DNA from: Mya arenaria | Taxonomy: Eukaryota > Mollusca > Bivalvia > Myida > Myidae | Assembly (NCBI RefSeq): GCF_026914265.1 | Contig: NC_069126.1 | Coordinates: forward strand, 75,209,232 to 75,273,231 | Reading direction: 5' to 3' | DNA: 64,000 nt | In this document: positions 1 to 64,000 of the stretch, piece by piece | How the letters are laid out: each line of letters opens with the position of its first letter | Position numbering within the stretch: the stretch's first letter is position 1 | Made by a program: the position numbers and the translations under genes | Notes under the pieces: generated by a model | Database searches by the model: none | Seen by the model: the letters and a program-made list of their open reading frames with translations, nothing else | Told to the model about the DNA's origin: nothing

Positions 1-1138
1 TAGTCACACATGTATCCACTGGTCTGGTAGTGGGCTTCAAGATGCTGAAGCAAACTCGACACGTGACCCTCTGTGAACTGGTGGAGGCATAATGGGCATA
101 CCCAGGGTTGCAAGGAATGTTTATTCAAGAAATGAATGTCAATGTGAACCCAAGATACATAGACGGTGGTTTTGTTTGGGCAACTTGGACATTTCAATAA
201 TTGACGATTGTGTGTTGTCATGTGGGTATATTTGTCAAATTCAGAAATTAATTTTTCAGAACAAACTTCACAAGTATATGAGGCTTTTCCATTATGATTG
301 GATTCAAGGTGGTCCTGCAAACGACTTTTCACAACAAAGCACCTAACATCGTCACAAAATGGACACACATGTGTTCTTGGGCGTGGGTAGTTACACCCAG
401 CTACATGTAAAGCAAGGGCATCTTCAGAAAAGGCTGGAGTGAAGCATTTTGTGCAAACCAATGGATATTTACCGGAATGGCGACTTTCAATGTGGGCAAA
501 GGCTGAGTTTATGTAAGTATATTGCTCCGGACAATAAGGACAGCTTATAGCAATTTCCTCATAAGACATTGGATCTGTTTGGTATAGTACCATGCTTGAG
601 TTCATCATTTTCTCATCAGTGTTGCTGTCATCCAGAGACTTGATCTTTTTTCCCTTTCTACCAGCATGACAGTCGCCAGTAGCTTTTGGACCATCTTTTT
701 TCTTTGAAGGCTTGGCACGTTCTGTTTTAGGTTTCTTAACGTTGCTTTTCTTTCTATTTTTGTTCAGATTTACACTTACCAGAGATGGTTTCGTGTCACT
801 GTTTTCAAGGTTTGCCAAATACTTCATATTAAGTTCAAAAGTTTGGTCAACAACATCGGCAATGTCTTCCACATCTGTATCTGCCAAATAGTCATCAACT
901 ATTTCCTGTTTGATTTCCATGTACCCATGATTATTCTTGTTCTCATTTTCAATTTCAACTTTAGGCAAAAACTGGTCTGATCGTGACATTTGAAATTGAC
1001 ATTCTTCAGTGAATGTTTGAGTTTCTTTTGAAATTGGTTCACAAAATGGATATGCAGTTTTAGTAAAGTGATAATACTGGAAATTCTCTCCCTTTCCATG
1101 GGAAATAAGATGTGAATGGAGATCTCTGAGGTCATCAA
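1..1138 (-). CDS. C2H2 zinc-finger protein, large exon (partial, paralogue 1)
   Basis: The minus strand is open from a splice acceptor (AG at 1140-1139, after a pyrimidine-rich stretch) to the window edge, so the 3' end is missing. The protein begins DDLRDLHSHL, continues through an acidic then lysine-rich linker, and then C2H2-type fingers, including one ending in the SWVHIDIHFLNKH region. It aligns along its whole visible length with the plus-strand exon at 9956-11718, including the same phase-1 acceptor. The role is probably nuclear DNA binding, as inferred from tandem C2H2 fingers; no target can be named. No start codon lies in this exon, so at least one upstream exon exists at higher coordinates. 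I see no stop or frameshift, so it looks functional. Confidence 0.85.
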
Positions 1139-2715
1139 CTGAAAATACACAAAGAAGATTGGGTTGTAATGAAAACAATGTTGGTTGTTATGAAAGCAAT
1201 GTTAGACAAACAATATATAGGGAATCCGCAAACCCAATTAAGTACCATTCATGCCATTATTTCTGATCATCAATTATGATTTTTTGTCTGATTTTCAATC
1301 CCTAGTTCAACCCTATTCAACCCTTTGCAAGACGTTTCTGCTGTAACTCTACTTACTAACAAATGCGCACTTCATGACTTGTGCAATTTACATGTCACGT
1401 TCCGTATATTGCATCCCATGTCTGGGTGCGGGAGATCAGGCATGATATAAAATGAGGATTTTACACAAATAACTCTCTTCGAATGTGCCATCACAAAAAA
1501 AATAGTTTTTTTTTAGATATTTGCTTTTCATTGAACTTGAGTATAATCATTTTGTTGCCACACTTGTATAAACTATTGTTCAACCTTTACAAAACTGTTG
1601 AAAATTCTCAAATGTGCAACTGCAAATCTTATTTTTTATTTTGAAATGCGTGTACATTATAACGATTAATTCATTACACTGAGACAGGTCCTTAAAGATT
1701 TAAATGGTAATGGTTTACAAATGAATATAAGAGAAATAAGCAGCGTTGTCACACAACATGACAAATGGTACTGATTGGACTGATAATTGCACACAGTGGT
1801 TTTGAAATATCAATAGGTTTACAAAGAATATTTTTTTTCGCTGTCAGAGCTGAGTTAACCCGTTTAGAATTAGCGGCAAAGAGTTTCCCAGTTTATAGTG
1901 TGTATGTTTTGCATTTGAAAGCCAAGTGATTAGTTCAGATTCATATAACGATGCTATTTTTAAATCAACTAGGAATTATGTGGTAGACAACCACAGTAAA
2001 TTTCAAATTGGAAACGTACGCAGAAACTTGCGAAAGATACATGTGTCATATGCAATGTGATACATGTATCAGTAAGTAAGAATGTGTAAAACGTGGACTC
2101 CCTGAAGACAGCAGCCTTGTAAATAAAAAGCAGGGATAATGTGAATCATGCAATCATACTCAAATAATCATTAAATGCAATAAAGGAGTATATCGAATGC
2201 TCATTCATTCAGATATATATATAGGAGACTATGAAGTAAGAAATAAGAACTCTAGACTAATTATTTTATAGTGACAATATTCCTAGCTTCAAGCTGGCTG
2301 ACGTCTACCGCATGTATATGTATTTATAGCTGCATTTAATGACAAAGACAACATAATAAATATGTAAACCTTCAAGTGAAACTTCAACATAGAGTATCCC
2401 CATCAATAAACACATCATTGTTTAATTTGAAATCAAAGGCCAATAATATTAGTGATTGGTAAGATGAAGGTCCCTTGTATTGCACACCTAATGCCAATTT
2501 ATTATGGGAGGAGTTGGGGAGAGCTATGAACGGGAATGAACGATGCATCAAGTAAAATATTCCAGATATGTCGGTGCAATTAACGTGTGTCAGTAATAAG
2601 CCTCACTACAGGAAGGCACGATGGGCCCAACAAACCTGAAAGGCCAAGCAGAACATGCATCAGTAGAATACTTGTTAACAATGATATAATTCAGTGTTAA
2701 CTAAAAGTTAAAATA
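1139..2715. other. Intron/upstream sequence of zinc-finger paralogue 1
   Basis: AT-rich non-coding DNA between the large exon and the TIR element at 2716. It should contain the upstream exon(s) of the minus-strand zinc-finger gene, but I could not place one with confidence. No other repeat or RNA gene was recognised. Confidence 0.4.
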
Positions 2716-3446
2716 CCGTAATTCACCTAAGAGTTCGGACACTCTAAATATTCGGACACCCATAATTTTTTTCCAAAATAATTTATTTTGCGTACCTAAT
2801 TTTCGGACACCCAAAGGACATCAACCATAACTTTCACAGTTACCAAGTTTCACAGACGAAGATTATTGATTTTTATCTTTACAATGCCTGGCTAGATTAC
2901 CTAACCGTATGTGTGATGTATTTATTGGAGGATTAAAGAAACAACAAGGGCAATCAAGGGATTAAGAAAACATAGACATGACATGTTTGTAAAACGATCT
3001 GCCAATAAACTTTCAAACTTGTACCACACTTATAGACTGTATAAATCAATTATCGTACAGTTATACATTAATCCTGCATAGCAATCTCCATGCTCTCCAC
3101 GAGATCCTCGTGGGTATAACTGTAAGTTATGTGACTTCACACAGTGTGACTCTTTGATCTGAAGCCAATAGAATGTGTTTATTCAGTTCAATGCATGTAT
3201 AAAATGGTGTTTTAATATCTTGATGAAGGATTTACACTTATAGGCGTAATAAATAAGTTTATGACCATTGATTACTACGGATAAATTAATAAGTGGTAAA
3301 ATGCAAACATGAACAAAAAAGGCAGGTTAAACAAACATGTAAATAAAATGTAAAAATGGTAATTTCTATGTATTCGGACAGCAGGTTTTTCGGACAGCGA
3401 AAAAAATAATTAATTTAAGGTGTCCGAACTCTTAGGTGAATTACGG
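2716..3446. mobile_element. Non-autonomous TIR DNA transposon (731 bp, TA target site)
   Basis: The ends are inverted repeats: CCGTAATTCACCTAAGAGTT at 2716 continues into CGGACAC and is matched in reverse complement at about 3419-3446. A TA dinucleotide lies on both sides (2714-2715 and 3447-3448), as expected for Tc1/mariner/pogo-type insertion. A second inner motif, TTCGGACA, recurs near both ends. There is no coding capacity. GGACA-rich TIRs resemble pogo/Tigger elements, but the superfamily is an inference. Confidence 0.75.
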
Positions 3447-3604
3447 TACCTTTCAATCAAATTTGGCTACTAATTATGATTTAATGTACGAGCCAACATA
3501 GATACCAGTCCTTGCTTTTTAGGTGTTAGCAACAGATAATGGTCGTTCAATTTCATTTTTTTTTTATTTGGACATTTTTTCAGTTTTTCACCAGAACCAA
3601 AAAC

Positions 3605-4235
3605 CAGTCAAAATAGGTGTACGTTGATGGATATTTTTACGATTTTTGATATGGCAAATCCTTCACGTACAAACTGTTTTGTACCAAAAGTGGGTAGTTA
3701 TACAGACTGGGATTTCAGGTTAAAGCATATTGCTTTAATATAATATCATGAAGCAAGAAATATTACCAGATAATGTTATTTTATGTTGGTTTCGTGCACC
3801 AAAAAATAAATATCCAATGTATAATTATGAGTTTGATGTGATATTTTCATTTCATACTGTCAAAACATAAAGATATATATATATACATGAAGGGCACCTG
3901 CAAGGCTGCGGTTCACAGTTTTACTACAATCGAAACACCTCTGAGATGACTGAGTTGTTACAATGGTATTTACGAGGTTTGTTTCGAAGTTTACCGGAGA
4001 TTGTCGAGTTGTTATGATTGGTATAATTTCTGTCTGTGTCATTCAAGTTACGTTTTATTGGAAAGGTAAATCCGAAGTTATAACGAATGTAAAGCTTGTT
4101 TTTAGCGAAATATCTTTGTACTTACATAGTTAAATATAAATATAAAACTCCCCCTCCACCCGGTTTTTACACAAACCCATTTAGACGTTCCTCGTCAGAA
4201 AAATCCCGTATAACACGTCTATTTTTTCAGACTCA
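3605..4235 (+). repeat. Left arm of inverted repeat in zinc-finger locus
   Basis: This arm matches the reverse complement of about 7695-8395 with many substitutions and small gaps. Matching anchors are GATATGGCAAATCCTTCACG, AAGTGGGTAGTT-like text, AATATTACCAGATAATGTTA, ATGAAGGGCACCTGCAAGGC, GTTTTATTGGAAAGGTAAA and CCCGTATAACACGTCTATT, all collinear. It is best explained as part of the inverted duplication that also produced the two zinc-finger exons. Confidence 0.75.
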
Positions 4236-4689
4236 ACCATAAACAAACCTATTTGTGTCTTCCTGTGTTATGAATGTGGAGTACTTAGGTGTTAACATAT
4301 TCAACAATTCAGTTCGTCATACCCACCTTCAAATCTACAGACTCCGCAAGTTACTGTGAAGGGATAAATAGCTTCGTCCTGCCGTTTTTCTTCCATAGCG
4401 AAGTTCTTTCATTTCAAGGCAAAGTTAGAAATAGGGGAGGTCACTGATACTGAACGTTCACTAAAATACGTAAGGGTGTGTTAATAACGTCACGAAAAAA
4501 AAGCTTACTGATGATCTCGTTTCCGCTGCCGGTGCGACTCCAAAGGCCATTTTTCAACGTTGAAAACTGACCCTGACAACATTTCAAAATTAGATTATGA
4601 TCGAAACAGTTGTTAAAAACTGATCAGCATTATTTATTATTTTATCATTAATGGTGTCATTCCTCAATCTTACTGTTTACGTTCTTAAC

Positions 4690-4910
4690 AAGCAATGCCG
4701 TGGGCGAGCTCGAACCTACAACTTTAAAGATTGTTTAAAATGCATATAAATTCAACGACCTGATGTTTCTAGAAAGCATCCCAATTCAATAGACACCACT
4801 CGTTCTTTCTTACATATAATACCAATGTGACAACGGTTTTAGACCATTGATATGAGCAGGGGATGGAACCAGCGACTTCTAGCACCTTACCAATCGACCA
4901 GGGATTTGCT
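4690..4910 (-). repeat. tRNA-derived SINE relic
   Basis: On the minus strand a tRNA-like head is visible at about 4905-4850: an A-box-like stretch TGGTCGATTGGTAAGGTGCT followed by a B-box-like GGTTCCATCCCC. A further GGTTCGAGCTC lies at about 4700. The spacing and wording resemble RNA polymerase III promoters of SINEs. It is old and diverged. Confidence 0.4.
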
Positions 4911-6834
4911 GTAATTACGAGCGAATCGCTACTCTGTAAAATAAAATACTAGCTAGTCAAGATATATGCCTTTTAAACGAATACAAGTAATTCAAAATAT
5001 AAATATATACAAAAACCCATGCTCTACATTGGCGAAACTTATGGAATTCATTCGCTCTGCACGCCTGAGTGCGTTTGTGTTCCGAAAATAATTCAAAATA
5101 TTCTCTGGAGAATTATATGATGAGGATATCTCGTAATGTAGATAGTACTTGAAAGTATCTTTCTGCTTGGCTTCGTGATTACATTTCTTTGTTATTTTAT
5201 CAGATAACATTGAGCTTTAGTACCGGTGAATTGCGCTCAGGTATACATATGCTTTAAAATCATGTTTACTTTTGTTAGAAACGTATTTATGTTAGTACGA
5301 GTTATGTCCATTTTTAGTTAGTTAATCTAACACTTAATATAAATAATAATTTTAATATACACGTCAATTTTTCAGGTCACGGGACAGTACTGATTTAGTG
5401 AAAAGTCTAAAATGTTTTTTTTTTCTATTTAGATTTAGCAAAAAGACACCACAACAAACAACGCTTATTACTATATTTGAAGGTCTATTTGAAAAAGGTA
5501 CCTACATTTTCCAAACTTTTCTGAATAGTATCAGCAGATATATTAGCATGAACAAAAATCATAGTATTAACAGCTTGTGGCATACATTTCACTAAAATGA
5601 TATTAATACTTACAATTGACTGAAATCTGTACCGCATAGCAATGAGAATCTTGCATGCGACTATTGGGGTCATTTATAACACTGAAAAATGACCCGCTTA
5701 CGGTGTGGGTGATATTCAATTTTGGTCTAAACGATATTGGATTGATGTAGCCAATCGGATTGCGTTGTTTAAATAACCAACATTTACAATAAACACATGA
5801 TGGGATTGATCAAGTTTGATATTGAATACCACACTTTATGATAACATAAATTCATAAGCTGAATGAGGTTCTTTTCGATATGAATAAAAAAACAACATAC
5901 ATAACATAACGGGTATGAATAAAATACGATAACAAGGCTACAGTAAGAAAAAAAGAAAGAAAAGAATATACATCAACAACAATAACAAATCTTATGTATT
6001 TACCCATCTTTTACTAAACTCTTTAATTATTTCAAAATTATACGACATTTTAATCAATATGATAAAATTGTAATAGTTTTATTTTAATTCGCTCATTATT
6101 CTCAAATTTTCGCTTTAAAAAAACTATAAAAACTATGGGCAGAATAAATACTTTAGTTTTTAATAAGAAAGAAATCTGTTTCATAGCAAATTTTTTCTTA
6201 TCTTTGTGAAAATAAACCTTATCTTCGTATTTAAGTCAAAAATCATAGTTTCACGAAAATAACTGTTTTTTTCGTATATAGCCATACCGTTACATAACAA
6301 TGATATGGTGACATGAAAATAAAAGCGCATTCTTTTAAATAGGTTACACAGTGGAAAATGTGTTTATAAAAGCCGTTTATAGTCATGCAGACAATTTCAA
6401 AATGTAAGTCAGATAAGAGCACTGTATACAATAATAACATGAACTAGATCCCCGACTGTACGGCCAGTCCACACGGGCACGATTGGCATACCACATTCTT
6501 TCAAGAATATAAATTAAGGACATAAGTATAGATTTTAAACATCGGAGTTATAAAAAGCATTGTGTACATGGGACTTATGGCATGGTGTAGTAATGTGCAA
6601 TTGGTATAAACAATATTACAAGTTAACATTTCCGCTTGATTTATATTGATAAATCTAATTATCAGCAAAGTTGAAGTAACAGAGTGAGAACATCCAGGTG
6701 CCATACCCTAGAATATATCACTTGGTTCTTTAACGTGCATGGTGTAAAGCACAGATTAAACTTTTCTGGTGATTAACCAAAGCTGAGTATTACAATATTT
6801 TGAATACTACCCTCTAAAGCCGAGAACCAGGAAA

Positions 6835-6985
6835 GGGGGCTATTGGTAACAATTCTTAGCGTCTTTCGGTCCGACGGGGTACAGGATTAAACTCACCAAT
6901 GCTCGCACGCTCAGCAGATGCTCTACCGCTGGGCGTGAATCAAACAGGCTTACTATAAGGTGCCCTGGTGTATAGTAGGGCGAAT
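6835..6985 (-). repeat. tRNA-like SINE relic
   Basis: The minus strand reads AGCGGTAGAGCATCTGCTGA (A-box-like) and then GTGAGTTTAATCCTGT (degenerate B-box). The acceptor stem does not pair as in a working tRNA, so a decayed SINE head or tRNA pseudogene is more likely than a tRNA gene. Confidence 0.35.
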
Positions 6986-7694
6986 GCCGGTCTGAGGTTT
7001 TTGCAAAAGCTTTCCATTTTGACACCGATGTCGCTCATAACCGCTGATGTTTTCAAAACACAAACAATACATTTGAATTGACTTGCCTCGAAAATTTATA
7101 TGGTTTGCTGCCGCGCCACCTGAAACTTAAATAAGGCACTATTCGCGTTGACAACTTAAGGCGTATTATAGTTGTATTTTTACAATCTCTGACTGATATG
7201 CCAAGTTTAATGTGTCTTGTATGTTGTTTATTGCAGTCCTGTTTATTATAATACTAGTTCTTATTGCATTCTGTTTTTCACATTGTTTACCTTAAGTTTC
7301 AATACTAAGTATGACAAAAATTTGTACGGTGTAGATGAAAATGTATACTGACCTTGACAAGTTCCTGCACATGATCATTTTTCTTGTGGTGTAAATTATC
7401 CTGGATCATTCAGATGAGGTTAATTACTTTCCATGGCGTGTTTTATATAACATTCCGTACTTTAGCAACATTTATTGTTACAAGTTACCTCCCTTTTTTC
7501 TAAGTTTGCCACTTATTTCAAGCTAAGTAGCTCAATGGAATCAAATATACAGGACGAACGGATCTATTCCGTTAAAGTTATTTGCGGTGTCTGTAAATAT
7601 AAAGGTAAAAAAAACTTTATTACTGCTGATATTGCATTCCTACGTGTGCCTTCTCTTACTTGAGGAATTTTTATCCAATCCTTACCAAACGGAT

Positions 7695-8395
7695 GACACT
7701 TAGTACTCGAGGACTAGTCTAAAATAATAGACGTGTTATACGGGATTCTTCCAATCCCTAACGTCTAAACGGGAATGAGCAAAAAACGGTTTTTTTTTAA
7801 AAATATTGAAATTGTTTTAAGTGAAGTATATTATGGTTGAAATTGATCATAAAGAGTTATATTCATATTTTATCATGTAAGTGAAATGTTATTTTGCACT
7901 TAACAAGCATTTAAAGCATTAAAACAAGTTGTTTACCTTTCCAATAAAACGAAAGTTGACTGACACAGAAAAGGGGAACAACTCGATACAATCGTAATAA
8001 CTCGGCCTCCTCCGACAAAGCTTCGAGATAGACCTCGTTGCACAATCGTAACAACTCGGCCATGGCCGAAATGTTCCGAGCGATTAAAACTGTGCCCTAA
8101 AGCCTTGCAGGTGCCCTTCATGTATATATCGTTATGTTTTGACAGAATGAAATGAAGAAAAGCCGTCAAACTCATAATTATAAGTTGGATATTTATTTTT
8201 TGTGTACGGAACTAATATAAAATAACATTATCTGGTAATATTTCTTGTTTTTATGATTTTTTATAGACGCTATATGCTTTAACCCGGAATCCTGATCGGA
8301 ACAACTACCCACTTTTGATACTAAACAATTTGTACGTGAAGGATTTGCCATATCAAAAATCTAAAAAAATCCGTCAACGTACAATTATTTGGACT
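7695..8395 (-). repeat. Right arm of inverted repeat in zinc-finger locus
   Basis: Reverse-complement partner of 3605-4235. After the 731-bp insertion at 2716-3446 is discounted, the distance from arm to zinc-finger exon is about 1.7 kb on the left and 1.6 kb on the right, which is what one inverted duplication predicts. Confidence 0.75.
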
Positions 8396-9955
8396 AACTC
8401 GAGGACTTGATCGATCGCCAAAGTATAAAAATCTAAATTCACTATTTGAATACTGAGATGTAAAAAGTCATGGTGCTGTTTTGAATTGTTCTTTACAGAT
8501 GAGTTTAAAAGACTTGCATGTTGCCAAGAGAACAATATTATGTTGTTCGTCAAATCCCAACGAAAGAAGATTTTAACTCTCTCAAACTTAATGACATTAG
8601 ATGTGAGTTTTTACTAACTGTGAAATTAAGGGTCCCAAAACACACTTGTAATTGATGCCAATCTGCGATGTTTTGATAGTGATACATCTTTTGCACAAGT
8701 ATTGTTTACAAATTAAGGGGATATTTTCAGATTAATACCATTATACTATAGAAAAGGAATGGTTTGCTTAAAAATATTGTGTTTACACCCATTTTTTACT
8801 AGCCGGTTAACCAAGTGTTTATCATAGTTAATGAATTATGTTAAATTGTATGAAGTGCATGATAATTTGTGAATTTCTTTCAATAAGTATTTATAATATT
8901 CTATGCTGGATGCTGGAGTAAAATTAATTTGAAGAAAATTACTTTTCCTTGTTTATGAATTTAATTTCACGAATGATTTATGCGCATAAGGCCTAAAAAA
9001 ATACAATTGGTTCGGGCTACCCGACACTACCTAAGAAGTAGGTGCCAACCCTACTGTTTTTAAAGACAGTTGGTAAAAAAATATTTTTTTTTCTTCATAA
9101 AGTGTGTGTATTAATATGTGGTTTTAAACCTTAGTTGCTTTTACAAAAGATAACAATAACACCATTCTCCAATGACACCATTCTCCAATGATGACAATGA
9201 CATTCTTACATAAAGCCTACCTACCATACCTGTTTTTGAAAGCCAACCAAACAAATTTTTTTTAACAAAGAGTTTATAGAAATTCAGCAATACGGAACCG
9301 ATATGTGCACATCGATTCAATTCATTATTAAATTTTACAAGTAAATGTTTATGGTTAAAGTTTGCTATATAATGTATGTTCATCAAATGAATTATCAAAC
9401 TTGTTTTCACTTAAATTGATATGTTTTCTATACATCCTTATTAAGGAGCATGTGGGTGATTGGACCCGACATCTAGTTGTAAGACAGCTCCTGTAAATCA
9501 GAATGACAAAGGGTAAAGGTTCCTGAGTTTCCCCCCAAAAAGAGGGTTTTATATGAGTTTGCCCCTGCCAGTCGACCATATCAGTTCTGTATGCTCAATT
9601 TTCTGTCAAGCATCTTGTTAACTTAAGGAATACTTTGCTCAAGTTGCAACTTCATACTGTTTATGTTATCATTTTCCCAAGTGCTTCTCTTTGATATTTC
9701 CAAAAAATAACATTGAAATGGTATTGATTTTGTTGTTTTCTATTGGAGGGTTATAGAATGGTATTCAGGGAATAGTAAATTCTTAGTTGTGAACTAGGAT
9801 ATATATAAATCACTCTAAAGGTTGGAACAACTGTTTTGAGCGAACCTTTTTTGAAAAGTAACAAATCATCTCTCCTCATTTATTTTATTTTCATATATAT
9901 AAATCCATGTATATTTTTTAAATATTGACAAATAAACTTACTTTACATTTTTCAG
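8396..9955. other. Intron/upstream sequence of zinc-finger paralogue 2
   Basis: Non-coding sequence ending in a good 3' splice site (ACTTTACATTTTTCAG, ending at 9955). A short local duplication of CACCATTCTCCAATGA lies near 9160-9195. The first exon(s) of the plus-strand zinc-finger gene must be here or further upstream; none could be placed with confidence. Confidence 0.4.
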
Positions 9956-11718
9956 CTGACGATCTCAGTAATCTTCAATCACACATTCAGTCTCATGCAA
10001 GAGGAGATAATTTCCTGTACTATCACACCACTAAAACTGCATTTCCATTTTTTGAGCCATCTTCAAAAGAAACTCAGACTTATCCTGAAGAGTGTCACTT
10101 TCAAATGAACTTATCAAACCAGTACATTCCAAAAGCTGAAATTGATAACACAACTGAAATTGGTTGTATGGAAATCAAAGAGGAAGTAATTAATGATTAT
10201 TTGGCAGACACTGACGTGGAAGTTATTGCCGATGTTGTTGATCAAACTGATGAACTTAATCTGAAGTATTTGGCAGACATTGAACACAGTGACACAAAAC
10301 GACCTCAGATTAGTGAAAAACTGAACAAACGTAGAAATAAAAACAGGGTAAAAAAACCTAAAACAGAACTCGGTAAGTTGTCAAAGAAAAAAGACGGTCC
10401 AAAAACGTCAGTCAGACGAAATGTTGATAGAAAGAAGAAGAAGGTGAAGTCATTGGATGACAAAGATGAAGTCAGTGGAAAATCAGCAAAATCTTTGGAG
10501 AATGACAAAAAGCCCGATATGACTAATGCTGGAAAATCAAAACAATTTTCGAAATATGAGAAACCAATTAATAATAAAAATGGACCAGAGCCAAAGCAGA
10601 TACAATATAAAGAAGATCCAATTTCTTTTGAGGAATATTCTTTCTGCTGTCCCCATTGTCCGGAACAATATACGTTTATAAACTCAGTGTTTTGCCACAT
10701 TGAAACTGGCCATTCAGGCAAATATCCTTTAGTTTGTAAAAAATGCTTCTGTCCATCCTTTTCCGAAGATGTCCTTGCGATACATGTAGCTGAATGTGAT
10801 TACCCACGCCATAGGACACATGTCTGTGCATTTTGTGAGGATATTAGGTGCTTTGTTGTAAAAAGCAGATTGCAAGACCATCTGGATTCCGAACATAGTG
10901 GAAAGGCGCCATATGCGTGTGAAGTTTGTAATAAAGCAATGGTTTCTGAACTCGACAAGTATACTCACATGACAGAACATGATCGTCGCTTATTAAAGTG
11001 TTCAAACTGCCCACAAAGTGGAAGATACTTTGCGTCTTGGGTCCATTTAGACGCGCACTATTTGACGAAACATTCCTTACGTCCGTGGCAGTGTCCATTA
11101 TGTCTCTATCAGTTTTCTGATCGTACAAGGACTGGTTTTCTGGCACATCTGAAGGTTCACTACCAATGCGATGAATATGTATGTGAAGATTGCGGAGCCA
11201 AATATTTTATGTTAAGAAGCGTTCTTGATCACCAATTGGTTTGTAAAGCAAAGCATGGTAGCCAAGCACCAGGAATACAAAAAACTAAGAAGACTTATTT
11301 GTGCGAAAAATGCTCAGCAGCGTTTTCATACAACAAAAACTTTAGAGCGCATATGAGCAGAGAACATGGCATAGGAAAGGCTTTTCCATGCAAAGTATGT
11401 GGAAAAATGTTTTATAAACGTCAGTCGATGGTTAAGCATGAGCGTACTCATGCTGGTCATAGACCACATGTATGTCAAACATGTGGAAAGGCATTTTCGA
11501 CTTCATGGAATCTCAAAACACACATGAGGTCCCACACAGGTGAAAAGCCATACTCATGTATGAAATGTGGAATGAAATATGCTCACAATTTTATAAGGAA
11601 AGCTCACGAAGAAAAGTGCAAGGGCAACATTTACTCAACTTATAGCCTCCCATATAATGCAAGCTCTGAACATGGGGAAGGTATCGATATGGAAAAACGC
11701 AAGATTGAAGATTCATGA
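9956..11718 (+). CDS. C2H2 zinc-finger protein, terminal exon (paralogue 2)
   Basis: This exon is open from the acceptor at 9954-9955 to a TGA at 11718, about 587 codons entered in phase 1. There is no proper ATG near its start, so the N-terminus lies on an upstream exon. The order is: short N-terminal segment, acidic part, lysine/serine-rich linker (roughly residues 95-230, probable nuclear localisation), then about eleven C2H2 or C2HC fingers. The last three are canonical, with KTHMRSHTGEKPYSC linking them. This points to a nuclear DNA-binding regulator. It is the divergent duplicate of the exon at 1-1138, and both are open, so both may be active. A polyadenylation signal follows at 12143. 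Confidence 0.9.
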
Positions 11719-12160
11719 TTGTAAATGGTCCGCATATGAAATCTGAATCTTACAATGAAAAAGTGTTTGTCTATATGTGTTATTCAGTCTGGACCCTGAG
11801 AAACAATCTATAAGTGATATGAACTTTAAAACGAAATCTGTCGTATCAGACTGACTTTTAAGCCATTTTCTGTTACAGTCCTTGTATACCGGAAGTTTGT
11901 TCTGCATATCTTTTGGAAAAATATATTGATATGTTGTATTCTGTTTCTCTGCTGAGGTTCTTTCATTTGTTTGCTTTTATGTAAAGATAATGCTTACAAT
12001 TTTGAAAGCAAACATTTTAATTGAACTATGTAACAATTACACATACGTGTTTGATTCTGAATATTAAATTAGGTACATTGAATTTTGAATGAATATTCTT
12101 GTTTGCTACACATATGCAAGTACACATGTATTTCTAAAAACAAATAAATGAAAGTTTAAT
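11719..12160 (+). other. 3' untranslated region of zinc-finger paralogue 2
   Basis: AT-rich, non-coding stretch following the stop codon and running to an AATAAA hexamer at 12143-12148. No other feature lies within it. Confidence 0.55.
12143..12148 (+). terminator. Polyadenylation signal AATAAA
   Basis: Canonical AATAAA 425 bases after the stop codon of the zinc-finger gene; the likely cleavage signal for its transcript. More distal hexamers are possible. Confidence 0.5.
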
Positions 12161-12839
12161 TGTTGTCATATCCGCTTGCTCCACATAGTTGTCACCGTGA
12201 CGATCCATTGTATGTTAGTGCGTTCGAACACCAGCAGCTAATTGTATAAAACATTGATAATATATCTGTTGGTTAGTTTGCTCATTTAAATGATTTGATT
12301 GGTTAATATAAACTATTGGATAAATATTGACCAATCAATAAACATTTCGGATAACTTTAACTAAAGTAAAGAAATACATTTAACCTAGTTTATTCAACTG
12401 GCCATTGATCTTATAAGGTCTGTTACTTGGCCATACATCGCTAGGCTTCAGAATAACTTGATTAAAATGTTTATTGTGATAATTGTGATAATAGTGTTAA
12501 TAAGAAGGTCCAGGTCCTTAGGTCATGGTAACATTTTACATCTAAATAATAGATAATTGGCCTGTCTATTTCTCAGCAACCCCATGTTTTAAGCTGAATT
12601 CAACTTCACACGAACTTTCACCAGCAAAAGATGTGTATTTCCACCATGTTCTTGCGAGTTCATTTTCAAACAGTTTTGAAGAACATTAGCTAAAAGGAGC
12701 CTTTACTACAAATAGTAGATGCGCATATCACCACCGTGTTCTTGCGAAGTCATTCATTATTATGATGACCCCTTAATCGTTGCATAGACGAAGGCTGATG
12801 AAACGTTTTTTAAGTTTTGAATGCGTTGGCTTATAATAT
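12161..12839. other. Intergenic, short duplicated phrase only
   Basis: No gene. The phrase GTTCTTGCGA with similar flanks occurs near 12650 and again near 12740, so a short diverged repeat is present just before the tandem-repeat block. Confidence 0.35.
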
Positions 12840-14960
12840 CCTTCGAAGACCAAGTATTCGTAGACCAAAGTTTGTCCCGACAGTGCCTTGACTTATGGCC
12901 ACCAAGCTTGACTTGGAGGTAAGGCGTGACCAGTAGATGGCCCCTTTTGATTTTGAGGCCATCGGCTGAAAGGTCATGGTGACAGTGACTTTGAATGTTA
13001 AAATGTGTCCGAGTGATATCTCGACAATGCCCCAACCTATGGTTCTCAAACTTAACTTGGAGGTTCTGCGTGACCATAAGATGACCCCGTTTGATTTTGA
13101 TGTCGTCGTCTCAAAGGTCATCGTCACTGTGACCTTAAATGCTAAAAAAGCGTGTCCAAGTGTTAACTTGACAATGCCTAGATTTTGGTCCTCAAACTTG
13201 ACTTGGAGGTTGATATTGATCAGTAGCTGAAACCTATTGATTTTAAGGTCATCGGGTCAAAGGTAATGGTCACAGTGACCCTGAACGCGAAAAGCTTGTA
13301 CGAGTGATAAGTCGCCAAATTCTAGATCCATAGTCCTCAAATTTAAGATGGAGACTGTGCCTGACCTGTAGATGACCCCTAATACGTAGTGACCTTAAAT
13401 GCCAAATCTTGTCCTAGTGATAATTTGACAATGCATGCACCCATGGTCCTCAAACTTGACATGAATGTAGGGCGTAACCAGAAGATGACCCGTATTGGTT
13501 TTTAGGTCATCAGGCCATAGATCGAGGCCACAGTGACCTTGAACGCGAAAAGCTTGTCCGGGTGATAATATGACGATGCCTGCACCCATGGCCATCAAAC
13601 CTGAAATGAATGTTGGGCGTGATCAGAAGATGAACCCTTTTGATTTTGACATCATCAGGCCTAAGTAGAAGGTGACAGTGACCATGAACGCGAAAATCTT
13701 GTCCGAGTGGTAACTTGAAAATACCTGCATGGACGGTCCTCAAACTTGACGTTTTACACAATCAGTATCAATTAACTATCCGAAAAGAAATTGACTGTGA
13801 ATCCCTTACGGATAGAAGCACAATTCAAAAGTTGACATTAATGCATACATACAAACACAACGTGTTACAATCTTATCTTGAACAATTATTTCATCCAAGT
13901 TTGAAAGCGTTTAGTAACACCAAGTACGGAACTCAGAATGCTTTCAAACGTTGGGTACCTACAAGAACTATGTATGCAATGTCGATAATTCCATCCGCAT
14001 TGTGGATATGGAACGATCTTGACACATCCGTTAAAGATGCAGTTTCACTGCTGTCACTGTCCGCGTTTAAAGGTTAACTGACATTTGTAAATAGTGTTCC
14101 AAAGTCCCTATTTTTTATATACAAGGCGAAAGATGATCGCTTCAGTCCATCATGCCCGAAAGCGTAATAATTGCTTCAACTTTATAATAATAATAATATC
14201 ACGATTTCGCCTTACTGAGTCTTGGGTACAGATATTGCAGGTACTGAACACTTCCTTTTTAAATGCAGTCGTTTTACTTCACAAAGGGGTCATTAGGTCC
14301 AAAACCTGAAGGTCATAATGACCTTGAACATGAACACCTCTTTCGAGTGGTAACTTGACAATGTCTGCATCGACGCTCTTCAAACTTTACGTGAAGGTTG
14401 GGCGTGACCTGTCGATGACCGCTTTTGACTTTGGTGTCATTAGGTCCAAAGCTTGAAGGTCATAATGACCTTGGACATGACCACCTTTTTGCGTGGTAAC
14501 TTGACAATGTCTGCATCGACCTCAAATCGACGTGGAGGTTGGGCGAGACCTGTCGATGAGATCATCAGGTAAAGTATGCCGGCATTTGGGTCCATGCATA
14601 TTTTATTCAAGTGTCCAAAATGTCCAGATGTTCCTGAAAACATGGTGCTCTGGTTGACATTATGTTTGACAAACATCTCTTGAAATTTTATAACTGGTCA
14701 TGTTGACCAGAAGATGAATCCTTATGATTTTGAATTCAGTGGGTCAAAGGTCAACGTCGTGGTGACATTCAGCTGGAAAGCCGTTTTCGATCAAAAACTT
14801 AAGAATGCTGAGGCCCCAAAATTCCAACCGTTTAGTCAAGATTGAAATAACCAGTAGACCCATCATATTGAATTGGTAGTAAGTGGAATACAGGTCAAGA
14901 TTGTGTTGACCTTGACCTGAGTTTTCTGATCAATAACTATATAACGATGGAGCCCCGGGA
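12840..14960. repeat. Diverged tandem repeat (about 130-160 bp unit) with AGGTCA palindromes
   Basis: Six or more degenerate copies repeat the same phrases: CTCAAACTTGACTTGGAGGT, then GACCAGTAGATGACCCC, TTTTGATTTTGAGGTCATC, a GGTCAnnnTGACCTTGAA core, and CGAGTGATAACTTGACAATG. The unit is roughly 130-160 bases and copies differ strongly, so the array is old. It is interrupted by LINE debris at 13751-14285 and resumes at about 14285. Short open frames here are by-products of the repeat. Confidence 0.8.
13751..14285 (+). mobile_element. LINE (non-LTR retrotransposon) 3' fragments inside the tandem repeat
   Basis: An open frame over about 13757-14077 has the signature of LINE ORF2 C-termini: a Leu/Tyr-rich stretch, then RTMYAMSIIPSALWIWNDLD and a Ser/Leu-rich end (family consensus approximately FPSAIRLWNSLP). 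A second piece at about 14237-14285 reads GTEHFLFKCSRFTSQRG, the EHFLL-C motif common downstream of such reverse transcriptases. An (ATA)n run lies at about 14186-14200. There is no reverse-transcriptase core here, so this is a truncated, inactive remnant. Confidence 0.65.
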
Positions 14961-14989
14961 CCCTTACGAGTGTTCATACTGTGATCCTT

Positions 14990-15122
14990 CAAAAATTTGT
15001 CCAAATTAACCCAACTACTTCTACTACTTCTGCTGCTGTTGCTGTTCCTGCTACTGCTACTTCTCTGCTGCTACTTCTACTACTTCCACTACCACTGCTG
15101 CTGCTGTTGCACTACTACTATA
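14990..15122. repeat. CTN trinucleotide microsatellite
   Basis: Imperfect CTA/CTT/CTG triplets run from about 15008 to 15119 (for example CTGCTGCTGTTGCTGTTCC). It is a simple repeat directly after the tandem-repeat block. Confidence 0.85.
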
Positions 15123-15930
15123 AAATAACATAGAAAATCGCTACGCAACGATGTCAATGATAAATCATAACTATGTTCAGGAACACGGACATACGAATAT
15201 TCTTAGGCGATGGAGCTCTTACAGTAAGAAGAGACACACTCTAAGGTGTATTGAAGGTTTAAATTATAATGAACGTCGCCTGACATTAACGTTAAATCAT
15301 CTTGACGTCGTAACAGCTGACTTCGTGCTCCGCGTTCTAAATCACTTTACGTTCTGCAATTTGCCTCCTTTTTGACGAAACGTTATTCTAGGTAGAATGT
15401 TATTTGTTATGTGTAAATACCGAAAACAGCACATGGAATGTTTGAATGCTATACATTTCTTGTGTTGTTTTTCATCTCTCGAAGATCAATCTTTGGATTT
15501 AATATAGAGTTTCCAAGCTATTGGGTTGAATTGACTGATTCTTCATAGGAACACTTACCATCAAGTCGAGATGTACATCCTTTTTTTACTTTTTTTACTT
15601 ACGTGTTTTGCTTGTTGTTTTTGTTTTGAGTTTTGATCCTTTGATTATTACGTATAAAACATAAAATAATAGTATACATTAAAACATCTTTCATGTCGGT
15701 GCCACTTTGTGGAATGAACCAATTTTCACAGGAACAATCACTTAATAAGAGGACATACGCACATTGTAAGCATGTTATGACTGGTTACTTTTTCTCAGAG
15801 TTATGGCACCTGGATTACTAAACATAAAAATGAACATATTTTCCAATTTGAGCTTTCTTTCGGAAGTTGTATCTGTCGGATGTCATACATTGTTTCCAAC
15901 GACTAGCCCTGTTGTCAATGGTATGTTCTA
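15123..15930. other. Intergenic, no recognised feature
   Basis: A 74-codon frame at 15151-15375 matches no family I know and has no supporting splice or poly(A) context. Otherwise this is AT-rich non-coding sequence up to the edge of the duplicated receptor unit. Confidence 0.35.
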
Positions 15931-16856
15931 ATATTGTGGCATGTCTGGAAGGCCACTGGCGGAGTTATGAATAACTTTACATGCGGGTTAACTATGAAAT
16001 TATGTGTTGGGTACAATCACCTTGGCTGAGATTAGCACAGGTTTTGATATGGAATCGCAATTTTCCTTCTTAAAATATCAATGCGCAAGTTAAACAAAAT
16101 GTGCAAACATGTGAATCGCATTTTGCACATATTGCTGGGTTTGATTCTAGTCGTACGCTATTATATTTGTTTCTAAGTGAACAAGGTTAATAACAAATGA
16201 AAAAAGAAGTCTTCTCACTAATTACAATAAATAAAATTGTCGCAAACTTATCACTAGTATAATTTTTAACAACATGCATGGTGAGATAATTGTGAAGATT
16301 CCCTGTATACAAGTAGATGTATCGGACCATATTTTCACAGATCACATTCTTCACACCTGTGAAGAATAAGATCCTATTTATCACAGGTGTGTTGAATGAG
16401 ATCTCATTGTTAACGCAACACAGTCACACGTGTTACATTTCCTGTGAAAAAAAAATGAAATTCTTGTTAGCCCTCTTTTTGGACATACACATGTCTGTTG
16501 ACGTTGTTGAGTTTATAAAGGTCTGCCCGCCCCGCATAATGAATGCATTTAGACTTGATCCCGTCACATCCGCAATTGTGACTTAAACAAATTTTTGATG
16601 CCAAAGGGGGAGTTTTGCCCCCACCGGTTGATGGGATATTCGCCAAAGGAGTAACCGTGTACCCAAAATGTTGAAACTTAGTCAAGACAAGGGAGTGCGT
16701 TGAATTATTTTTTTATCCCTACATCCTCTCTGCATGAAATTTTATTTGGGCACTGTCGCGTCAATCATGTAAGTTTCTTACAGTGTCTGTTTCTCTCTCA
16801 GATTTTGCACTCATGAAAGAGCTTACACTTTTTACACAACTTGGGTTTATTCAAGT

Positions 16857-19800
16857 CTACTGTTTTTTTACCAAATCTTCGTACGCATTTCCGAGAGACG
16901 TCTTGTTAGTTTCCAAAGTTTCATAATGAGCGGCTAAGTCACTGCCTTGATCAATAGTGTCTTGTATGTCAAGGTATTGCTGAATGGTATCCATTTCATA
17001 ATGGACTGCTGATTCAGATGAATGTCTGAAAAATTAAGTGGAAAACATTTTGAAACGAGCTCTGCATAAATTGCGTAAACTATTTCAGGATAAAATGTAC
17101 TTTCAGTATTGACCATGTATGCGATATGAAACTGTTTGATATTGGTCTGGCTTACCTGTCTGTGTCCTTGCTTTGAGAACCAGTTGCTAAAATAAGAAAA
17201 TAAATTAAAAAAAACAACAACAAACATTATAAATTCAGTTGATTACACATGCATTTAAGTGTAAAGGTCATACAAGAAAGGTAAAAATAACATTCATATC
17301 ACCTTGCGCTGGGATCTTTGATATTCGTGAAGACCTCAGACGTTTTATGCAAATCACAAGTAGAACTAGCAAAAGGCAAAGTGCGACCCCGCCAACAACA
17401 CTACCAACAATAGCCCCGACTGAATACGTCTGTTCTGTAAATAATACACAAATAGATGGCATATGTGCCGAGTTGCGTTAGCGTAGATAGTAAAAAAACT
17501 CCAACCGATTTTTTTTACTGAGAACAACAAATAACCCCTCAATACTAAATTGCTTGAAGTTAAATTCAGTGATATGGCAGCGGCAACATCTATATTTATA
17601 AAGAGGTGATCTATGTGTTGATATTATTACGAATTTGACCGGTCCTTGCCAGTGTATTTCATTTATATCGTAAATTATTTAACTGAACTGATTTTTTTCG
17701 TATATACGGCTAATTTGAATGACGACACACAAACATATACTTCCCCAAGATGAAATATTTAGGTCTTAATATTATCATGCAATGGAAACTACGGGAAATA
17801 GCAGATGCCAATCACATGCAATGATTTGTTTCATACCGGTTTGCAGGTCTTTTGTCAGCTCTACTGTCAACAGTGTCTCTTTAAAGTCGTTCTGTATCAT
17901 CACTACGTAACGAGATGATTCAACATTTTCATTGACTTCTAACGATACATTTGCAATTATACCTTGCGTCGTAATGTAATGTTCAAACACAGGCAGAAGT
18001 ATTAAACCTTGATACAGACCTCGAACTTCGAACTCATCCTTTGTTCTGATACCATTTTCTAGTGGATATACATGTACTCTCACTGGACCGGAATTTGAGT
18101 AGATATGTAATTTAATGAAAGTATCTCTATCGCTTTTGGCCACTTTTACAGTATAAATGCTTCCACTGGGTAGATTGGGTTGAGCAAGAACTGGTGCATC
18201 TGAAAGGTGAAAATGTTACGGTGCAAAGTTACTGAAAGGGCTGTCTATTTGTGAAATAGTATGTTTTTAAAAAAACCCATCTTACAATAACATTTGTTAA
18301 TGCGCGACGTGGGCGTAATGCATAATATCAGTTTACTATATATGTTGTGTACATAGTTAGATGAAGAATGTACGTCAGTATTACACAGTTAACACAAACA
18401 CACGCATGTACCTTTTATCAAAATGTCTACTGAGGCATTTTTCTTGATACTCTGTGTGGCGTAATCTGCAATGCCATTGCTCACCGAGCAGTACCAAATC
18501 CCAGAATATTGGTACGATACACGAAACAGCTTGAGTGAATTTCCATCTGGGGGATAAGTGGCTACAATACCATACCCAGGCCAGTGCTGAACCCAGTCAT
18601 AGAAACTATAATTGTTTGGCACGCCTTTGGCATAACATCGAAGGGAAAAATCTGAATCGGTCGAAGTAGTGTTAACTGTTTCAATCAACACATCAGGTGA
18701 GTCTGAAACGAACTTTGAGACAGTATACAATGAACATGATAACACATAAAAGAAACTGTGATTATTAAAAAAACAAGCTACCAAATAGTAAACGAAAAAT
18801 CTCTAAACTATTTGGCATAAAATATGCGAAAAAAACCCGTTAACATTCCATACCAAAAGTACTTATATTCTTTCATATCTTTACGTACATTGGACCCCGA
18901 GGCTAAGTGTGGAACTACTTTCTTTTAGATATTCAGGTCTTATATTTCTCGAAACACAAGTATAATTTCCAGAATGATATCGTGCAATCGTCCCAAAAGA
19001 AATGATTCCTGACATTGTCGTAGTGGTATTATCTGTGTCGTTTTTCCACAAGTGTGTGCATCCGGGCCAGCAAACAGACGTGCAAATAATTTGAACCGTT
19101 TCTTCTCCTTCAATGACGACATACGGTGTCTTTTCGCTTATGACTGAGGCATTTGGACCATCTTCAATAATTTATAAAAAAACGACTTGATTCGGATTTT
19201 TAGCTTATAGATAAGTTATTAACATTTTATCCATCGAAATTAATCGTATATTTCCTTAAACATCTTATTTATACGTATATATCTTTGTGTATAACAAACA
19301 GTATGCAGAAATCAAACCAGAATCAATATTCGGAAGTCAGTAATGAGGTTTGCTGGTTTAATATCGTTCATATCTCTGATCTGAGGAAAGATACAGAGGT
19401 TATTGATTATAGGCTTACTTTAGTTTACCAGTACTTACATATTACATTAAACACTGCGGCATAACTTTCGTTGGAGGTAAATCCTTGTGCGACATTTTCC
19501 ATGACAGTGCACTTGATTTCCAATACGGTATCAGCCTCAGAAATCTCTTGAATTGTAAGATACTTTCCTCGTTGTGAAAAAACAAATCTTGAATTGTTTA
19601 AGTATGTATTGTTATCTATTATCCAAGTGTAGTTTAAAAGAAGGTTATGGCTTGCAGGAATGGTTGTTGAATTACTCGCACACATGAATGTCAGATTATT
19701 GCCCTCAAAGTACGCGTCTCTGCTCGGTGATAAATGGATGGCTGGTGTTTCGGGGATGCCTGAGATTGCAATTAAACAACACAACATTTAACGCAAGAAA

Positions 19801-22625
19801 TCAAATTCAATACTGATTGTAAAACAACTATTGCAATCCGAAGCACTAACATACCGAGCATGTAGACGGTTATCGTCTCTAAAGTTGTTGAAGGGCTTCT
19901 GAATGAATAGTTGCCTTGTTCACCAGAACGGAAGTTATCCAGTTTAATGTGCAAACGACCATTTGAGATGTTTCCACTTGGGGCTAGTGTACAATTTAAA
20001 TACTCGTCTCCAAAGCAGATACCACTTACACAAGTGACTTGGAATATAGAATAATTACTTGGTGTGTATAGGCCAACAGAGCCGTCGTTATGTATATCGT
20101 GATTGTACAAAAGAACCGGTTGTTGTTTTGGTCTTGAGAAGATACGCCCTAAGTCCGATAAAACAAAGAAAATTAAAAAATATATACAAAGAGTTATAGA
20201 TGGAGCCCCACCGCGAACATTATGAATGATCATTTGCATTGTTTTGGGTAAAATATTAAGTAATATTTAGTTTTAATTACCAAGATAAATGCGCTAAATT
20301 GCCATGCAGCCGTTTCATGATATGCTTTTTTTTAACTTTATCTGTTTATCGTCTATGATACTACAAGCAGGAAAGAGATAATTATAGTGTAAGCAACATT
20401 ATGTGTGTGGGTATCTAAACAGTATGAAATGAGGCCTCCCGTTTATAAAAAAAGTTATTCTTACCGTTTATATTTAACATTATTGTAATAAAACCTCCAG
20501 ACACGTAAGAGCAACTATACATCCCTTCATCTTCTTGTAGAGTGGAAGTGAAGTTTAAGTCTTTTTTATTGTCCGCCCATTTCATTCTAGCAAGTTTTTT
20601 CTCTCCAAGTGCAGGATTGAATTGTGCATTTGGTTGGTTGCTATATATTGTTCGCATCCCATTTACCTCAGGGGGACCTCTCCAGCTCGGAAAATCTCCA
20701 ATCGCGATAGTGCATACCAAAACTGTTTGGTCACCTTTATACACTGTGTTACAAATTGCATTTCCTGAAGTATAAAGAAGTGTTCGTTGATGTACACGGT
20801 CAAGTTAAAAGGGATATGTAAAATAAGGTGATGATAATACCTTTGAGCTGTAACAAATAAATAGTCATGTTATATGTGAAGGTTCGTAGAAAAGTGCAGA
20901 ATTTCAGAAAATGAGACTTAAACAATATTCATAATCTGCTCCCAGACACATTTTCAGCCTTCATAAAATTTCCTGAAAGGCGCACATTGCTGGCCTGTAT
21001 ATATGTTGGAGACATTATTCAACGGCACCCCCAGCAATACCACTATAAGGGCGTATTTGGTAGGATTTTTTTTCGTCCCAAAATTTAATATGGGGTGAGA
21101 CTGGAGGGATGTCATCACCTTAGGAGTACTGAACACTTTTACAATGAGGTTACACTAAACTGAAAGGTTTAAAGCATTGCTTATAAAAACACATCTTGGC
21201 TTCTACTTTCAAAGCTGATTTTCATATTTAAAGGACTTGCCATATCGAGAGAATCAAAGTTTATTTGTACGGTCTGGCGTACTTGAGTATACCTAGGTAC
21301 ACACCTAATGTTAGAATACAAATCGCGACATGCTAAACTTTTAATTTAGCCTAAATTACTTCAAAAAGTAAGTTTATGCTTGATATTCGTTGTGCGATCG
21401 GAGTCAAAACTCTTTTTCCCCGAATTTTTGTACCCGTGGATCCATGTGCCAATGCGTCGTTATGGATAATTTGAGAAGATTCCCCGGACGCCGATTCATT
21501 GGCAGTCATCTCCACAGATTTGTGGAATGGAGAAAATTTCGCCCGTGCAATGACGGGTCCGATACCGTGGAACCAATCCAGACTCTGCTTCTCTTTTACT
21601 TTAACGCCCCAGACTACCTTATCGATCTTAAAAAACAATTGCAAGTCTCACCACCCATACTAGCTTCACTGAAACGTCGCTTGACGCAGTACTAATAGTT
21701 CTCAATAATTAAAAAATGAAATGTCATTTTGTCCTGTTCCTGTTTCCTGTCTCGTCCATATATAAGTGCGCGACATGGCACACACTAACTAGCATTAGTC
21801 ATTACCATTCTCGCAAGTGGCACTTGATGAATGGATGCAACTTACACCAGCTAACTCTAACACCGTGTACATTGATTCTTCTCCAATAAGTCTATTATTG
21901 TTATTAGGATTTAAACATCTTAAAGTCACCCCCGTTCAAAACAGCCAGACCTAAAATCGCTTTCAATCGACTCCCGTTCCTAGTTGAACCTAACCTGCTA
22001 TTTGAAAACGACTTAATCTACTTGAAACCATTTTTGGGAGAATGTTTTTGCAAATATTCATAACCTTCTGATGAATGCACGTCTTTTAAAATGTACTCTA
22101 TGATCTGAAAGTTCAGCGTCCATGTTGCATATGAGGTTGTCCGGTAAGCGCAGTGATTATCGCACTCGATTCCAACCAAGTCGTCAAGGATTCCATTCCC
22201 GGCGTGAGCGAATGTGAGATTGGTTGGTGGTAACTAAGCTAGACAAGTGGGTATTCTCAAGACAATCTAATTCCCCTTACATCACAAACCCACACCCTCG
22301 TGCAACATAGTGCAAACGAGAGTGACTTATCTTAAGTTAACTTAACCGTTTTCCCAATCGTTGGTAAAATAAATGTTTGATCTAAAACCACGTGCAATAT
22401 CTATGCATGTGAAAAGAGCTCGAGGAAAATATGCAGCAATATTTCCCCATCAGTTCTTTGTTTAAATATTGGAGTGGAGTACTAGTATTTGATTTAAAAA
22501 TTGTAGGCCGATTCTACGAACGTACAAATGCACTTAGTTTTTATATATACAACAAATCCAATCCAAACAGTAACATACTTACCGGTCAAAAGTATAAGAC
22601 ATATTATTTTCAAGTAGTCCTCCAT
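16857..22625 (-). CDS. Immunoglobulin-superfamily transmembrane receptor, copy 1 (10 exons, 738 aa)
   Basis: Exons in transcript order: 22625-22583 (signal peptide, MEDYLKIICLILL), 20764-20465, 20148-19855, 19759-19439, 19161-18889, 18702-18412 (five Ig-like domains), 18199-17837 (FN3-like), 17434-17303 (TTYSVGAIVG-type region leading into one membrane helix), 17186-17156, 17025-16857. All have GT-AG ends. The total is 2217 nt, a multiple of three, ending in TAG. The first seven introns are phase 1, typical of exon-shuffled Ig genes. Ig signatures include LQEDEGMYSC and YSGIWYC. The tail holds YLDI, YETL and YEDL, resembling ITAM/ITIM tyrosine sites, so kinase or phosphatase docking is inferred. 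It is probably a cell-surface adhesion or immune receptor; the ligand is unknown. Intron 1 is much larger than in copy 2. Confidence 0.85.
20765..22582. other. Expanded intron 1 of receptor copy 1 (about 1.8 kb insertion)
   Basis: The matching intron of copy 2 is only 99 bases (30803-30901). The extra sequence includes a SINE (22136-22385) and a 97-101-codon region open on both strands (21351-21695) that I do not recognise. It is probably one or more mobile-element insertions made after the tandem duplication, or lost from copy 2. Confidence 0.65.
22136..22385 (+). mobile_element. tRNA-derived SINE
   Basis: It starts GTCCGGTAAGCGCAGTGATT (A-box region) and has a B-box-like GGATTCCATTCCCGG about 45 bases later, followed by an unrelated body. 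This is the layout of a pol III SINE head. It lies in intron 1 of receptor copy 1, in sense with the plus strand. Confidence 0.55.
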
Positions 22626-24660
22626 TTTAAGTATAAGCGTATACATCAAACACAAATGCGGAAACTATTTAAATGCTTCCTATAACAAATACTTGTTTTC
22701 AATTACCGAAAAGGAAGTTAACTAATATGAACTGGCTTACTTACTGAGTAGCAAACATTTAAGCAATCTTCAGTAATGTATCAACAAGAGTTAACTGCCA
22801 GAGGTCTTATCAATGTAAGTGAGTCGATTGCATGAACAAATTACGAACATCGCATAAGAATAAAACTCGGACAACATCAAACCTAAAAGATGTCGATGAA
22901 AAAAGATGTCAGTCGTGTCAGACGCAACACCGTGTCAATCTGCGACAGTTTCAATGAAAATCTTAGTCGATTTTTAGGCAAATTGAAATTATCTTAGTGT
23001 CATAGTGTCATTATTGTTCTACATATTTGAGTGGACTGAACATTAGCCAGTTCTAAAAATGAGCACAAAGATGAGGAAATACTTTTTTTATTAACGCTTT
23101 GCCATTTGAGATTTGTATACAGGTTTAAGATTACTAATGTAAATACTATGATACATTATTGAAAAGGGCCCCTCTTATTTTATGTAAAACCCGTATGCAA
23201 GTGTTTTAAATCCACGCACGTAGAATATCGTCACTTCTTTACGCCTCATTGTGGAAGATAATGGACCATTATAATTGGATTGTCGAAATGTTGTGAGGCA
23301 GGCTACTTCTATGTTCATTTATAATCTGTTTCCATGTATATTTGTAAAGGGACTGCGGCCAGTTCAAAAAAAGGAGACCAACCATTTCGAAGTTAACTTA
23401 AGGGCCTCCCACATTGTAAAAGTGGCTGGAAAAGCCTTAATATACAAAAAAACTGTTTACAAGTTAATGTTTTATAAGTTTTGAGGAAAATTCATTTCGA
23501 AAGTCAAACATACATTGTTTGAGACATGGTTTGTTGTAATAAGGAGTTGAACATATTTTACGAAATAATATTTTATCAGATTTTGAATAAAAATCCATTT
23601 GCATGTTTTTCGGTTTTGGTGTCAAAATGCCCCAGAACACTCTATCAACGATGACTTGTGGGTTCTTGATGATATCCTTTTTAATTAAGAAAGATAGTCA
23701 ATGAAATAATGAAAAATAGTTGATTAGGTTTATTTCTTGGTTTAGAAAAACGCAGATATTATTCTTAAAATAGCTGCAATCACCACAAAAAGTCACTAGG
23801 CATTGCAAATTGGTAAGCATTGACTATTTTGACAGAAAAACATACTCATACTGTATAAAGACATTTTCGAAGAAATGCAATTGCTTTTTGATTGAGAATC
23901 TGATAAAATCTTAGTTCGTAAAACTTGCTTAACTCCTGATAAAACATACACATGTTGCAACGGATGAATGTATTATGCTTGCTAAATATTGAACCTCACA
24001 TCTAAACCAAAACTGTTTTTTAATAGTTTTTGTTTGGTCATTCAAACGACTTTTGCACTGTGGAAGGCCTTTAAATTGATATTAAGTTTACTTCGGTCGT
24101 TTTGTTTTGACATCCTCTTTAAAGCGTCTATAGTATTTCGTTTCAGCAAGTTTATCTTGCATGTAATGGGATATTTGCTTTTAACTAAATGTATTAGGTG
24201 GCTTTGTTCACAAACTAGGCTGAAAAGTTATTCAGTTTGCTGCATAAAGTATTTGTTATTGGTGAAGCGTGATTCGTGTTAAATACGGCGGCGCTATTCC
24301 CCCCTTTGATCGTCGCGTTAAAAAGTATTCTACATTTTCTTAAACAGTTTATAAATAGCTGCATGGATCCTTAAAGATATGGTGATGTCAAATAATTGCA
24401 AAATTCTTTTTGTTTTGTAAGTTTTAGGTTGCGGTATATTTGAAATGGGTAAGAAAGGCCAAACATTGAGTAGAGAGACACAAAATATGTTGTAACATGT
24501 ATGTTTAACACGGCATTAATAATGTCAGACATTTCGAAGACTTGACGGAAGCCATATACATACTTAAATAAAAATAAAGGATCAATAGAAAATTAACCCC
24601 AACGGACAATCACAAACTGTAACTGAAAGTAACTAAAAAAACTCCAAGGTTATGCTTTTG
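22626..24660. other. Upstream region of receptor copy 1
   Basis: No gene recognised. Parts match the region upstream of copy 2 (around 33960-34870), for example TCAATGTAAGTGAGTCGATT near 22811 and its counterpart near 33991. The promoter of copy 1 should lie in the first few hundred bases above 22625; no clear TATA or initiator was identified. Confidence 0.4.
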
Positions 24661-25000
24661 GTCTGCTTTTGTCACATTGTGGAAAAAAAACGGGAATACA
24701 AATGCACACATGTATAAAAGGATCTTCGAAGAAAATGTGTGGTCTGTTATTGCCTGTTATTGCCTGACATTTCCCAAACAACAATTACATTATTTCAGGT
24801 TGACAAGTGCATTGTGCTTTAGGCTCAATGTATACAAGACCAGGAACAATGATAAATCAATAGCTTGGCCTGCATAGTCACCGGATCTAAACATTATTAA
24901 AAAAATGTCTATATGTTTATAAAAAAGAAATAGTTCTTGTAAATTTATATAATCAACAATGAACAAGAATTTTTTTGGTGACATTCTGCGGGTTTAGACT
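24661..25000 (+). mobile_element. Tc1/mariner transposase fossil (unit 1)
   Basis: The plus strand carries degenerate Tc1-type transposase text: NTNAHMYKRIFEENVWSVI, about 50 codons later WPA(stop)SPDLNII, the widely conserved WPAQSPDLNIIEN block with an internal stop. It is far too short and damaged to be active. The same fossil is present upstream of receptor copy 2, so it predates the tandem duplication. Confidence 0.7.
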
Positions 25001-26270
25001 GAAAGCATGCCCGCCTTTGCTCAGAGTCGTACATATCAATTTCTCAAAGGTTAATGCAAAAATGAAGGAAATACAATTAAGTTTTACATTTAACACCATA
25101 TTGTAGATGTTTTTATAAAAGCTCGCAAAGAAAATTATAATGATAACAAAAATAACCAGTGAAGAAAGGTCAATTGCTCTGCGTTCTTTCAATAATTTGT
25201 TTGGTTTTTGAAAAAAATATATTTCGGATGTACAATTTTTTAGGTATTCGAATATAATGGCGAACGTCCAGCGAAGCTGCGTATTTTGTCCTTTTGCGTA
25301 CATTGCCTGTTGTCCTAAGTCATCAATTGACATTTCCTCTTTACGTTCTGTAATTTGTTCCAATGTTTGACGAAACGCTATACACTCCTATACAATCCTA
25401 TACTGTGGCATTTCCGAAATGAAATTGGCGGGTTTCAGAATAACTTTACACGCTTTACACATGAAATCGCATTCGTCACATTTCAATATTAATGCGCAAG
25501 TTTACCAAACACGTGCGTTTTTAAATCTGAATCGCATTGTTCAAATGTTGGTTATTTACAACACTCGTATTCTATTATATTTGTTTCTTAGTGAACAGTA
25601 AGGTTTATAACAAATGGAAGAAAAAGCCTTTTCATTAATAACACTATATGTTCACGTCGAAAATCGACAACATCATTTGCACAATTTTTAACAACATGAA
25701 ATGGAGAAATTATATTAAAGATTCCCTGAAAACAAGGAGCTCTATCGGACCATATTTTCACAGATCACATTCACACCTTGTGATCTTTCACGCGGTACAG
25801 TTAAAAGTCGTGAATTCCATGTGATAAGTGTAAAGTTCTTACCCGAACCCCCTTTATGGACAAACACATTTAATGATGAGTGATCTGTGAAACATATGGC
25901 CCTGCAAAGGTATAATCTGAAACGCTTGAGTTTATTTTCTGAGTAGGAGCCATTATTTGTTTTTATTTTGGAAAATCTTCTCGTCCTGATCTCAGTTTGA
26001 CTAGTCTCTGTACTTTATATTGTTTAATTTATTTAACTCGACTGCAACCAACACAGCTTCGTTTTCGTACTTTTGGTTTAAGCTACATTTAAATAATAAG
26101 ACGTTGGTATAGTACTGTCGTTTCATGCAACTGTAAGTTTATGGTGTCTTTACGGCATTCACTATTATATGGGCACTGTTGCATCAATTATGTAAGTTTC
26201 ATCCATTTTTTGTTTCTTTCTCACACATTTTTCTCTCGTAACATACACGGTTTAAGCGTCTTGGATTGTG
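25001..26270. other. Intergenic between the two receptor genes
   Basis: No gene recognised. From about 25400 the sequence matches the downstream flank of copy 1 and so marks the start of duplicated unit 2. Open frames here (for example 24953-25363 minus) have no homology I can see and lie in the flank of the Tc1 fossil. Confidence 0.4.
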
Positions 26271-29200
26271 TCAAGTCTCCTGCTTTTGTATCAAATCTTC
26301 GTACGCATTGCCGTGAGACGTCTTGTTAGTTTCCAAAGTTTCATAATGGGCGGCTAAGTCACTGCCTTGATCAATACTCTCTTGTATGTCAAGGTATTCC
26401 TGAATGTTATCCATTTCATATTTTGCTGCTAATTCTGATGAATGTCTGAAAAATTGAATAGAAAACATTTTGAAACATGCCCTGCATAAATTGCCTAAAC
26501 AAGGATAAAATGTACTTTCAGTATTTATCATGTATGCGAAATATAACTGATTAATATTGTTCGGACTTACCTGTCCGTTTCTTTGCTTTGAGAACCAGTT
26601 GCTGCAATAAAAAACCCATGACATTCAGCTGATTGCATGGACAATGAAGTGTAAAGGTAATAAAATACTGATTAAAATAAAAGTCATATCACCTTGCGCT
26701 AGGTTCTTTGATATTCTTGTAGACCTCATACAATTCACAAGTAAAACTACTAAAAGGCAAAGTGCGGCCCCACCAACAACACTACCAACAATAGCCCCGA
26801 CTAAATACGTCTGTTCTGTAACAAATACACACATACATTGCATATTTGCCGATTTGTTTTAGCTTAGGAAGTATTTCTTTAAACCAAAACAATTACTGAA
26901 AACAACCAATTACCCCTTAACTCACAATTGCTAGAAATAATATCCGGTGATATGGCAACGGCAACTTCTATATTACCAAGAGATTATTATATGGGTCCAT
27001 ATACATTTATTTAATTCATATTGTAAATGCTTTAGCTGATAGGATTGTTTTCGTATGTACGGCTAATTTGAATGATGCGAAACAAACATATTCTCCCCTA
27101 AGATGAATGAATGAGGTCTTGATTGCTAATTTAGATATCATTATGAAGTGGAAACTACGGTGAAAAGAACAGCAGTCAATCACATGCTATGGTTTGGTTT
27201 CATACCGGTTGGCAGGTCTTTTGTCAGCTCTACTGTCAACAGTGTCTCTTTAAAGTCGTTCTTTATCATCATCACGTAACGAGATGATTTCGCATTTCCG
27301 TTGACTTCCAACGATACATTTGCTATTGTACCTTGTGTCGAAATGTAATGTTCAAACACAGGCAGAAGTATCTCAGCTTGATACAAACCTATTACTTCAA
27401 ACTCATCCTTAGTTCTTATGCCATTTTCTAGTGGATATACATGTATCCTCACGGGACCAGAATTGGAGTAGATATGTACTTCAATCAAGATCTCTCTATC
27501 GCTTTCGGCCACTTTAATATTATGAATGCTTCCACTGGGTAGATTGGGTTTGACAAGCACTGGCGCATCTAAAGAATAAAAATGCTACGGTTTATATTAC
27601 TGGAATGACACTTTGTTTAGGAAAGATTATGCATTTTAATAAGAAAAACGGTTTATGTACGACGTAGGCGTAATGTTTGATATCATTTTATTATACAATG
27701 TATGTTGTTTACACAGTTAAAGGAAGAACCAACGTCAGTGACCATATACTGACCAGCGCTAAAATATGCATTTACCTTTTATCAAAATTTCCACAGAGGC
27801 ATTTTTCTTGATATTCTGTGTGACGTAATCTACAATGCCATTGCTCACTGAGCAGTACCAAATCCCAGAATATTGGTATGATACACTATCAAGCTTAAAT
27901 GAATCTCCATTTGGGGGATGAATGGCTACAACACCATACCCAGGCCAGTGCTGAACCCAGTCATAGTATATATATTTGTTGGGCACGCCTTTGGCAGAAC
28001 ATCGAAGGAAAATACCTGACTCCGTCGAAGTAGTGTTTACTGTTTTAATTAACACATCTGGTGAGTCTGAAACGAACTATAAGACAGTAAACGGAAAGAG
28101 CGAAACAATATCCCATAAAAAATGTGATTTAGTAAACATCCCAAGCTACCAAATAGTAATCGAGATATCTCCAAATAACTTGGCATATAATATGTGAAAT
28201 ACTAAATGTAAACACAGCAAACCAAACCTACTTATGTTTTACCGTTATTTGAAAGACAAACACTTCATTTCTGTACGTACATTGAACCACAAAGCTAATT
28301 GTAGAACTACTTTCTTTTAGATACTCAGGTCTTATATTTCTCGAAACACAAGTATAATTTCCAGAATGATATCGTGCAATCGTCCCTAAAGAAATAATTC
28401 CGGACATTGCCGTAGTGGTATTATCTGTGTCGTTTTTCCAAAATTGTGTGCATCCAGGCCAGCAAACAGACGTGCATATGATTTGATCCATTTCTTCTCC
28501 TTCAGTGACGACATACGGTGTATTTTCGCTTATGACTGAGGCATTTGGACCATCTGCAATAAAACGACTAAATTCTGGATATAAGCTTACTAGATATTAG
28601 TCACAACTGTGAACATTGCAACCATCGAAACTGTCGAAGATTACTTCAAACTTCGTGTTTATCTTTGCGTTTAGCAGTACGTATAACGCCGACCAGAGGC
28701 AATATGCGGAAGTCAGTAAAAAGACTCTCAAGGGTTTGAAGGGACTTGCTCATGTTTTATAAAATACACTTTCCTATGTATAAAGAAATGTGGCCACTTA
28801 TTAGGAGTGTTTAAATCTAAGATACCAACAGCTGGAACCCTTCAGCAAATGTTGATATTTGCTCAAATATCGTCTTTGAAGACCACAATTTTTATTAGTG
28901 TTTATAACGGCTATGATAGATTCGTTGTTGCGTAATGGGTTGATTGACATTGTCACGTGATGTTATTAATGTTTTGTTAAATGGTCAAAATATCCATTTC
29001 TGCTGTTTAAGTCCCGGTGGCTTAGTGATTAAGGCGTCTATTTTTTTTAATGTGTTACTGACTTTACCGGCGTGGGTTCGTACTGTTCTAAAACCAACAT
29101 ATATATTATACTATAATTGTATTTCTTCTGCAATTTCAATATCATAGAGTAAAAAAAATGATTAAATAAGTGTTTTCATATGCATTTCCGTAAAAACAAA

Positions 29201-30944
29201 TTTTTGGTCCATAAACATGAGCGATTCCCTTTAACAGTAATACACATACATATAACATTAAAGGTCGACGTCTAATTATATGCATGCATCTTTGCGTGTA
29301 TTATTATGTAGAAATCCGACCTGATATAATATACAAGTGTACAAAAAATATTTATTAATTACTTTGTATTACCGGTACTTACATATAACATTAAATTGTG
29401 CGGCATTACTTTTGTTGGATGTAAATCCCTGTGCGATATTCTCCACGGCAGAACATTTTATTTCCAATAGCGCATCAGCTCCAGAAATCCCTTGAATTGT
29501 TAGGTATTCCCCTCGTTGTGAATGAGAAAGTCTTGAACTGTTTGAGTAAATATTGTTATTTATTATCCAAGTGTAGTTTAAAAGAAGGTTATGGCTTACA
29601 GGAAGTGTCGTCGAATTACTCGCACACATGAATGTAAGGGTATTGCCCTCAATGTAAGCGTCTTTGGTGGGCGATATGCTGATTGTTGGTGTTTCTGGAA
29701 CGCCTTAAATAAAATTATTCACTTTAGTTCTTAAGATAAGTTGTTTATATAAATAGGCTAGGAAAATTGTACTTAAATTGATGTATGTTTTAATAATAGA
29801 GTATCTTTACATTACTAACCACGGCAAAGAATACATACATTTAATGTTGCTGATAGATGAAATAGATGAACACTGGATTACCGGCACGAATTCTTTATTG
29901 ATACAACTATATTAAAAAAATAAAGACATGAGTAGGTCTGCATTATAATATGGCACAGCACCAAATTTAAGAATAATACGTGTCGGCTGACATACCGAGT
30001 AAAAATACAGTTATTGTTTTTAAAACACTCCCTGCGCTTTCGAACTGGTACTCCCCTTCCTGACCATGCCAAAAAGTATCCAATATGATATGAAATGATC
30101 CATTTGAAATGTTTCCACTTGACGACAGGCTACAATTTAAGTACTGGTCATTATAGCAATTGCCATCTAGACATATGGCTTGAAAGATGTTTCCACTTGG
30201 AGACACAAGGACAACTGAACCATCATTCGTATAGTTGTGATTGTAAATCAGTATTGGTTGTTTGCCAGGTCGCGAAAATATTCGTCCTATGGAATATAAA
30301 TGTCACAACATATTTGATAACAGATGGCATTTATTGTCCAGTACCGATAAAATAACCTATTTAAAGCATCGTCGGAGGGAAACATCTCCAAACAGTTTTT
30401 TTAAAAAAGGTAAATGATTCACGTCAAAAGCTTGAAAGCATCACTTGTTTTGTATTATTTTTATATTTATGTATATTGAAGTTTTAATTTCAATATGCGT
30501 ACCTTCAACTGTTACTGTTATTGACATGGTTCCTATAGATGCGGCAGAGCAAGAGTAGTTTCCCTCGTCCTCTTGAAGAACCGAAGTGAAGTTTAAGTCT
30601 CGTTTATTTTCCGCCCATTTCATCCTTAGCAGTTTGTTATCGATTAGAGCAGGATTAAAGTGCTGACTGGCCTCATAATTGTACAATGTTGAACGTCCAC
30701 TTATGTGTGGGGGACCGTTCCAGCTAGGATAGGCGTCACTCGCAATAGTGCAAACCAAAACTGCAGGATCACCCTCATATACAATGTTGCAAATGACCTT
30801 TGCTGAAAGATAAGGTTACACAATTTCAACCGTTGTTCTTGTAAATATAATTATCATAATTATGAGCGATATAACATATCCAGTTAATTTAATTTTCTTA
30901 CCTGTAAGAAGTATAAAACATATAGATTTCAAGTAAACCTCCAT
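26271..30944 (-). CDS. Immunoglobulin-superfamily transmembrane receptor, copy 2 (10 exons, 736 aa)
   Basis: Exons in transcript order: 30944-30902 (signal peptide, MEVYLKSICFILL), 30802-30503, 30286-29996, 29703-29383, 28553-28281, 28066-27776, 27568-27206, 26815-26693, 26601-26571, 26445-26271. The sum is 2211 nt, exactly 737 codons with TGA. Exon lengths equal those of copy 1 except exons 3, 8 and 10, which differ by multiples of three. Domains: five Ig-like exons, an FN3-like exon with NSGPVRIHVYPLENGI, a membrane helix (LVGAIVGSVVGGAALCLLVV) and a cytoplasmic tail with EYLDI, HYETL and AYEDL. YETL and YEDL are ten residues apart, near ITAM spacing. Many N-glycosylation sites (for example NYTC, NNTY-like) fit an extracellular part. 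The function is inferred as a cell-surface signalling receptor, and no damage is seen. Confidence 0.87.
29005..29150 (+). mobile_element. tRNA-derived SINE in intron 4 of receptor copy 2
   Basis: GTCCCGGTGGCTTAGTGATT followed by AAGGCGTC resembles a tRNA A-box region, and GGCGTGGGTTCGTAC about 45 bases on resembles a B-box. It sits inside the intron between exons 4 and 5, which is longer than the matching intron of copy 1. Confidence 0.55.
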
Positions 30945-31080
30945 TTTGAACATAAGCGTATTTATTTAAATCAAATACGGAAATTATTTAAATGCTTTCT
31001 ATTACAAATACTTGTGTTCAATTACTGAAAAGGAAGTAAACTGTAATGATTTACAAAAACTATTTCAGAGGCTGAAACAC

Positions 31081-31438
31081 TTAAAGCTGCACTCTCACAG
31101 ATATACCATTTTTACAACTTTTTTTTATTTTTCATCTTGGAAAGAACAAATATTTGCGTAACTATCTGCAAACCACTGATATAAGATTGCTGACAAAAAA
31201 ATCAAATCGTAGATTTTCATATTTCCGTTCGAAAATTAATGTTTAATGGCTTAAACCGTTACTCACGGTTTAAGAAAAATGCACAAAACATCAATTTTTC
31301 AACTTAAATATAAACATCTGCGATCTAATTTACTTGTCAGCAGTCTTATGTAACTAGTTTCCGTTGATTTTAATTTTTGGCTCGTTCCATGACAAAAAAG
31401 TTGTCAAAACGTTTAGTCTTTAAAAAGTGCAGCTTTAA
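31081..31438. mobile_element. TTAAAGC-type MITE
   Basis: The ends are inverted: TTAAAGCTGCACT at 31081 and AGTGCAGCTTTAA ending at 31438, with a further AACTTTTTT match inside both arms. There is no coding capacity. Relatives occur at 31678, 49901 and 50834. The TTAA at each end may be the target duplication (piggyBac-like), which is an inference. Confidence 0.65.
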
Positions 31439-31677
31439 GAAATGTACTTCAATATACACTGAACAACACTTCTAAACGCCCACAAGGTGTTTGATTTAAA
31501 TATAAAATTGAAATAACAAAAATCTCAAACTTGTTTAATACACACTTTTTACGCTTTCTATTGCAAACACTTTTATAAAATTTCCATTCATTAGAATACT
31601 TCATTCATTTGAAATAACAATTTTATAGTTAATCACCTATAAAATAAAAAGTCTCAAAGTACTCTCCAGAATAAATG

Positions 31678-31989
31678 TTAAAAATGCACTCTTACTCCCA
31701 AATAAGATTTACCACAATTAATACAATTATTTTAATATGCTTGTACCAAAAAGGATAAATAAATGGTTTTATGAAGGATACCGTGTTTAACTTGAAAGAA
31801 AGGTGCAGAAACACTGTATTTCTACCTTATAAGACGATAATATATCGTAGTAACTCTTTTCGCACTCACCAATCATTTCATATTTTTGAGCATTCAGCTA
31901 TTAAATACACAATTACAATCTTGTTATCACTCAAATTTATTTTTGTTATAATGTTTATGCATTGACTTTAGATAAGAGTGTCACTTTAA
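31678..31989. mobile_element. TTAAAGC-type MITE, second copy
   Basis: The left end, TTAAAAATGCACTCTTACTC, matches the right end of the copy at 49901-50115 (reverse complement TTAAAGCAGCACTCTTACTC). The right end reads in reverse TTAAAGTGACACTCTTATC. It abuts the stop codon of the Tc1 fossil at 31991. Confidence 0.5.
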
Positions 31990-31990
31990 T

Positions 31991-33684
31991 TTAGTAGCTT
32001 GTTTGTCCACCATTTGCAGCAATTACTGCATGGCACCTTGACCCCATTGAAACCACATATCTGTGCATGTAGTTATGTGGGATAATCGCCCATATCCGAC
32101 GAATATCCAGCCTGAGTTCGCCGGTATTGTGTTGTTGGCGCAAAGCCCTAACTTTCCTCTTTAGCAAGTCCCACATATTTTCTATCGGATGAAGATCTGG
32201 CTTTTTGCGGAAAAATATAGACTATAAATGTTTTTTGTTGCCGGCATATTCTGTGTTCCCCGAGCAACTTGACAAGGCGCATTGTCTTGCAACAACATCA
32301 TGCCTCGATAAGTTTGAATGTACGCTATCAATACAGGTTGAATAATGTCGTTCTGATACCTCACTGTGTTTATATTACCATGGATTGGGACAATTGGTGT
32401 CTTTAAGTGCATGGAATTTCTGCCCAGACCATTCCATGTTTCGCTCTTCTCTCAGTCAGTAAATGCAGACGCGCCCGTGTGCCCCAAGGAGCTTCAATCT
32501 GGTTTCATCCGCATAAATGACATTAGCCCAGTAAGCGCTAGTAAACCGTTGAGTCCACAGTTAACTGGTATTTGGACTGCATATTTGGCCAGTCAAGCTA
32601 TCTGATTCGAGCGATTCAGTCGCTAGGGTGATCTCTTGGACTGGGAATTATAAAAAATGTGTTCTTGGAAACCAGGCATATGTTTTACTTCATGACTGGT
32701 ACCCGTCCGCGCGTAGAGCTGAAACGTGCATGCCGGGTCCGACCGGTGTGTATACTCAAAGGTACTGTCGAAGATCGATGAGTCGGTAAATAAACAGTAT
32801 TCTTGGCAGAGTTATTAAAGAAAATTGCGAAAACGCTACTAGTTTGCACGTGTTGAGCTATTGTACTTTGGAAATAACTCCTTCTATACAGGCTTGCGAC
32901 GTATACAGTTGTTTTATTTCAAACAAATATTGTAGATCTTAGCTCGTTTCCGTACATGTGTCTCAATCCGAAATCTGCTAACATTTGTAACCTGTGAATG
33001 ATAAAGATTGTATAAAATATTCAAAAAAAATAATATGTAAAAATATACGACCAAAAGTGGATTATTTGTTTATTATGTGTATCATAGAGTACAAGAAAAC
33101 ATTCGTTTTATAATTCTCAGTCCAAGAGATCAGCCTAGGGACCGAATAGCTCGACTTGCCAAAAATGCAGTACAAATACCACCAGGTAACTGTGGTAGAT
33201 TCCGCCTGTCCGATGCTTACCGTGCTGCTCTGTGCCTCGCAGTAAGGATAGGAACCTTCCGTGGTCGCCGGGCGCGAATACCGACGGCCAGGAGCCGGTT
33301 ACGGACGGTAGGGAGCTAATTTACCGGTTGTACGTGCCAACGTCCTCCTTGCCGTTGACGTAGCCGGGATGAAACGGTAACGTAGATGCGATAGAACCTG
33401 ATATCTATCTTAGTGGCGAGTTGTTTCTCAGCGTTTAGGCCATCGGCGCATGTTAGCAACACTGTTTTTCTCCCACAACTGTCGGATACTCGAGTGACGC
33501 CGTACAACCTGAATTATAATGATTATATGCGCCATTAGTTAAAACTGTACACTTTTAATATTATTCCCGCATTATATCGGAATGCATTTATTAATTTACC
33601 TTATTGGTCATACCTGCCGAATCGGGTTCCTACATCAATTATGCCGACGGCCCTTGTCCGCTCTTCAATGGTCATTCTAGCCAT
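31991..33684 (-). mobile_element. Tc1-like transposon, decayed transposase
   Basis: Pieces of one Tc1-type transposase are readable on the minus strand: N-terminus MARMTIEERTRAVGIIDVGT at 33684, an IRQLWEK helix-turn-helix region, VRNRLLAVGIRARRPRKVPI at about 33305, a catalytic-Asp block NVIYADETRLKLLGAHGRV at about 32520, then QNDIIQPVLIAYIQTYRGMM and the C-terminus MWDLLKRKVRALRQQHNTGE ending at 31991. The frames are broken in several places, and a stretch near 33110-33180 recurs inverted at about 32590-32665, so the copy is also rearranged. It is inactive. Its terminal repeats were not found. Confidence 0.8.
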
Positions 33685-33699
33685 TTGTTTCTGTTTAAC

Positions 33700-34867
33700 G
33701 TGTTTTAACGTGTTGAATTTCAACATATATTGCGTTAAAATTAAATTATCGTTTAATTCATTCACTTCGAAATTTTCGTGTCAAAAAATCGGAAATCGCA
33801 GCTATCATATCGCATGGTCAACCTCGACTGTTGAGTGTTGTTTGCTATATAAAAATATGATAGAGTATTCAATATGACGCTGTAGGTTCAAATTTCAAGA
33901 CGATACATTAAACAATTTTATAAAATGGACGTTTAGAAATTGTGTTTAGTGTATGTGCATTTTTAAAATAGATTACCGACATTGGCCTTATCAATGTAAG
34001 AGAGTCGATTGCATAAAAATAACGAAAATCATAAAAGTATATCACTTCATCAAGCTGAAGGTTAAAATAAATAAAAATGGAAAGCGTGGTAAACCCAATA
34101 ATGTGTCAATCAGTATTTCTTATTATATGCAAAAATCGCACGTAGATAACGTCACTTTGTTAACGCCTCAATGTGATAATGGGTCATTCTGATGGGAATA
34201 CGGCAATGTTTTGATTTACACGTCTTATTCATTTAAGCCTTTTTCCAAGGTACTTCGGCCAGCTAAACAGAAAGAGACACAAAATGAATCCCAAGCATTT
34301 AGTAGTAAAATTAACTAACCAAATAAAAGGCGGTATTAGGCTTACTTCGGTAGTTTTATCTGAAACCACCCGTAAAGAGTCTATAGTGTTTTATTTCAGT
34401 AATTTGAGTTTGCATGTAAGGGATTATGTTTAATGTGGATTTATTCACAAACTAGTCCTAAAAGTTATGCAGTAGAGTGATAAAATAACTCGTTGTCACT
34501 GAGGCATGATTTCGAGCTAATTACGACAGTGCGTCTTCCCCTTTTAATGTCACGTAAGTAGTTAACATATTCCTAATAGTATATATACATTGGAAGATTC
34601 CTTAAAATATGTTGAGTCATATACTCGGGATAGCAACGTTTTTGTATGTTTTGGTTTGCAGTATATTTGAATTGAGTTGTGAGACAAAACTTTGTTGCCA
34701 TATGTGTGTTTAACAATGAAATTACAATGTCAGAATCTTAAGGGGACTCTTAACATACCTCGTAGTACAATTGTATCTGTTTTAAAGATAAAATGAATCG
34801 ATAGTCAATGTACATCAAACGAGAAGACCACAAAGTAAAAGTAGCTAAACATACTACAAGTTTTGAT
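33700..34867. other. Upstream flank of duplicated unit 2
   Basis: No gene recognised. Parts match unit 1 (22800-24660). AT-rich. Confidence 0.35.
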
Positions 34868-35115
34868 TTTGGGCTAGAGTTTTGGCATTGTGGATAAATA
34901 ACCGGAAATACTAATGTACAGCAATATGAAGAGATATTTGAAGAAAATTCAAGTGGTATGTTATTGCCTGACATTTAATACTATTTTAGCATGACAACAT
35001 CCAAGTACATCGTGAAGGTAGGCTCAATGAAAAATAGTTTATCGAAATCTTGGCCCGCACAGTCACCGGATCTTAATATTATTATAATAACGTCTAGATG
35101 TTCATAAAAAGAAAA
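34868..35115 (+). mobile_element. Tc1/mariner transposase fossil (unit 2)
   Basis: Duplicate of the fossil at 24661-25000, more diverged. The phrase TTGGCCCGCACAGTCACCGG followed by ATCTTAATATTATT encodes a WPAQSPDLNII-like block. It has no coding potential. Confidence 0.6.
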
Positions 35116-35620
35116 CATTCCTGTAGAGTTTCTTTTGAGTGATACACTTTTGTTGGATGAATTCTGTGGGTTTAGACTGAAATCACACCCGCCTTCGTTC
35201 ACAGTCTGTACATATCCTTTCTTCGAGTGTTAATGCAAATATTAATGCAAGTAAAAATACCTTTAACACAGGTTTCAGGGATTGGTTTTGTTTGGAAACA
35301 GCCAACAAACGTTATGGTCGTAGGCATAGATATTAAGTAACATATATATTCGCAAGTGACATGTTTATTTATTAAGTTGCTCAGCCGTTTTTATGTTAAG
35401 GCGAACCGTCGTTCATGTAATTAAACTTTTTTTTTTTGTTTCCGCACCGCAGTGCATGGACTGCAAGAGGAGACCGATTCGCAAACGTTGGCCGCTAACA
35501 CATGTAGTTAGCCTAAACTTAACTCACGGCAGGTTATACATGTACTGTCTAACTCGCAGTGTACAGAAATGCTAAATGCTGTTTGTGACTTCCTTTAAAC
35601 CAACTATTTTCAGATTGGCA
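35116..35620. other. Intergenic, no recognised feature
   Basis: End of the duplicated unit and unique sequence before the SAM gene; a 60-codon frame at 35393-35575 has no recognisable family. Confidence 0.3.
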
Positions 35621-35624
35621 CACA

Positions 35625-35830
35625 CATCAATATTTTGCCCCGGGGGGGGGGCGGCGGGCATACACGGGACTTTAGACAGAAGACAATTTCCGACAGGCGG
35701 GAATTTGACACGCCGAATAATTCCGGGTCCCGGGTTTTAGACATAAGACGGATTTTACATCTCGGTACCCGGAGTTGTATAGACAACCGTATTTCGTATC
35801 CCGGTACCCGGAGTTTAGACAACTGTACTG
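35625..35830 (+). repeat. Inverted G-rich repeat, left copy, overlapping 5' UTR/promoter of SAM gene
   Basis: ATCAATATTTTGCCCC followed by a run of G and CGGCGGGCA is matched in reverse complement at 43075-43118. It continues into short repeats, GGTACCCGGAGTTGTATAGA and GGTACCCGGAGTTTAGACAA. The copy ends just before the ATG of the SAM gene, so it probably supplies promoter or leader sequence. No target-site duplication was found. Confidence 0.6.
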
Positions 35831-35843
35831 TCGCACTAAAAAA

Positions 35844-38800
35844 ATGGCGGACAAACTTTCACACGTTTCATCCTTCTCAGTTAAAGAGATGTGTGAATGG
35901 GTGGATAGCATCTCAAAAGATCTCACAACCATATTTAAAGGTACAGTATTAAATATAAACAGGAAATGTTCATCATTACTATAATTTATTTTGGCATATC
36001 GTATTAAAGTTCCATTCTATTGCCATGTGTTTTTGCGCGCGCTGTCCTTTACGATTTTGACATAAAGTCCGTTTTGATCAATTTCTTCTTTTGTCACTAT
36101 GTTTTCAAATGCCCTCTGCTGCAGTCTCGTCAAAAAAGCGTCTATATGAGGGAGAGGGTTTTTAAAAAAATGACCGTTTGTCATATTATAACATGAAATT
36201 TTAATGTTATAATATGACAAACGGTCATTTTTTCATTGAAAATAATTAACATGATTATCATTATAGACCCACTCATTGACCTCATTCATATTTGGATTAC
36301 CTGCCCTTGTAATTGGCTATATCATAGAATATTATTGCAATTTTCGATGTTTAATACACTTTTTTGTGCAGTGTTTTCGATATTCCGCCCTAAATATACG
36401 TCTGTAGCAGGGTATTAATCTTAATAGCCCCGTAATTATAATATTTATGCATTTATGCCCATAAGAAGAATAAATCGCTTCTTTGGATATCTTTTTTCAG
36501 ATTTTTTGTTATGCTGCAACAACTATATATTAACAAAAAGGTAATTAAATGTGAACTCACAAATGGTATAATACTAGCAAAATATTTCAGTACTGTATGC
36601 TATGGTGATGGTGTGATAAAAGTAGTGCAAAGTATTCTGTGTTTCGAGCAACCTGACCTTATATACTTTCTTATTAATGAAAATGTCCAGGACTCCTAAA
36701 GCTTTTACAAATATATAGGGGGAGGCACTGAATAATACAATTGAACGTGTATATACATCCATCTGTTTATTTTATGGACTGCAAATTAGTCATGCATTGT
36801 GAAAATTTTCAAATAATGTGGCACAACTCATTTATGTTTCCAAAATGAAGACACCACCCAGATCCCTACCTAAAAGGTTTGACAAGGTCACCCTGAGACG
36901 TTAACTGTCGTCTCCTTTGTACTTTGTCACACACACACTAAGAGGTTACAGGTCAAAAATAAAAAATATGCATGTTTTTGGTGACAAAAGGGTGATGAGA
37001 TCTCATTAAAAGGGCCTCATCACATCAGATAGAATTGACAGAAATAAAAAATCATGATACTTTTACCTGTCCAACTCAATGAGTCTCAAGAGAAAATGAA
37101 TTGAAACCATCTACACAAAATTTTGTAAACTAGCCACAATTACCTGTGTGCGGATTTGTTTGGTTGCAGACTGCTGAAACACATGTTTTGCCTTATTTTT
37201 TTATATATATGTACATTAATCCTATCCTTGCTTAGCTAGATACTAATTACATTCTGATATATGAATGGTATATATTGTAGCATGCTTTTAAAAACTATCT
37301 CTGTCTGCTAACTTGTCTTGTCATACTGAATGCTCTGCAGAAGCGCCAGCGGCCAGCAACTTTTCTGGGTATTTACAAAATGTAGCAATTTTTGCCCCAA
37401 AAATTGGCTACGTAAATTGCTTCAAAGTTGTGGACTGTCCATTTGAGGGAGTCAACGTGACACAATCATACACTTTTATGACTAAAACTTCCTAGCAAAC
37501 ACAAGACGTTGATACAACATCGGATCTAGGTAGGATCTAGGGTGTGACGTTGGCAACTTAACTTCAATGTCAAAACGGCTTCACATTTAATATGATGATC
37601 ATCCTGTCATACCGACGTTGTTTTTTAGGCTTAGTTCGTCACGACACAAATACAACGTCGCGTTCATAATGTCAGAAATACGACGTCCAATCAACGTATG
37701 TTTCTGACTTGTAGACATCTGGTACTGTTCAATATCATTAGTATTCTAAATTAATATTTCTTAAATCGATTTTGAAGCCAATTTCTGTAATTCAAACACG
37801 AACATAGAGCCGATTTATGCCGTGAAAAGTGGAGATAAGTTTAAACATTAATGTACGGTTTCCGATTGGAATTGTTCATACTTTTTTGCATACAAATGCT
37901 GTTACAATTTTTAAACATAATCCAATGTTAAACAAAAACAACTGAACTTTTTGTCTGAGTGTCAAACAGCTTTGATCCAAATCAGACTTGCTGTCTGATC
38001 TGGATCCGAGCTGTTTGAATTATCATTGTAGCCGCAAATAGCAGACTAAGTTAATTCAAATGTACACAGTCTCATTTTCACTCATAACGATTTTTCTACA
38101 AACCAGGACTTGTCTCTATCTGTTTTCAACTCTTTAATGCTTGTATGGGACTTTTAACTACTCTATTTATAATGTTTAATTATTATTATTCACATGGCAT
38201 GGCTTACATGTAAAAATTTATTTGACCAATGTTACAGAGAACTAACAAAGATTTCATCTGCTCTAGCTGTCAATATACTTGATATTTTGATCATAGGTGG
38301 ATGTCTTAAGTTTAGGATCCATATTCTGTTTATATATGACACTTTATATGTCCGATGGCTATTAAACACTTCAACTTGGAAAAGCAAGCAATATCTCATT
38401 TAATTAGCAATTGTTAACAATTAAAAGCCAGTTTAACAGTTTCTCCTCATTTCTGTTTATAATATTGTCATTATGGTTACAGGTAATTAATGTTGTTTCA
38501 CATCTTAAAACCGTAAATTTGTTCATGTAAAGAATTGTCATTATTGAGTGTTCTGATTCAGAATGATACCAAAACTGTACATGCAACCTTTTAAATTGCA
38601 TTTGTGTCTATTCCAGAGAATGACATAGATGGCCAAGGGCTTCTGGCAGTGGTGGAAGATGACACATTATTCAAAGAGTTGGTGCCAAAACTGGTTCTTA
38701 GGGCCAAACTGAAACAAGGGCTCTTTTCAGAAAAACGGGTAAGATTCATTTAAGGAATGAAGAGATTTTTTTAACTTTGCATCGAGGTATGAAATCCAAA

Positions 38801-41526
38801 ACCTGATCACATACTATGAAACCCCGAAGCAAAGTTAAAAAAATATCTTCATTCCTTATAATTAAGGGTTAAAAGCAGTGAATAATAAAACAATATGGTA
38901 TAGATCTACAACGTTATTTTCAAGTCACTTGTTTACCAACAAAATTACGTCAACGTCATCGCGCTTGCATTCTATTATGTTATCAAAATTGGAACTCAAA
39001 AACATTGACCAATCACTAAAAAGCAATGGAGATAAAAACAAACAAAACTAAATTATTATGTTTTGTTTTGTTTTTGTTGGGCTTTACATCACTTCGACAG
39101 TAGTTCAGTCATTTCGCAACGCCCGGCTAATAACTAGTGGATGAAGACCCCAGAAACCCGTCTAGAGTTGCACGGACAGGCAACCGGGTAAAGCTTCCTC
39201 ACATAATGATTTTCACCCCGGACGAGGCTCGAACCCACAGCAGTGAGGGACAAAGGTATTTAAGTCGGAGACTAACCCCTCGGCCACGGCAGACCCGGAT
39301 CATTATGGATCTGCATTGTATTTATCTAAACCTGTTAAGTCCAACCTACGGACACATTTTCTAGTTTCTTTTAATAGAACTAACATTACAGAATATTAAC
39401 ACGGACATTCCAAGATATGTCAGTGTGGGTGTGGGTGGTGGGGGGGAGAGACATTTGTTTTCTATGAAAATAATTTCTAAATTCAATGTGCGGAATTTAT
39501 TCAATGAATTTTCAGGTTAGAAGTACTTTCATCTTTCAGAAACTTGAAGCGGCACCTGAACCTGAAGTGGAGAAAACCACACCAAAGGAAAAACTGACAA
39601 AACCATACAAGAAACTGTGCGTTAAAAACGGCAAATGGGAATTGGAAACCGTTCAGAGTTTGGTAAATAATATTGATTGACCCTAAATAAAATGTTGAAA
39701 TTTGTAGGTTGATTCTTGTTGAGACTGCTTTCGGTGTGCTGGACATAATAACCACAATGGCGCTGGCCAGGCTTAAAATTTATCATGGAGAAAGGGATTT
39801 TAAAATAACTTGGTGTAAATATTTGTTACAAATAGACGATGTGTTGCTTGTGCATTTAATCTATGTGCGCTATATTTAGGTGTTTGTTCCAAATTGATAA
39901 ATGTGAATTTATTAAATGTTGATTTTGTATGGAAACAGGTTAACATTTGGTTGGAGCACCTCAACAATGTCGCTGCAAACAGAGAAAGGGGCCAGGCAAA
40001 GGCTGCAGAGACACGGTCTCTGAAAAAGGTAAAGCATTCACATCATGACAGGTACATCAAGAACAAATGTCTCAACAATAAAGAAGTGGCTTTACATTAA
40101 CATGTCTAATTTGCTTAAATCGAAAACTTTTAAATTGTAAAGAGAATGTCTGTACAAACTGGAACTGAACTCTAATGGCATTTTTTCACCTCCAAACATA
40201 ACACCCCATATATCTACCATTAGAATTAAAAACAACCTATTTTGTTTTATTTGTTGTCAAAATATATGTTGAAAAGTTTGGTAAAGTCATGTTATAATTT
40301 ACTAAATAAAGTTAGTTTTCTTATTAGGTAAGCTTTTGTTATCGCACGGTCTCCGTAGTTGTGGTCGTCACGGTTTTATTTATAGCAATTGCTTCAGATG
40401 ACTCCTGAACCAATGGTCGAATTTCAAAATATTTTCCTTGGGTGACCCTCTACCAAGTCTCAGATTAAATCTTTTCATCTACGTTGAATAATTAAGGTCC
40501 CTAGGTCAAATCTTAAAAAAAACGTTTTATACTCTCTACATGCCACATTTAACATCCAATCCTCATGTATGAAATACGGGCAAAATGTGAGTCTACATGA
40601 AATGTAGGCTAAGTTTGAATTTGGGTTGCGTGGGGTTAAAAACTATGTATTCGGTCAAATTTTAGTAAAACCTTGTATACACTTCAAAGGCCACATTTTT
40701 CACCCAAACATACTGGTATTTTGTCAGAATGTTTGTTTCCATACAACTACCGGTACTACAAGGAACTACTGATACTGTTGCTCCTCCTCTGTCATGGGAA
40801 TGTCTAAGTCTTTGTATTGTGATCTCAGGCTAGCGATATAGGGACTATTGGCTCTCTTGTTAAATAAAGCTTTGTTTTTCTAGAAAGAGTTGAGGACAGA
40901 GACAACTCCTGGTGGTGCTGCCACATCGACTGCGACTACCCATAGAAGTTCCGCTAGGAGCCCAAACCATAGCCAGGCTCAGAGTGCACCAGACAGTGAG
41001 TACCCATGCTACTCAGCTTAATAGTTATATATTTTACATATAATATTAGAATATTTATACTCCCAAAAAGTCAGAATTTTTTATATATTTTTTTTTTTTT
41101 TGGGGGGGGGGGGGGTTTATGTAGGAATATGTCCATAACATCTTTTCAGTGCAACTCCTCCTAAACCGCGCAATGACTTTTGTTTAAACTTTACTCAAAA
41201 GGAGTACATGATATGTAGATTTTAAGAGTTGTATTGTCTATTCAGCACTATACTTTATGTATGTATAAATATTTTAAGTTTACATAAAACCCTTTATAAT
41301 ACACAGCTGGAATCAAAATATACTTATAAATTACTTTTGTGCAATTGTATACTCAAATCACCATGTACTCCTGCCAAAGCATGGTTATTATCTATCCCAG
41401 GTACCACAACCTGCATACTATAAAATCATGCTTAATTGAGTAACTTCTGTTTCAGATATCATGGTAGATGTTTCGAGGTTTGGACGGAGGAGGGTACCAA
41501 AAAGATTTGATGAATATATTATGTAA
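35844..41526 (+). CDS. SAM-domain protein, six exons, 204 aa
   Basis: Exons: 35844-35940, 38617-38738, 39540-39662, 39939-40028, 40884-40995 and 41456-41526, all GT-AG. The sum is 615 nt (205 codons with TAA). Exons 1 and 2 together give a sterile alpha motif: FSVKEMCEWVDSI, then END-IDGQGLL, a short acidic helix and LVLRAKLKQGLFSEKR, which matches the order of SAM helices. The rest is a lysine-rich then Ser/Thr-rich tail ending VSRFGRRRVPKRFDEYIM. SAM domains bind other SAM domains or RNA, so a scaffold or regulatory role is inferred; no enzyme domain is visible. A poly(A) signal follows at once (AATAAA near 41531). The start is the first ATG with the context AAAAAATGGCGG. Confidence 0.8.
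36165..36233. repeat. Perfect 30-bp hairpin in intron 1 of SAM gene
   Basis: Arms 36165-36194 and 36204-36233 are exact reverse complements with a 9-base loop (GAAATTTTA). The arm core is TGACCGTTTGTCATATTATA. No flanking repeat identifies a transposon, and perfect pairing suggests recent origin. Confidence 0.85.
37500..37720. repeat. Unclassified repeat-like stretch with recurring GACGTTG / CAACGTCG words
   Basis: Within intron 1 of the SAM gene the words GACGTTGATACAACATCGG, TGACGTTGGCAACTTAACTT, CGACGTTG, CAACGTCGCG and ACGACGTCCAATCAACGT recur in both orientations over about 200 bases, like an old inverted-repeat element. No ends were defined. Confidence 0.35.
38752..38868. repeat. Palindromic MITE-like element
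   Basis: TAAGGAATGAAGAGATTTTT followed by TTAACTTTGC is repeated in reverse complement at the other end (GCAAAGTTAAAAAAATATCT, then TCATTCCTTA). It is a near-complete foldback of about 115 bases, directly after the exon 2 donor of the SAM gene. Confidence 0.7.
39058..39298 (-). mobile_element. tRNA-derived SINE
   Basis: The minus strand starts TCTGCCGTGGCCGAGGGGTT (A-box, Leu/Ser tRNA-like), followed by GTGGGTTCGAGCCTCGTCC (B-box), a central part with GAGGAAGCTTTACCCGGTTG and a 3' tail AACAAAAACAAAACAAAAC at about 39060. This is a complete SINE layout in intron 2 of the SAM gene. Confidence 0.8.
40330..40865. repeat. Dispersed mollusc-type interspersed repeat
   Basis: Phrases such as GTGACCCTCTACCAAGTCTC, CCTAGGTCAAATCTTAAAAA and a 3' end GCGATATAGGGACTATTGGC then TCTCTTGTT are of a type I know as a very common interspersed repeat of bivalve DNA. 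It lies in intron 4 of the SAM gene. The family name is not known to me. Confidence 0.5.
41083..41115. repeat. Homopolymer T/G tract
   Basis: A run of T's followed by 14 G's in intron 5 of the SAM gene. It is a low-complexity stretch whose length is likely to be unreliable in assemblies. Confidence 0.9.
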
Positions 41527-41599
41527 AAACAATAAAAATAAAAATAAAAAATGAAGTTCACAATGTTCTATATATTTTTGATCCTAGTGATTGGTCTAT

Positions 41600-42010
41600 T
41601 TTTAGATCACCTAGAGCCAAAGGCTCAAGGTGAGCTATTCTGATCACTGCCCACTTTCATCCAAGTTTTCACAGGAATGTTCCTTTGGTGGACCTCTTTC
41701 AAAAATGTACTGGCCTGGTACGGCTTTCACAAAGCATCTCGAGTCGATATCTTGCTAAAACTAAAATTTCAACATTGGATATCTCATTCAATTGTATTGC
41801 CACTGCACTAAATTTGTGTCTGCTTGTGAAACTCCCATGTTTCACAGGCAGACAAAATTATTAGCAATAATATTGAGGTCATTATTTGATATTGAAATTT
41901 TGAGTTTGAGCACGATCTCGACTCAAGTCGCTTTGTGGAAGACAGGCCTGGTACTGGTTTGTTTTAAATACCAGGGATCATGAAAAAGTAATCTGTTGCC
42001 GTGATATAAC
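41600..42010. repeat. Interspersed repeat split by a MITE
   Basis: It begins TTTTAGATCACCTAGAGCCA then AAGGCTCAAGGTGAGCTATT, the start of the same interspersed family seen at 40330-40865, and is interrupted at 41722-41944 by an inverted-repeat element. Confidence 0.5.
41722..41944. mobile_element. MITE with 8-10 bp target duplication
   Basis: The inverted ends GGCTTTCACAAAGC and (reverse) TGTCTTCCACAAAGC continue inward through ACTCGAGTCGATATC-like text. The direct repeat GGCCTGGTAC flanks it at 41712-41721 and 41945-41954. An 8-10 bp duplication suggests hAT- or Mutator-like mobilisation; the class is inferred. Confidence 0.7.
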
Positions 42011-42949
42011 TGAAATAATGTTGAAAATGGCGTAACACTCACCCCACACTCCTCAAAAAAACACAACAATATTAAAAACAAACACAACAAAACAAACATT
42101 TTCTTCAAGCTCTTTCATTTAATATCAAATACAGTGGTGTTTTTTGCTCCTGAACAGAGAAATAAGAAAATGAATGCAAACTATTTGTAACATTTAAAAC
42201 ATTTAAAACAAAAAAAAAGCCTACAGAAAAGGGTTAACCAGCTAACAACAAAAAGTTAGTGCATTTTTATACACCAAACTGTTAGTGCATTTTATACATT
42301 TATTCTTGCTTGAGGGAACCATGTTACTGATTTTTTTAAAAAGAGGTTTAGTTTCATTATTACTCCAAATGTGGTATTTATATCCCCTGTGATTTCCAAA
42401 TATATGTTATAAAATTCATTTAAAGGCAAATTGCAAAAGTATCAAGGTATGAAATGCGACAAACAAATATGTGTTGGGGTTGCCCCTTTCTGTAGGACAA
42501 TTTTTTTTTTTTAAACGGCGCATTCAATGTGTACTTTATCTCTTCACATCCAAATAATTTTATTGACTTTGTCATTGCATGACAGAGATAATAATTGAAG
42601 AGACCTTTCTAAAAATGTATACTTTTATATACTTTCTGACATTCTTTTTTAAGTTCCAAAATATAGCAAAGGGTAGTCATCCCTTTGAATATAAAAACAG
42701 TAATGCTGAAGTCATTTATTTTATAAAGTTTTGTTTTATTAAACCTAGGAAGTAGGTAGGGAAACGTTTTGATGTGCTTTCCATCAGAATAGATAAAATG
42801 GTGCAACTTTTTTCTCCATATATTTAAAAAGCATTGGTTGGAATGAATAAAACAACTGTCATCTGGATGACATTTCTGGCTGGCTGACTTCTAGCTCTTT
42901 CATGTCGGGTGAAAAAAATGCTTATCTGGCAATATTGGCACTAGGTTTG

Positions 42950-43118
42950 CCTTCATCCATCTATCCCCGGGACATTAGATACACAAAGCATCTCCCACTA
43001 TGGGGATTTAGACAAAAGTATTGGCTCCAGGGTGGGGAATTAGACACCCAAAAGGAAAACTTGTCTAATTCCCCTGGGTCTGCCCGCCGCCCCCCCCCCC
43101 CTGGGGCAAAATATTGAT
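42950..43118 (-). repeat. Inverted G-rich repeat, right copy
   Basis: Reverse-complement partner of 35625-35830: the G/C run, CGGCGGGCA and CAATATTTTGCCCC are shared. It also contains three or four copies of a GGGGATTTAGACAA / GGGGAATTAGACAC word (minisatellite-like). Confidence 0.6.
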
Positions 43119-43229
43119 AGGTGCATTAGCGCCTAGTGTTTGCTTATATAAATATTTACCGAAATTATAGAAAATAATTATTCAGTACCAAAGTGAATAC
43201 TTCAATAACATCTGTGCATGTCCAATATA

Positions 43230-43523
43230 CATTTATCTGAACGATCATTAATAAAACAAGTTCTTTATCATTACCTGCTATAAAAGTAGTTTTCTCTTTA
43301 GCAAACGCTTGTTCGACAAGAATGTATAAAGCGTTGAAAAATCATAAGTTAAAAGCACTGAGACCTTATACCGTCTAGTTTTAGTAGCACTAAGTTCACT
43401 GTGGAGGAGCGACCACGGGAACTTGCTCACTAGTTGAGCATCTGTCTTCGGTATTCGCGACGGAAGGAAGCGTTGCGGCGGTAAGTTGAAGCCCAATATT
43501 TGCTCTTCTACCTCGTATTTCAC
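43230..43523 (-). mobile_element. Penelope-like retroelement fragment
   Basis: The minus strand reads VSVLLTYDFSTLYT, the conserved reverse-transcriptase block of Penelope-like elements, with a weaker downstream KEKTTFIAGNDK segment like the IACND block of the same family. It is a short broken fossil; no further parts were found. Confidence 0.6.
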
Positions 43524-44100
43524 CTTGTTATGTTGATTTTGTATACTGACGATAATTTCCCCAGGTCAGAAAATTTAGAAAATGCTATAACACTGTAGAG
43601 ATTTGTAAAAATGACCAAAAAACTATGCATTGCACTCAAAAATATTCGCCGTTTGTTACAAAAGGCCCCCGTATCGTCTTTACAGAGTCATAAATCAAAA
43701 AAGTGAAGCGACCAATTTATTTGTCCAGTTGTATAATATCCAAGTTTCAAAGTTTGAGTAAACTCGATGAAATATTCGCAAAGATACGGCCTCCAGAATA
43801 TGTTGGTGACTATACTGAGACTTGTTGTTTTCTTGCTCGTTGGTAACTCGAGACTTGATATTAACTGTACCGAGACTTGATCCCCAAAATATTGAGTAAT
43901 GACTGTATGATGTTAAAAAATAGACGCTTTTCGATTTAATTTTTGTAAAATAAGATATATTACGCAAATGTAACTTTTAAACTTGGTTGTCATTCCTGCC
44001 ATTTCGGTTGCTAACCGCCTAAAAGTGAGTGCAAATAAAAATAATGTGAGCACAATATCGGTATCATTTCTTCATGCATTAATTGATGTTTTCCTTACAA
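43524..44100. other. Intergenic, no recognised feature
   Basis: Non-coding; a 90-codon minus frame (43695-43967) shows no family signature. Confidence 0.3.
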
Positions 44101-44117
44101 ACTACAGTTGGTTAAGG

Positions 44118-44300
44118 GGACAGGGGGTAACCAATCCCCACTTCCCTCCCCCTGGTCCCCACTCCATCCCCTATGCTTCCCCTCCCCCTTGTTCCCCCAA
44201 CTCCCTCCCACTTGCTATCCGCTCCCAACCCCCGCTCGCCGCTGCCTCCCGCCCCTTATATCGTACCCCGTCCCCTGTCCACCCCCACACAGTTACCTGT
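44118..44300. repeat. Cytosine-rich low-complexity tract
   Basis: About 180 bases dominated by CCCC(T/A)C words (for example CCCCACTTCCCTCCCCCTGG). The overlapping proline-rich open frames in three phases are by-products of this composition and not genes. Confidence 0.8.
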
Positions 44301-44726
44301 TAGTCGTTGGCGCTGTACGTCTGTATGCCTCACTGTTGAGTCCAGAGAACCCAGATGACCATTTGTCTTTCATCTCGGACTCGAACTGTTGGAGCAAAAT
44401 GATGCACTGAGGTAGCCTAACGTAGCATAAAACATAAGCTACTTCCGTTTTCAAATGTGGAAAAACCTTGGATTATATGCACAGCGGTATGTTGTGTATG
44501 TGGATTTAATGATGATATTTTGAGGCTGAATGATTTGGATAGAAGCTACCAACTGACGAAAGCCTTTTTCCCACAAAAATCGTGTATTTTGAATGGAGAC
44601 ATGCGATTTCAAGAATTGATTTAAGTTGTTTTTTTACAGAGAATGGACATTCCCGATGACAGTTTTGAGGTTCGGGCGGAGGAGGTGACCGACATTTTTT
44701 GGGCGACAACATTAAATCTTTGACAG

Positions 44727-45292
44727 AGCAATAATACATTTAAATGCAGCGTTTGCAGTTACACAACAGACCGCATATTTAACATGGAAAGGCATGAACA
44801 GCGCCATAAAAAGAAGCCAGTGGACACTAGTACTCCAAATAAGAAAGAGGAGCCAGTGTGCACTAGTACACCAAAAAAGACTCCAAATAAAGAGACATTA
44901 CCGAAATCAGATCGCTTAAGTCATTCAGCCGAAATTATCTTTGAACAATGTGAAAAACCGTTCCGTTCCAGATTTGGTTTGAGCTTACATATGAAAGGCA
45001 AACATAATTATTAATTATGAAGTATAACTGCAGTGTGTGCAACAAAGGTTACAACCAACAGAAGGCGTATAAATTCCACTGTGCCAGTCATCTCAAGTTT
45101 ACTCTTCAAACGTGCAAATATTGTTCGAAAAGCTTGCATGGACACGCTTCACTGAAAAGGCATGAAAATATTTGCCCACTTAATGATAATAAGCTTAAAA
45201 GTGACTTTAGTTGTAATGAATGCTTTCAACTATTTAACTCCAAAGATAGTTTGAACTATCACAAGAAAGGAAAGCACGGGCCTAAAAGGTAG
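44727..45292 (+). pseudogene. C2H2 zinc-finger exon with a frame break
   Basis: After a splice acceptor (TCTTTGACAG ending 44726), the frame encodes CSVCSYTTDRIFNMERHEQRH (finger 1), a lysine/threonine-rich linker with repeated CTSTP, and a second finger, PFRSRFGLSLHMKGKH. It stops at 45014. A shifted frame at 45017-45292 continues with three more fingers (CSVCNKGYNQQKAYKFHCAS, CKYCSKSLHGHASLKRHENI, CNECFQLFNSKDSLNYHKKG). The frame change and stop at about 45000-45017 look like a real lesion or an assembly error. No start exon was found. It is unrelated in sequence to the zinc-finger pair at 1-11718. Confidence 0.65.
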
Positions 45293-46938
45293 TCGTGGAG
45301 ATCGTCTTTGAATGCTCATAAAAAAGCTTTGTAAATAGAGTACTGTTTGATAAACCAAACCAGTGGTGGTGTTTTGCAAGTGAAAATTAAATTCGTTTCT
45401 ATTTTCTCTCTAGACAAACTACAGCATATAGTAGCTAACGATCCTTGATAATTGAGAATGCCCAGCTTTGTTTGTCTGATGTTGTCGTGGTATCAACGAT
45501 GTCCCGTTACGTCGTCCTCGTTTTGGGGTCGTGACATCATTAACTGGAAAATCCAGTTTAAATTGTAGAGTTTGAATGTTTCTATGAATTGATAAGCTTA
45601 ATAAATTTTTTTATTTCATTTTGCATGAATAACACGTGGAAACCATTTGCACTAGTTTGGCGGAACAAGCATTTAGTGGTAGTTTGAAAGCGACTTCAGC
45701 TAGTTGTGTATATTTAGTACGGAGAGGCTGATATCGAGTTTTACATCAACATTCACTTAGAAGTATTTAGTGCAATTTAGTACAAAAATATTTTCCATTC
45801 GTAAAGTCTGCAATTACACAAAATGTTACGGTTATCGACACCGTTACAAGTCGGTAGGAATATTTTAAAGAGGTAACCAATTGAATGGTTTTGTAGGATC
45901 ATCTGACAGCCTGACATCTTTTAACAATGTGAGATTTATATTTGCAACAATATACATGTAGTACGTATGTGTAAATGTTTTGAAAGCGGATATAACATGC
46001 TCACAATGTGGTTTGTGTCGTCAGGTATCAATTGGGGACAAAAAGCTTGGAACAATTTGGGTTGAGGGGAATTAACTTCAGACTATCATGTCTTTTTACG
46101 TGCATGCCGTCAGTGAACGTGAACGTAGTGACGTAAGGTCAGAAGCTGGTCATTTTGTCGTTATCAAGGGTCCCTCGTCATAATGTGAAACATTGTCTTA
46201 TATCGTAAAGTGTCATTATATTATGTTATACTGACGTTAGGTCACTACCTTTGACCTGAAACGGTGATTTTATATTTGTGATGATAACAAAAGTTTCAGT
46301 TTTTGTTAATAATATTTGTACGAACAAATGGGCCAGTAGTGCTTGTAATGTTTATGTCAAGGCATTTTTAATTGCTGAACACTAATACTGATATCAGTAA
46401 ATACATTTGTATTAGTAACACGATTTAATTGCTCCTCATTTTGAAATGCGGTTTACCTATTTTTTGTCAAACAAAATTCTAGAAAGTTAATAATTTACCT
46501 TCCAGCTGGTCCTGGTCTTTAGCAATATGGCTTGCATTTTGATCCAGTTTTGAAATGTTATATTTAAGCAAGTTGTTGTTTTTGTTATTGTTTATGTAAT
46601 ACCTGAACAGGTCATTATATTTTTATTTCAATAGACAAATCAAGGCAGATCATATTTATTATTTATTTCTTTTACACTTACATGTAAAATCGTGTTAAAC
46701 AAACACGTTAAAATATTGTTGCAATATTCATTTTGTTGTTTAAATATAGAAACGAGCCAAACATTGCGTGCCGGTTGATCTGGTTTCACACTGGTCGCAA
46801 AGGCCCTAAAGTTAGGGCTTGTAGGGTTAGTGAAAATAGATTAAAAGTTGTTGCAAATAAAGGTATGAAAAAACTAACTGATTGTTAATTTTATTCACCC
46901 AAAAAACAACAAAGCCATATATGCATGAAGGTGTCAGT
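45293..46938. other. Intergenic, no recognised feature
   Basis: No coding frame above background and no clear repeat was seen between the zinc-finger exon and the giant transposon. Confidence 0.4.
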
Positions 46939-46946
46939 CAGAAGAT
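46939..46946 (+). repeat. Target-site duplication, left (8 bp)
   Basis: CAGAAGAT lies immediately outside the left TIR and is repeated exactly at 63722-63729. An 8-bp duplication is characteristic of P and hAT superfamilies. Confidence 0.9.
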
Positions 46947-47664
46947 CACAGTGGCTTGATGACAAAGGCGCATTAAAGTCACAATAAAAAAATTCAACCA
47001 GCCAAAATTATATTTTATACATACTTGAACATGTATATCATCAATATAATACATTGCCATAAACATAAAATGAGATTTGAAAAAGAAAAAAAATACCCTA
47101 TACTGTAATATGAAACAAGTGAAGAATGTTCGCTCGGCGAAAACGTAAACAAAGACCAATTCTCGTCGAAAATGATAACTTCCAACTAAGCTACAAACAA
47201 AATACCTGGCTCATATATGCAGCGACCAGTTATGTGCAGGTTAACACCGGTATCCTTGTCGAGAGAAACAGTATACGACGAAAATGCTTCAAAATGCGAA
47301 TTATCACAAGCGCTAGGAAGAGATTGTGCTGTCAAAATGACGTAGTACCCGGCTCGCATTCATCGATTAGCCAAAGCGACCGAAGGACGGGAACCACGGG
47401 AACAATCAACACTTTTACATAGACTATCGTTACCTTACCTCAAAAGGCACTCCTGTCAAATATTCAACCCCTCGTATAGTTTGCATTTTCTCAATTTAGT
47501 ACGCTGTTTGTATCATGATTATTACTTTATAGTAAAAACAACAACAAAATAGCATACAACAAGCGTTTTTCACAACGTCCTTCAATTCCTCAGAGACACC
47601 GAGCCCCGGGCTCTCCTCGCTTTCATTCTCAACTGGCACGCTCGTTTCTCACTGTGTTGTCTGC
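46947..47664 (+). repeat. Left terminal inverted repeat of giant element
   Basis: 718 bases matching the reverse complement of 63008-63721 with only a handful of differences seen by eye (single substitutions and one 4-base length change in an A-run near 47082). The inner limit is ACTGTGTTGTCTGC at 47651-47664. It includes an inward-facing 98-codon open frame (47126-47422). Confidence 0.93.
47126..47422 (+). other. 98-codon open frame within left TIR
   Basis: It encodes a basic, arginine-rich polypeptide beginning MFARRKRKQRPILVENDN. The same frame is open in the right TIR (63546-63250) with two residue changes. As the arms are copies of each other, this is not independent proof of coding. 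No family was recognised. Alternatives are a chance frame or a short DNA-binding leader. Confidence 0.3.
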
Positions 47665-47993
47665 AATTTTATTGCAATTAATACGGATTATTTTTTGTGT
47701 GTTTGGCTTGGCGGGGGATTTAAATTATCGTCTTTTGTGTTAACTTTTAATGTATCGTTTCTCTATACACCGTGTGGCTTTTTCACTTGGCGCCGGACTT
47801 TTTTTTATATCATCGGTGGATTTAAAGATTGTACAATTAGCGACTTTAGCGGGTTATCTGCCCCAAATCCCACTATAGGTGGCGCTGCTGTCGAGTAGGT
47901 CCTTTATCCGGGTATCCTCGGATCTTATCAATTCATCCACGCCATTGTTGTTTACCCAAGCGTTTGACAGTTATACATTGAAAGTGATTAATC

Positions 47994-49873
47994 ATGCCTG
48001 AAACAACTTGTGTTGTACCATTTTGTTCACGAAAAGGACGTCATAAGTTTCCGAAGGACAAAGCCCGACGAGATGCATGGGTGCACGCAATTAAAAGGGG
48101 AAAATCGAAGTTCGAAATGTGGTCACCTACGAAGTACTCGTATATCTGTGAGAATCATTTCACGGGAGATGATTACCACTCTGAGACGTATTCTGGTGAG
48201 AATAATGCGTTTATATTTGTTTTAATTCATTATAAATATAAAAGATTTCAATGCAAATAAGAAATAGCAGCCCTAATTTGCACACTGACCATATATACAA
48301 TATACATGTCAAGGAACTAAATCAGTAAATGTACAATGCAGTCCGTATGTGTATCTTTCGAATCTGTTCTTAATGGCTCTCAGTTATTTTCCGCATACCA
48401 GAATTTTGTCAGATTATGTAGTGACTCTGCAACCCCCTCTCCCTGTTTTCTCATTTCCCCTTTTATCCTCCTGTAATGTGGGTGGGGGTGGGGGGTGGTA
48501 AAACAATAAACTTGTGCAAACCCCCCACCCAAACCCCACCTGTGCAAGACTTACTTAGAAATCATAACTATTTTTTTGATCATAAATGGTGATTTTGATT
48601 TTGATATTTAATATTTCTATTTCTTTTTTACATTTCAGGGGTCGAACGACAGAAAAAGGCTCTCCGAAAAACCGCCGTTCCAAGTGTGTTTTCTTGGACA
48701 TGCCAAGACACATTGCAGAAGAAGAGGGCACGCAAGGACAGATGTCTCTCTCGAGATGCTAGAAAGAGGAAGCTATTCCACGACATTTCGAATATCAGTG
48801 AAGAGCCACAGCCAGAGTTTATTGCTCAGAAGTTAGAAATTGTTTCAGATGATTTGGATGTTGGGGCAGTTGAGGAAGTAATTCCAATGGACACTGAAAC
48901 TGTATCTGAAGTTGAAACTGATGTGCAAGGGATACCTTCATATGTAGATGCTGTGGTTCAGACACCAAAACAACCAGCATTTTCTATTTATAACTTTGAA
49001 CATGATTCAGCAGCAGTTCATTTTTATACTGGACTTGAAAATTATTTGAAATTTATGTTTGTTTTGAGTACACTTGGACCAGCAGCATATCATCTGAACT
49101 ATATATATCACTCTGTTATTAGTGTGACTGTGCCTGACCAATTTTTAATTGTGTTAATGAAACTTAGGCGACACACAACAAGCTTCGAACTGTCTAGAAT
49201 GTTCAATGTTGCTGAAAGTGTAATTTCAAACATATTCATTACATGGGTTCTCTTCATGGAGAAACAGTGGAGGGAACTCAACATCTGGCCGAGCCAAGAA
49301 CTTGTTAAGCACTTTGCTCCAAGCAGTTTCAAAAGAAACTACCCAAACACACGTGTTATAGTAGATGGAACAGAATGTCCAATTAAAAAACCTAAAAACC
49401 CAACTGCCCAGCAAGCCACGTTTTCAACATATAAAAACAGGAACACTGTCAAAGTACTGATAGGAACTTCACCAGGGGGTTTGGTTTCATATGTGTCACC
49501 TTCATACGGAGGCTCAACAAGTGACAGGCAGATTGTGGAGCGTAGCTCATTAGCTAAGATGTGCGATAAAAAAGACAGTATTATGGCCGACAAAGGTTTT
49601 AATGTACAGGACATTTTTGCGCCGCATGATGTATTTATTAACATTCCAACATTCTTTAAGAAAAAAAATAGAATGTCCAATGAAACTGTGATAAGAGATC
49701 GGAAAATTGCAAGTAAACGGGTGCATGTAGAGAGGATTATTGGACTGGCGAAAACATACAAGATACTGACAGAGCCCATGATAGCAACAGAAACCAAACT
49801 CTCATCTGAAATAATTTTTGTGTGTTTTATGCTGTGTAATTTTAGAAATGGCATTGTGCCCTCATATGCCTGA
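47994..49873 (+). CDS. THAP-domain DDE_Tnp_4 transposase (ISL2EU type, 478 aa)
   Basis: Exon 1 is 47994-48195 and exon 2 is 48639-49873 (phase-1 GT-AG intron); together 1437 nt, 479 codons with TGA. Exon 1 encodes a THAP zinc-binding domain: MPETTCVVPFC, then an invariant-type Trp and CENHF (C2CH), followed across the junction by AVPSVF, the usual THAP end. The catalytic core has VIVDGTECPI (Asp about 310), SIMADKGF (Asp about 385) and HVERIIGLAK (Glu about 432), the DDE_Tnp_4 triad. It is expected to bind the element's ends through THAP and catalyse cut-and-paste in the nucleus. No damage was seen. It is convergent with the YqaJ gene downstream. Confidence 0.9.
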
Positions 49874-49900
49874 ACTTACAAAAATATTTTCACCTTTATA

Positions 49901-50115
49901 TTAAAGCAACACTCTCATTCAAAATCAGAACTTACACACGTTATAACAAAAAATGAGTGATAAAGCTTTAACTTCTTATTATATAATGCATTTATAAAAA
50001 GTATTAATAAAGTGATAGCAAGATCAAAAGATCCTTCAAAAGAACCATAGTTTTCAACATTTATTCAACCTTTTTGGTCTATTAATCTTATTTGGGAGTA
50101 AGAGTGCTGCTTTAA
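49901..50115. mobile_element. TTAAAGC-type MITE between the two ISL2EU genes
   Basis: The inverted ends TTAAAGCAACACTCTCA and (reverse) TTAAAGCAGCACTCTTA lie just after the transposase stop codon. Same family as 31081 and 31678. Confidence 0.65.
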
Positions 50116-50833
50116 CATTTACTGTTTATGTTGTGTTTTTTTGTAAATAAATATTTAAATATGCTGATGTTTTCTTTAATGTGTTACTTATGCCAACAAG
50201 GTTTTATAAAATAGACACAGTCACATGTCTCTGGTATTAGGTGTACTAAAATTTAAATTGACATCATATTGGCCGTCAGGTGAGAATATCGACTCCGCTG
50301 ATAATAGTACTGGTTTTCACACGATAAATGGTTCTTAATCACGTGTCTTGTGCATGGTATTCATTAAAGCAAACATGAATCCGTTTGTCGCTCAAAAGCT
50401 CATCAGAGCTTATGCTTCTTATGTATTCTTATGTTGAAGCCGAAGTTTTTTTAAAAATCATTGGATATGACATGAGGTCAAAGTATTTAAACAATCTGTG
50501 GCAGGTGTGCACTACTTGCACATTAGTGACAATAAAATTTGGGATTTATATGTAACATTGATTTTCATTTATTTACATTCAAACACCAGTCGAAGCATAA
50601 TACTCTTATCATCTTTATACTCGACCAATCTGCTACCTTTCACGTGTTACTGTATAAAGACACCAGTCCTTTCTATTTGATAAACCAGATAAAAAATAAT
50701 ACAAATAAAACATTGAACCATTTTTATTTTACATTCAGCTAAGACCTTATACATATATACAGCTAATAAATGGAAACAAGTGTTTCACAATGATACATTG
50801 TTCACAAATAGTTTTCAATCAACAAAGTCAGAG
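50116..50833. other. Non-coding spacer between convergent ISL2EU genes
   Basis: AT-rich, with short overlapping frames only. Probable poly(A) region of the transposase transcript (AATAAATATTTAAAT near 50146). Confidence 0.4.
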
Positions 50834-51004
50834 TTAAAGCTGCACTCTCAAACTAAAACTTTAAAAAACTGAAATTTATTCTAACAGATTCCAAATAAAT
50901 GAGATAGAGATACATTCTATTGTGAACTATCTTATAAGACTTATTCTAAGATAAAAGAAATAAATATATTTCAAAACTGTCAATCTGTGAGGGTGCAGCT
51001 TTAA
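50834..51004. mobile_element. TTAAAGC-type MITE, short copy
   Basis: TTAAAGCTGCACTCTCA at 50834 and its inverse (GAGGGTGCAGCTTTAA) ending at 51004, 171 bases. It lies at the 3' end of the YqaJ gene and may provide part of its 3' UTR. Confidence 0.7.
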
Positions 51005-51029
51005 GTTGTTATAAAACAGTTCAAAACAC

Positions 51030-52812
51030 TTAAGTTTTATAAAAGTACTTTTCAAGAATTGCGGCTCTGAAATGTGAAGTATTGAACTGGTCAAGCTTGC
51101 ATATCATGTGTGCAATAAAGTTCTCATTCCGATGAATTCTAGTGAACAAAATATCACTCAAGGTGTATATTACCAAGTCACAAAATTGTCTTTCTGCACA
51201 GAACAGCTGACCCTGAATTTGAAAATAATATGGATGCTTAGTACTCAAAGTCAGATTTCCATTTGTCTCTTTCAAGTATGGCACAGTGACTGGTGATATC
51301 TTTTTGTGTTTAGCACTGAAGGGGCACTTATCTTCAATAAGTAGGTTTTCATCTACAATGCCATCGGGTGATGCACCTAAAAACGGAAGGTTTTTTGATA
51401 CAAATATCCCACATGGTTTTACTTTGACATTATTTTTGCTTTCATATTGATGGATGGCCTCCTTTTCATACTGAATTCCATGGCGCATTGCTTCTGTAGG
51501 TTTTAATCCTTTTCCCCGAACAAAGGACTTTGCCAAGTCATGTAAGTCAGTTCTTTCTGTTGCGGTACACACACGGTGAAAATTAGATGACTGAATTCTT
51601 TTCTCTCGTTCTTCAAACCATCGGTCGTTCTTGTTTTGTCCCCTAGTATACATTTCAATGTCATCCCTGTCCTTGTCACTTAGTTTGGTTATTTTACATT
51701 GTTCCAGGAAATTGTCTTCATGAGATACTTCAAAATAATCATGGTCATTGGAAATTGCACGAATATTGGCTGGGCTGAATGTCTGAAAAATTGGTGTCTT
51801 TGATATACCCCTAAAATTCATACAAATATTGTGAAAATAGTCTTGATATCCATCAACTTTACGGAATTTTTGTGGCCGAGGGTCAAAATCTTTAATGTCA
51901 CAAATATCTGCACCGCCCAAGTTTAAATCTCGTGCCTTAAGGGGGGAACCAGTATGCTTTTTTGCTTTGTGAAATGACTGCAATTTTTCTGTGCATGTTG
52001 TCTCAACTTTAAATTCTCCATCTTTAACAAATTTACAACATGCATATATCATAGTTCTAATATGTTTGCAATGTCCAAATGGGCCTTCTCCTGCACCACA
52101 TTCACACTGTGCTTCATGAATATATCCATTCTTGTGTAAAGAAATGTCTACAACATAATTAACCTTCTTCCTCATTTCTGCTTTACATGCCCCACGAACA
52201 AAGTCCAGAGATGGTGTCGAAAACAGTCGCATGTATAGAAGAAACTTGTCGTCGTACAGGTCTTTTACCTTCCCATCAAACTCCACCCGGTACTGGTCCA
52301 TGTATTCGATGGCCTTCTCCATTGTTATTGGTGCCATTTTAGCATCTGAATTTACATCTCTGTATCCACTAGTCTTGGGCAGGCTCATGTTGAATTCTGG
52401 TAGAAGATCTTCTTCCCTGTTGAAATTCTGGTTTCTGTCATATGCCTCCAGTCTGGAAAGATACGAAATTAACTTGTGATACCATATATTGTGTTAAAAA
52501 TTTCCCCCACCCACTGTATTTTGTCGTAAAATACATGTAAACACGAGCATATAATCAGCTAAAAGTCATTGCAATAAAAACACAAAAGTGTTCACATTTC
52601 AAAGCTTTATTAACATTACTAAAATGATAAAATTATTTGTTAAACAACTTAAATTATCAAGATATCGATTTAACAACTAGTTGTCCTCGGGCTACATTTT
52701 GTCAAGTTTACCTTTCGATTAATTCCTTCTTCCGTCCAGTCAACTTTGCATTGCGTCGCCTTAGCTCCGTTTTAAGCTGGCCTAATGATAAGGTGCAAAA
52801 ATTTGAAGCCAT
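51030..52812 (-). CDS. SAP-SWIM-YqaJ exonuclease-like protein of ISL2EU element (507 aa)
   Basis: Exon 1 is 52812-52712 and exon 2 is 52452-51030 (GT-AG); the sum is 1524 nt, exactly 508 codons with the stop. Exon 1 encodes a SAP DNA-binding motif (LSLGQLKTELRRRNAKLTGR). Exon 2 has a SWIM zinc motif (QCECGAGEGPFGHCKH) and then a YqaJ/lambda-exonuclease-like nuclease fold: GIQYEKEA, LGASPDGIVD, IEDKCP and YYFQIQGQL carry the acidic and lysine residues and the Gln helix of the family. It is expected to trim DNA ends or aid element excision and repair; the precise role in ISL2EU transposition is unknown. No lesion was seen. Confidence 0.88.
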
Positions 52813-53152
52813 GTTGCGATATCAATTGAATATTTACAAATTTTATCGGAATTTTATCACCACTGTTATCGATCTGTAATACGGAAGTAAACTAGGGACC
52901 TATTCGACAACAGCGCCACCAAACGAGCACCTGTTTGACAAGGGCAGATAACCGACTAAAGTCCCCCATTGGATCAATTGCATTTATTAATTGGAAAAAT
53001 GGATTGATTTTCTTCGATCATATATCTTGTACACAATAGTAAAAGACTTCAACTTCAAACACTCCAAAACATGGTGGAGGCTAAATATATCATATCTTGG
53101 TAAGTAAAATGAAATAAGCTCGTAATTTCAAAATTATGATATTGATTAAGAC

Positions 53153-53154
<2 letters not shown>

Positions 53155-53227
<73 letters not shown>
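53155..53227. repeat. (GA)n microsatellite
   Basis: About 70 bases of GA dinucleotides with two GGGA interruptions, between the end of the nested element and the P-type transposase frame. Confidence 0.95.
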
Positions 53228-53229
<2 letters not shown>

Positions 53230-53348
53230 CGATAGCTTAACGTTGATATTAAAAAGCAAGAACTATTTAATTTAGTTAAATGATATTAATGTCATAAGTT
53301 GTTATTCTAAATGGTTACTAGATTTATTTTTATTTATTTTATTGTTAG

Positions 53349-55630
53349 GTTGCAAAGATTCCGGCTCAAAATATTTTTGCCAAGCTTATCAATGAAGGTG
53401 GTGACAAGTCAAAATTTCAGCTTGGTAAATGTATTAATTTTCTGTTCCCGTCCGTTCAATTGAAGAGAACATATTCGTCTGTAAATCAACGCACGCAAAA
53501 TATTTACCAAAACTTGATTGAAAAGAAAACAATCCAGAAAACATACACTGAATTCAAAACCATAAATCAGTGGGTACCAAGTCCATATTTTGTTTGTGGA
53601 AATGACGACCAATCCATTTTGTTTGCAGTATTTTCTGATAAAGTTAATGGGAATGCAATAATAAAGAAGATAATATTCCATACGGATGGCGATTGGTCCT
53701 TGCAAATTGGCGACACTGATGTTAAACTGGCCGATTACCATATCGATACCAGTTATTCAATAACAAGAGAATCAATATTCTATATTTGTTCTATCGTTTC
53801 ACGTTTGCAAATATGCGTCGGGAAACCAAAGGGAGAATGCAAGGGCGAAATATATGTATCCAAATATGTCATGAAAGAATTATTTGGAGAAGACAAAATT
53901 CAAACATTTCGTTCGTCTACCTGCCAAAAAGTTGTTTCACCTTTGGCATTGACCAGGACCTGTCGTAAATGCCAGTATATGTATAGAAATGCTGAAGCTA
54001 CGTTTCAATCAAATGTCGTTCTCCCAAACATTGAAAATAATACCGATGCAGAACTTCAAACTAACACCGCAATATCCTCCAATGATAATAATTATATTGA
54101 TAATAGTTTTGTTCTAAATGATGACAGCCATGCGGATATGAAATCAATTTTAGAACAAGTTCTTCCTGGAGCTCCACAAGAAATGATAAAAATGCTTTTG
54201 AATTAGAAACAAAATTTAAACAGAAACCCCAAAGGCAGACAATGGGATAAAAACACTATAAGTCTTTGTCTTTCACTTTGGTGCAGAAGTCAAATTACGA
54301 ACAATTACGCAATAGTAAAATACTTACACTTCCATCTGGAAGATGGCTTTCCTATTATAAGGAAGTCGTTGACCAAAAGGCTGGTTTTAATAAAGATGTT
54401 TTTTATGGATGAAAAATGAGGCCAGAAAATTAAAAAAATCAACAGAAGATGAATATCTAGGAGGTATTTGTATCGACGAAATGAGCATTCAAGAAGATCT
54501 TTGCTATGTTAAATCGAATGGCCATATTAAATTAGTCGGATTTGTTGACATGGGTCAAGATAGTTTTAATTTTCACCGTCTTACAGGAAACAAAGAACGT
54601 CCACTTGCTACTCATGTTTTACAATTTTCTATATCTGGGTTTAGACGGCTTTCGATTTCCGTTTGCTTGCTTCCCAGTAACCCAAACAAAAGCTGGCGAT
54701 TTACATTTTTTATTCTGGGAATCAGTGAAATTTTTGAATATATATGGCTTCCAAGTTCTTTTCATATCTATGGATGGAGCACAGACTAACCGGGATTTCA
54801 TGCACCTATTTTTCGAGAAATCAACACCTAAAGATGAGAACTTCAGTACTAAAAACATCTGGTCTCCACACCACCCAGATATTATTTTCATAATGGATTT
54901 TTCCCATGTCATAAAAAGAATACGCAATAACATTTTAAAAAGTGGCGATACAAAGTCTTGCACCCGAATTCTTCATTATAGCAACCCTATACTTCGGGAT
55001 CATTGGATTCAAGCATATAAATGGGACCGTGATAACAATTCATTTCCAATTCATCGCAAACTCACAAATGAACATTTTTACCTTACTCAAGAGTCAAAAA
55101 TGCGGAACAAATTAGCTGAAGAAACCCTTACCGGCGATATGCTTCATTTAATGGAATGTTTTCAGAATTTTCTTGGCGACAATGGTCACGAGCTTGATGA
55201 CACCATTGCTCTTTTGAAGGCGACAAGTGTAGTTATTAGCATTTTTCGAGACACCAGGCCAATAAATGATGTTTTTGATGAACGCCTTGATCAACTAGAA
55301 ACCTCTTTATCCTGGTTCAACAAATGGGAATCACATATTAAAAGTATTGATAATCTCACCAACGCCGAAAAGGACAAAAAACTCATATCAAAACAAACCA
55401 GAGAGGACATTAACTCATGTATAACTGGATTTTCGTCTCTTTGCAAGAATACATTTTCCTCTTCAAGATCGACCATTGTTCCTGCCAGAGTCGATAGCGA
55501 CGTTATAGAAAATATTTTTTGTCAACAACGAGGGATCGTAAATGGTAACAACACTAACCCCAACTTTTATCAATATTCTAAAAATATAAATACAATCTTA
55601 TTTGGACAAAATGCAAAAAAGGGGCTGTGA
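53349..55630 (+). pseudogene. P-element/THAP9-type transposase, decayed
   Basis: Four successive open pieces on the plus strand carry P-superfamily signatures in order: a Cys-pair region (CRKCQYM), NPKGRQWD, LTLPSGRWLSYYKEV, GGICIDEMSIQEDL (first catalytic Asp), FPFACFPV, VLFISMDGAQTNRDFMHLFF (second Asp), IMDFSHVIKRIRNNILKSG, and VDSDVIENIFCQQRG then NPNFYQYS (C-terminal acidic residue). One in-frame stop (54204-54206) and about three frame changes (near 54290, 54407 and 54640) break it, so it should not make active enzyme. The start is unclear: an acceptor lies at 53347-53348, while an ATG exon at 53071-53099 does not join in phase. The N-terminal THAP domain usual in this family was not found. 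It is the only transposase of the giant element proper. Confidence 0.85.
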
Positions 55631-58272
55631 ACCACTTTGTTTTAACATTGACATGCCTATTAACCCTTAGAAGAGAAAAACTGTCGATAGTGCCATTGTA
55701 AGAAAACCTTTTTCTGTCATTAATAAATGAATTTTAGATTATTTTGACATTCCACCGCCCATTCAAAAAATGATATTTTTACGTAACTAGTTTGTGCATT
55801 TAAGTGTTGCACACTTCGAGTTTATTATTTTTATATTTAAGTGCTCGAGTTATATATCAAATAGCCCGCCACGCATAAATGTTATAGTTTGATTGACTGT
55901 GTATTGTTTAAATCTCACCGCTTGTGGTCTGATCCTCGCGAGTTTGGACTGTCCTGACAGCTGGATAAGATCACAAGTTTCTATTCCGTATATAGAAAAC
56001 AGTTAAGTATCTATACTCATTCACAATTGAAATTCTAAGTTTACGTAACTTGGTTTGTTTACTTCGAAGTTATTATTTTTATATTTAAGTGCTCGAGTTA
56101 TATATCAAATAGCTCGCCACGAATGAATGTTATAGTTTTATTGACTATGTATTGTTTAAATCTCACCGTTTGTGGTCTGATCCTCGCGAGTTTGGACTGT
56201 CCTGACAGCTGGATAAGATCACAAGTTTCTATTCCGTATAAAGACAACGATTTAGTTTCTATATTCATCACTCATTTAGAATCCACGTAACGTACGTGTA
56301 TATTGGCTGTTTTTCGAGGTGTTCTTTGAGATAAAGACAATGCCAGAGTAGCCTTATGAATGAGTAAATTCACTCATTAATTTTACTATTAAATGATATA
56401 AGAAAAACAACAAACAATCTATGACATCCAGATAAGTTTTATGTACAGTTGTTAATAATTGACATATACCTTGAAGATATATTTACACAAGATGCAATTA
56501 GATATATTCTTAATCATGAAAGAAAGTATAATAGAGTACATGCATCATAATCTTACAACCGAATAAATTATCACCATATTTGTCCTTTCTTTTTCTTAAA
56601 TTAAGTATGTGTATGAACATACTGATGATAAACAAAACATAATCTGAAGTGCATGTGACATAAATGAATGAATATACTACAAGTAAAGTATATTATTACA
56701 ATAGCAACAACGCTCGTGTGATATTTTAGTTGTAAAGAGACATGAACTCTATACCAGCTAAACATTTAGCTGTGCGCCTTGCAATACAAATGCTAGCGCA
56801 TAATACATGATCATATTTACAACGCATAGATGATATAGAGCAGCAGAAATGATATAATTAAAATCAGGCATTAAAAAGGTTTGATGAACATATAAAGTTA
56901 TACAATGTTGATACCATATCGGTTAACAAGAAATGCATAGGTCTCTAAGCAACTATCAAGCGGAGGTGAAATAACTATTCCAATGTATAAGCTTCTAATA
57001 ATGGAAATAGATGTTTAAACATGGATTTTTAAAAACAGTTTAGATCCTCTCTCAGTGGACATGTTTTATAAAAGATTTATGCATTGTGAGCTAACAAGTT
57101 GCCAATTTTAGAAGTCAATATCAGATTACGGTGGAATTATCACGGTGATGCTTTTTTCACGTGACTTTGGTCACCCAATCAATATTGTGTTTAAATAGTT
57201 GTTTTAGTAATGTAATGTACATGTATAGTGACTGTATTTCGAAGTATTCTTTGGGAGGCTTTGACAACGCCATGTTTATCAGATGAATACATTCATATGA
57301 TAACATTTGTATTCATTCAAGAAGCTGTATCAGTGTATGATAATCTGAATTACGCACCGAATAAAATAACACTTTCAATGTTTGTCACTTTTCTTAAAGT
57401 CTGTATGTGAATGGACCTCATGATATCACGTTGAAACTGTATTATACCTTTAAAAATCATAATAATGAAATCATCATTTGGTGAACATATAAGGTAGACC
57501 ATGTCGATACCATAACACTTGACAAGATATACAAAAGTACATAGTAGTGCATACTTTTATATGAGTCTCTATAAGCCTCTAACACACAGAGGTAAAATAC
57601 ATAACCCATCTAAAACTTCTATGGAGCTAGACATTAAACATTGCATATCAGTTTTATAGCACTGGTAAATATCTTTAATCTACCGAAAGTCATAATGATT
57701 ATGAAAACACAAGTGTAAAATATAGAATATCTGTGAAAACATGCACACAAGGAAAAGGAAATCTATTGGTATATAGTTATATCATTTTTTATTTGGGTAA
57801 CGTTTCAACTGTTTTCCTAAGGTGGAGAGGTGACATCTTAAATTAGCCTCGGGAAACTGTTCAGAATGACCTCAATTAAAAAACTGCTTAAATCAGCAAT
57901 CATAGCCATCCCCTTATCGACCAACACTGTATGTATGTCAAAACCTATTGCATTAAGCTGTCTAGGCAGTCTAAACTCGCGATAATAAAATGAGCATTAA
58001 CATAAAATCGTTATATAATAATAATGCTCTACCACCTTGACTTATCAATATATGATTAATATCTGGCTAAGTGCTGTTTATATACATGTTCAATTTAAAA
58101 ACAGATCCAACATTTCTGACAATGTGCACCTATAAACATGAACACAGGCGATTTAGGAACTACATGCATGTAAATAAGAAAGACCACTGATCACATAATT
58201 TAACACACCAGTGTCTCAACTAGTTTAAACCATTGACAAAATTGCATCCTGATGACTTTAATCATATGTATT
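55631..58272. other. Non-coding middle part of giant element
   Basis: AT-rich DNA without genes. It holds a direct duplication (55823-56250, listed separately) and, at about 57950-57985, a lone copy of the AAGCTGTCTAGGCAGTCTAA core found in the array at 59221-59668. Confidence 0.6.
55823..56250. repeat. Direct duplication, two units of about 240 bp
   Basis: TTTTATATTTAAGTGCTCGA and the following 160 bases (including CCTCGCGAGTTTGGACTGTC and CTGGATAAGATCACAAGTTT) occur at about 55826 and again at about 56068, about 95% alike. Located 3' of the P-type transposase. Confidence 0.85.
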
Positions 58273-59033
58273 TTATCTACACACTGATTGAATAATTTGA
58301 AACAACCACTTTTGTGATAATTCACTGATGGGATGTACTCCATCAGTGAACATTGCACTAGAGAGTGATTTCCTGTGGCTTTGTTCTTGTGACGATTTCC
58401 TTTTCCTTGTTTGTATGCAGTCTAAAATAAATTTAGGTGACATATAGTTCAAATGAATATTGACATTATGTCTTATATAATCATTGACGATCTCAACCTG
58501 AGCATGCATATCTTGGTCCTTGAAAGTTTCCCACTGTGGATGATTGTTCAAACAATTCCATTTAGACCAAAACACAGGGGGAACTTCCAAAACACCAAAA
58601 TCTACATGCTCATGCTGAGATTGCAATGAAACAAATCTATCAAATATTGGCTTTAGTTCTTCAAGAAGTTGCTCTGGACGATGAAATCTTTGCAAAAGCC
58701 ATCTTTCTGGGAATTTAAAAATGTTCAAGTCACATGTAACATGCCAGAAGAGTACAATAGTCCTTCCCGGTGGAAATCCGTTCGCAGCAAGTTTTTCTTC
58801 TATAAGTCGTAAACCATCCGCAGACTTACGGCCACCTTTAAACCAAACATGGACAGCATTTCTAGGTAAAAACCGTCGGAAAGCATGAAATTGTTGATAT
58901 ATTTTCCCTTGCTGTCAGATATTATGAAGATGTTGTCGTAACACAGGTTAAATTGTAAATGTTCGTCTTCCATTTTCTTTTTGAGAAATTTACGGATTTG
59001 TCGAACATCATATGAATCTGACGACGATGCCAT
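58273..59033 (-). CDS. SGNH/GDSL-hydrolase-like protein carried by the giant element (one frame change)
   Basis: From the ATG at 59033 (MASSSDSYDVRQIRKFLKKK) the frame gives block I, IISDSKGKYI (nucleophile-Ser type motif). At about 58900 the frame shifts, then continues through VWFKGGRKSADGL (block II-like), VLFWHVTCDLN (block III-like, with TCDL as in mobile-element relatives) and ends with MFTDGVHPISELSQKW (block V Asp/His) before the stop at 58273. The order and spacing fit an SGNH hydrolase of about 250 residues. Substrate and role in the element are unknown. The frame change suggests a damaged copy or a sequence error. It lies directly downstream of the helicase/PHD unit on the same strand. 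Confidence 0.65.
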
Positions 59034-59220
59034 TCTAAATAAAAAAGACATACTGTACTTGATGATAATATATGACATAACAACTATGGCTTAATGTCAA
59101 TAATTAAAGAAATAGATACAACATTACATAAAAATTAAAGTAGGTATGTACATGTACTACCAACGTTTAGAAATAACATTATTTTGAAATGATCGGACAC
59201 ATAGAACTATGCATGAACGC

Positions 59221-59668
59221 ATTTCATTTAGCTGTCTAGGCAGTCTAAACTCGTGAAAATAAAATGCGCTCAAACATACTAATAACGATGCATAAACTTG
59301 TGAATATGGTCTATAGTTAGACAAATTGAATATATATTTTTGCCTGTGAAATAACAGAAGGACGGACGGTATAAAAGGATAACTTATAAGTTTAATTTAC
59401 ATTGTATGCCTAAACGCATTGCATTAAGCTGTCTAGGCAGTCTAAACGCGCGATAATGAAATGCCCTCAAACATACTAATAACGCTGCATAAACTTGTGA
59501 ATTTGGTCTATAGATAGACAAATTGAATATATATTTTTGCCTGTGAAATAACAGAGGGACGGATGGTTTAAAAGGATAACTTATAAGATAAATTTACATT
59601 GTTGTATGCCTAAACGCATTGCATTAAGCTGTCTAGGCAGTCTAAACGCGCGATAATGAAATGCGTTA
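59221..59668. repeat. Tandem repeat of about 200-bp units with near-palindromic core
   Basis: AGCTGTCTAGGCAGTCTAAA occurs at about 59230, 59430 and 59628, each followed by GATAATGAAATGCGCTCAAA-like text and a shared 150-base body (including TTTTTGCCTGTGAAATAACA). It amounts to two complete units plus a partial third. CTGTCTAGGCAG is nearly self-complementary. Position between the SGNH and PHD genes suggests a regulatory or protein-binding array, which is an inference. Confidence 0.85.
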
Positions 59669-59708
59669 AGGCATATATACAAAAGTATATTTAATCCTAA
59701 ATAGAGTA

Positions 59709-60212
59709 TTATCTACAAAATGGGCACAAGAACTGTTCATCGCCTTCAAAATATTCCCAGTCTTCGGATGTTATAATTCCCACGCAGCTTCCATGAACCC
59801 ACTTATTGCAATTGTCACAGCATATCCAGTCGGGTGTATTATCATGACATTTTTTACAAATAGTACAACAATCTGAAGAATCTTCATCAATGCTTGCCAG
59901 TTTTTGTTTTTTTGTTGATTTGCTTTGTTTACTTTTTGTCCGTTTGCCTTTTCCTTTATCCGATGTACTTGAAGATGTCAAAGATGATTGTGGTATAGGT
60001 TCAGAAGTATCTTTAGGTTGAGATTGATCATTAAATACTTGGGGAGTTAACATATTGTCACATTCTATAATTGCTGTTACTAGACTGTCATTCATGTTTT
60101 CTTTTGTATGTTTAGTTAATACGGGAATTTCATAGGCTTCACACAGTAATTGAAGGTCTTTCTTCTTATAAAATTGGACATTAAAGTATTTGTTGTCAGT
60201 TAATATAGTGGC
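59709..60212 (-). CDS. SAP-like/PHD-finger segment, in frame after helicase stop
   Basis: Immediately after the helicase TAA the same frame stays open for 168 codons to 59709. It has a SAP-like helix (YKKKDLQLLCEAYEIPVLTK), a Ser/Lys-rich linker, and a C4HC3 PHD finger: CTICKKCH, WICCDNCNKWVHGSCVGI, FLCPFC. PHD fingers usually read histone H3 tails. The first ATG is at 60095. Either the helicase once ran on into this segment and a TAA separated them, or the PHD part is translated on its own. No intron is visible. Confidence 0.75.
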   Translation of the reverse strand, partial: ATILTDNKYFNVQFYKKKDLQLLCEAYEIPVLTKHTKENMNDSLVTAIIECDNMLTPQVFNDQSQPKDTSEPIPQSSLTSSSTSDKGKGKRTKSKQSKSTKKQKLASIDEDSSDCCTICKKCHDNTPDWICCDNCNKWVHGSCVGIITSEDWEYFEGDEQFLCPFCR

Positions 60213-62750
60213 TTAGGGTTTAAGATGGGAAGATACTTTTCCGTTAGACTTGTCTGAGCAAATTTCACTTATACTATTTTTTTTATTCTCCAGCTTCTGC
60301 TTCTTTTCCATTATTTTCTTTCTGTGTGCTTTGGTTTTATCTATCTTAATATGTGTTAGATAGTCTTTTCTATAGTAAGATGCGGACACGGCAATAAATT
60401 TAAAACAAATTTCAGTGAAAAGTTCCTCAAGTAGTGTAAACTCGACCATGACATCTTGGTGGTTATCCATGTCAGTAAATAAATTCACCCACTGTGTTTT
60501 CAGTTGAACGTCATAGTTTATTTTAGATTTGACATTTTCTATAACAAATTCACCATGTGTGTGCAAATTCTCAAACGTCTCAAGATCTCGATTTTTTTTA
60601 TTTAATTGTTCGAAAAACTCAAAAGAGTTGTCACTTAAATTGGTTAAGCTTTGTCGTTTATTCTGTTTTTTAGCTGTTGCGTTTAGTGTATCGGCATGCT
60701 TTGAAGACGATGAAAGGTTAGCAAATGAATCCGATAAGTAATTAAGATAAGATACTTTTTGTCTAGATGAATTTAGTCGTACAGCTTTCTTTGGGTCATA
60801 TAATGAAGACTGTACCTGTTGTTGATATTTATATCTTAACTTTGCTACACAATAGCCGCCAACGTATCTAAGGTTACCCCGACCATCTTCGGACTTTCCG
60901 GACGGAATCGCTCTTTCTTGGATATCTGGACTTTGAACGAGAGTTGCTTTATGTTTAATTTCAAGAGACTGTATTTGAAACATAACAGATGTGCAAAACA
61001 TTTGACCATATTTCGACTGAGAAGTATCATAATGAACCAACAAATCCTTGCAACCCTGTATGTATAAATCGCTTTTCAAATAAGAGTTCAATTTAGTACA
61101 AAAAGATGTAATTTGCTTTTGTTGAGCCTTTTCGGTATCTGGAAATTGTTCATCGGATATAGATTTTACATGAAGAAATTGATCTGACATCCAGTAAAAA
61201 AACTTAGTATCGTCTAAACCAATTTTTTCCTTTATATTGCTTATTTCCTGTTCTATCGGTGTATATTGATACTCGGCGAAAACAGAGTCAATGTAGCTTA
61301 TGTAATCTGGTACTGGGCTAGGACCATATACATTTGCATGTTCTACAAGTTGCTCTGGTGCTGAATTGATAAGATTTTCTTCATCAATGTATTCGTTGAA
61401 GTCTGGATCAATGTCCACAACCTCATTAATGTCAAATGGCGAAAACAGATCAGTTTCAAGAACATTTGAAATCAATTCCCCCCGGCAGCAACTTTTATCT
61501 ACTTGACATTGTAAAGATTCGATTGAATAAAAAATATGAACAGATCTTGGATGTTGCGTTACTAAAGCTGGCCTAAAGTTTTTTAGTTGAATAGTATCTG
61601 GTGAAGTAGTCCTACCCAATGCAACACCTATTTGACCCGGGGTCCTCGCATCCTCACAATCCACAATAACTGAATTTAAAGTCATACCTTGTGATTTATG
61701 AATAGTGATTCCGAAAGCCAAGATAAGTGGAATCTGTAATCGCTTAGCTAAAGATTTGCGAGTAACTGGATCGACTTTAGTAAATGTATGTCTTTCAATT
61801 TTGACCAATTTATCGATGCTTTCAAAATACACGGTAACATTGTTTTCGTTTATTTCATTAACAGTACCAGTAAGACCGTTCACCAATGTATCACTTAGGT
61901 TAACGACAAGCATAACTTTACAATTCTTTTTTAATCCCAAAGTAGCTGGCGCTGTAAATTTATTCAAATAGTATTTGTCACCTTCGTCGTTTGCTTTATA
62001 AAGCATTAAATCACCATCGATTGTCATGAGTTTGTCATGGTTGAATAATTTTGTTTTATAGTCAGTGGCAAAAAGATGAACCGTATTTCCATCTTCAATT
62101 ATTGGCTTTGACAAAGCATTTAGATAAGAGATGGATTCATTTGTTAAATTACCCTTCTCTACTTCATTCACACAATTGACAAATTCGGAATCAGTTTGTC
62201 TAAAGACGTTTGACAAGTTGACATGATGTGGGATTGCATTAAAGAAATTTCGAGAATCAAAACAAAATGTTCCTGTTTCACCATACAACATTTCTGGTAC
62301 GGGTGGAAGTTGGTAAAAATCACCACCAATAATAATTTGAATACCACCAAAAAATGTATTAGATTTCCGAACAGACCGGCATATTGATTCAATGGCATCA
62401 AAGAGCTTCTGGCTAAGCATAGAGCATTCACCAATTATCAGAATATCACAATTGAAAATGCGGTCTCGAGTATTCTGATATTTTTCTTCTACGGGAATAC
62501 ATTTACAAAGATCTGCTGTCATGCTCCCATCTCCAATTCCACACCAGCGATGTATTGTCTGTCCATTTGAATACCGAGTTGCAGCTATACCAGTTGTAGC
62601 AGTTACACTTATATTTTTATTTTGAGAAACAAAATGTTGGTACAAATGGTTCAATATGTATGTTTTGCCTGTTCCGGCTTGGCCTGTTATAACGAAGTTG
62701 TGGCCACTGTCTGCCATTTGGAGACATTCATTTTGTTCGTTACTGAACAT
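60213..62750 (-). CDS. PIF1-like DNA helicase carried by the giant element (845 aa)
   Basis: Start chosen at the ATG at 62750 (MFSNEQNECLQ), the usual PIF1 beginning; an in-frame GTG upstream (62810) is less likely. Helicase motifs: GQAGTGKT at 23-30 (Walker A), TATTGIAA at 50-57, LIIGECSM (motif II), GGDFYQLPPV (motif III), TIHKSQGMTL and VALGRTT (motifs V/VI). Residue 107 is Gly where PIF1 proteins have the catalytic Asp of DE, so ATPase activity is doubtful. The C-terminal half has acidic stretches, a short RYVGGYCVAKLRYKYQQQ region of unknown function and a lysine-rich end. No Helitron Rep domain is fused or nearby. It is oriented inward from the right TIR, which should contain its promoter. 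Confidence 0.88.
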   Translation of the reverse strand: MFSNEQNECLQMADSGHNFVITGQAGTGKTYILNHLYQHFVSQNKNISVTATTGIAATRYSNGQTIHRWCGIGDGSMTADLCKCIPVEEKYQNTRDRIFNCDILIIGECSMLSQKLFDAIESICRSVRKSNTFFGGIQIIIGGDFYQLPPVPEMLYGETGTFCFDSRNFFNAIPHHVNLSNVFRQTDSEFVNCVNEVEKGNLTNESISYLNALSKPIIEDGNTVHLFATDYKTKLFNHDKLMTIDGDLMLYKANDEGDKYYLNKFTAPATLGLKKNCKVMLVVNLSDTLVNGLTGTVNEINENNVTVYFESIDKLVKIERHTFTKVDPVTRKSLAKRLQIPLILAFGITIHKSQGMTLNSVIVDCEDARTPGQIGVALGRTTSPDTIQLKNFRPALVTQHPRSVHIFYSIESLQCQVDKSCCRGELISNVLETDLFSPFDINEVVDIDPDFNEYIDEENLINSAPEQLVEHANVYGPSPVPDYISYIDSVFAEYQYTPIEQEISNIKEKIGLDDTKFFYWMSDQFLHVKSISDEQFPDTEKAQQKQITSFCTKLNSYLKSDLYIQGCKDLLVHYDTSQSKYGQMFCTSVMFQIQSLEIKHKATLVQSPDIQERAIPSGKSEDGRGNLRYVGGYCVAKLRYKYQQQVQSSLYDPKKAVRLNSSRQKVSYLNYLSDSFANLSSSSKHADTLNATAKKQNKRQSLTNLSDNSFEFFEQLNKKNRDLETFENLHTHGEFVIENVKSKINYDVQLKTQWVNLFTDMDNHQDVMVEFTLLEELFTEICFKFIAVSASYYRKDYLTHIKIDKTKAHRKKIMEKKQKLENKKNSISEICSDKSNGKVSSHLKP

Positions 62751-62784
62751 TTTTGTATGAAAAAACAAGTCTTGTAAACATGCA

Positions 62785-63007
62785 CGGACGGCGGAAAAAC
62801 ACACCCACAACAGACGAAATGTTCAGTTTGTTTGCAGAAATATGACGAAATATAACTGATATATATATATGTAATATGTATAAACTATGTTTCCATGAAC
62901 TGGCAAATGTGTAGAATAAACGGAGTTCAGACGAAATATACGTATAAAGATGCACGGACGGCGGAAAAACACGGTGGAAAAACACACACGCAACAGACGA
63001 CACTACA
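62785..63007. repeat. Short repeats between helicase start and right TIR
   Basis: GCACGGACGGCGGAAAAACA occurs twice (about 62782 and 62951), each followed by CAACAGACGA-type text. It is the probable 5' leader/promoter region of the helicase gene. Confidence 0.6.
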
Positions 63008-63721
63008 GCAGACAACACAGTGAGAAACGAGCGTGCCGGTTGAGAATGAAAGCGAGGAGAGCCCGGGGCTCGGTGTCTCTGAGGAATTGAAGGACGTTGT
63101 GAAAAACGCTTGTTGTATGCTATTTTGTTGTTGTTTTTACTATAAAGTAATAATCATGATACAAACAGCGTACTAAATTGAGAAAATGCAAACTATACGA
63201 GGGGTTGAATATTTGACAGGAGTGCCTTTTGAGGTAAGGTAACGATAGTCTATGTAAAAGTGTTGAGTGTTCCCGTGGTTCCCGTCCTTCGGTCGCTTTG
63301 GCTAATCGATGAAGGCGAGCCGGGTACTACGTCATTTTGACAGCACAATCTCTTCCTAGCGCTTGTGATAATTCGCATTTTGAAGCATTTTCGTCGTATA
63401 CTGTTTCTCTCGACAAGGATACCGGTGTTAACCTGCACATAACTGGTCGCTGCATATATGAGCCAGGTATTTTGTTTGTAGCTTAGTTGGAAGTTATCAT
63501 TTTCGACGAGAATTGGTCTTTGTTTACGTTTTCGCCGAGCGAACATTCTTCACTTGTTTCATATTACAGTATAGGGTATTTTTTTTTTCAAATCTCATTT
63601 TATGTTTATGGCAATGTATTATATTGATGATATACATGTTCAAGTATGTATAAAATATAATTTTGGCTGGTTGAATTATTTTATTGTGACTTTAATGAGC
63701 CTTTGTCATCAAGCCACTGTG
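63008..63721 (-). repeat. Right terminal inverted repeat of giant element
   Basis: 714 bases, reverse complement of 46947-47664, ending GCCACTGTG at 63721. The inward-facing 98-codon frame of the left arm is present at 63546-63250. Confidence 0.93.
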
Positions 63722-63729
63722 CAGAAGAT
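63722..63729 (+). repeat. Target-site duplication, right (8 bp)
   Basis: CAGAAGAT, identical to 46939-46946. Confidence 0.9.
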
Positions 63730-63754
63730 CGAATGTCCAAGTTTATTTATTTAA

Positions 63755-63961
63755 CCCTTAGCATGCTGCTAGTGATCATAACAGTCTTTGCAAACAGCTT
63801 GGGATAGACCAGACACCTAGTAAATCGGCGTCTGGTCAGGTTCCAAGCTGTTTGACATTCAGAAAATATTTCTTCTGAAATATTGAGAAAATTTTGATGA
63901 AATTTAAAAATTAAGCAGAGGACATTTTGAGCAGACGACAATTTTCCCAGCCTGCGAAGGG
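63755..63961. mobile_element. piggyBac-like MITE (207 bp)
   Basis: TTAA at 63751-63754 and 63962-63965 flank inverted ends CCCTTAGCATGCTG and (reverse) CCCTTCGCAGGCTG. TTAA duplications and CCC termini are typical of piggyBac. There is no coding capacity. It lies 25 bases outside the giant element. Confidence 0.75.
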
Positions 63962-64000
63962 TTAAATGGACATCATGGCAGCGTCCTTGTCAAACAAAAA

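Follow-up and report, generated by a model that had tools for sequence, protein, structure and literature searches.

A P-superfamily transposon of Mya arenaria with long terminal inverted repeats and a candidate PIF1 helicase-PHD gene

Introduction

The Drosophila P element and zebrafish Pdre2/THAP9 both combine 8-bp target duplications with a P-type transposase (PMC7776569, PMC10983969), as does the element from Mya arenaria described here, but their terminal inverted repeats (TIRs) measure 31 bp and 13 bp, respectively, against ~715 bp in our element. The ends of Pdre2 start CATACC (CATACCTG) and those of our element CACAGTGG, and whereas the Drosophila P element is 2.9 kb long and both have a transposase with a THAP domain, ours contains extra genes and no THAP was found in its P-type transposase. 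Closer in architecture is Galileo, a P-superfamily transposon of Drosophila that likewise joins a P-type transposase to long TIRs and some copies of which hold tandem repeats and nested transposable elements, although its duplications are mostly 7 bp, with 8 bp in three copies, and its description speaks of TIRs and a transposase segment, with no helicase or PHD finger mentioned in that description (PMC4168063).

Results

The window, the whole stretch of 64,000 nucleotides that was analysed, contains two long inverted arms, at 46947-47664 (left, + strand, 718 bp, starting CACAGTGGCTTGATGACAAAGGC) and 63008-63721 (right, - strand, 714 bp), with 709 of 714 aligned bases identical and one 4-bp gap. 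An exact 8-bp copy of CAGAAGAT abuts the outer edge of each arm (46939-46946 and 63722-63729), so that both the near-identical inverted repeats of ~715 bp and the exact duplication at the two ends, which an earlier sequence-only reading by a model had reported, were borne out. The ends read CACAGTGG...CCACTGTG, with CA...TG termini; the Drosophila P element has CA ends, and inverted termini starting CA are, to our knowledge, general for the P superfamily. A local inverted duplication or an assembly artefact, with no transposon at all, could be entertained for the arms because a single copy was seen, but it is hardly credible given a duplication placed precisely at both outer edges and termini of this form.

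Between the arms, a P-type transposase gene was found at 53349-55630 (+ strand, frames read by eye), which one stop and three frameshifts interrupt. With X placed at these breaks it matched Pfam PF21787 with E 6.4e-17, and on the unaltered sequence two complementary pieces gave E 1.8e-8 (above the Pfam cut-off) and 0.0014 (below the cut-off). The gene contains CIDEMSI, SMDGAQTNRDF and VIENIFCQQRG, which we take to be the D/D/E-type motifs of P transposase, and the P-type motifs previously noted inside the repeats are thus confirmed. In 53349-55630, for which an upstream exon was not located, Pfam detected neither a THAP nor another N-terminal DNA-binding domain, and nothing at E up to 1 for the GTP-binding domain that P transposases have inserted in the RNase H fold; the gene matched no PDB sequence. 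No early Met is present in the ORF at 53349, which follows a splice-acceptor-like TAG, so the P gene appears to reach left of 53284. Collectively, the 8-bp target-site duplication, inverted CA...TG termini starting CA (CACAGTGG) and a P/THAP9-type catalytic domain (a P-type RNase H domain) make it well supported that the element at 46947-63721 is a member of the P superfamily.

The same reading had taken this element for a giant single unit, and while its superfamily and its long repeats stood, its size did not. A separate ISL2EU transposon of 5,130 bp, whose position inside the P element was missing from the earlier description, lies at 47838-52967, outside the P element proper, and is flanked by AT target duplications at 47836-47837 and 52968-52969 within the A|AT|T context reported for ISL2EU (PMC4482050). 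Its inverted ends comprise 30 nt at 83% and 25 nt at 92%, and it encodes a THAP-DDE transposase, with a THAP exon at 47994-48194 (+ strand, PF05485 E 2e-12) and an open DDE_Tnp_4 exon at 48605-49873 (+ strand, PF13359 E 5.1e-39), together with an open YqaJ-nuclease ORF at 51030-52493 (- strand, PF09588 E 1e-18). The A|AT|T duplications, the THAP-DDE and YqaJ genes and the right end, GGGGG, are like those of ISL2EU (PHIS superfamily), in which the TIR "usually" starts GG (PMC4482050), whereas the left end, TAGCG, lacks GG. Because 5.13 kb of the interior is this nested element, a single 16.8-kb unit is ruled out and the P unit spans ~11.6 kb. The ISL2EU transposase is the only other transposase found inside the P element and cannot be the source of the 8-bp duplication, since its own element carries 2-bp AT duplications in A|AT|T.

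On the right side, a PIF1-class helicase ORF extends over 60213-62822 (- strand), with a C-terminal region of ~430 aa. Its first Met, at 62750, and the inner edge of the right TIR are 258 bp apart. The ORF matched PF05970 with E 3.1e-35 and, among PDB sequences, best PIF1 (7.4e-59) and also Helraiser (7lcc, E 5.8e-15), and SF1 helicase motifs and a PIF1 domain were located in the frame, in agreement with the replication/repair-type helicase anticipated from the letters. The PIF1 relatives carry DE in motif II; here it is GE, and the helicase of this copy is therefore probably inactive. The frame is open over 869 codons, which does not amount to a selection test, and the AlphaFold model of the C-terminal region (pLDDT 35.8) was too poor for use. 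The helicase continues into a PHD finger at 59709-60212 (- strand; PF00628 E 4.4e-7; best PDB chains the DIDO1 and BPTF PHD fingers), the two being one reading frame split by a single in-frame TAA at 60213-60215. The proposed helicase and PHD domains and the proposed chromatin-reading module are therefore present, the latter as a PHD finger inside the helicase frame, but the notion of two separate genes was dropped.

Further left, a putative SGNH-like gene occupies 58273-59033 on the - strand, with its start codon at 59033 and, after one frameshift, a second frame at 58914-58273; these frames, too, were read by eye. Its identity is suggested by IISDSKG and DGVHP, presumably SGNH motifs by role; the 212-aa second-frame piece gave no Pfam match at 0.1 and no PDB sequence match at 10, and its AlphaFold model (pLDDT 41.4) was too poor for use. 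The earlier SGNH assignment is thus kept only as a candidate on its motifs, while Pfam and PDB added nothing for that piece and the frame proved to be broken.

The P, SGNH and PHD frames are followed downstream by six copies of a 27-bp core, all in the same sense relative to transcription. Copy 1 lies at 55936-55962 (- strand; TCGCGAGTTTGGACTGTCCTGACAGCT on the + strand), copy 2 at 56184-56210 (- strand, within the second 208-bp repeat) and copy 3 at 57956-57982 (+ strand, AGCTGTCTAGGCAGTCTAAACTCGCGA), and copies 4-6 (59230-59256, 59427-59453 and 59627-59653, + strand) belong to a 197-bp tandem repeat. Four copies are the only matches with at most three mismatches in the 64 kb, the other two differing by an indel, and the likeness between the two kinds of core was reached in 1 of 2000 shuffles. 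The core matched no RNA family, the lone match (mir-392) being located elsewhere and below the gathering score, and no tRNA was detected for it.

Because the helicase adjoins the right TIR, a scan found no short inverted ends with duplications longer than 2 bp around the helicase-PHD(-SGNH) block and the 27-bp core occurs on both sides, membership of the block in the P element is favoured, though not proven, as only one copy is available. We accordingly consider, with moderate confidence, that the locus is a single ~11.6-kb P-superfamily cut-and-paste transposon with ~715-bp TIRs that encodes a P transposase, a PIF1-PHD protein and an SGNH-like protein. The transposase gene would then stand on the left on the + strand and the helicase-PHD and SGNH-like genes on the right on the - strand; insertion would have made the 8-bp duplication, decay would have followed, and ISL2EU would have landed near the left TIR.

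A nested mosaic, in which a smaller P element received the PIF1-PHD-SGNH block as another mobile element without recognisable ends, is the main rival and appears rather unlikely. Nesting has already occurred once here, with ISL2EU, and the P and SGNH genes lie ~2.6 kb apart across a stretch that contains diverged repeats but no ORF of 100 aa. PIF1 domains are known from Helitrons (Helraiser being among the PDB matches), and PIF1 is among the transposon-related domains enriched in parts of the pearl oyster genome (PMC9646362). Weak inverted ends at 53284 and 55725 also flank the P gene (12 of 14 positions matching, AATGA at both sides), a pairing equalled in 0 of 200 shuffles in a narrow test whose ends, cut-offs and blocks were picked after inspection. 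A small P element bounded by this pair was ranked low, because it would split what appears to be the 5' intron and lacks both P-type termini and an 8-bp duplication. Against the mosaic, nine reads scanned with Pfam gave no Rep/HUH match, and a search for 14-base inverted ends with at least 12 matching found 3, 4 and 4 pairs around the helicase-PHD-SGNH, helicase-PHD and SGNH blocks, respectively, none with a duplication longer than 2 bp; the abutment of helicase and right TIR and the sharing of the core between the P gene's side and the opposite one likewise speak for the single element.

The P element in the window is decayed, its transposase gene is broken, and its frames carry stops and frameshifts. 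Over the three genes (5,937 bp) there are 2 stops and 4 frameshifts, compared with 0.9 and 4.1 expected from TIR divergence, which is compatible with that divergence, although the estimate, being based on a single TIR indel, has a very broad interval of 0.1 to 23 indels and does not tell one insertion from two of similar age.

The genes might instead be passive cargo that plays no part in transposition, PIF1 having been taken up from the host and the PHD and SGNH parts from an ORF1 of CR1/L2 type. LINE ORF1 is known to include PHD and esterase modules (PMC4120745, PMC3905857), and selection cannot be shown from one copy. The PHD finger, however, sits in the helicase frame and not with SGNH, and the nine Pfam-scanned reads gave no reverse-transcriptase match, which leaves this origin improbable. 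Esterase-type ORF1 was reported only in the vertebrate L2 and CR1 groups (PMC4120745), while transposon esterases are listed from cnidarians and sponges as well (PMC3905857).

Searches for relatives returned none in viral contigs (queries: helicase, P piece, TIR tip, helicase C-terminal region and SGNH piece) or in GTDB genome contigs (helicase and P piece), negatives that say little because only close relatives were reached and few eukaryotic sequences were included. In a tblastn search with the helicase, 387 of 50,697 phage records matched, none over 80% of the query, and the ten matches listed all fell within residues 2-449. Among the literature matches listed, which took in neither Repbase nor the majority of subscription papers, no title described a helicase gene, PIF1 or other, on a P element.

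Discussion

Efficient repair of a 14-kb P-element gap in Drosophila without POL32 depends on PIF1 (PMC8951532), and a part for ScPif1 in D-loop migration has been suggested for break-induced replication (BIR) (PMC7073672). The PIF1-PHD protein probably serves the repair synthesis that fills the excision gap. The transposase would use the long ends to excise the element, and the PIF1 of the element would drive long D-loop/BIR-like synthesis that refills the donor gap of more than 10 kb from the sister chromatid, which would guard a large element against loss or internal deletion. In open chromatin, the PHD finger would tether the protein to H3 tails that carry methylation, probably H3K4me3, and for the SGNH-like product membrane association is a guess modelled on what has been proposed for LINE ORF1 esterases.

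We tentatively propose, as a possibility still short of an even chance, that there is a lineage of large P elements in which a self-encoded repair-synthesis helicase is fused to a histone reader, such that the transposon and not the host would refill the excision gap. If this is true, cut-and-paste would become a reliably copy-conserving mode of transposition. Should the gene set recur, it would provide a DDE transposon with a helicase of the class linked to long repair synthesis where P-element gaps are filled, would give a P-element protein a chromatin reader, and would allow a test of whether transposons can grow past a size limit that gap repair by the host imposes.

Among other helicase-encoding transposons, Helitrons share a PIF1-type helicase domain with our element (Helraiser 7lcc), but they have a rolling-circle Rep domain, of which the nine Pfam-scanned reads showed no trace, and are not known to have TIRs or target duplications. 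The helicase of AcademH belongs to class SF2. AcademH is likewise a lineage of DDE transposons that encodes a helicase, yet it pairs an Academ transposase with duplications of 9-10 bp, and our element, with its 8 bp, falls outside the AcademH rule (PMC10045372).

Results

The structure at 46947-63721 is bounded by inverted terminal arms (46947-47664 and 63008-63721) identical at 709 of 714 aligned bases with one 4-bp gap, which confirms the near-identical long inverted repeats of the sequence-only reading. CAGAAGAT directly adjoins the outer edge of each arm (46939-46946 and 63722-63729), the claimed exact 8-bp duplication, and the termini read CACAGTGG...CCACTGTG. Because an exact 8-bp match at preset edges is improbable by chance (~1 in 65,000 if all four bases are equally frequent) and the arms are long, we take this structure to be a transposon insertion, here called the P element.

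The ends of the single giant element proposed at 46939-63729 hold, but its size does not: 5,130 bp belong to an ISL2EU transposon (47838-52967) absent from that reading, and subtracting it leaves 11,643 bp. This leftmost element within the P element has inverted ends found by repeat search (47834-47902 and 52896-52971), AT at both edges (ACA-AT-[...]-AT-TGG) and open frames comprising, by Pfam, a THAP exon (PF05485, 2e-12), a DDE_Tnp_4 exon (5.1e-39) and a YqaJ ORF (1e-18). Except for its diverged left tip, it agrees with ISL2EU elements as described in PMC4482050: these duplicate AT within the target A|AT|T, usually have TIRs starting with GG, encode in most cases both a THAP/DDE transposase and a YqaJ protein, and average ~4.84 kb when autonomous. 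The ISL2EU frames read contained 0 stops or frameshifts versus 2.5 lesions expected at P-element age (P = 0.08), which fits, without proving, a later insertion than that of the P element.

A broken P-type transposase gene occupies several frames of the plus strand at 53349-55630, interrupted at ~54200-54640 by a single TAG stop in frame and by three frame changes (three frames compared by eye). Two unaltered pieces on opposite sides of one frame change matched Pfam PF21787, the first at 1.8e-8 over profile 15-80 and the second, which falls below the cut-off, at 0.0014 over profile 81-134. When the breaks were read as X, the gene matched at 6.4e-17 over profile 2-134 of 137. This confirms the transposase claimed inside the arms; the D/D/E-like motifs CIDEMSI, SMDGAQTNRDF and VIENIFCQQRG are visible in it. 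A PDB sequence search with the transposase gave no match, and a search for an N-terminal exon found none. An AG microsatellite of 36 units (53156-53227) lies within the apparent 5' intron of this gene.

The right side carries minus-strand genes. The ORF at 60213-62822 encodes a PIF1 helicase (PF05970, 3.1e-35; top PDB match PIF1, 7.4e-59; Dda-like helicase phrog_325, 1.1e-47) that has GE at motif II in place of the DE of PIF1, and a PHD finger (59709-60212, minus strand; best PDB chains DIDO1 and BPTF) continues its frame beyond a single TAA. Both cargo domains named earlier are present, but as one frame split by that TAA and not as separate ORFs; we take them to be a single gene with a nonsense change in the present copy. 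For its middle ~430 residues, the only Pfam matches were three below the cut-off (E 0.17-0.34), and the predicted model showed no usable fold. Further inward on the minus strand, the anticipated SGNH gene shows the SGNH-like motif IISDSKG, with a second such motif, DGVHP, in a different frame; the scanned piece lacked profile support, and the name is therefore provisional.

We slightly favor a single P element encoding the transposase, PIF1-PHD and SGNH-like proteins, for which the following observations count. The helicase start codon (62750) lies 258 bp from the right TIR. Scans for inverted ends (14 bases, at least 12 matching; a narrower scan was also done) around three versions of the helicase/PHD/SGNH block returned 3, 4 and 4 pairs; no pair was flanked by a duplication longer than 2 bp. 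In addition, a 27-bp core occurs in six copies (55936 and 56184; 57956; three at 59230-59653), each downstream of one of the three frames (P, SGNH, PHD) and in the same sense relative to the preceding gene in 6/6, the last three lying also upstream of the SGNH start. The two core kinds match with a score of 37, a value that 1 in 2000 shuffles attained, and window stretches outside the repeats scored 23 or less; the core may serve in 3' regulation or as a binding site for the transposase. It is partly palindromic and is the only part common to the 208-bp and 197-bp repeats (55813-56268, 57931-58004, 59205-59675). A diverged direct duplication of non-coding DNA (56287-57650; 58 bp at 79% and 45 bp at 82%) lies between the P and SGNH genes. 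Across 5,937 bp of coding sequence, the P-element genes carry 2 stops where TIR divergence predicts 0.9, and 4 frameshifts where it predicts 4.1; with an indel interval of 0.1 to 23, this is no more than compatible with a single unit. Against a single unit stand the nesting event already present (ISL2EU), a weak bracket of short inverted ends (53284 and 55725) around the P gene that 0/200 shuffles equalled, and the single copy behind that reading; entry of the block into the P element as a separate insertion seems less likely.

Elsewhere in the window, two similar minus-strand ORFs (17775-18215, HF.SDAPVL..., neighboured by an ORF whose Ig-like match is weak; 27180-27584, HFYSLDAPVL...) apparently represent a duplicated host gene family, and ~145-bp units with 74-78% matches are arrayed in tandem at 12903-13749.

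Discussion

Incomplete gap repair can give rise to internal deletions, and the PHD fingers of DIDO1 and BPTF are H3K4me3 readers. Cutting by P transposase creates a double-strand break repairable by HR or end joining, and P insertions are common near promoters and replication origins (PMC7776569); excision of a copy leaves behind a double-strand gap, and defective copies have been linked to imperfect repair (PMC4168063). The Drosophila 14-kb P construct is a well-characterised gap-repair assay, in which efficient repair without POL32 needs PIF1 (PMC8951532), and yeast Pif1 has a suggested role in D-loop migration during BIR (PMC7073672). PIF1 supplied by the element itself could allow a >10-kb gap to be refilled, and its PHD finger, given the resemblance to those of DIDO1 and BPTF, may bind methylated H3 tails, probably H3K4me3; the present copy is decayed.

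Among the matches listed from open-licence PMC literature, no title described a PIF1-PHD gene in a P element, and P elements appear only as engineered constructs in the accessible part of a review of giant eukaryotic transposons (PMC6431247). Individual features have precedents: long TIRs are known within the P superfamily from Galileo (PMC4168063), a helicase within a DDE transposon from AcademH (PMC10045372), and PHD and esterase domains from LINE ORF1 (PMC4120745, PMC3905857).
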